A stretch of DNA of 33,907 nt from an uncultured Bacteroidales bacterium (lineage in GTDB: Bacteria > Bacteroidota > Bacteroidia > Bacteroidales > Muribaculaceae): contig CACYQB010000033.1 in assembly GCA_902776435.1 (NCBI GenBank), forward strand, positions 1 to 33,907, given 5' to 3'. A model generated the notes under the pieces. That model was not told where the DNA came from, made no database searches, and saw nothing but the letters and a program-made list of their open reading frames with translations. Shown piece by piece: positions 1-33,907 of this stretch; the stretch's first letter is position 1; each line of letters opens with the position of its first letter. A program made the translations under genes and the position numbers.

Positions 1-103
1 TCATGGCTGTAGTCTTCAGCTGGAGATGGGAATCCGGCTTTTATGCCAGGAGCGAATTGAAGCTTCAGTTTCTTCTCAAAGTCACCTTGTATGATTTGAC
101 CAT
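1..103 (-). CDS. UmuD-like peptidase, N-terminal fragment cut by window edge (start unclear)
   Basis: Read on the minus strand, one frame gives a stretch ending in KAGFPSPAEDYSH before it runs off the window. GFPSPAxDY is the signature just before the LexA/UmuD-type S24 peptidase domain, so this is probably the start of a UmuD homologue, which normally pairs with UmuC in SOS mutagenesis. The oddity is the start. In this frame there is no ATG, GTG or TTG between the end of the upstream protease gene and the motif. The only nearby ATG (103) is in another frame and stops after 12 codons. Either the gene is frameshifted, or it uses an unusual start. A good Shine-Dalgarno-like GGAGG lies in the end of the protease gene. 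The catalytic Ser/Lys region is outside the window. Confidence 0.5.
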
Positions 104-133
104 TATCTATCTGTCTGTTCGATAAATTGGAAT

Positions 134-1027
134 TTAACTTTCCTCCTTCAGATATAACACAGACTCTCGCAGGTCGATAATCAGCGTGAAATGGTGCCAA
201 ATATCATTACCAATGATGGCAGAGTACACATCACTCGCCATGGCACCCGAGGTGTCGGTGCTATAACGGACTTTCTGCTTTGGTACGGTAATATCGCCTA
301 CCTTAAGTTGCTCAATGCCGAATTCATAGCCGGCAGACTCACCGCCAACACCCCCATGTTTAAAGTGGAACGGGGTTTTATCTTGGATTTTATCCAGTCC
401 AAACTTTCCAGCTGCCTTGCTGGTGAACACAAGGCCACCGCCAGAACCAAGGTCCAGAAGAGCCTTGCCGGGTATTGTATTGCCTGAAGAAACAGTAACC
501 TCAAAGGGCAAAAGAATTCGTCCGGGATGTTTGGGATCTGTTTGTATCGGAATTCGGGAGTAGTTCTTAGTCTGCGATGATGTCAGCCTGTCCGACACTG
601 TGAGTTTACTGCGTTTGTAATCAATGGTGATGAATTTTCCCTTCCACTGACCAAGCCCCAAGATGCCATCGGCCTTATTGCCAAGAATGGCGCGCAGATC
701 AATGATGGGCACCATTTGTGGGGAATACTGCTTTCCTTCCAGCGAGATATTTACTCCGGAAAAAATAAGTACGGTTGGTTTGGTCTCGTTCCCCGCGCCT
801 CGCACCATTGCCTTTCCCATCTGGGAATATTTGACTCCGCTCTCGGCAAGCCATGTGCTGTCCAGATACACATCGGCAGAACCTGTGTCAAAAACAAGGT
901 GTGCAGTTTTCCCGTTCACCTCTGCATTCAGATATATGTGATTGGAAATAAACTCAAAGCTGTGTTCCTGAGCATATAAGGCAGCACTCAGGAGCAATAG
1001 AAAAAAGGTTGAAAGAAGTTGTCTCAT
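134..1027 (-). CDS. Secreted retropepsin-like aspartic protease family protein
   Basis: A 297-aa protein with a cleavable signal peptide (residues 1-20, ending LYAQ). It has two lobes typical of Bacteroidota clan-AA aspartyl protease-like proteins (Asp_protease_2 type). The first has VFDTGSADVYL with Asp47 in a perfect DTG triad. The second has LLDLGSGGGLV with Asp192 in a DLGS context, so the second motif deviates from DTG. It probably acts in the periplasm on an unknown substrate. The start at 1027 is chosen because it begins directly at the signal peptide; a longer in-frame extension would run into the preceding lipoprotein gene. It follows that gene by 40 bp and is probably cotranscribed. 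Whether it is catalytically active with the altered second triad cannot be judged here. Confidence 0.8.
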   Translation of the reverse strand: MRQLLSTFFLLLLSAALYAQEHSFEFISNHIYLNAEVNGKTAHLVFDTGSADVYLDSTWLAESGVKYSQMGKAMVRGAGNETKPTVLIFSGVNISLEGKQYSPQMVPIIDLRAILGNKADGILGLGQWKGKFITIDYKRSKLTVSDRLTSSQTKNYSRIPIQTDPKHPGRILLPFEVTVSSGNTIPGKALLDLGSGGGLVFTSKAAGKFGLDKIQDKTPFHFKHGGVGGESAGYEFGIEQLKVGDITVPKQKVRYSTDTSGAMASDVYSAIIGNDIWHHFTLIIDLRESVLYLKEES

Positions 1028-1067
1028 ATCTTTATACGTCGTTAAATTCCGATTTCTCTGTTTTTTA

Positions 1068-1757
1068 TTAATCAGTTTTGAAGAGAATATGCATATAGTT
1101 CCCATTCTCATAGCCGAAGCGCTGTATGAGAGTGGAACCGTCATAGATAGCTTCCAGTTGCAGAGCGATGCCGTTTTCAGCAAGTGAGCCGAATGCTTTC
1201 GGCTGTTTCAGTTCGTTCTCCGTAAACTTGTAAGTCTGACTGTTGTTATTAAACTCTATGCGGATATGGTGATCGGTATCGCCGTAGTTTAAGTTCAGCA
1301 GCATGACATTGGGGATGAAAGCCCATTTGATGTGCAAAAAGTCCGTGTCGTAGTCGAAGCCATAGCGTGCAGTGATGGCCTGTGGGGAGGCTCCGGCGAG
1401 TGCATGGCTCAGCCCTTCATCCGCATCCACGACCTTTGAAATCAGCGAAACGGGGAAGTCTTGAAAGAATACATGCAGCATCTTATTGTCAGACACATCA
1501 ACTTGCACGTCACCGAAGGCTTCACTATGAGCAACCGTTATAGGTCGACCCGCCTCGTCTTTGCCTTCGATACAATCTTTGTTTTTGTATATAATGACGT
1601 ACTGGCCAGGATATTCGCCCGAAATATTCTGCGCATAGGTCTCCTTTTGTTTGTTCGTCAACCGCTTCACAACATCGTCTTCGTTGCTGCAAGATGCAAG
1701 GGAGAACAATGAGAATAATAGTAGGATAAATCCTAAATACTTTAACTTACTTATCAT
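1068..1757 (-). CDS. Lipoprotein of unknown function (DUF4840-like)
   Basis: A 229-aa protein with a type II signal peptide and a lipobox ending in Cys23 (FSLASC). SNEDD follows, an acidic stretch of the kind that directs Bacteroidota lipoproteins to the cell surface. The rest is soluble and rich in beta-strand-forming sequence, with NISGEYPGQY near residue 45. That resembles the DUF4840 family of Bacteroidales lipoproteins, though I am not certain of the family. It is the first gene of a probable two-gene unit with the retropepsin-like protein 40 bp downstream. No TAnnTTTG promoter was found immediately upstream. Function is unknown. Confidence 0.7.
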   Translation of the reverse strand: MISKLKYLGFILLLFSLFSLASCSNEDDVVKRLTNKQKETYAQNISGEYPGQYVIIYKNKDCIEGKDEAGRPITVAHSEAFGDVQVDVSDNKMLHVFFQDFPVSLISKVVDADEGLSHALAGASPQAITARYGFDYDTDFLHIKWAFIPNVMLLNLNYGDTDHHIRIEFNNNSQTYKFTENELKQPKAFGSLAENGIALQLEAIYDGSTLIQRFGYENGNYMHILFKTD

Positions 1758-1783
1758 GGCTCTAATTTTAATATTACTACTAA

Positions 1784-2053
1784 TTAACGTTGGCCAAATG
1801 CAATTATTATGCTACCTGAACTTGTTTTTGAGCGATAGTCGCCTTTAAGTCCTCGCTCTCCTGGACCGTCACCTACGGCTGGTTTTCGGGTGATCATGCC
1901 GAAGATGTCGAGGTTCTGGGGACAGTCGGCCAGGGGCAGTTCAATCTCCATGCTGTAGTCGTCGGCGTCGGTGAAGATGCGGTTCTCCGATACGTACTCT
2001 ATCGAAGACCCCTTCTTCAGCGCTGCCTGCTTTCCGTTTATCGTCAGTATCAT
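1784..2053 (-). pseudogene. Chimeric prophage tail remnant (N-terminus of one tail gene joined to tape-measure 3' fragment)
   Basis: The open frame encodes 89 aa but appears to be a junction of two pieces. Residues 1-57 (MILTINGKQAALKKG onward, with SIEYVSENR and ELPLADCPQNLDIFG) look like the N-terminus of a protein encoded beside tape-measure genes in Bacteroidales phages. From about 1886 down to 1800 the DNA instead aligns with the tape-measure remnant near 6020-6085. In a shifted frame it reads QP*VTVQESEDLKATIAQ against QPQVIVHESKDLKDIIAR there. The fused tail of the ORF is therefore out-of-frame debris, and the frame ends with stop codons in both readings. A promoter inside a palindrome stands just upstream, so it may still be transcribed. 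Confidence 0.6.
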
Positions 2054-2058
2054 AAAAT

Positions 2059-2097
2059 AGCGGTTGATTTACTTAATGCAAAGGTAAATCAACCGCT
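2059..2097 (-). repeat. Perfect 14-bp inverted repeat enclosing a -7 element
   Basis: AGCGGTTGATTTAC (2059-2072) and its exact complement (2084-2097) flank an 11-nt spacer. The minus-strand promoter element TACCTTTG (2086-2079) starts inside the right arm. This could be an operator over the promoter of the phage-derived ORF at 2053, or a stem at the 3' side of the receptor gene that ends at 2160. No T-run follows the stem, which argues against a simple terminator. Confidence 0.7.
2079..2086 (-). promoter_or_regulatory. Promoter -7 element TACCTTTG
   Basis: Exact match to the Bacteroidota -7 consensus TAnnTTTG, 26 bp upstream of the ATG at 2053. It is overlapped by the palindrome described at 2059-2097. 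Confidence 0.55.
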
Positions 2098-2159
2098 TTA
2101 TGCTGAGAAAAGACGGAACCGTTTTTTTTCCCTTGCGTGAAACTAGCTATTTCTTCCCC

Positions 2160-4217
2160 TCATCGGGTTATGATTCCATTATCAGTATCACTTAGATTGA
2201 TGGTTTTATCTGCCGACTGATGCTCCCGGCCTTTGCTCAATCGCCATGAAATGTTAAGTGACAGACTGTTTCCACCATCTCTACTGTAGTGCACCATGTG
2301 CTTGTAAAGATTGCGGTTCAGGATCTCGCTTTCTGTGGACTTGTAGCTATTGATGAAAGGATTAGACCATGTGAGTGAGAATTGCCAATCCCCATAGTTG
2401 TAGGAGCATTGTAAGATTGTATTAGCTCCGTTATATGCCTTTGTCTCTCCCTCTAAGAATCGAAAGCCATTGTCCGCAAAAGCCAATAAAGTGAATTTTC
2501 CGAGATAAGCTGTGACACCTGCCGAATAGAACCACGATGTATAGCAATGCGTATAGTCAAAGCCATAGTTGAAGCAACGCATCATTCCTCCGTTTGCATA
2601 AATTTGTAGCTTCTCAGGTGTAATCCAATAACTTGCGTATGCCATTGTATTCAATACGTTAATAGCTTTCTGATTTATCTGTGTATAGATGAACTTGTCA
2701 TCAGCGGTGCGCTCGTAGTGCGCCATATTGGGTTTATTGCAATGGCGGTAGAACCCTTCGGCAAATGCACTCCAGCGTTCATCGTTATACGACAGACGCA
2801 ATGTATGTTCTGTGTCACGGGACGGCTTGAGGCTGGGGTTACCCACAATATATTCCATGCTGTTTGTCTGAATTGTTGCATCGCTGATCATGGCAATGCG
2901 CGAAGCACGGTCTTTCATCTCAAAGGTGTAGTTTAGTTGCATCCCATTCATGATACCATAAGCCAGCGTCGCCTTGGGGCGGAATGTCCAGAAGTCATAG
3001 TTGTGCTCATTTTGATTGTAGTGGATGTAGCTTGTTCCCAAACCAAGAGAATAGCGTAAACCCTTGAGCCAACCTTTTATCTCGCTGAACGCATAGACAC
3101 TATTCTGATTCAACTCTGTCAGGGCAAAGGCATCGCCCGTATAATCATTATTTGTGTATTTATAGCGATAGTTCACACCAGCAGATAACGTGAATGGGTT
3201 CAGTCGGTTTTCGTAGATTATTTCAGATAAAGCAGAGACGGTCTTGCCATTTACATCATATTGATAAGGAGCTCCCTCATCGTAGTAATTGCTGCTCTTG
3301 GTGGCTATGTATGTGCCAACAGCATTTGCCGTGACTGACTGACGCGGAGTGAGTTGGCGGAAGAAGTACAAGTCGAGGACAGGTGAGTTGGACTTGCCGC
3401 TCTCTTTGTTGGTTGATCGATATCGGTTTGTGCCATCAATGATGTCTTTGACCGAATAATTGCCTGGAGTTTTATTCAGACTCTCACTCAAGGATGCCTG
3501 AAAGACGTATGCTGTGGAATCCGCCAGGTTGTAGGTCAGCTTCACGTCATGGCTGCGGGCTTTTCTGAGCGTCTCTACATCATCACGCTCTATAGCATAG
3601 ATGTCATCATTATTCAGGGTGTATTCTGCCAACTCAGTTGCCTTTATTCCTTTCAATTGATGACCGCTAAAATTGTAGGAAAGAGTAAACTCACTTTTCT
3701 TGTGGTTCCATTTACCATACACCGTTCCATCACCTTGCCAAGAAGTGAGCGTGGGAGTGACGTCAGCGCCTAACGTATAACCAGTGTCATCGCGCTTGGT
3801 GATGATGTTGATGACGTAGGCCACGTCTTCCCCATAACGCACACCAGGATTATCAACGAAGTCAATCTTGCTGATGAGTTTGGGGTCAAGCGCCAACATT
3901 TCCTCTTTGCCGACGATGATGCCATTGATTCTAAGTTGTACACCGCCTCTGCCATCAATTGCAGTTACAGAATGTGCCACATTATCAATACGGAGGTTGG
4001 GCAACGAGAGTTTCTGCAGGAGGCCAAAACCATTGTTTGAGGCATCCTTCTGGGCATCTGTAGGATAAATCATCTGGCCGTCAGCCTTGCTTACAACCTT
4101 GGGAGCGTTGACAATGACTTCATCAAGAGTGACAGTCTTGTCCTCATTCTGAGTAAACGCCTGGAAAGGACAAAGACAAAGGATAACGAAAAATAAAAAT
4201 AATTGTTTCATTTGCAT
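2160..4217 (-). CDS. Outer membrane beta-barrel receptor (OMP_b-brl_3 / TonB-receptor-like)
   Basis: A 685-aa protein with a signal peptide (ending AFTQ near residue 23), a plug-like domain at about 28-150 and a long beta-barrel. The plug begins with VTLDEVIVNAP and contains GGVQLRINGI and VRYGEDVAYVINIITK, as in the outer-membrane beta-barrel family PF14905. No SusD-like partner is present, so the substrate is unknown. It probably imports a small ligand or peptide with TonB. Either of two in-frame ATGs (4217 or 4211) could be the start; the second begins the more typical MKQLFLFF. It lies 103 bp downstream of a membrane-anchored winged-helix regulator. The gap holds PhoB-like direct repeats, a promoter and a palindrome over the start, so regulation by that neighbour is likely. 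Confidence 0.85.
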   Translation of the reverse strand: MQMKQLFLFFVILCLCPFQAFTQNEDKTVTLDEVIVNAPKVVSKADGQMIYPTDAQKDASNNGFGLLQKLSLPNLRIDNVAHSVTAIDGRGGVQLRINGIIVGKEEMLALDPKLISKIDFVDNPGVRYGEDVAYVINIITKRDDTGYTLGADVTPTLTSWQGDGTVYGKWNHKKSEFTLSYNFSGHQLKGIKATELAEYTLNNDDIYAIERDDVETLRKARSHDVKLTYNLADSTAYVFQASLSESLNKTPGNYSVKDIIDGTNRYRSTNKESGKSNSPVLDLYFFRQLTPRQSVTANAVGTYIATKSSNYYDEGAPYQYDVNGKTVSALSEIIYENRLNPFTLSAGVNYRYKYTNNDYTGDAFALTELNQNSVYAFSEIKGWLKGLRYSLGLGTSYIHYNQNEHNYDFWTFRPKATLAYGIMNGMQLNYTFEMKDRASRIAMISDATIQTNSMEYIVGNPSLKPSRDTEHTLRLSYNDERWSAFAEGFYRHCNKPNMAHYERTADDKFIYTQINQKAINVLNTMAYASYWITPEKLQIYANGGMMRCFNYGFDYTHCYTSWFYSAGVTAYLGKFTLLAFADNGFRFLEGETKAYNGANTILQCSYNYGDWQFSLTWSNPFINSYKSTESEILNRNLYKHMVHYSRDGGNSLSLNISWRLSKGREHQSADKTINLSDTDNGIITR

Positions 4218-4246
4218 CGAACATTTTTTTTGATTTTCGATGCAAA
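4211..4246 (-). repeat. Perfect 10-bp inverted repeat spanning the start codon and -7 box
   Basis: TTTGCATCGA (4211-4220) and TCGATGCAAA (4237-4246) are exact complements with a 16-nt spacer. One arm contains the first ATG of the receptor gene (4217); the other overlaps the TACCTTTG promoter element. It could be a dyad operator. If transcription starts about 7 bp past the -7 box, most of the second arm is not in the mRNA, which favours a DNA site over an RNA hairpin. Confidence 0.6.
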
Positions 4247-4250
4247 GGTA
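4243..4250 (-). promoter_or_regulatory. Promoter -7 element TACCTTTG for the receptor gene
   Basis: Exact TAnnTTTG match 26 bp before the ATG at 4217. A convincing TTTG -33 element is missing, which fits a promoter that depends on an activator bound at the direct repeats 33-65 bp further upstream. Confidence 0.6.
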
Positions 4251-4282
4251 TTACCGAATCAGAAGAGTGTCAGAAATTCTTA

Positions 4283-4315
4283 CCTGACATTTGCCTGACA
4301 TTTGCCTGACAACGA
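4283..4315 (-). promoter_or_regulatory. Three 11-bp-spaced direct repeats, candidate PhoB/OmpR-type binding site
   Basis: On the minus strand the motif TGTCAGG occurs three times in a row separated by CAAA, giving an 11-bp period (plus-strand units begin at 4283, 4294 and 4305). Tandem 7-bp half-sites with 4-bp spacers on an 11-bp period are the geometry bound by PhoB/OmpR-family winged-helix proteins. The neighbouring regulator (4321-5019) carries just such a domain. The site lies upstream of the receptor promoter, a suitable place for activation. Confidence 0.65.
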
Positions 4316-4320
4316 CCTAT

Positions 4321-5019
4321 CTATTTGAGTTTCAGTGCGTAGCTTCTACCTCTGTCCGACTCAATTTTCAGGTTACTATAGGCTTCTAAGATGGGTTTCA
4401 CTCGTTTGATAAGCGTGTAAAGCGTATCGCTGGCATTGGGTTTCTTGGGCCACAGGCGGTCACAGATTTCTTGCTTGGAGAGTGAATGAGATTCTGTCAT
4501 CATAAACATCTCCATAAGGCAGTGCTGCATCGGAGTAAAATGAATGGGTTCACCTTTTGCGGTAATGAATTTGTCGTTGGCAAATACAATGCCACCATAA
4601 CTCAGTGCTTCTGCAATCATCTCAGGCTTAACCCTGCGCATATACCACAGGCTGCACATCATCCATAGAAGGCCGGCAAACAACAATGCCCCGGATGCCC
4701 GCTGGTCAGAAAGCGCAAGTATGGTCAAAACGTCGCAATTAGCCTGTGCCACCATCTGAGTTTCCTGTCGGCCAGCCCTGCTCACGGATGTCATGGCAAT
4801 GCTGGCAGTGTTTTTTAGTTCGGCGATGGTGAGATGACTACGATAACAGCGGATAGTATCGGCATTGATCACGTCTGTCGGCATCTCGGCAAGAGTAAGC
4901 TTCAGTGCATTGTTTACATCTCGTGTTATCCCCTTTTCAACACTTTTATAGCTGCACACACTTGAACATAACGCACAAAGCATTATGAAAACAAATATGA
5001 CAAAAGGAAGTTTCTTCAT
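4321..5019 (-). CDS. Membrane-anchored winged-helix transcriptional regulator (ToxR-like topology, OmpR/PhoB-type domain)
   Basis: A 232-aa protein. Residues 5-23 form an N-terminal hydrophobic segment. About 24-107 are a predicted extracytoplasmic region. Residues 108-127 (ALLFAGLLWMMCSLWYM) form a second membrane helix followed by RR. Residues 152-232 resemble a C-terminal Trans_reg_C winged helix: FTPMQHCLMEMF, then SKQEICDRLW, then TLYTLIKRVKPIL and a basic end SDRGRSYALKL. This suggests an inner-membrane one-component sensor that detects a periplasmic signal and binds DNA directly. There is no receiver domain. It is encoded just upstream of an outer-membrane receptor, which it probably regulates. 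Its start codon overlaps the stop of a 47-aa ORF (ATGA), so its translation is likely coupled. Confidence 0.8.
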   Translation of the reverse strand: MKKLPFVIFVFIMLCALCSSVCSYKSVEKGITRDVNNALKLTLAEMPTDVINADTIRCYRSHLTIAELKNTASIAMTSVSRAGRQETQMVAQANCDVLTILALSDQRASGALLFAGLLWMMCSLWYMRRVKPEMIAEALSYGGIVFANDKFITAKGEPIHFTPMQHCLMEMFMMTESHSLSKQEICDRLWPKKPNASDTLYTLIKRVKPILEAYSNLKIESDRGRSYALKLK

Positions 5020-5159
5020 CTGTCTGAATTCTTAATGGTATTCAACATTTCAATCATTTTCTTTACATATGGCAATGCACAGCGGAAACCCTCTGGCATG
5101 TCATCATTCGCAACCCGTGAGAGACATATCGACAAGTATGATATAAGGAATACTCTCAT
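5016..5159 (-). CDS. Small ORF (47 aa) translationally coupled to the regulator
   Basis: An ATG at 5159 opens a 47-codon frame starting MRVFLISYLSICLSR and ending LNTIKNSDR. It is too short for usual gene callers. Two features support it: a TACCTTTG promoter element 23 bp upstream, and a stop codon that overlaps the regulator's start as ATGA (5019-5016). The N-terminus is hydrophobic enough to be a weak membrane or signal segment; the C-terminal half is polar and helical in appearance. I do not recognise a family. It could be a leader peptide coupling regulator translation to cell state, a small partner of the regulator, or a gene remnant. Confidence 0.5.
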   Translation of the reverse strand: MRVFLISYLSICLSRVANDDMPEGFRCALPYVKKMIEMLNTIKNSDR

Positions 5160-5181
5160 TGAATAAAGGTGTTTGATCTTG

Positions 5182-5189
5182 CAAAGGTA
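5182..5189 (-). promoter_or_regulatory. Promoter -7 element TACCTTTG for the small ORF and regulator
   Basis: Exact TAnnTTTG match, 23 bp upstream of the 47-aa ORF start at 5159. It is the only clear promoter for the regulator gene and lies directly beside the phage debris that begins at 5205. Confidence 0.6.
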
Positions 5190-5204
5190 AACATAATTCT
5201 GCTA

Positions 5205-5321
5205 TTTTCTCTTAGATTTCGGTGATTTATTGACTTCGTCTTCAATGCTGACGCTCGGCAATATTCATGCAAGCATGACATTGCGCTCGTTTACTCGCAT
5301 TGGTGTTCATGAGGCGCTGGT
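5205..5321 (-). pseudogene. Fragment of phage tape-measure 3' end, interrupted by a repeat
   Basis: Positions 5205-5232 match 5900-5927 at 27 of 28 bases, and 5306-5321 match 5928-5943 at 15 of 16. In the second place the two blocks are contiguous and encode the end of the tape-measure remnant (RLMNNKSPKSKRK, stop). Here they are separated by 73 bp (5233-5305). This is therefore a second copy of the same gene end, broken by an insertion. The rest of the stretch down to 5407 shows no gene. Confidence 0.65.
5233..5305. repeat. 73-bp insertion within the tape-measure fragment
   Basis: The sequence interrupts the duplicated gene end precisely. It contains a near-palindromic CATGCAAGCATG core region and the string GCTCGGCAA, which recalls the GCTCGGCAAAG string in the repeat at 6119-6182. 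It is probably a small non-autonomous mobile or palindromic repeat. Clear target-site duplications are not seen. Confidence 0.5.
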
Positions 5322-5407
5322 GTTTGCTCAGACTTTTATAATTTTGGTATAAGTTGCTCAACCGCGTATGCCTTGAAAAGACGTACCGATAAAATGGAAT
5401 TTATAGG

Positions 5408-5836
5408 CTACGACTCATATACATTCTCTTTCTTGAAACGTGCTATTTCTTCATCTGAATCGGTCTTGTACCATATCATTTCAGATTTGTTTATTTTAAT
5501 ATCAACCTCAAGATAGATTTGGGATTTCCCATCATGGGTTTTCCCTGTAAAGATATTCATGTGTCCTGTTTCTCCGACCCTGTAGTTGAGGTCGGTTACA
5601 GTCCACCCTTCATCGGGCCAATTTGAGACAGACTTTTCGATACGTCCAGAATATGAGGTTTCTGGGAAGAATTGATACAATTCCATCCCACCATCCATAA
5701 TTCTGTCATCAATCACCTTTTTCCAAACGCCTTCAAGCTTACTTGAATCAAAAGGCTCATCGTCACCGCATGATGTGAATCCTAACAGGACAGCAATCAA
5801 TAGAATAGAAATTTTTGATAGTAGTTTCATAAACAT
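5408..5836 (-). CDS. Small surface lipoprotein, lipocalin-like
   Basis: A 142-aa protein with a type II signal peptide and lipobox LGFTSC, then GDDEP, an acidic surface-export type signal. The mature part begins KLEGVWKKV, typical of lipocalin-like or DUF-type Bacteroidales lipoproteins that open with a GxW motif, followed by predicted beta strands. Two in-frame ATGs (5836 or 5830) are possible; the second gives the more usual MKLLSKIS. A TACCTTTG element lies about 30 bp upstream. It stands alone between two tape-measure fragments. Function is unknown. Confidence 0.75.
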   Translation of the reverse strand: MFMKLLSKISILLIAVLLGFTSCGDDEPFDSSKLEGVWKKVIDDRIMDGGMELYQFFPETSYSGRIEKSVSNWPDEGWTVTDLNYRVGETGHMNIFTGKTHDGKSQIYLEVDIKINKSEMIWYKTDSDEEIARFKKENVYES

Positions 5837-5866
5837 TCTTACTGGTTTTCGTAGTTTTTAATGCTG

Positions 5867-5874
5867 CAAAGGTA
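5867..5874 (-). promoter_or_regulatory. Promoter -7 element TACCTTTG for the small lipoprotein
   Basis: Exact TAnnTTTG match 30 bp upstream of the ATG at 5836. It sits next to the 3' end of the upstream tape-measure pseudogene, within about 35 bp of its stop codon. Confidence 0.6.
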
Positions 5875-5899
5875 GCAAAAATCATGCCTAAACACATCA

Positions 5900-6425
5900 T
5901 TTTCTTTTAGATTTCGGTGATTTATTGTTCATAAGGCGCTGGTACTCGTCCTGCGCCTGCTTGATGCCCTTGTCGCCGGTCACGGTGTTGACGGTGACGA
6001 AGGGCTCGTCCAATCGCTCGTTGAGACGGGCGATGATATCCTTCAAGTCTTTGCTCTCATGGACTATCACCTGCGGTTGGCTTTGGGCCAGAGCCATCGG
6101 CGCGGTGATTGACCTTGAAAATTGGTGCAAGGCGAGCGCAGAGGCAAACTCGCTTGCACTTTGCCGAGCCGCAGCCCAATTTATGCACACGTCGGCACTG
6201 CGGAGCGAGCCGATCGTGTTGGTGCGCTGCGCGTAGTCCAGAGCCTCGATCAGAGGACGGGCAACGGGTGAAGCGACCAGTTTCTGACTCGCCACCCATT
6301 CCGGGCCTGGCTCGCCTGCTGCTGCTTCTTGATGGCGGCCACCTGCATGGCACCTGCAGCCACTGCCATGGCAGCGGCTATAGGGGCGATGATAAAACTT
6401 AGCGTCTTGTCGTGAGGCCCCTGCG
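5900..6425 (-). pseudogene. Phage tail tape-measure protein, C-terminal remnant with frameshift
   Basis: The 3' part reads EWVASQKLV, ARPLIEALDYAQRTNTIGSL, then SRSITAP, QPQVIVHESKDLKDIIARL and DEPFVTVNTVTGDKGIKQA, ending KSPKSKRK. These are features I associate with the C-terminus of Bacteroidales phage tape-measure proteins. Upstream, in another frame, 6410-6310 reads IIAPIAAAMAVAAGAMQVAAIKK and QQQASQA, the Ala-rich segment that should lie just before it. The two frames do not join and the glycine-rich linker between them is missing, so there was a frameshifting deletion near 6300. A 64-bp repeat is inserted in frame at 6119-6182. No other intact phage genes are nearby. Confidence 0.65.
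6119..6182. repeat. Small palindromic repeat inserted in the tape-measure remnant
   Basis: The block begins AAATTGG and ends CCAATTT, a 7-bp terminal inverted repeat. It holds further internal hairpins (GGCAAA with TTTGCC; GCAAGGCGAG with CTCGCTTGC). In translation it adds about 23 residues between SADV and SRSITAP, where the flanking parts otherwise read on. The sequence resembles repeats scattered in Prevotella-type genomes; I know this only from general familiarity. Confidence 0.55.
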
Positions 6426-6632
6426 CATGGAAAAAAGGAAAATAATAAGTACAATAAATACTATACTATCCATCGAGGTGCAATATTGAAGACAAGAAAC
6501 ACAAGAAACACAAATTTATTGATTATCAAATAAATATAAAATTGTCCTTGTTGTCTTTCTTGTCTTCTTTTCTTTATCGGCCGGAATGAAAAACAGCTAG
6601 CAATAATAAAAAACTTTACGTCTTGTCGTGAG
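6394..6632. repeat. Pair of short direct repeats flanking the junction of phage debris
   Basis: CGTCTTGTCGTGAG occurs at 6403-6416 and again at 6619-6632, each preceded by an AAACTT-type stretch. The string AAACTTTACGTC (6611-6622) recurs at 31821-31832, and a relative CGTCTTAGCGTGAG at 31909-31922. These are short dispersed intergenic repeats. The stretch 6455-6661 between them holds no convincing gene. Confidence 0.5.
6488..6567. repeat. Dispersed intergenic inverted repeat, copy 1
   Basis: A 26-nt arm beginning GAAGACAAGAAAC (6488-6513) pairs with 6542-6567 at 22 of 26 positions around a 28-nt AT-rich loop containing ATTGATTATCA. The same left arm, one base different, and a similar loop recur at 33749-33819. 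The mismatched positions differ between the copies, while the fold is kept. Confidence 0.7.
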
Positions 6633-6661
6633 TTTGAGTTGAGATGTACCGCTTTGACGAA

Positions 6662-6700
6662 ACAAAAAAATGGAGGCATTGTCTCCCGACAATCCTCCAT
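6662..6700 (-). terminator. Rho-independent terminator of the riboswitch operon
   Basis: On the minus strand TGGAGGATTGTC pairs with GACAATGCCTCCA (one bulged G) around a GGGA loop, followed at once by seven T. It lies 19-57 bp past the stop codon of the second TonB receptor (6719). Confidence 0.85.
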
Positions 6701-6718
6701 GTGAATTACAATATAAGG

Positions 6719-8785
6719 TTACTTGATTTTCAATTTCAGCCCAATGACAAGCATGCGTCCCGGTGAGTACAGGGCATACTTGCGGTTGGAGGAGTCAATA
6801 CGGCGGTCCACTTTGTTAAAGATGTTGTCAATACCGATGCTCGGCTCCAGATAAAGGTGCTTCAACCCGTCAAACGAGTGGGTTGTGTTCAGGTTCCAAA
6901 TACCATAGCCTGGGGCATCCTCATAGTCGGGATAATAGGTCTTGGATTGTAGCCTTCCGTTCACGTTCACGTTGAGGCCGTAGTTACCCCAACTGTGGTA
7001 ATAGTTGGCAGCAACGGTGGCGGCGTTGCGGATGCTGCGCTCCAGCGGTGTCCATTGGTCTCCGCTGCAGGTTCGGGCATAGGTGTAAACGTAGTTGGCC
7101 GACAGATTAAAGCCGTTGAAGAGGTTGGCCGATACGTTAACCTGCACGCCCTTGACGTCGCCCTTGTCACTGTTCTTGTACAGCGAGTAGCGCTCCAGTT
7201 TCTGTGCCTGGTCATCGGTCATCTCGGGAAATTCGGCTTGTAGCATAGCCAGCGAGGCGGCGTCCACGTCGATGTTCTCCCTGATGACCATGTCGTTGAT
7301 GCGGTTCATGAATCCCGTCACACTCACTGCAATCAGGTTGGTGCGGTACTCGGCGTTGAGCGAGAAATAGTTGCTCTTCTCGGGTTTGAGTTCCTTGTTG
7401 CCGAAGATGATTTGTGCTTTGCCGCGGTTGACCGAGAAGTAATGGTAATACAACTCGTCAAGACCTGGCGCGCGGAAGCCGGCCGAATAGGTGGCACGAA
7501 GGCGGAAGTTGCCTGGAGCATACATCAGCGTAGCCTTGGGTGTGAGGTGCCAGTTGAAGGTCTCATGATAGGTAAGGCGCAGGCCCACCGTGGCGGTCAA
7601 GCGGTCAAAGAAAGTCATCTCGTGCTGTGCAAAACCGGCTGCCGTATAGACATTCTGGTTGATGTCGCCTGAGGTGGCGGTCAAGTAATCTTTACGCCAG
7701 TCGGCACCAAAGATAGTGGTGGAGTTTTTCATCAGACCCAGAATGGCTTTCAACTGGCCTTCCATCGAGCGCTGCTTTTTGGACTGCACGTAGTCGTCGA
7801 TAGCGTAGGTCTTGGTGGCCACGTCATACTGCTTGCCGTAGCGGAAACGGTCAACCGTGAAATCGGCCTGCAACGAGTTGCGGCTCGTGAACTTGTAGAT
7901 ACCGCCCACGTTCCAGCGCAGACCCTTGTAGCGCATCTCATAGTCGTTGCCTCCGGTGATGTCTTTGCGGGTGTTGGGACGGTCGGTGATCTTATAAGAG
8001 TAGTCGATGCCGGCATTCAGTGCGAGATGCTCATTGGGGGCATAGGTGAACTTTTGTCCCACGAGGTTTGCACGGTAGCCCGTGAAGAACGGGGCAATGG
8101 TCGGTTGTGTCTCGGTTTCCGAGCCCTTGACATATTCCACATCGTTGATGCGGTAACTGTCGGCACGATCACGCGAAAATGAGGTATAGGAACCGAATCC
8201 GTTTTTGTAGATATCCAGGGCAATGTTCTCGGTCAGTTGGCCATGACCGGACACGCGCGTGTCACTGGTCACACTCACCAGATCGCGTGTAGGCTGGTCG
8301 GTGATAATGTTGATGACACCGGCAATGGCGTCCGAGCCGTAGAGCGACGATGCTGCACCATCGAGCACCTCGATGCGTTTCACGCGCGCCATGTTGATGC
8401 GGTTTAGGTCCACATTGTTGGAGATGTCGCCCGTCAACTTTTGACCGTTAATCAAGATAAGGATGTACTTATTTCCCAAGCCATTCAAGCGCAGGAACGT
8501 GCCCATCGAGTTGGGTGCCATCGACACCTGCGGCATCATGCGGGTCAGTGCACCGTCAAACGTGGTGATGCCTTGCTCCTTGATTTCCTGGCGGCTGAGC
8601 ACATGGACTGGCGTGGCGGTGGATTTCAGGCGCTGGTGGTGACCAGAACCGGTCACGACCACGGGATTCAAGGTATAAGAGCGGCTCATCGTCGATGAGT
8701 CGCTGCGTTCCATCTTGTGGATTTGTGAAAATGTGGCACTCCACGTGAGGAGCGCCGCGGTAATCAATATTATTCTCTTAGTCAT
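6719..8785 (-). CDS. TonB-dependent receptor (BtuB/IhtA-like), last gene of cobalamin-riboswitch operon
   Basis: A 688-aa outer-membrane receptor with a signal peptide (ending ATFSQ near 21). The plug domain has LNPVVVTGSG, then FLRLNGLGNKYILILINGQK and ASSLYGSDAIAGVINIITD. The 22-strand type barrel carries the conserved PGLDELYYHYF segment and a C-terminal LVIGLKLKIK ending in basic and hydrophobic residues. It is a paralogue of the 715-aa receptor two genes upstream; the plug motifs are nearly the same. The likely ligand is a corrinoid or other tetrapyrrole, given the riboswitch and the CbiK-like neighbour. It starts 99 bp after the cbiK-like gene, across a large inverted repeat, and ends at a strong terminator. 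Confidence 0.85.
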   Translation of the reverse strand: MTKRIILITAALLTWSATFSQIHKMERSDSSTMSRSYTLNPVVVTGSGHHQRLKSTATPVHVLSRQEIKEQGITTFDGALTRMMPQVSMAPNSMGTFLRLNGLGNKYILILINGQKLTGDISNNVDLNRINMARVKRIEVLDGAASSLYGSDAIAGVINIITDQPTRDLVSVTSDTRVSGHGQLTENIALDIYKNGFGSYTSFSRDRADSYRINDVEYVKGSETETQPTIAPFFTGYRANLVGQKFTYAPNEHLALNAGIDYSYKITDRPNTRKDITGGNDYEMRYKGLRWNVGGIYKFTSRNSLQADFTVDRFRYGKQYDVATKTYAIDDYVQSKKQRSMEGQLKAILGLMKNSTTIFGADWRKDYLTATSGDINQNVYTAAGFAQHEMTFFDRLTATVGLRLTYHETFNWHLTPKATLMYAPGNFRLRATYSAGFRAPGLDELYYHYFSVNRGKAQIIFGNKELKPEKSNYFSLNAEYRTNLIAVSVTGFMNRINDMVIRENIDVDAASLAMLQAEFPEMTDDQAQKLERYSLYKNSDKGDVKGVQVNVSANLFNGFNLSANYVYTYARTCSGDQWTPLERSIRNAATVAANYYHSWGNYGLNVNVNGRLQSKTYYPDYEDAPGYGIWNLNTTHSFDGLKHLYLEPSIGIDNIFNKVDRRIDSSNRKYALYSPGRMLVIGLKLKIK

Positions 8786-8799
8786 GTGTGTTTACATTT

Positions 8800-8874
8800 A
8801 AACTACGAATTACGCAAATTGAACGAACGCTTCACCGCGAAGCTAATTAGTAAAATTCGCGTAATTCGTAGTTT
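8800..8874. repeat. 16-bp perfect inverted repeat in the intercistronic gap
   Basis: AAACTACGAATTACGC (8800-8815) and its exact complement (8859-8874) bracket 43 nt that include a smaller hairpin, GCTTC-ACCGC-GAAGC (8830-8844). It fills most of the 99-bp gap between the chelatase-like gene and the second receptor. It may be a small mobile repeat. As RNA it would form a long stem that could alter expression of the downstream receptor. Confidence 0.75.
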
Positions 8875-8884
8875 TGAATTGAAT

Positions 8885-9979
8885 TTACTCGGGATTCTTG
8901 CTGTGATAGAAGTCCAGAGGATCACCGTTGATAGCGTCGGTGGTGTGGTTCATCCACACTTGACGGATGGTGGGGAGTTCCAGCAGACCTTTCTCGATCA
9001 TGGTCGAGTTGTTGCACTCATAGCCCAGGTGGTGGAAGTACATCTTCCAGGAGGTGTCCTCAACCTCACCCTCGTCGTTGGGGGTGAACTTCTCGCCGTC
9101 CCAGTTGTCGTCATCGTCACCTGCCATATCGTTGTGGCCGTGGTCACCGTCGATCGACATCAGCGGGTGGCAATATACCTTACCGCTGGTAATGCCGGCA
9201 GCAAGCATGCGCTCATAGACATCGGTCTTGAAGTTGTCCATCATGTCAACAGTGCCCACGAAGTAGTTCTTGTTGTACTGCTGGAGGGCCTCCTCGAGCT
9301 GGGTGTAGCGCACGTTGGCCTTATAGGTGTCATAGGAGTCAGGGTTACCATGGCCCATAAAGGCAACGACACCATCATTAGCCTTGTCTTTATAGAGTTT
9401 GTTCAATTCGCTGGCAACGAGATTAACGTCGCTTTCGGCATCCTGCAGCAGGGGCACACCTAACTTGAGGTCAACAATCGACAGGTACTTGTCGCTGATG
9501 TCACCGTTGGCATTGTTGGCGAAGTCCTTGATGTAATTGATTACGCGGGTATATTCCTCACCGGGAATAACCTGCAGCGATTGTACAACGATTTCCATGT
9601 ACTCAACCTCGGCAAATGCGTTGAGCCAGAAGGGAGGAGCATAGAAGTTGCGGGGATCAACGTTCTCACCGGCAGCAGCGCGGTTGATGCAGATGGCTGA
9701 TGAGAATGACAAGAATACATCATAACCGGGGAAGGCTTTCTTGTAGGCCTCAACTGTGGCATCAAATGCGTTGTAAGCCTGCTCCCAGGTCGAGCCAAAG
9801 GCAACCAGCAGGATAACCTTGTCGCTCTTCTTCTGAGACTTAACGGTTTGGGTAACGGCTTTCTGGTAAATGGTGTAATTGTTCTCGATGGGATCGTCCT
9901 TGTCATCGCTGCAAGAGGTAAAGCCCATCGTCAGGCAGATTGCCATCATGGCAATCAATAAAGATTTAATCTTCATCAT
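8885..9979 (-). CDS. CbiK-like (sirohydrochlorin cobaltochelatase family) surface lipoprotein
   Basis: A 364-aa protein. Residues 1-23 form a lipoprotein signal ending GFTSC, then SDDKDD, a strong Bacteroidota surface-export signal. The body matches anaerobic cobaltochelatase CbiK: ILLVAFGSTW near 57, FMGHGNPDSYD with His210, FVGTVDMM with Asp245 where CbiK is expected to have Glu, and MSIDGDHGHNDMAGD with His280. Both metal-binding histidines are therefore present. Cytoplasmic CbiK inserts Co2+ into sirohydrochlorin. A lipidated, probably surface-exposed version cannot share that pool, so binding or metal exchange of imported tetrapyrroles is more likely, as proposed for IhtB of Porphyromonas. 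Its start overlaps the receptor stop by 14 nt, so the two are translationally coupled under the cobalamin riboswitch. Start could be 9979 or 9976. Confidence 0.85.
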   Translation of the reverse strand: MMKIKSLLIAMMAICLTMGFTSCSDDKDDPIENNYTIYQKAVTQTVKSQKKSDKVILLVAFGSTWEQAYNAFDATVEAYKKAFPGYDVFLSFSSAICINRAAAGENVDPRNFYAPPFWLNAFAEVEYMEIVVQSLQVIPGEEYTRVINYIKDFANNANGDISDKYLSIVDLKLGVPLLQDAESDVNLVASELNKLYKDKANDGVVAFMGHGNPDSYDTYKANVRYTQLEEALQQYNKNYFVGTVDMMDNFKTDVYERMLAAGITSGKVYCHPLMSIDGDHGHNDMAGDDDDNWDGEKFTPNDEGEVEDTSWKMYFHHLGYECNNSTMIEKGLLELPTIRQVWMNHTTDAINGDPLDFYHSKNPE

Positions 9980-12113
9980 TGTTTTGTTGTTTTGAAATGT
10001 TAGACTTATACTTATTAGAAAGTTTCTTTCCTTGGTTGAAGCGGATGGTCAGTGACACATAACCCGTGCGGCCCGGAGTTGTCGTACCTAGATGCAGCCC
10101 GTGAGGCGTGCGGTCGCAGTAGTTGAAGATGTTATCCACACCGGCCTCGATACGCCAGGTGGTCGCCTTGAAGTGGCCCAAGTCATGGGTGGTGGACAGT
10201 CGCCAGGTCTGGTAGCCCTTGCCATTGCCGTCGTCCTGATAATAGCGGGTGCTCGACATGCGGCCGTAGAGGCCTACGCCCAAACGATAGTCGTTGGAGA
10301 AGCGGTGCCCCCATGTGGCAAACCAGTTGCCCTTGTGGTGGGCCATACCGTCGATGGTGACTTTGCGCATCACGTCGTGGTTGGTGTCATATTGGTGGGC
10401 ATCGGTGTCAAGGTAACTGTAGCCCAAGCCGAAGGCGAACTCGCGCCACTGGTAATTGACATTCACGTCAACGCCATAGGTCTTGGCGTCCTCAATGTTC
10501 TGGTATTGGCGGGTCTTCACAGGGTCATACTGGATGATGTACTCGTCAGGGGCCTGATAGTTGGGAATCGTCACCAGGGCAATCATGTCCTTCACTTTAT
10601 TGTAATAACCCGTAGCGGTGATATTCAGACCTCGCCAGCCATACTCGCCGCTCAGCGAGAAATAGTTGCTCGATTGCGGCTTGAGATCGGTGTTGCCTAG
10701 GTAGAGGTAGGTGCCGCTCATCTGGCGCACGTAGCGGTAGAACAACTCGCGGATGGCGGGTGTCTTGAAACCCTGGCTCCAAGTGGCGCGCAGTCGCCAT
10801 GCGTTACCGGGCTTCCACATGGCCGATACCTTGGGCGTCAGTTTCGTGCCGAATTGCTCGTTTTGGTTCAAACGCAGGCCTGCGGTGATGTTCACGTTGT
10901 GGATGAGGTTAAATTCGTCCTGCACATACACGGCCGCTGTCCAGTCGCTTGCCTTGCCGCCTTTAACGCGTGTGGGGGCGTGGAGCCAGTCATAGCGGAA
11001 TTCCATGCCGGTGCTCAGGATGTTCTCATAGGGCAATGTGAACACACCCTTCAGCGCAGCCATCGTGCGTTGCTGGTCACTCTGCAATTCCTTTTGGTCA
11101 GGGAGATAAGGGAAGTAGGGATAGTAGGGGGTGCCGGCACTCTTCTCGTAGTCCTCGACAAGCGTCGTGGCCGTGTAGTAGTAATAGTACGCGTGGCGGT
11201 GCCAGTCCACATCCAGCGAGATATAATCGGTCTTTGAACGGTTCCACTTGCCGCCGACCGATGTCGAACCGTTGTGGTACTCCATGTCCCAGGTCTTCAC
11301 GTCATAGTGGGGATGGCGGCCGCTCACGCGGTAGATGCGTTTCCAGTAGGTGCTTCCTTCGGCATAGAGTTCCAGATTCTTGATCGGCTGGTAGGTCAGG
11401 CGCTCGGCGATTTGCCAGTTGGTGTGACGGTTCACGGTCTTGTTGCGGGAGTCGGTGATGGGAGGTTCAGAGCCTTCGGTATGCTCTACCGTGGTGTTCT
11501 GCCAGCCGTCGCTGTGCTGCAACTGGAAGTTGGTGTAACTGCTGAACTTGCCATAATTCAACGCCAAGCCATTGTGCTGGCGCACGTCACCATAACTGCC
11601 CACGCGGGTAGTATTCTCAATCAACAGGCCCTCCTCGCGGTGCTTCTTGGTGATGATGTTGACCACACCGGCAATGGCGTCCGAGCCGTAGAGCGCACTC
11701 GAAGCGCCCTTCACGATCTCGATTTTATCGATATTCTGCGGGTCGATAAGCGACAGGTCATTCTGACCGCCCACATCGCCATGGATGCGCTTGCCGTCAA
11801 TCAGAATGAGAATGTAGGAGTTACCCAAGCCATTCAGTTGCATTTGGGAACCCATATCATCCTGATTAAAGGCAAACGAGGCCGTGAGGCCACCCAGGAT
11901 GTCCTCGATGCTCTTGCCCGCGTAGTTGCGCAACATTTTACTGGTGATTACCTCGGTCTGTACGGGCGCGTCCTTCAGCAGGTGCTGCGTGCCAGTACCC
12001 GTTACCACCACCTCGGGCAGACTATCCTGCCGCCAGATGTCATTCTGTCCATTGACAGCTGCAAACGTGCATAAAGCCAGCACTGCTGCCGTCAGTCTTT
12101 TTCTTTTCTTCAT
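9966..12113 (-). CDS. TonB-dependent receptor (BtuB-like), first gene of cobalamin-riboswitch operon
   Basis: A 715-aa outer-membrane receptor with a signal peptide (residues 1-22, ending AAVNG). The plug has LPEVVVTGTGTQH, QLNGLGNSYILILIDGKR, and ASSALYGSDAIAGVVNIIT. The barrel has PAIRELFYRYVRQ and a C-terminal half ending GYVSLTIRF, followed by a short hydrophilic extension of about 20 residues (NKYKSNISKQQNN region) beyond the usual terminal strand. A cobalamin riboswitch lies 50 bp upstream, so expression should rise when cobalamin is scarce; a corrinoid is the likely ligand. No BtuG-like lipoprotein is present. Instead the following coupled gene encodes a CbiK-like lipoprotein. Confidence 0.9.
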   Translation of the reverse strand: MKKRKRLTAAVLALCTFAAVNGQNDIWRQDSLPEVVVTGTGTQHLLKDAPVQTEVITSKMLRNYAGKSIEDILGGLTASFAFNQDDMGSQMQLNGLGNSYILILIDGKRIHGDVGGQNDLSLIDPQNIDKIEIVKGASSALYGSDAIAGVVNIITKKHREEGLLIENTTRVGSYGDVRQHNGLALNYGKFSSYTNFQLQHSDGWQNTTVEHTEGSEPPITDSRNKTVNRHTNWQIAERLTYQPIKNLELYAEGSTYWKRIYRVSGRHPHYDVKTWDMEYHNGSTSVGGKWNRSKTDYISLDVDWHRHAYYYYYTATTLVEDYEKSAGTPYYPYFPYLPDQKELQSDQQRTMAALKGVFTLPYENILSTGMEFRYDWLHAPTRVKGGKASDWTAAVYVQDEFNLIHNVNITAGLRLNQNEQFGTKLTPKVSAMWKPGNAWRLRATWSQGFKTPAIRELFYRYVRQMSGTYLYLGNTDLKPQSSNYFSLSGEYGWRGLNITATGYYNKVKDMIALVTIPNYQAPDEYIIQYDPVKTRQYQNIEDAKTYGVDVNVNYQWREFAFGLGYSYLDTDAHQYDTNHDVMRKVTIDGMAHHKGNWFATWGHRFSNDYRLGVGLYGRMSSTRYYQDDGNGKGYQTWRLSTTHDLGHFKATTWRIEAGVDNIFNYCDRTPHGLHLGTTTPGRTGYVSLTIRFNQGKKLSNKYKSNISKQQNNDED

Positions 12114-12163
12114 TTGCTTTCCGTCACACCTGTTCCTGAGTGAACGTACTATTGTTTTTCAAC

Positions 12164-12338
12164 GATGGCAGGTCTTCTGACTTTTCCCCAGTCTGCTTTG
12201 CCTTCCCAGCCTTGTTCTCAGCCAGTGACATTCAGTAAGCAAACCCTGTGTTTGAGGGGATTACAGCTGCAGGTACAGTTCCGGACTTTCACCGGATTCC
12301 CTTGCATCGCGATGGCCCTAAGCCACCCGATTACCATC
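12164..12338 (-). promoter_or_regulatory. Cobalamin (B12) riboswitch
   Basis: On the minus strand the leader contains GAATCCGGTGAAAGTCCGG, then ACTGTACC, GCAGCTGTAATCCCC, a B12-box-like GTCACTGGC and a 3' end GAAGACCTGCC. These are the conserved blocks of the cobalamin class, in order. The ends GATGG (12338-12334) and CCATC (12168-12164) can pair as P1. It precedes the first TonB receptor by 50 nt and should repress it when adenosyl- or related cobalamin binds. The box reads GTCACTG rather than the common GCCACTG. Confidence 0.92.
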
Positions 12339-12418
12339 AATTAAAGTGCAGGTCGAATACACGGCCGAACTTACTCGAGTGCTATTGAGTCGCAGCCTTT
12401 AATATCCAATTTGCGCCG

Positions 12419-12426
12419 CAAAGTTA
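12419..12426 (-). promoter_or_regulatory. Promoter -7 element TAACTTTG for the riboswitch operon
   Basis: Exact TAnnTTTG match about 80 nt upstream of the riboswitch core, in the expected direction. The predicted leader is about 300 nt. Confidence 0.6.
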
Positions 12427-12475
12427 CAACTTTTTCCTCAACCACCAACCAAACAACCCAAAAAACCACCACAAT

Positions 12476-13405
12476 TTGAGTATCGGCAGCGGCGAACAAA
12501 GTGCTTTCTACTCTCCTTACGGTGGCTCTCTGACCGTTACTGGTGGCGAAGTTCATGCCTTCGGCGACGGCTGGGGCGCTGTAATTGGTGGCGGTGAGGA
12601 TGCTGACGGTGCCGATGTCAGCCTTACGGCCCGCTATACGGGTATTAATCTTATTTTGGCAGACGATGCTGACAACTCAGAGGTCCTCTACCAGAATAAT
12701 GGTAAGAAAGCGCAGAGCGTCACGCTTATGGGTCGTACGCTTCACAATGACGGCTCATGGAATACCCTGTTCCTGCCATTCTCGCTCACAGCAGAGCAAA
12801 TCGCTGAGAGCCCGCTGGCCGGTGCCGTGATAATGGCGCTCGACAACAGTGCATTTAACGAGGAAACGAGAGAACTGACAATAAGCTTTGCCCCAGCTGT
12901 AAGCATTGAGGCAGGAAAGCCCTATATTGTCAGGTGGGCAGAGGGAACAGATATTGAGAACCCTGTCTTCAACAACGTGACCATCAATAACGCCATAGCC
13001 AACACCTCGACAATCTATGTCGATTTCACTGGCACCTATTCGCCTGAGGTGATCTATAAGGAAGGCTATGTGATGAACAAGCTTTACTTATACGGCAATG
13101 CCCTGTGCTTCCCCACTAGCGAGCAAGCACAGGTGAACGCCTGCCGCGCCTATTTTGAGTTAAGAAACATGGTGATGCCAGGCGATGTGGACGGAGATAG
13201 CCAAATCACCATCGCCGACGTGACCGCTCTCATCGACACCCTCCTGGGCGGGATTGAAGAAAATGCATCAGCCGATGTCAACTTAGACGGTCAAATAAAC
13301 ATATCTGATGTGACCAAATTGATTGACGTTCTCCTCGGCGCAACCTCAATTAGTCCTGTGACGCATATCGAGACCAACGTCGGCATCACCTTTGAATGGC
13401 AATAA
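12476..13405 (+). pseudogene. 5'-truncated secreted protein with C-terminal dockerin type I domain
   Basis: The frame encodes 309 aa but has no signal peptide; it opens only at a TTG (12476), and its first ATG is at 12728. The N-terminal part reads SLTVTGGEVHAFGDGWGAVIGGG, a beta-helix-type repeat that normally continues upstream. A middle domain with WNTLFLPFSL and PYIVRW follows. Residues about 233-289 form a complete dockerin: GDVDGDSQITIADVTALID and ADVNLDGQINISDVTKLID, each with a calcium-binding loop. The 5' part of the gene has evidently been lost next to the riboswitch promoter, which points away. No cohesin is visible in the window. Confidence 0.7.
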
Positions 13406-13447
13406 CCCGTAATTAGAAAGGAAATCATTGAAGATATGCCATTATGA

Positions 13448-13489
13448 AATGAACCCCAAAAGTTAGACACAAAACTTTTGGGGTTCATT
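13448..13489. terminator. Perfect 17-bp hairpin between the dockerin remnant and tmRNA gene
   Basis: AATGAACCCCAAAAGTT (13448-13464) and its exact complement (13473-13489) flank the 8-nt loop AGACACAA. It is 42 bp past the stop of the dockerin gene and could end transcription from that side. The motif TGAACCCCAAAAGTTAGACAC also resembles terminal repeats of IS3-type elements in Bacteroidota, so it may instead be a residual pair of IS ends. Confidence 0.6.
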
Positions 13490-13542
13490 ATCATTGAGCA
13501 TCATATATTATCAGTAAATATCATTTGGAGCCAGACGTTCCA

Positions 13543-13586
13543 ACAAAAAACAACGAGTAACCATCTAATATCCAGATAGTTACTCG
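13543..13586 (-). terminator. Terminator of the tmRNA gene
   Basis: On the minus strand CGAGTAAC-x-ATCT (13 bp, one mismatch) forms a hairpin at 13586-13554 with a 7-nt loop, followed by GTTGTTTTTTG. It starts 8 bp after the mature tmRNA 3' end. Confidence 0.75.
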
Positions 13587-13593
13587 TGCTCTG

Positions 13594-13990
13594 TGGAGCT
13601 GGAGGGGTTTGAACCCTCGTCCAAACGTGGAACTAATAAGGTTTCTACATGCTTAGTCTTGGCTTGGTTTTCGACCGCTGGCAGGCCCAAGACGACCAAC
13701 CGGTGGCTTATCCTCTAAATTTCGGACTTGGCCCGAGGCTTGCCTTGTCCTATCGCCGATATTCCTGCACCACCGTTTCAACCCGCCTCGGCGCGAGGGC
13801 AGTTGGGTGATGTCTCGTCACTGCCCCTTGGGCAGCGATAAAGCCGAACTTACTGTGCTTCGGTTAGGCAGCGAGAGCGTAGTTGTTTTCGCCATTTAAT
13901 TGAGTCAATGACTGAGATTTAAGAGCCATGCCATTATCGCTCTGCATGCTTGCTTACCACCTCTACACGCTGTCAAAGCCAGTCAGCCCC
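13594..13990 (-). ncRNA. ssrA: Transfer-messenger RNA (tmRNA)
   Basis: The roughly 397-nt RNA rescues stalled ribosomes. Its 5' end GGGGCTG pairs with CAGCTCC at the 3' end to form the tRNA-like acceptor stem, and the T-arm contains GGGTTCAAACCC. The resume codon GGC at 13893 begins the tag GENNYALAA, with stop TAA at 13866-13864; this is the tag expected in Bacteroidales. The genomic 3' end reads CTCCACAG, so the CCA tail is not fully encoded and must be added after transcription. It has its own TACCTTTG promoter and a terminator. Confidence 0.96.
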
Positions 13991-14019
13991 AATAGTATGT
14001 GTCCGTAGTAAACGGGCTG

Positions 14020-14027
14020 CAAAGGTA
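14020..14027 (-). promoter_or_regulatory. Promoter -7 element TACCTTTG for tmRNA
   Basis: Exact TAnnTTTG match 30 bp upstream of the mature tmRNA 5' end, leaving a short 5' piece to be removed by processing. Confidence 0.65.
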
Positions 14028-14080
14028 CAACAAATTCCGTGCCAAACAAGCGTTGTGGCACGATTTTTTTGAAAACAGTG

Positions 14081-14704
14081 TTATTCTTGCTCGATAAGTT
14101 CGTGGTAATAGGGTGATTCCTGGGGCAGGAATTGTCCGTCATGCAGGTGGCGGTAGATGCGCAGGCAGGCCCATGCATCGATGGCCGCATAGCGTTTCTG
14201 GGCCTCAGAGAGTTGAGGGGCCTCCCAGTTGGATAGCTGTTGCCCTTTGCTGATTTTCTGCTGGAAAATAATGGCATAGATTTTCTGAAGGCTCATGTCG
14301 GCGATGCCAAATTGTTTGACCATCTGCTGCAATTCAATGAATCCTGCCGGATGGATGTCACACACGCGTGCCAGCTGGTGGAAATCGTCGGTGGTCGATA
14401 GGCCCACTTTGATGATGTCTTTGTCCTCGAGGAATTCCTTGAGTGGGGTAGGGATGCCGAAGTGATTCAAGCGGAAGAGGAAGGCATCGCTGTCGCTGGA
14501 GAGCTGCAGCAGTGAGACCTTGTGGCGCTCGCCTCGCTTGAACGACGGGCGGGTCTCGGTGTCAAATCCGACGATGGCTGCCGAGCGCAGTGCCAGAACG
14601 GCGCTCGGGACCTGTGAGGCTGTATATATGGTGTGTATGCGTCCCGGGAACGAGACGATGGGCATCTGGTTGATGGTCGGCTTGTCTATCGATACAACGT
14701 TCAT
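14081..14704 (-). CDS. DEDDy-type 3'-5' exonuclease (RNase D/WRN-like domain)
   Basis: A 207-aa single-domain nuclease. Metal-binding acidic residues are visible: FDTET with Asp48 and Glu50 (ExoI), LSTTDDFHQL with Asp106/107 (ExoII), and YAAIDAW with Tyr172 and Asp176 (ExoIII, the YxxxD form that defines DEDDy). It should trim 3' ends of RNA or DNA in the cytoplasm. It lacks the HRDC domain of full RNase D. The promoter element TACCTTTG is only 9 bp before the ATG at 14704, so the mRNA would have almost no leader; a later Met14 start is the alternative. Confidence 0.88.
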   Translation of the reverse strand: MNVVSIDKPTINQMPIVSFPGRIHTIYTASQVPSAVLALRSAAIVGFDTETRPSFKRGERHKVSLLQLSSDSDAFLFRLNHFGIPTPLKEFLEDKDIIKVGLSTTDDFHQLARVCDIHPAGFIELQQMVKQFGIADMSLQKIYAIIFQQKISKGQQLSNWEAPQLSEAQKRYAAIDAWACLRIYRHLHDGQFLPQESPYYHELIEQE

Positions 14705-14712
14705 GATGCCTG

Positions 14713-14720
14713 CAAAGGTA
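14713..14720 (-). promoter_or_regulatory. Promoter -7 element TACCTTTG for the exonuclease
   Basis: Exact TAnnTTTG match ending 9 bp before the ATG at 14704. With the usual -7 to +1 spacing, transcription would begin within a few bases of the start codon. Confidence 0.55.
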
Positions 14721-14798
14721 ATACTTTTTTAGTGAACAGTGAATAGTTTCTTATCTTTAGTTGGCCCTGACTGTCCATCATTCCTCCGATTTCTGGTT

Positions 14799-17012
14799 CT
14801 ACAGGCGGGTAACCTCCTTGACGCCCTTGACATTGAGTATTTTCTTGGTTAGGTCATCCAGCAGGTCAATGTGGCTGATGTTCACGGTGATATAGCCTTC
14901 AAAGAGGCCTCCCTCGGCTTGAACCGAGATGCTGCGCAGCAGGCAGTTGTCGGTTTTGTTGATGACCGAAGTGATCGACGTGACGATACCTAGGTCGTCT
15001 TTGCCCAGCACGTGCAGGGTGACGACGAACTGGCTGCCGGCCTTACCCGTCCAGCGGGTGCGGATGATGCGATAAGGGTAGCGCTCCTTGAGGTGACGCA
15101 GGTTTTTGCAGTCGGTGCGGTGTATCTTGATGGCGCCATCGCTGGCGATGAACCCCTCGACGCGGTCACCGAAGATGGGATTGCAACACTTCGCCAACTT
15201 GTAGTTGATGCCCTTGACGCCTTCGCCAATCACCAGAATGTCGTCATTGAATGCCTCTTTGCGCTCGGCGGGCTGCTGCAGTACAAACTCCTCGGCGGTG
15301 CCGCGGGTAGCGGAGGCCTCGTTCTGCTTGGCGACGATGGCCTCATACTGCTCGACGACAGTGTTTACGTCGATTTCGCCTTCCTGGATCGCGGCATAGA
15401 ACTCGGTTGTGGTCTTGTGCCCCATTTTCTTGATCAGTCGGGCCAGGATGGAGTCGTCGGGCTCTATCTTGCGGTTCTTGAAGCGCCGTTGCAGTGTCTC
15501 CCGGGCCAACTGTGCCTGACGGGCGCGGCGCTCGTTGATGGCATTCTTGATTTTGTTGCGGGCACGGCTGGTGACGGCGATATTGAGCCAGTCGAGGCGT
15601 GGCGTCTGGGTTGACGAGGTGATGATTTCTACTGTGTCGCCACTCTTGAGGCGATAGTTGATTTTCTGGTTCTTACCATCAACTTTGCCGCCCATGCAAG
15701 TGCAGCCCACACGGGAATGGATATGGAAAGCAAAGTCGAGGATGGTGGCGCCCTGTGGCAGGCGGAAGAGGTCTCCCTTAGGCGTAAAGACGAACACCTC
15801 GTTGTTATACAGGTTGGTGTCCATGTTGCGCATCAGGTTCATTTGGCCCTCTTGCCCACTGGCCTCGAGCATTTCGCGCACCTCGTTCATCCATCGGTCC
15901 ACGTCGCCGTCGCTCTTGATGCCCTTGTAGCGCCAGTGAGCGGCCACACCGCGCTCGGCAGTCTCATCCATGCGACGGGAGCGTATCTGTACTTCTACCC
16001 ACTTGTCACCTGGGCCATAGACGGTGATGTGCAGCGACTCATAGCCGTTGCTCTTGGGGATGGTGATCCAGTCCTTGAAGCGGGACGGGTTAGCCTTGTA
16101 GATATCGGTGACGATGGAGTAGGCCAGCCAGCAGGCGCGCTTCTCGTCCTTGGGCGTGGTGTCCAGGATGATGCGGATGGCAAACAGGTCATAGATGCCA
16201 CCGAGGTCCACTCCCTGTTTCTGCATCTTCTGCCAGATACTGTTGATGGACTTGGTGCGCCCTTTGAGATCAAACTTGAGGCCTTCCTGCTTGAGTCTCT
16301 CGTCGATGGGTTTGATGAATTCCTGAATATACCGTTCCCGTTCCCGCTTGGTCTCGTTCAAGCGTTCAGCGATCTGGGAGAAGGTCTTGCGGTCTAGGTA
16401 TTTGAGCGAGGTGTCCTCCAACTCGGTCTTGATGGCATACAGGCCCAACTTGTGGGCCAGCGGAGCATACAGGTAGCGGGATTCACTGGCGATGTCATGG
16501 ACAAACTTCTCGTTGGGATGGTGGTTGATGGCGCGCATCAGTGCCAGGCGGTCCACAGTCATGATGAGGATGACGCGCACGTCCTCGGCAAACGACAAGA
16601 GCAGCTTGTGGAAATTCTCGTTCTCGACGGCGGCCTGTTTCTTGTAGAGCGGCGCCACATGCAGCAAGCCATGAACCACGCGGGCGATATCGTCGTCAAA
16701 CAGGGCTCTGATGCGGTCCACGTCCAGATAGTCACCGCGGCACAGGTTGTAAATCATCGTGGCGATGACCATCGTGCGGTCTGGGGCGATGCTGTCACAC
16801 AGCGTGAGCGCCGTGCGCAGGTGACGCACCACGGGATTGAGGCCATAGCGGTCCCGCTTGAAGATGCCAGCCTCGCGGATGCCCCGTTCGATAAGGCCAT
16901 GCACGGTGTTGATGTCCTTGCATGTCAGTTGATTGCCCAACTTGTCATTTAACTCCTTGACAAGCTGTGGCAGCAGTATGCGTTCCTCGGTTGTGAAGTA
17001 CTCTTGTGTCAT
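14799..17012 (-). CDS. RelA/SpoT-family (p)ppGpp synthetase, hydrolase site degenerate
   Basis: A 737-aa long RSH protein in the stringent response. Domain order: HD-like domain (about 45-190), synthetase (about 245-350), TGS (403-465, FVFTPKGDLFRLP), a zinc-finger-like segment (KCCNPIFGDRVEGF) and a C-terminal ACT domain. The synthetase has GRTKSINSIWQKM and RFKD (311-314), the RxKD motif of bifunctional enzymes. In the HD domain the usual first His is Asn (LNPVVRH), and the HD pair is Tyr88-Asn89 (ATMIYNLCR); only VDRL keeps the last Asp. It is therefore probably synthetase-only. The start at 17012 (MTQEYFTTEE) is chosen because a TAAATTTG promoter element lies over the earlier ATG at 17057. 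Confidence 0.92.
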   Translation of the reverse strand: MTQEYFTTEERILLPQLVKELNDKLGNQLTCKDINTVHGLIERGIREAGIFKRDRYGLNPVVRHLRTALTLCDSIAPDRTMVIATMIYNLCRGDYLDVDRIRALFDDDIARVVHGLLHVAPLYKKQAAVENENFHKLLLSFAEDVRVILIMTVDRLALMRAINHHPNEKFVHDIASESRYLYAPLAHKLGLYAIKTELEDTSLKYLDRKTFSQIAERLNETKRERERYIQEFIKPIDERLKQEGLKFDLKGRTKSINSIWQKMQKQGVDLGGIYDLFAIRIILDTTPKDEKRACWLAYSIVTDIYKANPSRFKDWITIPKSNGYESLHITVYGPGDKWVEVQIRSRRMDETAERGVAAHWRYKGIKSDGDVDRWMNEVREMLEASGQEGQMNLMRNMDTNLYNNEVFVFTPKGDLFRLPQGATILDFAFHIHSRVGCTCMGGKVDGKNQKINYRLKSGDTVEIITSSTQTPRLDWLNIAVTSRARNKIKNAINERRARQAQLARETLQRRFKNRKIEPDDSILARLIKKMGHKTTTEFYAAIQEGEIDVNTVVEQYEAIVAKQNEASATRGTAEEFVLQQPAERKEAFNDDILVIGEGVKGINYKLAKCCNPIFGDRVEGFIASDGAIKIHRTDCKNLRHLKERYPYRIIRTRWTGKAGSQFVVTLHVLGKDDLGIVTSITSVINKTDNCLLRSISVQAEGGLFEGYITVNISHIDLLDDLTKKILNVKGVKEVTRL

Positions 17013-17054
17013 GACCTGAATGGTTATTGCCGGCAATTTTAAAAAAATACCATG

Positions 17055-17062
17055 CAAATTTA
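17055..17062 (-). promoter_or_regulatory. Promoter -7 element TAAATTTG for the RSH gene
   Basis: TAnnTTTG match 43 bp upstream of the ATG at 17012, on the minus strand. It overlaps the alternative ATG at 17057 and so excludes it as the start. Confidence 0.6.
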
Positions 17063-17082
17063 GTCTTTTTATATCAATTTGC

Positions 17083-17113
17083 TTGCAGGAACCTCTTTAA
17101 AAATGTAATTTTG
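17083..17113 (+). promoter_or_regulatory. Promoter (TTG, 20-bp spacer, TAATTTTG) for DUF4301-thioredoxin unit
   Basis: TTG at 17083-17085 and TAATTTTG at 17106-17113 match the Bacteroidota -33/-7 pattern. The ATG is 25 bp further on. It diverges from the RSH promoter. Confidence 0.6.
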
Positions 17114-17138
17114 GAAAAAATTTTAAAACCATATCGAT

Positions 17139-18662
17139 ATGTTTAACGAGAAAGACCAACAACTGATGGCCGCCAAAGGCATTTCCATGCCGGTCATCGA
17201 AGCTCAGCTCAAGCGTTTCGAGACGGGATTCCCCTGGCTCAAGCTTGAAGCCGTGGCAACAGTGGGAAATGGCATCACCCGTCTGGATGCCAAGCAACAG
17301 TCACAGTGCATCAAGGTCTGGAAGGAATTCCAGGATGGTGGCGCCATCATCGAGAAATTCCAGCCCGCGTCGGGTGCCGCAAGCCGCATGTTCAAGAACC
17401 TGTTTGCCTTCATCAACGAGGGCAAGGCCGTCCCTGAGACCGACTTCGAGAAGCAGTTCTTTGAGAATGTGACTCAGTTTGCGTTCTATCCCCAACTCAA
17501 CAAGACTTGCGTCAACCTGTATAAGAATAACGTGAGCGAGCTCGTTGAGGCCGGGCGCTATGCCGATGTGCTCAAGGCGCTGCTTTTGTCCGATGGTATG
17601 AACTATGGTTCCTTGCCTAAGGGACTGCTCCGTTTCCACCGCGCCGCAGCAGGTACCGTGCACACTCCGTTGGAGGAACACCTCGAAGAGGGCGCCCAGT
17701 ATGCCGCCGACAGCAACCGCAACGTGCGCATCCACTTCACCGTATCCCCCGAGCACCGTTCCGGCTTCGAGAAGTTGATCAAGGCTAAGGTCCCCCTGAT
17801 GGAGAAAGTGTGGGGCGTGAAGTATGACATCACCCTAAGCGAGCAGAAGGCTTCGACCGACACTATCGCGGTTAATATGGACAACACGCCCTACCGTGAC
17901 GCTAACGGCAATCTGCTTTTCCGCCCAGCGGGCCATGGCGCTTTGCTCGAGAACCTCAATGAGCGGGAAGCCGATGTCGTGTTCATCAAGAACGTGGACA
18001 ACGTCGTGCCCTTGCGCCTGCGCAGTGTGAGCACCCGTTTCAAGAAGGTCATTGGCGGCTACCTTGTCCAGGTACAGCGCCAGTTGAAGAAATACCTCGA
18101 GATGCTCGATAAGGGTAAGGTCAAGAATGCCGACCTCAAGGCGATGCTCCGCTATGCCCAGCAGACCCTGTGCATCATCGACAAGAAGACCGATGACATG
18201 GACGATGCCGCTCTTGCCGCATGGTTGCACGATAAGTTCAACAGGCCCATCCGCGTGTGTGGCGTGGTGCCCAATGAGGGTGAGCCTGGAGGAGGCCCCT
18301 ACTTGGCCTATAACGCTGATGGCTCGGCTTCGCCTCAGATTCTCGAGTCGGCCCAGATCAATCCCGATGATCCCGCTGCCGTCGAGATGATGAAGAGCGG
18401 CACCCACTTCAACCCTGTTGACCTGGTGTGCTACATCAAGGATTACAAGGGCATCAAGTTTGACCTGTGCAAGTTCGTCGATCCCGAGACTGGCTTTATC
18501 AGCATTAAGAGCAAGGATGGTGTGGACATCAAGGCTCTGGAGCTTCCCGGCCTGTGGAATGGCTCGATGAGCAACTGGAACACCATCTTTATCGAGGTGC
18601 CCATCGACACGTTTAACCCTGTAAAGACCGTCAACGACCTGTTGCGCCGCGCCCATCAGTAA
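17139..18662 (+). CDS. DUF4301 family protein, probable nucleotidyltransferase fold
   Basis: A 507-aa cytoplasmic protein of the Bacteroidota family DUF4301. Residues 76-86 (PASGAASRMFK) resemble the glycine-rich nucleotide-binding loop with Arg and Lys of sugar-nucleotide pyrophosphorylases. Near 262-293, FRPAGHGALLENLN and DVVFIKNVDNV recall the UTP-glucose-1-phosphate uridylyltransferase pattern of a GHG loop and an Asp before the metal site. From this I infer an NTP- or sugar-nucleotide-handling enzyme; no substrate can be named. There is no signal peptide. The periplasmic thioredoxin gene begins 9 bp downstream, so the two are cotranscribed. Confidence 0.85.
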   Translation: MFNEKDQQLMAAKGISMPVIEAQLKRFETGFPWLKLEAVATVGNGITRLDAKQQSQCIKVWKEFQDGGAIIEKFQPASGAASRMFKNLFAFINEGKAVPETDFEKQFFENVTQFAFYPQLNKTCVNLYKNNVSELVEAGRYADVLKALLLSDGMNYGSLPKGLLRFHRAAAGTVHTPLEEHLEEGAQYAADSNRNVRIHFTVSPEHRSGFEKLIKAKVPLMEKVWGVKYDITLSEQKASTDTIAVNMDNTPYRDANGNLLFRPAGHGALLENLNEREADVVFIKNVDNVVPLRLRSVSTRFKKVIGGYLVQVQRQLKKYLEMLDKGKVKNADLKAMLRYAQQTLCIIDKKTDDMDDAALAAWLHDKFNRPIRVCGVVPNEGEPGGGPYLAYNADGSASPQILESAQINPDDPAAVEMMKSGTHFNPVDLVCYIKDYKGIKFDLCKFVDPETGFISIKSKDGVDIKALELPGLWNGSMSNWNTIFIEVPIDTFNPVKTVNDLLRRAHQ

Positions 18663-18671
18663 CGAGGTGAT

Positions 18672-19130
18672 ATGAAGAAAATTTTGCTTTCAATGTGTCT
18701 GGCGTTGGTGGCGATGGCCGCCAGCGCACAGGCATCTCGTGATTACGACTACTCTCAGCTCGTAGACACCGTCTATACCGTCCATTCCATTGACCAGGCC
18801 GGGTTCAAGGACGTGATTGCCGACTGGAACGCCCGTGATTGGGTCATGAAGAGTGAGCGCCCCGTTGTGGTGGACTTTTATGCCGACTGGTGCCGCCCGT
18901 GCCGCCGGCTGGAACCCATTCTGCGCGATATCGCCCACCATTATCAAGGATCAGTCGATTTCTACCGCATCAACGTCGAGAAAAACCCCGAAATAGCCGC
19001 GGTTTTTCAGGTCCGCAGTATCCCCTATCTGCTCATCTGCCCCATGCAGGGTGAACCCAAGGAGGTCATTGGCCTTTACCCGGAGCAGGAATACATCCGC
19101 GTCATTAATCTGGCCCTTGGCCGTCATTAA
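18672..19130 (+). CDS. Exported thioredoxin-fold protein
   Basis: A 152-aa protein with a signal peptide (residues 1-19, ending ASAQ). One thioredoxin domain follows, with the active site FYADWCRPCRRLEP and the cis-proline loop VRSIPYLL. WCRPC differs from the WCGPC of classical thioredoxin by the Arg. It should act in the periplasm as a thiol-disulfide reductant or oxidase for exported proteins. It lies 9 bp after the DUF4301 gene, a pairing whose meaning is unclear because that partner is cytoplasmic. Confidence 0.88.
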   Translation: MKKILLSMCLALVAMAASAQASRDYDYSQLVDTVYTVHSIDQAGFKDVIADWNARDWVMKSERPVVVDFYADWCRPCRRLEPILRDIAHHYQGSVDFYRINVEKNPEIAAVFQVRSIPYLLICPMQGEPKEVIGLYPEQEYIRVINLALGRH

Positions 19131-19176
19131 AGACAGCGGCAAAAACTAAAAAAATCAGAAAATTCAGCCTAAAGCA

Positions 19177-19206
19177 TTGCTGTTTGGGAAAAGTTTTGTA
19201 ACTTTG
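19177..19206 (+). promoter_or_regulatory. Promoter (TTG, 19-bp spacer, TAACTTTG) for rpsF-rpsR-rplI
   Basis: TTG at 19177-19179 and TAACTTTG at 19199-19206, followed by a 49-nt leader before rpsF. Confidence 0.7.
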
Positions 19207-19255
19207 CCCCGCTTTTTAGCGAAACATTTATTAATCAACTTATTTTTAACGATTT

Positions 19256-19687
19256 ATGAACAAGTACGAAACCGTTTTCATTTTGACTCCCGTTTTGTCT
19301 GATGATCAGATGAAGGAAACGGTAGAAAAGTTCAAGAAGGTGCTCACCGACAATGGTGGCAACATCGAGAACGAAGAGAACTGGGGATTGCGCAAGCTCG
19401 CTTATCCCATCGAGAACAAGAACACTGGTTTTTACACCCTGATTGAGTTTGAGGGCGAAGCCACCATCGTTGACAAGCTGGAAACCGCTTTCCGTCGCGA
19501 TGAGAAGGTGATCCGTTTCCTCACCTTCCGTCTGGACAAGTACGCTGCCGAGTACGCTGTTAAGCGTCGCGCCGTGCGCAAGGCCAAGCAGGAAGAGCGC
19601 GCCGCTCAGGAGGCTGCACAGGTCGAGGCTGCTCCCGTAGTGGAGGAGGCTCCCAAGGCTGAGGAAGCTCCCGCTGCCGAGGCATGA
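19256..19687 (+). CDS. rpsF: 30S ribosomal protein S6
   Basis: A 143-aa protein; residues 1-105 are the S6 fold, starting [19 protein letters not shown] and containing the conserved [18 protein letters not shown]6 binds S18 on the platform of the small subunit, and rpsR follows by 43 bp. The usual length is about 100-115; here an extra Ala/Glu-rich tail of about 30 residues ([18 protein letters not shown]) is present. A similar tail ends rplI two genes on. Confidence 0.97.
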
Positions 19688-19730
19688 GAAAAACCAATTA
19701 GAGTAAAACTTAATTAAGGAAGTAAAAACA

Positions 19731-20018
19731 ATGGCACAAGAACAAATGAGGCCCAATAACCAGGGCGAAATCCGTTATCTGACTCCGCTGTCAGTTGACA
19801 CCCGCAAGAAGAAATACTGCCGTTTCAAACGCAGCGGTATTAAGTACATCGACTACAAGGATCCCGAATTCTTGAAGAAGTTCCTCAACGAGCAAGGCAA
19901 AATCCTGCCCCGCCGCATCACCGGTACTTCGCTGAAGTTCCAGCGCCGCGTGGCTAAGGCTGTTAAGCGTGCCCGTCATCTGGCATTGCTGCCCTATGTG
20001 ACCGACTTGATGAAATAA
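19731..20018 (+). CDS. rpsR: 30S ribosomal protein S18
   Basis: A 95-aa basic protein with [20 protein letters not shown] and the conserved [20 protein letters not shown] that binds 16S rRNA and S6. A single Cys remains at the position of the zinc-binding set of the C+ form. It is the middle gene of the rpsF-rpsR-rplI operon, with 31 bp to rplI and an AGGAGG site before it. Confidence 0.97.
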
Positions 20019-20049
20019 ACAACACGATTACAAAAAGGAGGAAACAATT

Positions 20050-20646
20050 ATGAAGATTATTTTGAAAGAAGATATCGTCAATCTTGGTTTCAAGAACGAC
20101 GTCGTGGAAGTGAAGAACGGCTATGGCCGCAACTATCTCATTCCTCAGGGCAAGGCCGTCCTGGCTACCCCCAGCGCACTCAAGGTGCATGCCGAGAACC
20201 TGCGTCAGCAGGCTCACAAGCTCGCTAAGGTGAAGGCTGATGCCGAAGAGGCTGCCAAGGCATTTGAGGGCGTATCCCTCACCATCCCCGTTAAGGTTAG
20301 CCCCACCGGCACCATCTACGGTAGTGTTGGCGCCGCTCAGGTTCACGAGGCTCTGCTCGCTGCTGGTCACAATGTTGACCGCAAGATCGTCAGCGTGCAT
20401 GAGAGCATCAAGACCCCCGGTAAGTACACCGGTATCGTACGCCTGCACAAGGAAGTTGCTGTTGAGATCCCCTTTGAGGTGATCGCCGAGAACGCCGAGG
20501 AACTCGCTGCTGAGCGTGCTGCACGCAAGGCCGAGGAGGCTGCCCACCAGGCTGCCCTCGCTGCCGCTAAGGCTGCTGAGGAAGGTGCTGAAGAGGCTCC
20601 CGTTGAGGGTGAGGCTGCTGCCGAAGAGGCTCCCGCCGCTGAATAA
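20050..20646 (+). CDS. rplI: 50S ribosomal protein L9
   Basis: A 198-aa protein. The N-terminal 23S-binding domain starts MKIILKEDIVNLGFKNDVVEV and has GYGRNYLIPQGKA; a long helix and the C-terminal domain (GTIYGSVGAAQVHEAL, LHKEVAVEIPFEV) follow. This accounts for about 150 residues, the normal size. The last 45 or so are Ala/Glu-rich ([18 protein letters not shown]) and resemble the S6 tail. It is preceded by AAGGAGG and followed by a strong terminator. Confidence 0.97.
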   Translation: MKIILKEDIVNLGFKNDVVEVKNGYGRNYLIPQGKAVLATPSALKVHAENLRQQAHKLAKVKADAEEAAKAFEGVSLTIPVKVSPTGTIYGSVGAAQVHEALLAAGHNVDRKIVSVHESIKTPGKYTGIVRLHKEVAVEIPFEVIAENAEELAAERAARKAEEAAHQAALAAAKAAEEGAEEAPVEGEAAAEEAPAAE

Positions 20647-20668
20647 TAAAACAACATGATAACGATGA

Positions 20669-20705
20669 AGACACTGGCCCTCTCCACAAGGCCAGTGTCT
20701 TTTTG
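20669..20705 (+). terminator. Terminator of the rpsF-rpsR-rplI operon
   Basis: AGACACTGGCC and its complement GGCCAGTGTCT form an 11-bp stem with a 10-nt loop, followed by TTTTTG. Confidence 0.9.
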
Positions 20706-20768
20706 TATAGAAGGTAAACCAGGTTACTATGCCGCGATTCCGTCGCGGCCATCTAAAAACTAAAAATA

Positions 20769-21062
20769 ATGGTAAAGCACATTGTCATGTTTAAACTGCA
20801 GGGCGACGCTGACGTGCGTCGCGAGACCGCCCTGCGCTTCAAGGCCGCGCTGGATGCGCTCCCCAACCAGATCGACGTCCTCCAGAGCATCGAGGTCGCC
20901 CTCAACGAGAACCCTGCCGAGGACTGGGACATCGTCCTCACTGCCATCGTTCCCACCATGGCCGACGTGGCTGTCTATGCCAAGCATCCGGCCCACATGG
21001 CCGCTGCCGCCATCATCAAGGACGTCAAGCAGCTTCGCGCCTGCGTCGACTACACCTGCTAA
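20769..21062 (+). CDS. Dabb family (stress-responsive A/B barrel) protein
   Basis: A 97-aa single-domain protein starting MVKHIVMFKL, with RFKAALDALPNQIDVLQSIEV and VAVYAKHPAHMAAAAII. These match the Dabb family (dimeric alpha-beta barrel), where the His near the start and the YxxHPxH segment are conserved. Members include small stress proteins and some polyketide cyclases, so the function is not certain. It stands alone between two terminators. No TAnnTTTG element is obvious; a GCCGCGA/TCGCGGC hairpin (20731-20749) lies just before it. Confidence 0.85.
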   Translation: MVKHIVMFKLQGDADVRRETALRFKAALDALPNQIDVLQSIEVALNENPAEDWDIVLTAIVPTMADVAVYAKHPAHMAAAAIIKDVKQLRACVDYTC

Positions 21063-21095
21063 TCTCGTCGCGCGCGGCATAAAAGCCTGCAGAGG

Positions 21096-21136
21096 CAAAA
21101 AAACGGAGCCCCGAGTATCGGGACTCCGCTTTTTTT
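21096..21136. terminator. Bidirectional terminator between the Dabb gene and the modular secreted protein
   Basis: CGGAGCCCCGA pairs with TCGGGACTCCG (one mismatch) around GTA. It has seven A before it and seven T after it, so it serves convergent genes on both strands. Confidence 0.9.
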
Positions 21137-21160
21137 AGTTAAGATGATTTAAAAAGATTA

Positions 21161-23518
21161 TTACGGGTTTTGTACCTCTTGGAGGTAGAACTGAACCTTG
21201 TCCGCATCAGCAGCATTAGGATCGAAGGTGATTGTAACAATGTAAACTGAAAGGGGAGCACCCTCAGTCCCAATGAGAGTTTCATAGTTGCTTGAGGGCC
21301 ATGCATAGGTCCAAGCGTGGTCTTGTACAACCTTAAAGGCGACTTCTGTAGCTCCAGATGCTACATAACCTTCATATTTCCAGGTATATTTGCCGTCAGC
21401 GCCCTTGACCATGTTGTTGCTCTCGTTTGCGGGATCCCATTCGGTGCCAAAAAGTGAGGAGGGTGCACCCGCTACGGTGTAAACGTGCTCAACGGGAGCA
21501 ACGTCACCAGTCTTGGTCAGGTCGCAGGTGATGCGTTCAGCATCGGGAGCATCGGGTTTGAAAGTGATGACGATGTCATAAACACCTTCCTCGGCTACGT
21601 TAGCCACCCAGTTGTTCATGCCGATGGGCCACTCATAGATGGCGTAGTCGTGGTTGCCCACAACCTTGAATTCGAAGTTGCCATACAGGCTAACGCCACT
21701 CTTGCTCCAGGTGTACTCACCGTTAGCGCCCTTAACCATGTTGTTGGCATTGTCGTTAGTGTTCCACTCGCTGCCAAATACAGCTTCGGGACCTACAACG
21801 GTGTAAACCATCTCTTCAACGGGCCAGCTGCCACCCAACAGGAAGTCGATCAATGAAGTAACGTCGTCAATCCTGATGTCGCCGTCCTTGTTGCAATCAG
21901 CAGCAACAAGATCGAGGTCGTCACCATTGCCGCTCAGCAGGTAGTCGATTAGGGCAGTAACGTCATCAATCCTTACGTTACCATCCTTGTTCACGTCACC
22001 ACGAACAGAGGGCTGGGGACCAGGAGTGTCAGGCCATTCACCAGTGATGGTGAACTTGTGGTTCACGAGGTCAATGGTAACAGTCCAGGTACCCTCGGGC
22101 ATAGCGATAGACTCAAAGCTGCCATCGGTAGCAAGATCGCACTCCTGACCAAGCAGTTCCTCAGTCATTACAAAGGAAGCAATGTCGTCCCAGATGTTCT
22201 CGCTCTCGCTCTCGGGATCAGCAAGCTTCTTGGTGAAGCCAAAGTAAGCAACGCCCAGGTCGCCCTGATTCTGAGTGGTGATAGTAGCAGTGTAGATGCC
22301 CTCGTTGTAGGTCATCTTCACACCATCGGTAGCGTTCCAACCAATTTCGTTTACGTCACCAATGATGTAAACGTCATCTACGGTGGGCTCGGTCAGTTTC
22401 AGCCGACCATTCTCGCCACCACTCAGCACAACGGTGATGTTGTAATAACCAGGCTCTACCTTGAAGGCACCAACTGTGCCGAAGCCGCCCATGTCCACAA
22501 ACTGGTCAAGAACAGCGACAGTGCCATCCTCGGCAGCGCCAATGCGATAACCATTAGCAGGCCAGCTATCACTATTTGAGCCAAGCACAGCCATGAAGCT
22601 GAAGTAGCCATAACCATCACCAGAATCAATAATCTGTGCATTAGCCAAGGTGAAAGTGTCTTCGTCTTCAGTCAGCATAGCAATGCCTGTAGAAGGATTC
22701 CAGCCATTATCGTTCACCTGACCTACAATATAGAGGTTGCCAGTGTAGGGATCAATTGCGGGACCATCCTGTACCTTCACGGCGTCAAGGCTAACTTCCT
22801 TGGTCTCAAAGTTGAACTTAAACGTCAGGTCATAAGTACCGTTCTCGGTGAAAACGTAGTCCTGGTTGCCTTCGGGGCCAGAAGGATTACCCCAGCTTTC
22901 ACCCCAACTGTGATTGGCTGCAACCTTGTAATACAAGGTGCTAGCCTCAATCTCAACATTTTGTTTAACAAGCTTGTAGAGACCGTCGGTCTCATCCAAG
23001 GTCATGTCATTCTGCGTGAGTGTAACATTCCATTCCTCGCCAAAGATGTCAGCATTGTTACCAGCAACAGTGAATGACTCATAAACGATAGGCTCAACAT
23101 AACCATCAATCTTGAACTTATGGTTCGTTTCGTCGAAAGTTACGGTGTACTTATCGCCAGATCCATGGAACTTGTAAGAACCATTTCCGTTGCCTTGTTT
23201 CTGTGTCGTAGTCCATTCCGTAGCGGTGACCGTCTGGTCAACACCACCAGTAGGACCATAACGATACTGACCATTGAATACGCTCCAATCTTGGTTACTG
23301 TTACCAGGAGTAAGGGCCTCTGCAAAGCAGAACCAGACGTCGCCGTCAATGGTAACATCATACGTGTACGTACCGTCAAGATTGTCGGTCATTGCAATAC
23401 CATCGTTGGGGTTCCATCCGTTGCCCATAGGGGATGTACCGACGATGTACATTGCCGCATTAGCGTTAAAGCCAATGAGGGCAATCATCATTGATAAAAT
23501 TAACGTTAATTTTTTCAT
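21161..23518 (-). CDS. Large secreted modular protein: SusE/F-like and X25-like repeats with an internal dockerin
   Basis: A 785-aa protein with a signal peptide (1-21, ending NANA). Repeated modules follow. Type A (SusE/SusF-like, YIVG...GWNP..GIAM) occurs at about 22-138, 261-376 and 382-494. Type B (FTVAG...FGxEWN...FKVV..H.W, starch-binding X25-like) occurs at about 147-247, 571-667 and 678-782. Between them, at 506-564, lies a dockerin: GDVNKDGNVRIDDVTALID and ADCNKDGDIRIDDVTSLID, with Pro-rich spacing before it. The order is A-B-A-A-dockerin-B-B. The modules suggest binding of starch-like or other glycans; no catalytic domain is visible. There is no lipobox and no obvious T9SS C-terminal domain. 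It has its own leader of about 75 nt and is not near a susCD pair. Confidence 0.82.
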   Translation of the reverse strand: MKKLTLILSMMIALIGFNANAAMYIVGTSPMGNGWNPNDGIAMTDNLDGTYTYDVTIDGDVWFCFAEALTPGNSNQDWSVFNGQYRYGPTGGVDQTVTATEWTTTQKQGNGNGSYKFHGSGDKYTVTFDETNHKFKIDGYVEPIVYESFTVAGNNADIFGEEWNVTLTQNDMTLDETDGLYKLVKQNVEIEASTLYYKVAANHSWGESWGNPSGPEGNQDYVFTENGTYDLTFKFNFETKEVSLDAVKVQDGPAIDPYTGNLYIVGQVNDNGWNPSTGIAMLTEDEDTFTLANAQIIDSGDGYGYFSFMAVLGSNSDSWPANGYRIGAAEDGTVAVLDQFVDMGGFGTVGAFKVEPGYYNITVVLSGGENGRLKLTEPTVDDVYIIGDVNEIGWNATDGVKMTYNEGIYTATITTQNQGDLGVAYFGFTKKLADPESESENIWDDIASFVMTEELLGQECDLATDGSFESIAMPEGTWTVTIDLVNHKFTITGEWPDTPGPQPSVRGDVNKDGNVRIDDVTALIDYLLSGNGDDLDLVAADCNKDGDIRIDDVTSLIDFLLGGSWPVEEMVYTVVGPEAVFGSEWNTNDNANNMVKGANGEYTWSKSGVSLYGNFEFKVVGNHDYAIYEWPIGMNNWVANVAEEGVYDIVITFKPDAPDAERITCDLTKTGDVAPVEHVYTVAGAPSSLFGTEWDPANESNNMVKGADGKYTWKYEGYVASGATEVAFKVVQDHAWTYAWPSSNYETLIGTEGAPLSVYIVTITFDPNAADADKVQFYLQEVQNP

Positions 23519-23597
23519 GCTTGTTAATTGGTTATTAAGTTAAACAATATGAATTAAAGTTGGTTTGTTCTTGATACCTGAAACTTTTTTAGCCGCT

Positions 23598-23605
23598 CAA
23601 AATTA
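23598..23605 (-). promoter_or_regulatory. Promoter -7 element TAATTTTG for the modular secreted protein
   Basis: TAnnTTTG match 80 bp upstream of the ATG at 23518. The -33 region is not clear. The 5' leader would be about 70 nt and AT-rich. Confidence 0.45.
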
Positions 23606-23722
23606 CAAACTTATTTCTATTATACATCATTAAATAAGACATTTTTTGCAAAAAAGTGTGCAAACGATTGCGCTGGCAGTAATCAACTGCTAACGTTTTA
23701 AAGGAGGGTGTTGTCTGATAGG

Positions 23723-25018
23723 TTATAAGCTGGTGCCCATCAGTTCAAAAGGCAAGGCCTCAGTGATGCGCACTTGGGCAAATTCGCCAATGGCAAGCGG
23801 CTTGTCCTTGGCGATAAGCACTTCGGGATCCACCTCAGGGCTGTCCCACTCGGTGCGCCCAATGTAGTAGTCATCTTCCTCGCGGTCCACGATAACGCGC
23901 AGGGTCTGACCCACCTTCTGCTCCTGGATGTCGAGTGAGATGACTTCTTGCAAGGCCATCAGCTGTTGCAGGCGCTCCTGTTTCACTTCTTGGGGCGTAT
24001 CATCGCTCAGGTGTTCGGCAGCCCATGTGCCGTTCTCCTCGCTGTAGGCAAACGCGCCCATGCGTTCGAAGCGTGCCTCGCGCACGAAATCCATCAGTTC
24101 TTCAAATTCCTTTTCTCCCTCGCCAGGGAAGCCCACCATCAGGGTGGTGCGGATGTTGATGCCTGGCACCTCACGGCGCAGGCGTTCTATCAAGTCGAGT
24201 GTCTCCTGGCGGCTGATATGACGTCGCATGTTGGTCAGCACCTTGTCGCTGATGTGCTGCAGGGCGATGTCCAGATAACTGCACACGTTGGCGCGGCTCG
24301 CCATCACGGGCAGGATGTCATAGGGGAATTGGGTGGGGTAGGCGTAGTGCAGTCTGATCCATTCCACGCCTTCGATGTCGGCCATGCGGTCAATGAGTTC
24401 CGGTAGCATCATGCGCCCTTCCAGGTCCATGCCATAGGAGGAAAGATCCTGGGCGATGATGTTGAACTCCTTCACGCCGCTCTCGGCCAGTCGCTTCGTC
24501 TCGTCGAGCAACAGCGGCATCGGCACCGACGTGTGGCGCCCCGTGATGAGCGGAATGGCACAGAAGGCGCAAAACCGGTTGCAGCCCTCCGAAATCTTCA
24601 TGTAGCAGTAATGGGGTGGGGTGGTCAGGCAACGTTCGTTGGACAGGTCGTCACGGTAGGCATGCCCCAGGTCGGACAACATGCCTTTCCAGTCAAACTT
24701 GCCGTAGAAACGGTCCACTTCGGGCAACGCTTCGATGAGGTCGGCGCGAAATCGTTCGGCCAGACATCCCATGACCACGAGGTTTCGGATTTTGCCTTGA
24801 CGTTTAGCCTCGCCCAGGCGCAGGATGGTATCAATCGACTCCCGTTGGGCGTCAGCAATGAAGCCGCAGGTGTTCACTACCACGGTTTCCCCGTCGATGC
24901 GGCTCGCGTTGTGGGCAACGCGGTAACCCGCCGCTTGAAACTGGCGCATGAGGTGCTCGCTATCCACCAGATTCTTAGAACAGCCCAGCGAAACGATGTC
25001 AATCTTATTCTTCCTCAT
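23723..25018 (-). CDS. rimO: Ribosomal protein S12 methylthiotransferase RimO
   Basis: A 431-aa radical-SAM enzyme that adds a methylthio group to an Asp of ribosomal protein S12. The N-terminal UPF0004 domain has VSLGCSKNLVDSE, TCGFI and VMGCLAER, giving three Cys for the auxiliary cluster. The radical-SAM motif is SEGCNRFCAFCAIP (CxxxCxxC). The C-terminal TRAM domain is at about 370-431. SLGCSKNLVD and FPGEGEKEF favour RimO over MiaB. It lies 36 bp downstream of ftsY and is probably cotranscribed. Confidence 0.95.
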   Translation of the reverse strand: MRKNKIDIVSLGCSKNLVDSEHLMRQFQAAGYRVAHNASRIDGETVVVNTCGFIADAQRESIDTILRLGEAKRQGKIRNLVVMGCLAERFRADLIEALPEVDRFYGKFDWKGMLSDLGHAYRDDLSNERCLTTPPHYCYMKISEGCNRFCAFCAIPLITGRHTSVPMPLLLDETKRLAESGVKEFNIIAQDLSSYGMDLEGRMMLPELIDRMADIEGVEWIRLHYAYPTQFPYDILPVMASRANVCSYLDIALQHISDKVLTNMRRHISRQETLDLIERLRREVPGINIRTTLMVGFPGEGEKEFEELMDFVREARFERMGAFAYSEENGTWAAEHLSDDTPQEVKQERLQQLMALQEVISLDIQEQKVGQTLRVIVDREEDDYYIGRTEWDSPEVDPEVLIAKDKPLAIGEFAQVRITEALPFELMGTSL

Positions 25019-25054
25019 GATCCCCCGTTCAATCCGTATTATCCGTTACCTCCG

Positions 25055-26020
25055 TCACTCCTTCGTCACCCCGAACAGCGATTTCACAAACTCCCGCTTG
25101 TTGAAGATCTGCAGGTCGGTCATCTGCTCGCCCAGGCCGATATACTTCACGGGAATCTGGAACTGGTCGCTCACGCCGATGACCACGCCGCCCTTGGCTG
25201 TGCCATCGAGCTTAGTGATGGCCAGGGCGTTGACCTCGGTAGCGGCCGAGAACTGCTTGGCTTGTTCAAAGGCGTTCTGGCCTGTTGAGCCATCCAGCAC
25301 GAGCAGCACCTCCTGAGGAGCGTCGGGCAATACCTTGCGCATGGTGTTCTTGATCTTGGTCAACTGGTTCATCAGACTCACGTTGTTGTGCAGGCGGCCT
25401 GCTGTGTCGATGATGACCACGTCGGCATTCTGGGCCACGGCGCTTTGCACGGCGTCGTATGCCACAGCGGCGGGGTCGGTGCCCATCTTGTGCTTGATCA
25501 CGGGAACACCCACGCGGTTGCCCCAAATCTCCAACTGTTCGTCGGCAGCGGCACGGTAGGTGTCGGCAGCGCCCAGCACGACTTTGTTGCCCGCCTGTTT
25601 GAACTGGTAGGCGAGCTTGCCGATGGTCGTTGTCTTGCCCACGCCGTTCACGCCCACGACCATGATGACATAGGGCTTGCTGTTCTCGGGAACGGTGAAG
25701 TCCTCGAGTTCGGCGTTATTGTTGTCGGCGAGCATCTGCGAGATTTCGTCACACAGCAGCTCGTTTAACTCCTCGGTGCCCACATACTTGTCGCGTGCCA
25801 CGCGTTCCTGCAGTCGGTTGATGATCTTGACGGTGGTATCGACGCCCACGTCGCTGGTGACAAACACTTCCTCCAGGTTGTCGAGCACGTCATCGTCAAC
25901 GGTCGATTTGCCGGCTACGGCATGCTTGATTTTCTCAAACACGCCTTGTTTGGTTTTCTCCAGGCCCTTATCGAGCGTCTCTTTCTTCTCGCGAGAGAAT
26001 AATTTCTTGAACAGTCCCAT
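25055..26020 (-). CDS. ftsY: Signal recognition particle receptor FtsY
   Basis: A 321-aa SRP receptor GTPase that docks ribosome-SRP complexes at the membrane. It has the N domain (MGLFKKLFSREKKETLDKG onward) and the G domain with VNGVGKTTTIGKLA, DTYRAAADEQL, DTAGR and TKLDGTAKGG. The acidic A domain of the E. coli protein is missing, as is usual in this phylum. The start at 26020 is chosen because a TACCTTTG element at 26049-26056 lies over the upstream in-frame ATG at 26059. rimO follows by 36 bp. Confidence 0.96.
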   Translation of the reverse strand: MGLFKKLFSREKKETLDKGLEKTKQGVFEKIKHAVAGKSTVDDDVLDNLEEVFVTSDVGVDTTVKIINRLQERVARDKYVGTEELNELLCDEISQMLADNNNAELEDFTVPENSKPYVIMVVGVNGVGKTTTIGKLAYQFKQAGNKVVLGAADTYRAAADEQLEIWGNRVGVPVIKHKMGTDPAAVAYDAVQSAVAQNADVVIIDTAGRLHNNVSLMNQLTKIKNTMRKVLPDAPQEVLLVLDGSTGQNAFEQAKQFSAATEVNALAITKLDGTAKGGVVIGVSDQFQIPVKYIGLGEQMTDLQIFNKREFVKSLFGVTKE

Positions 26021-26048
26021 ATTATAGTTCAGTTTTTTTGATTTTTTG

Positions 26049-26056
26049 CAAAGGTA
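26049..26056 (-). promoter_or_regulatory. Promoter -7 element TACCTTTG for ftsY-rimO
   Basis: Exact TAnnTTTG match 29 bp upstream of the chosen ftsY start (26020). It diverges from the carboxylesterase promoter. Confidence 0.65.
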
Positions 26057-26095
26057 CACATTTTCTTGCGCTTGTAGGTCGTGTGTGCCGTATTT

Positions 26096-26126
26096 TTTGT
26101 TTTATGCGAGGGATTCATTATCTTTG
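26096..26126 (+). promoter_or_regulatory. Promoter (TTTG, 19-bp spacer, TATCTTTG) for the carboxylesterase gene
   Basis: TTTG at 26096-26099 and TATCTTTG at 26119-26126 form a full Bacteroidota -33/-7 promoter. The ATG is at 26153, which also rules out the earlier in-frame ATG at 26081. Confidence 0.75.
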
Positions 26127-26152
26127 CGGTCAAGAAAAATGGGAACAGAGAT

Positions 26153-27913
26153 ATGAAACGGACTACTTTATACATCCTGTTGATGTTGCTGGCCGCCTGT
26201 GGCACCAAGCAGACCGAGCAGCCTGCCGAGCCGTCGGCGCTGGAGCAGGAGATGGCAGCGCTCTATGGCGAGAACAAGGTCATCAACGGCGCTTATCCTG
26301 ACTCACTGGCGGTCGAGGTGGATAATGGCATTTTTGTAGGGCATCGCGATAGTAACCTGCTGGCGTTCAAGGGTGTCCCCTATGCCTTACAACCCACTGG
26401 TGACCGCCGCTGGCAGGTCGCCAAGCCTGAACCCGACAGCCGCCTCGTGAGGGAAGCGAAATACTTTGGCCACACCTCCATCCAGAGCCGCAGCCAGCAT
26501 AACGCCGCCTCCCTCTATCCGCAGGGCGAGGACTGCTTGACGCTCAACATCTGGACCGCTGCCGACGGGATGCGCACTGCACGACGGCCCGTGATGGTTT
26601 GGGTCCATGGTGGCTCTTATGTGTGCAACGGCACAGCCAATCCGCGTGACTGGGGCGACAAGTTTGTCAAAGCCCATCCCGAGGTCGTCATGGTCTCCAT
26701 CAACTACCGCTTGGGCCTGTTGGGCTTTCTGGACCTTTCCTCGTTGCCTGACGGACAGGCGTTTGCCTGCAGTGGTCTCCTAGGCCTCCTTGACCAGGTG
26801 GAAGCTTTGAGGTGGGTGAAACGCAACATCGCTGCCTTTGGTGGTGACCCCGGCAATGTGACTCTTGTCGGCCATTCGGCGGGAGCGGGTAGTGTGTCCC
26901 TGCTTGCCAGTATCAACGAGGCCCAGGGTCTATTCCACCGCATCATTGCCCAGAGCGGCAGCGTAGCCTTCACCAGCAGCCGGGAGGACTGCCAGAGCCT
27001 GACCAAGCGTGTGCTCGATGCCACGGGAGCCAAAACCGTAGCCGAGCTGCAGGCCCTCTCCACCGAGGACATCATCGCCCTCAATGATGAGGTGGGTGAG
27101 TTCTTCCGCTTTCCTGAACGTGATGGCACAGTCATCCCCGAGGATCCCTACAGCCGCTTTAACGGCTTCAATGCAGGCATCGACATGCTCATCGGCTCCA
27201 ATAGTGATGAAACCCGTTACTGGATTGACGCCATGGGCGGTGAGGAGAACTTCGACATGGCGACTCAACTGTGGTACCGATACATCTCTATGTCACTCGA
27301 CAGTCTCCAGCGCGAGAACGCCAACCGCTTCATCGACATCGTCCCCAAGGATAACCCTTGGCCTGTCGCCGAGTTGTTAAACGACCTGATGTTCCGTGGC
27401 CCGGCCATCGAGATGGCACAGCGGCATGCGGCAGCGGGCGGCAGAACCTATATGTATTACTGGACCAAGGCCTTGAAGGATCCCATCTATGGTGCCTGCC
27501 ACGGCTCTGAGGTGGCTTATGTCCTCAACACGGGTCGCCAAATCAAGATGGGCGATGACCACAACCCCGCTCTTGCCGCCGAGGTGCAGCAGATGTGGGT
27601 GAACTTCGCCACTACGGGCAATCCCAGCACGCCAACGCATTATTGGCCGGCCTATGAGGCGACTCAGCGCGCCACAATGGTGCTGGGCGACACCATCAAG
27701 TTGCTCAATGACCCCTTGTCCGAGCAGCGGCGTCTGATTGCCCCGCTCATGAGTGAGTATATATCACCCGTTTTCAGCGACTTGCTTGACAAGGCACCGT
27801 GGTATGTCGGCGCAGCCATCGCTGCTTTGGTCATCTTATTGCTGCTGCTCACGTGGCTCATCGTCAAAGTCCGCCGCCGGTTCAGAAAAAGAAAACAACA
27901 AGTACAACAATAA
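26153..27913 (+). CDS. Type-B carboxylesterase, lipoprotein with C-terminal membrane helix
   Basis: A 586-aa alpha/beta hydrolase of the carboxylesterase type-B family. The signal peptide ends in lipobox LLAAC (Cys16). The domain has AFKGVPYALQPTGDRRW, the oxyanion-hole VHGGSY, the nucleophile elbow VGHSAGAGSVS (Ser242), SNSDETRYW (Glu353) and ACHGSEVAYV (His450), so the Ser-Glu-His triad is complete. The last 39 residues are unusual: a hydrophobic helix (about 551-572, VGAAIAALVILLLLLTWLIV) then KVRRRFRKRKQQ, so a second anchor is predicted besides the lipid. It probably removes ester groups from dietary or plant-derived compounds. A MITE-like repeat starts at its stop codon, then the fucosidase gene. 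Confidence 0.9.
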   Translation: MKRTTLYILLMLLAACGTKQTEQPAEPSALEQEMAALYGENKVINGAYPDSLAVEVDNGIFVGHRDSNLLAFKGVPYALQPTGDRRWQVAKPEPDSRLVREAKYFGHTSIQSRSQHNAASLYPQGEDCLTLNIWTAADGMRTARRPVMVWVHGGSYVCNGTANPRDWGDKFVKAHPEVVMVSINYRLGLLGFLDLSSLPDGQAFACSGLLGLLDQVEALRWVKRNIAAFGGDPGNVTLVGHSAGAGSVSLLASINEAQGLFHRIIAQSGSVAFTSSREDCQSLTKRVLDATGAKTVAELQALSTEDIIALNDEVGEFFRFPERDGTVIPEDPYSRFNGFNAGIDMLIGSNSDETRYWIDAMGGEENFDMATQLWYRYISMSLDSLQRENANRFIDIVPKDNPWPVAELLNDLMFRGPAIEMAQRHAAAGGRTYMYYWTKALKDPIYGACHGSEVAYVLNTGRQIKMGDDHNPALAAEVQQMWVNFATTGNPSTPTHYWPAYEATQRATMVLGDTIKLLNDPLSEQRRLIAPLMSEYISPVFSDLLDKAPWYVGAAIAALVILLLLLTWLIVKVRRRFRKRKQQVQQ

Positions 27914-27916
27914 ACA

Positions 27917-28112
27917 ACGTGACCTCGATGAAAATGTTCACTGATACACATCTCCCCCTCTAAGACTAGAGGGGGTGCCCGAAGGGCAGGGGCGTTGATG
28001 ATACTGTGGCAGTGCATGCCTAAGGTGGCATCGACGCCCCCGGGCCCCTTCTTATCCAAGAGGTGGAGACGCTAACGCGCTGATTCTTAGTGTTTAATTT
28101 CATTGAGCTCAC
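27917..28112 (-). mobile_element. MITE-like non-coding repeat, copy A (reverse orientation to copy B)
   Basis: A 196-bp element starts ACGTGACCTCGATGAAAA and ends TTTCATTGAGCTCAC; the ends are imperfect inverted repeats. Its reverse complement aligns with copy B at 29449-29692 in several blocks: CAGCGCGTTAGCG (CAGCGTGTTAGCA in B), the C/G-rich CCCTCT stem regions, GGGGCGTCGATG (GGGGCGTTGATT) and GTATCAG near the far end. Flanking AATAAACA and AATAAATA fit an 8-bp target duplication with one change. It begins 3 bp after the carboxylesterase stop codon and contains no ORF. Confidence 0.7.
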
Positions 28113-28129
28113 AATAAATACAATTCGTC

Positions 28130-29449
28130 ATGATGATAAAAAGATCGATTTCAACGATGATTCTGTTGGCCGTAGCATGGCTATCGGCAGTTTCCCAACA
28201 GTCAACTTATGTGCCCAGCGAGGAAAACCTCAAGGCGCGACAGGAGTTTCAGGACAACAAGCTGGGTGTCTTCATCCACTGGGGCGTCTATTCCATGCTG
28301 GCCGACGGCGAGTGGGTGATGCACAACAAGCGCATCGACCGCGACGAGTATGCCCAGTTGCCCGCGGGCTTCTATCCCTCACGGTTTGATGCCGATGAGT
28401 GGGTGCGTGCCATCAAGGATGCCGGAGCCCGCTACATCACCATCACCTCGCGCCACCATGACGGCTTCTCGATGTTCAAGAGCAATGCCAGCGACTACAA
28501 CATCGTTGATGCCACCCCATTCAAGCGCGATGTTCTCAAGGAACTGGCCGACGCCTGCCAGCGGCACGGCATCAAGCTGCACTTTTACTATTCCCACCTG
28601 GACTGGCACCGCCTGGACTATCCCTTGGGGCGGCACCAGAATGATTTGCCCCACGATCCCGCAACCTCCAACTGGCCTCAGTACTACAAATTCATGAACG
28701 ACCAGCTGACCGAGCTGTTGACCAATTATGGCCCTGTGGGCGCCATCTGGTTCGATGGCAAGTGGGAACACGACACCGACCCTGTGCCGTTTGACTGGCA
28801 GCTTGACGAGCAGTATGCCCTCATCCACCGCCTGCAGCCCGCCTGCCTCATCGGCAACAACCACCACGAGGTGCCTTTCCCTGGCGAGGATATCCAGATT
28901 TTTGAGCAGGATGTCCCCGGTGAGAACACCGCGGGTTACTCGGGCGAGAACGGCATCAGCCAACTGCCGCTGGAGACCTGCATGACGATGAACCGCGCCT
29001 GGGGTTACCGCATCACCGACAAGGATTACAAGAGCGGTGACGAGATTATCCGCACCCTCGTGCGTGCAGCGGGGCGCAACGGCAACCTTCTCATCAACGT
29101 GGGGCCGCGTCCCGATGGCTGCCTGCCCGTCGAGGCCGTTGAGCGCCTCCATGCTCTGGGCGAATGGATGCGCGTCAACGGCGAGAGCATCTATGGCACC
29201 CGTGGCGGCATGATTCCGCCCCATGACTGGGGAGTGACCACTCAGCGCGACAACACCCTCTATGTCCATATCCTCAACCTCCAGGACAACGCCCTGTATC
29301 TGCCCCTGGCCGGAAAGCGCGTCAAGCAGGTTCGCTTCTTCGCCGACAAGACGAAGCTGCGCTATACGGTTGCTGGTGACGGCATTACTATCCAGCTCCC
29401 CACGGTTCCAAACGGGGTTGACACCATCGTGGAGGTTCTCTTGCGTTAA
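28130..29449 (+). CDS. GH29 alpha-L-fucosidase, exported
   Basis: A 439-aa glycoside hydrolase family 29 enzyme that releases terminal L-fucose from glycans such as mucins or xyloglucan. The signal peptide is residues 1-22 (WLSAVSQQ). The domain starts KLGVFIHWGVYSMLADGEWVM, then TITSRHHDGFSMF, and the nucleophile Asp209 in GAIWFDGKWEHD. A C-terminal beta-domain closes the protein, and the total matches the shorter GH29 proteins. No strong promoter was seen directly before it; it may be transcribed with the carboxylesterase gene through copy A. Its TAA stop is inside the apparent target duplication of copy B. Confidence 0.93.
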   Translation: MMIKRSISTMILLAVAWLSAVSQQSTYVPSEENLKARQEFQDNKLGVFIHWGVYSMLADGEWVMHNKRIDRDEYAQLPAGFYPSRFDADEWVRAIKDAGARYITITSRHHDGFSMFKSNASDYNIVDATPFKRDVLKELADACQRHGIKLHFYYSHLDWHRLDYPLGRHQNDLPHDPATSNWPQYYKFMNDQLTELLTNYGPVGAIWFDGKWEHDTDPVPFDWQLDEQYALIHRLQPACLIGNNHHEVPFPGEDIQIFEQDVPGENTAGYSGENGISQLPLETCMTMNRAWGYRITDKDYKSGDEIIRTLVRAAGRNGNLLINVGPRPDGCLPVEAVERLHALGEWMRVNGESIYGTRGGMIPPHDWGVTTQRDNTLYVHILNLQDNALYLPLAGKRVKQVRFFADKTKLRYTVAGDGITIQLPTVPNGVDTIVEVLLR

Positions 29450-29692
29450 CGTGAGTTCGACGAAATTATTAATTGTCAATCAGCGTGTTAGCAACTCCCC
29501 CTCTAAGATTAGAGGGGGCCGGGGGGCGTTGATTCTGCCGATTAAGGTGATTTATCGCTGTATCACGAACGTCCCCGCCCACTCCCCCTCCTCCGGCACT
29601 TCGTGCCTCCTCCCCCGCCTGGGGGGAGGAGTTCCCCTCTTAACCAAGAGGGGAAACTGAGTATCAGCACTTTATTTTCGTCGAACTCACGT
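29449..29692 (+). mobile_element. MITE-like non-coding repeat, copy B
   Basis: A 244-bp element with perfect 17-bp terminal inverted repeats (ACGTGAGTTCGACGAAA at 29449-29465, complement at 29676-29692). TTGCGTTA flanks it on both sides (29441-29448 and 29693-29700), an exact 8-bp target-site duplication. It is inserted on the fucosidase stop codon, and the duplication restores a TAA. The inside is CT/GC-rich with several hairpins (ACTCCCCCTC..., GGCACTTCGTGCC). It has no ORF of note, so it would move only with a transposase supplied elsewhere. Confidence 0.85.
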
Positions 29693-29796
29693 TTGCGTTA
29701 AGGGTTCCATTTTTGCCGAATGGCGAGGCTTTGAGTTATTCTTTTTTACTTTCATCGTAAAATTGCTATCAAATTATAAATTATTAACACTTTTAC

Positions 29797-29828
29797 TTTG
29801 AATTATTTGTTTTTTTATTGTACTTTTG
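29797..29828 (+). promoter_or_regulatory. Promoter (TTTG, 20-bp spacer, TACTTTTG) for the 584-aa secreted protein
   Basis: TTTG at 29797-29800 and TACTTTTG at 29821-29828. A leader of about 105 nt follows before the ATG. Confidence 0.6.
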
Positions 29829-29939
29829 GGCTGTCACCATTACGTGAAGCCAGTCAGGATGGATGACAAGAATTGAAAACTAAATGACACTGAATACATT
29901 AGTATAAATTTATTAACTTTACTAACACATTAAAACTTA

Positions 29940-31694
29940 ATGATTATGAAGAAGCTTACTTTACTTATGTTGCTCTTGATCGCTGGCGCATTCGCAATGA
30001 ATGCCCAGGATGAGAAGGAGCCGATGCGTTCTGCCATCTTCGACAACCTCCCCTCGGAGTTCACGCAGTTGGGCAACACCTCGATTTATTACAGCATCAC
30101 TCAACGTACTGCAGCAGGCCCTGGCAACATTGTTGGTGTCAGCATCCTGGGTGAGATTAATGACCAGTACTATTCATCAACCTATGAGGCCAATGGCTGG
30201 TTCTTTGGTTATCCCCAGAGGGCTGGTGCAGGTTTCCTTGCAGCATTCCAGGTAGAGGGCTACGATGCCGTTCAGGTCAACGCTGCTACGGGTACCACCT
30301 CCCATGGTGTAACCTTCAACACAAGTCTTGAACCTCAGGGCGAGGTGGCAGCCAGGATCATTTACACCCTGACCAACACTAACGATGTGCCCGTGACCGT
30401 TAATGCCGGCGTTTGGGGCGACATCATGATTGGTGACAACGACGCTGCTCCCCTGGAGCGCCTGAAAAACAAGCAGGACTATGTGTACGGTATTAAGATG
30501 AAATATAGTAATGCCCCGGGCACTCCGCTGTTGTGCGCCCTCTTTGGCGAAGGTGTTACTGGTGCAACCCCCAGAAGTGACTATTGGTTCGGTCAGTACC
30601 GCAACAACTACAGCAACAACCAGATTGTTGGTAACTACGACACCAATATCTCTAACTACATGCAGGAGAACGGCAACTATGACTGCGGTTTGGGCTTCTG
30701 CTGGAGGGGTAAGGAGATCCAGCCGGGTCAGACCATCGAGTTGTCTTGGGTAATCAGCGTTGGTGAGATTGACTACGAGGAGCCTTTCGTTCCTGGTGAT
30801 GACCGCTTCGAGTATGAGGTTGAGGCCGAAAATATTGATGCTTGGAATGACCTGGGTACCGGTCACCCCGCTCACGTTTGGGGTTACTATGAGCACCCCT
30901 ATGGCCAGGTCGGTTACATCGAGTATCAGGTAGATGGTGGCGAGTGGTTCCGCATCGAGGAGCCCCTCATCTCGGGTGAGAACTTCGACCTGGACTTCAT
31001 CATGCGCTTCGATCTTGAAAACATCACGCTCCACGTGCTTGACCTGCGCTTCACCGATGGCTTGGGCAACTATGTTGACATGAATGGCCTCAGCTGGGTA
31101 GATGTTCGCTCGTTAGACGTCGAGGGCTTCGAGGATCGTCAGTACAATGGCGAGCCGCAGATCTATAACGTATCTGTTGATGGTGGCGAATCATTCGAGG
31201 TTGGTCTCGACGGCCAGTTCGTTGATCCGGGCCAATACTTCTATCAGATCTTTGGTGACTATTACGATAACACCATCGGCATCAAGACTGTAGAGTTCGA
31301 GATCCTCTTGGGTGATCCTGAGATTCAGGTTATCCTTCCCGGTAACGTTGAGTACGACGGTCTGCCCCACGGCGCTACTGTAGAGGTTCTCGTTGGTGAC
31401 AACGACTACATCATCACCTACGTGAACACCGCTACTGGCGAAATCTTGACCGAGGCTCCCACCGAGATCGGCATCTATGAGGTATTCGTTGAGCTGCTCG
31501 AGAGCGAGTACTACAATGGTATGGAGAACACCTCGTTCGGCATGTTCGAGATCTACAAGAAGCACACCGCTGTTGAGGAGATCACCGTTAACAACGACAA
31601 CGGCGCATGGTACACCATCGAGGGTATCCGCGTGAACGCTCCCACCGAGCGTGGTATCTACATCCACAACGGCAAGAAGTACATCGTGAAGTAA
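29940..31694 (+). CDS. Secreted protein of unknown function with a T9SS-like C-terminal motif
   Basis: A 584-aa exported protein; the signal peptide is about 1-22 (MKKLTLLMLLLIAG, ending MNAQ). The first 280 or so residues are rich in Gly, Asn and Tyr and look like a beta-sandwich domain (LTNTNDVPVTVNAGVWGDIM). A long middle part has repeated Ig-like features (VEYDGLPHGATVEV with EAPTEIGIYEVFVELLES resembles an MBG-type domain). The end, AWYTIEGIRVNAPTERGIYI then HNGKKYIVK, resembles the C-terminal sorting motif of Bacteroidota secreted proteins. No catalytic residues are recognised. The ATG at 29940 or the better-placed one at 29946 may be the start. A terminator follows closely. Confidence 0.75.
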   Translation: MIMKKLTLLMLLLIAGAFAMNAQDEKEPMRSAIFDNLPSEFTQLGNTSIYYSITQRTAAGPGNIVGVSILGEINDQYYSSTYEANGWFFGYPQRAGAGFLAAFQVEGYDAVQVNAATGTTSHGVTFNTSLEPQGEVAARIIYTLTNTNDVPVTVNAGVWGDIMIGDNDAAPLERLKNKQDYVYGIKMKYSNAPGTPLLCALFGEGVTGATPRSDYWFGQYRNNYSNNQIVGNYDTNISNYMQENGNYDCGLGFCWRGKEIQPGQTIELSWVISVGEIDYEEPFVPGDDRFEYEVEAENIDAWNDLGTGHPAHVWGYYEHPYGQVGYIEYQVDGGEWFRIEEPLISGENFDLDFIMRFDLENITLHVLDLRFTDGLGNYVDMNGLSWVDVRSLDVEGFEDRQYNGEPQIYNVSVDGGESFEVGLDGQFVDPGQYFYQIFGDYYDNTIGIKTVEFEILLGDPEIQVILPGNVEYDGLPHGATVEVLVGDNDYIITYVNTATGEILTEAPTEIGIYEVFVELLESEYYNGMENTSFGMFEIYKKHTAVEEITVNNDNGAWYTIEGIRVNAPTERGIYIHNGKKYIVK

Positions 31695-31729
31695 TCACGC
31701 TCTTCATTACCGATTGAGGTAAGAAATTT

Positions 31730-31762
31730 GGCAGCTCTGCACACCGCAGGGCTGCCTTTTTT
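31730..31762 (+). terminator. Terminator of the 584-aa protein gene
   Basis: GGCAGCTCTGC pairs with GCAGGGCTGCC (one mismatch) around ACACC, then TTTTTT. It lies 35 bp past the stop codon. Confidence 0.88.
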
Positions 31763-31796
31763 CATCCCCCTTCACCAAAATCTCCAAAATATTCCG

Positions 31797-31804
31797 TACC
31801 TTTG
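31797..31804 (+). promoter_or_regulatory. Promoter -7 element TACCTTTG for the C69 dipeptidase
   Basis: Exact TAnnTTTG match about 140 bp upstream of the ATG at 31946, so the leader is unusually long. The leader contains the TTGCGAGC repeat pair (31865-31885) and GCGTCTTA repeats (31899-31922). Confidence 0.55.
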
Positions 31805-31864
31805 CACCATATCAAATAACAAACTTTACGTCAAGCCGCCAAGTAGCTAAGTTTTTTATGTCTT

Positions 31865-31885
31865 TTGCGAGCCTCTTGCGAGCAA
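31865..31885. repeat. TTGCGAGC repeat, also found beyond the far side of the C69 gene
   Basis: TTGCGAGCCTCTTGCGAGCAA here recurs as TTGCGAGCCCTTGCGAGCAA at 33673-33692, one base shorter. The two copies flank the C69 dipeptidase gene in the same orientation. Confidence 0.55.
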
Positions 31886-31945
31886 ATATAAAATTATTAG
31901 CGTCTTAGCGTCTTAGCGTGAGATATCAGACATCTATTATCAAAT

Positions 31946-33559
31946 ATGAAGTTCCCGATCTTTCTTGCCGTCCTGATGATGGCTCTCAGTGTGAACAGCA
32001 ACGCCCAGGATGCCGAGCGCATGACCGAGTCTTGCACCAGCATCATGGTCGGCAAACTCGCCTCGACCGACGGCTCTGTCATCACCTCCCACACTTGTGA
32101 CGCGCGTTACCGCACGTGGATGACGATGACGCCCGCGCGCGACTATGACCGCGATACGGTCACCGCTGTCTATCGCAACCGCTTCCATACCAATTCCCCT
32201 GCCGACGTGACGGGCATGACGCAGACGGGCACCATCCCCCAGGTGCGCCACACCTACCGTTTCCTTGACACCGCCTATCCCTGCCTCAACGAGAAACAGC
32301 TGGCCATGGGCGAAACAACCATCAGTGGACGCGACACCTTGCAGAACAAGGCCGGCATCTTCATGATTGAGGAACTGGCACGCATCGCACTGGAGCGCTG
32401 CACGACCGCCCGTGACGCCATCCGCCTGATGGGAGAACTGGTCAAGAAATACGGCTACGGCGACAGTGGCGAGTGCCTCACCATTGCCGACAAGCAGGAG
32501 GCTTGGATCTTTGAGGTCTTCGGCGAGGGGCCCAAGAAAGTCGGCGGCGTGTGGGCTGCCGTGCGCATCCCCGATGACGAGATCACCGTTTCGGCCAACA
32601 TCTCGCGCATTGGCTACCTTGACCTGAACGATCCTGACCACTATATGGCATCGGACAATGTGTACGATGTGGCACGCAAGTTGAAACTCTGGGACGGCAA
32701 GGAACCTTTCTGCTTCTGGAAGGCTTACAGTGGCACCAACTATCTCAAGCAGGTCAAGAACTACAGCATCCGCGAACTCTACATCATGCAGCAACTCGCC
32801 CCGTCGCTCAACCTGACCGACACCATCGAGAACCTGCCCCTGAGCATCAAGCCGGACAAGAAGGTCAGCGTCCAGGACGTTTCGCGTCTGCTGGGCAGCT
32901 ACTATGAGGGCACAGCACTCGACTTGAGTGCCCGCCACAAGATTCCCAACCCCAAGCGCAAGGATAAGCAGGGCAACCTTGTCGAGAATGAGCCGGACAG
33001 CATCGTCTCGCCCGTCGCCAACCCCTGGATTACCAATGAGCAGTTGGCGATGTTCTATGCTATGGGTGACTCGGCGATGAAGTGGACGCGCACCGTCAGC
33101 GTGCCCTGGTGCTCCTATAGCACCGTCATCCAGCTGCGCTCCTGGCTCCCCGACGAGGTGGGTGGCGTGGCATGGATCGCCTTTGACAACCCGGGCCAGA
33201 GCCCCAGGTTCCCCGTCTTCTGCGGCAATACCGACCTGCCCGCTACGATGAAGGTCTGTGGACACAGCGCCGAAGACGACAACACCGTCCTGTGGCAGTT
33301 CCGCAAGGCCAACCGCCTCGCCTCGCTCCGTTGGGGCGCCTTCCGCAAGACACTCGAGCCCGTCCGTGACCACTTCCTCGAGAAAGGCCTGCGCGAACTC
33401 CCCGTGGTAGAAAAGACCTGGCAGGACCTCAACGCCCAGGACGGCAAGCAAGCCACCCAATACCTCAACGACTACACCACCGACTGCCTCGGCGCCGCCG
33501 CCTACCGCTGGCAAATGATGGCCCACGACTTCTGGCTCCAAACCTGGAAAGGCTTCTAA
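31946..33559 (+). CDS. C69 family dipeptidase (PepD-like), exported
   Basis: A 537-aa peptidase of family C69. The signal peptide is about 1-20 (ending NSNAQ). The catalytic Cys is Cys30 in TESCTSIMVGKLASTDGS, followed by VITSHTCDAR and, further on, YGYGDSGECLTIADKQEAW. In this N-terminal-nucleophile family the Cys is usually exposed by removing a short propeptide; here MTES would be cut off after signal removal. It should cleave dipeptides in the periplasm or outside the cell. It has its own promoter and long leader and is not coupled to neighbours. No clear rho-independent terminator follows. Confidence 0.92.
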   Translation: MKFPIFLAVLMMALSVNSNAQDAERMTESCTSIMVGKLASTDGSVITSHTCDARYRTWMTMTPARDYDRDTVTAVYRNRFHTNSPADVTGMTQTGTIPQVRHTYRFLDTAYPCLNEKQLAMGETTISGRDTLQNKAGIFMIEELARIALERCTTARDAIRLMGELVKKYGYGDSGECLTIADKQEAWIFEVFGEGPKKVGGVWAAVRIPDDEITVSANISRIGYLDLNDPDHYMASDNVYDVARKLKLWDGKEPFCFWKAYSGTNYLKQVKNYSIRELYIMQQLAPSLNLTDTIENLPLSIKPDKKVSVQDVSRLLGSYYEGTALDLSARHKIPNPKRKDKQGNLVENEPDSIVSPVANPWITNEQLAMFYAMGDSAMKWTRTVSVPWCSYSTVIQLRSWLPDEVGGVAWIAFDNPGQSPRFPVFCGNTDLPATMKVCGHSAEDDNTVLWQFRKANRLASLRWGAFRKTLEPVRDHFLEKGLRELPVVEKTWQDLNAQDGKQATQYLNDYTTDCLGAAAYRWQMMAHDFWLQTWKGF

Positions 33560-33907
33560 CCCACAAAAAAGAGGTTTTAGGTCTTAGGCTTTAGGGGGCG
33601 CCTGTAACCTAAGGATCGTGCTTCGCACGAGAAATCAAACAAAATTATTAATTAAAATTTTTTTTTAATTTCTTGCGAGCCCTTGCGAGCAATCATGGAA
33701 ATGCGTTAGGGGGTCGTATGCCCTCCGCACAATTCGCCGTTAGAAAAAGAAGACAAGAAGCACAAGAAACACAATTTGTTGATTATCATAATATTGTACT
33801 TCTTGTATTTCTTGTTTTCATAATAAAAATAGGTTGTATTAGTAGTAAAAAGGTTGTTATTGTTGTTTGAAATAGGATGGCGGATGCCAAAAAAATAAAT
33901 TCGTTAA
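33560..33907. other. Intergenic end of window without a gene
   Basis: The 348 bp hold a small hairpin TCGTGC-TTC-GCACGA (33616-33630), an AT-rich palindromic run (33641-33670), the TTGCGAGC repeat (33673-33692) and copy 2 of the dispersed inverted repeat (33749-33819). I see no credible coding sequence; a 65-codon frame at 33673 runs through the repeats and is not convincing. Confidence 0.7.
33749..33819. repeat. Dispersed intergenic inverted repeat, copy 2
   Basis: The left arm (33749-33774) differs from copy 1 at one base and pairs with 33794-33819 at 21 of 26 positions. The loop again contains TTGATTATCA. Copy 1 is at 6488-6567. Confidence 0.7.

Follow-up and report, generated by a model that had tools for sequence, protein, structure and literature searches.

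The window, a 33,907-nucleotide stretch of Bacteroidales DNA, carries a cobalamin-riboswitch operon that heads a set of genes for corrin biosynthesis and is more than a capture system. Its CbiK-fold lipoprotein was found in 42 of the 101 genomes of the window's genus; CbiD is encoded by 41 of these 42, compared with 5 of the 59 genomes in which the lipoprotein was not detected, while cobalamin riboswitches are present in all 101. We think it somewhat probable that the operon is the entry module for salvage of corrin precursors into a partial B12 pathway. The data suggest that many rumen bacteria apparently unable to build the B12 starting ring acquire one that other organisms have made, add cobalt and finish the vitamin internally. 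A sequence-only reading of the locus had proposed capture, or cobalt exchange, of tetrapyrroles at the cell surface under the control of cobalamin; this fits our findings, but the link to CbiD indicates more than a capture system.

A riboswitch, two TonB receptors and a CbiK-fold lipoprotein

The operon lies on the minus strand in the order riboswitch, TonB-dependent receptor 1 (TB1), CbiK-fold lipoprotein and TonB-dependent receptor 2 (TB2). It is preceded by a promoter-like box, TAACTTTG (12419–12426, minus strand), which matches TAnnTTTG, a motif that we take to be the Bacteroidales promoter consensus of the -7 type. The riboswitch aptamer (12150–12348, minus strand) belongs to Rfam family RF00174 (79.7 bits, E 2.8e-18; gathering score, 31.5) and is separated by 36 nt from the start of TB1, the first gene (9966–12113, minus strand; 715 aa). 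The lipoprotein gene (8885–9979, minus strand; 364 aa) overlaps TB1 by 14 nt (9966–9979) and is followed by TB2 (6719–8785, minus strand; 688 aa), a paralog with 30% identity to TB1; plug and barrel domains were recognised in each of the two. The riboswitch, the overlap and the paralogous second receptor were as the sequence-only reading had described them. Besides CbiK, no gene-sized ORF was found on the minus strand between TB1 and TB2. An imperfect 28-nt inverted repeat (86%) lies between CbiK and TB2 (8800–8874, no strand assigned), and a 40-nt piece of this region has a second copy (90%) between cbiHC and cbiET of the same genome.

In relatives L098 and L102, cbiHC directly follows TB2. 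The window has other DNA in place of the relatives' corrin genes (134–6454, minus strand), comprising an aspartyl-protease-like ORF, a repeated ORF at 1784–2053, an ORF with a regulator C-terminal domain and ORFs of no assigned function. The corrin genes of this genome are on another contig, apparently separated from the operon by an insertion; the ORF repeat of 1784–2053 is also found within an insertion at the equivalent place in genome G052 (locus L100).

The lipoprotein is a CbiK family member with a class II chelatase fold (PF06180, 148.6 bits against a curated cut-off of 26.2), and it scored 109.2 bits, below the cut-off of 400, for the NCBIfam sirohydrochlorin cobaltochelatase equivalog NF047852. 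His210 (codon 9350–9352, minus strand) and His280 (9140–9142) are kept, and Asp245 (9245–9247) occupies the position where Glu is expected; with alignment columns counted by hand, the three correspond to H154, H216 and E184, respectively, of Desulfovibrio CbiKP. Among 107 homologs that were collected, 90 share this Asp with the window protein; 82 of the 107 were retrieved via patterns containing the His motifs. Invariance of the histidines among the 107 is thus partly built in; the fair sample is a set of 25 proteins, in which both are invariant. Having Asp rather than Glu as a metal ligand might make the protein a poorer catalyst. The gene is under purifying selection, with a dN/dS of 0.09 over 29 sequences (the window's own plus those from 28 of the 29 genus loci). 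A lipobox, FTSC, is followed by the surface-export-like signal SDDKDD (residues 20–29; 9893–9922, minus strand), and a script rule detected a lipobox in 73 of the 82 named homologs, all 73 of which have 2–5 acidic residues after the Cys. From this signal, the lipoprotein is predicted to sit on the outer surface of the cell. The histidines, the substitution and the lipobox with its acidic signal had all been claimed beforehand, and each is present in the sequence.

Linkage of the operon to cobalamin control and corrin genes

Four cobalamin riboswitches were found in the window's genome, one heading this operon; by our own arithmetic, the chance of one lying within 2.5 kb upstream of the sole CbiK is approximately 0.15% (4 riboswitches, 3.45 Mb). 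Many riboswitches escaped a simple B12-box pattern, so a covariance model (R1) was built and run on all 80 named loci. These are the best 80 out of 593 that were confirmed (at least 593 exist); they were retrieved by two patterns built around the motifs of His210 and His280, and some of them also belong to the genus genome set. The model agreed with Rfam in all five loci compared and scored the window riboswitch at 133.6 bits, the window itself being part of the model. Among these best 80, a riboswitch lies upstream in 75, and in 77 the gene immediately before CbiK encodes a TB1-type receptor; of the five without a riboswitch, two are contig edges and three have the protein with no riboswitch found in the sequence covered, which is at most 21 kb per locus. 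Order-level neighbourhoods were taken from 19 of 26 genomes (all except G224, G252, G318, G396, G418, G473 and G488). The genus and locus counts rule out a single-genome oddity. Nor is this one distinct version, as the earlier reading had suggested: the arrangement recurs in Bacteroidales, and riboswitch linkage is found outside the Asp type as well.

In 31 of the 41 genus genomes with both lipoprotein and CbiD, CbiD is downstream on the same contig and strand, and the 42nd lipoprotein genome carries other corrin genes. The window's genome encodes homologs for the steps from CbiH to CobT (CbiHC, CbiET, CbiGF, CbiJD, CbiA, CbiP, CbiB, CobD, CobU, CobS and CobT). The corrin-ring pathway is incomplete: homologs of CbiH to CbiD, CbiA and CbiP are present, and CbiL did not reach its cut-off in any of the 101 genus genomes, although an unrecognised methyltransferase could take its place. 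The early genes covered were HemC, which none of the 101 genomes was found to have, and the uroporphyrinogen-III methyltransferase, which was sought in the window's genome (95% complete) and not detected there. For these two genes, this is the absence expected of a precursor salvager, and the cell seems unable to produce a tetrapyrrole ring of its own. Six of the seven genomes with a Glu-type lipoprotein CbiK beside a TonB receptor are HemC positive; the arrangement therefore needs no ring auxotrophy, and the idea that a lipoprotein CbiK always signifies it is ruled out.

Systems that take up corrinoids typically have a cobalamin riboswitch and TonB receptors, and Bacteroides employs several surface corrinoid binders (excerpts of PMC12751083). 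The lipoprotein could, like BtuG, BtuH and BtuJ, bind cobalamin, cobinamide or other corrinoids and hand them to the receptors with no chelation. We consider this unlikely. Riboswitches throughout the genus weaken a plain cobalamin-uptake reading, given how closely the lipoprotein follows the corrin genes, and invariant chelatase histidines also argue against it. Elsewhere the same genome encodes a BtuB-like receptor (TIGR01779, 111 bits, below cut-off) behind a riboswitch of its own, followed by a lipoprotein that was taken as BtuG by eye and matched no NCBIfam family. TB1 and TB2 are distant from that receptor (24–28% identity over partial length), and their neighbour is the CbiK-fold protein rather than a BtuG-type partner. 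Receptor specificity could not be read off relatives in the PDB, where the colicin I receptor was the best match, followed by BtuB and siderophore or haem receptors.

Relationship to FetB/IhtB and other CbiK proteins

A tree was made from the window protein, 34 of the 82 named proteins, 24 order-level proteins and 3 partial PDB chains, with L158 and L184 left out because of wrong start codons. All 42 Asp-type rows, including the window, fall on one side of a 100/100 branch of this unrooted tree. FetB lies across that branch, grouped with L076 proteins (99/97; partial FetB chain). Midpoint rooting served for drawing alone, long branches meet where Salmonella CbiK joins five Glu-type rows, and five rows have odd letter composition. 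As judged from the tree, the Glu-to-Asp change marks a lineage separate from FetB/IhtB. The earlier reading had suggested a phylogeny to see whether riboswitch-linked lipoprotein CbiK forms its own clade; the 100/100 branch sets the Asp-type group apart, and riboswitch linkage is not confined to that group.

FetB/IhtB is a lipoprotein whose gene neighbours that of a TonB receptor. Salmonella CbiK is cytoplasmic, neither it nor CbiKP is known to be a surface lipoprotein, and both act on sirohydrochlorin from the same cell. FetB/IhtB of Porphyromonas gingivalis (PDB: 9b86) has the CbiK fold in common with the window protein (32% identity over the aligned fold); it is a CbiK-like protein of the outer membrane, the location predicted for the window's lipoprotein, and excerpts of a review report porphyrin metal exchange at the surface. 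It has Glu at the metal site and has been studied for haem and iron, whereas the window protein has Asp. The Glu ligand is also found in CbiKP of Desulfovibrio vulgaris (PDB: 2xvx, periplasmic according to its title) and in Salmonella CbiK (PDB: 1qgo). FetB/IhtB, named earlier as a precedent, remains one, but its position among Glu-type proteins across the 100/100 branch rules out orthology.

A system of the FetB/IhtB kind that handles haem or metalloporphyrins, in which haem is bound, its iron swapped or removed and the product imported by the receptors as a porphyrin source, is quite improbable here in view of the cobalamin riboswitch, the tight corrin-gene linkage and the placement of FetB. 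In addition, disruption of a Bacteroides fragilis cbiK, which may not be of the Asp type, left haem-iron use unaffected, according to an excerpted source that cites the result as unpublished. A cobalt scavenger, the protein being loaded with the metal or ferrying it for uptake, or a decaying relic of a once complete pathway, would agree with the missing HemC and CbiL (genus) and methyltransferase (this genome) and with the split cluster, but is very improbable given the low dN/dS, the invariant catalytic residues, the homologs for all later steps looked for and the strong cobalamin response of what seems to be the same operon in Xylanibacter ruminicola (PMC11575231).

Proposed route and comparison with known systems

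For precursor salvage, the following route is proposed. On the outward side of the outer membrane, the CbiK-type lipoprotein would bind a tetrapyrrole from outside, into which Co2+ would probably be inserted via His210, Asp245 and His280. The cobalt ring may then be handed to TB1, the receptor with the overlapping frame, and perhaps also to TB2, and would presumably enter by way of the receptors and then cross the inner membrane, to be completed by the CbiHC-to-CobT set listed above. Abundant cobalamin would turn the module off through the riboswitch. Because no genome of the genus was found to have CbiL, the imported ring should already be C20-methylated (factor III type), a predicted substrate that is unusual; sirohydrochlorin is a possible substrate in relatives that have CbiL beside the module. 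Among the matches listed by a literature search on surface uptake of sirohydrochlorin and by another on CbiK and TonB in Prevotella, judged on titles and the beginnings of abstracts, there was no paper on such uptake. The full account, an outside-in B12 synthesis in which cobalt is inserted at the surface into factor III-type isobacteriochlorin or sirohydrochlorin made by others and the product is imported by the TonB pair into a pathway without the prior steps, is put forward tentatively, as possible but less likely than not. If true, it would be a novel type of cross-feeding on precursors of cobamides and supply the missing entry point for the Bacteroidales corrin pathway; communities would trade B12 precursors and not finished corrinoids alone, and Bacteroidales counted as non-producers may complete B12 from the rings of others.

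In X. ruminicola KHP1, a riboswitch at 291,423-291,608 heads an operon with two TonB transporters and cobalamin-biosynthesis genes that responds strongly to cobalamin (PMC11575231). A term search of the main text of that paper found no chelatase, CbiK or lipoprotein. An X. ruminicola MAG locus (L164) has the order riboswitch, TB1, CbiK, TB2 and cbiHC, as in the module, and we infer that the KHP1 operon is the same operon. BtuBG, BtuH and BtuJ of Bacteroides likewise combine cobalamin riboswitches, a TonB receptor and a surface lipoprotein (excerpts of PMC12751083), whereas the window lipoprotein has a chelatase fold and its operon is tied to biosynthesis.

A parallel in gene content is P. gingivalis, known since 2000 to have corrin genes while the steps to precorrin-2 are missing (Roper et al., cited in excerpts of PMC6461909). 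For such bacteria, which like those described here have corrin genes without ring genes, that survey predicted tetrapyrrole uptake or a new pathway; its excerpts name no importer, whereas here a candidate importer and chelatase are tied to the pathway. The window's genus, unlike the described "enigma," also lacks a CbiL above cut-off. For the Porphyromonas "enigma of cobalamin biosynthesis" the module offers an answer that can be tested: a well-defined candidate entry point, conserved and under regulation, that bears a signature in its active site and occurs in Bacteroidales of the rumen and gut.

Layout and genomic setting of the operon

The arrangement described in the sequence-only reading, a cobalamin-controlled CbiK-like lipoprotein between two TonB receptors, was seen on the minus strand of the window. 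A TAnnTTTG box (12426–12419) lies ahead of a cobalamin riboswitch (12150–12348; 79.7 bits), followed by TonB receptor 1 (TB1; 9966–12113), the CbiK-family lipoprotein (8885–9979), which overlaps TB1 by 14 nt, and TonB receptor 2 (TB2; 6719–8785). The receptors share 30% identity with each other and only 24–28%, over part of their length, with the BtuB-like receptor of the same genome, which sits behind a different riboswitch. In the window genome (95% complete), four cobalamin riboswitches and one CbiK were found. Between CbiK and TB2 is an imperfect 28-nt inverted repeat (8800–8874), possibly a small dispersed palindrome; a 40-nt piece of it is present again between cbiHC and cbiET.

The CbiK lipoprotein operon heads a corrin cluster. 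When hits confined to the signal peptide are set aside, the lipoprotein turned up in 42 of the 101 genomes of the genus (two partial) and CbiD in 46, and the two occur together in 41 (Fisher p = 1.6e-21, 101 genomes). In 31 of the 41, CbiD shares contig and strand with the lipoprotein and lies 7.2–11.4 kb downstream, and in 10 it is on a different contig; the gene order TB1-CbiK-TB2-cbiHC-cbiET-cbiGF-cbiJD was found at two loci, L098 and L102. In G020, the sole genome with the lipoprotein but no CbiD, the lipoprotein gene adjoins cbiH, C, E, T, G, and F on a 10-kb contig (L135). Five genomes have CbiD and no lipoprotein, which may reflect an assembly gap, because in each the contig ends at most 0.8 kb from cbiHC or cbiET.

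The corrin genes of the window genome are on contig C7 (loci L095 and L203), which encodes the fusions CbiH-CbiC, CbiE-CbiT, CbiG-CbiF, and CbiJ-CbiD, together with CbiB, a periplasmic binding protein, CbiP, a PduO-type adenosyltransferase, CbiA, CobD-like and CobS-like proteins, CobU, and CobT (CbiC, CbiG, CbiJ, CobS, and CobD were named from best matches, all below equivalog cut-offs). A repeat to the left of TB2 in the window has copies where C7 begins (93% over 126 bp) and, in genome G052, within an insertion that separates TB2 from cbiHC, which suggests that an insertion split the B12 cluster in the window genome. A short repeated ORF (SSIEYVSENRIF...) occurs in the DNA apparently splitting the cluster, near aspartyl-protease-like ORFs (window 1784–2053, minus strand; L095:2–514; L100:10247–10501 and 11584–11868), and its copies appear truncated at varying points.

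Other features were also noted. A GldK/SUMF1-like lipoprotein on contig C16 (L204:5178–5978, plus strand; weak NCBIfam matches, below cut-off) has a signal peptide and first residues near-identical to those of the CbiK lipoprotein (MMKIKSLLIAM.AICLTMGFTSCSDD), as if the leader had been swapped between them; comparable N-terminal matches occur in several genomes of the genus. Dockerin type I domains are present in two window proteins (12476–13405 and 21161–23518), and the end of a 2060-aa protein encoded downstream of a different cobalamin riboswitch (L007:8675–14857) resembles them by eye. A tmRNA gene is located at 13591–13990 (minus strand; 130.6 bits).

Ring-synthesis genes

HemC was found in none of the 101 genus genomes, with 11 of 14 search controls positive, and in 12 of 26 other Bacteroidales genomes. 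CbiX was detected in one genus genome (G043; 34.5 bits) and not in the window genome. No CbiL (TIGR01467) match was above the cut-off in the 101 genomes; weaker matches, in 47 of them, fell on CbiH and CbiG-F genes (best 47.8 bits). Six CbiL-type proteins of other Bacteroidales scored 110.8–212.5 against the same model, four of them below its curated cut-off of 163.25. All TP-methylases of the window genome are CbiH, CbiE, CbiF, or two proteins judged RsmI-like by eye; thus, no uroporphyrinogen-III methyltransferase was seen among them at 95% completeness. The window cell is apparently unable to make the ring, HemC having been checked genus-wide and the methyltransferase in the window genome.

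Relatives and the two CbiK types

A scan of genome contigs yielded at least 593 relatives; the counts in this paragraph refer to the best 80. For the most part these are rumen Bacteroidales MAGs, and they include Xylanibacter ruminicola, Prevotella koreensis, Porphyromonas bennonis, P. somerae, and P. pasteri. In 77, the gene immediately upstream of CbiK encodes a TB1-type receptor. A same-strand riboswitch lies 2.0–2.6 kb upstream in 66 and 4.4–4.7 kb upstream in nine; none was found at three loci (P. bennonis, P. koreensis, and P. pasteri), and two loci were cut by contig ends. Rfam agreed with all five riboswitch calls checked; the sequences used to train the model included the P. somerae riboswitch (L074). 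Of the 74 loci measured, 63 show an overlap of 11 or 14 nt between the receptor gene and the lipoprotein gene. A CbiL-type gene flanks only three of the 80, many flanks being short.

The window protein has Asp245 at the metal site between His210 and His280 (Asp-type), where other proteins have Glu (Glu-type). On the question of whether riboswitch-linked lipoprotein CbiK forms its own clade, an unrooted tree of 62 rows has the 42 Asp-type rows together on one side of a branch with full support (100/100), but a riboswitch-led cluster also occurs with Glu-type CbiK. This second CbiK (L071:16944–17879; L197:15659–16594) is in two genomes that also carry an Asp-type lipoprotein CbiK behind TB1; it has a signal-like N terminus with no lipobox by the script rule and lies in a separate cluster that begins with a riboswitch and a TB2-type receptor.

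Among the 19 of 26 order-level genomes whose neighborhoods were read, six have a TB1 receptor followed by an Asp-type lipoprotein (G273, G409, G156, G437, G348, and G199), and none of these six has a HemC match; G156 has an additional Asp-type copy with no lipobox by the script rule. Asp-type CbiK without lipobox or receptor was found in G182 and G465, both HemC-positive with a methyltransferase nearby. A simple rule that lipoprotein CbiK beside a receptor means no HemC is contradicted by the Glu-type lipoproteins behind receptors, found in six HemC-positive genomes versus one HemC-negative genome.

Proposed function and known systems

Most likely, the module supplies a truncated B12 pathway with a preformed ring. 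Cobalt would be inserted into the ring at the cell surface, the predicted location of the CbiK lipoprotein. Such insertion would account for these features of the only CbiK/CbiX-type chelatase found in the genome: its surface signal, its translational coupling to a receptor, its co-occurrence with the corrin genes, and the cobalamin riboswitch ahead of it. Which ring is used, which way the metal is transferred, and how transport proceeds are proposed parts of this reading. Factor III is given off by corrin producers starved of cobalt.

For X. ruminicola KHP1, the main text of PMC11575231 describes an operon of six genes, four of them for cobalamin biosynthesis and two TonB genes, that follows a cobalamin riboswitch and is among the seven genes whose expression differed most on cobalamin (direction unspecified), and suggests partial synthesis from precursors; the words chelatase and CbiK are absent from that text. 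This operon is probably the same module as the window's because locus L164, from a MAG of the same species, carries such a module. Passages of Shelton et al. (PMC6461909) give a definition of tetrapyrrole precursor salvagers and confirm ALA users; for P. gingivalis they point to Roper et al. (2000). Metal exchange by FetB (IhtB), the CbiK-like protein of P. gingivalis, is reported in passages of a review (PMC13402209). FetB, CbiKP of Desulfovibrio vulgaris, and the cytoplasmic CbiK of Salmonella, together with the Glu-type proteins, are on the opposite side of the fully supported branch from the Asp-type protein of the window.
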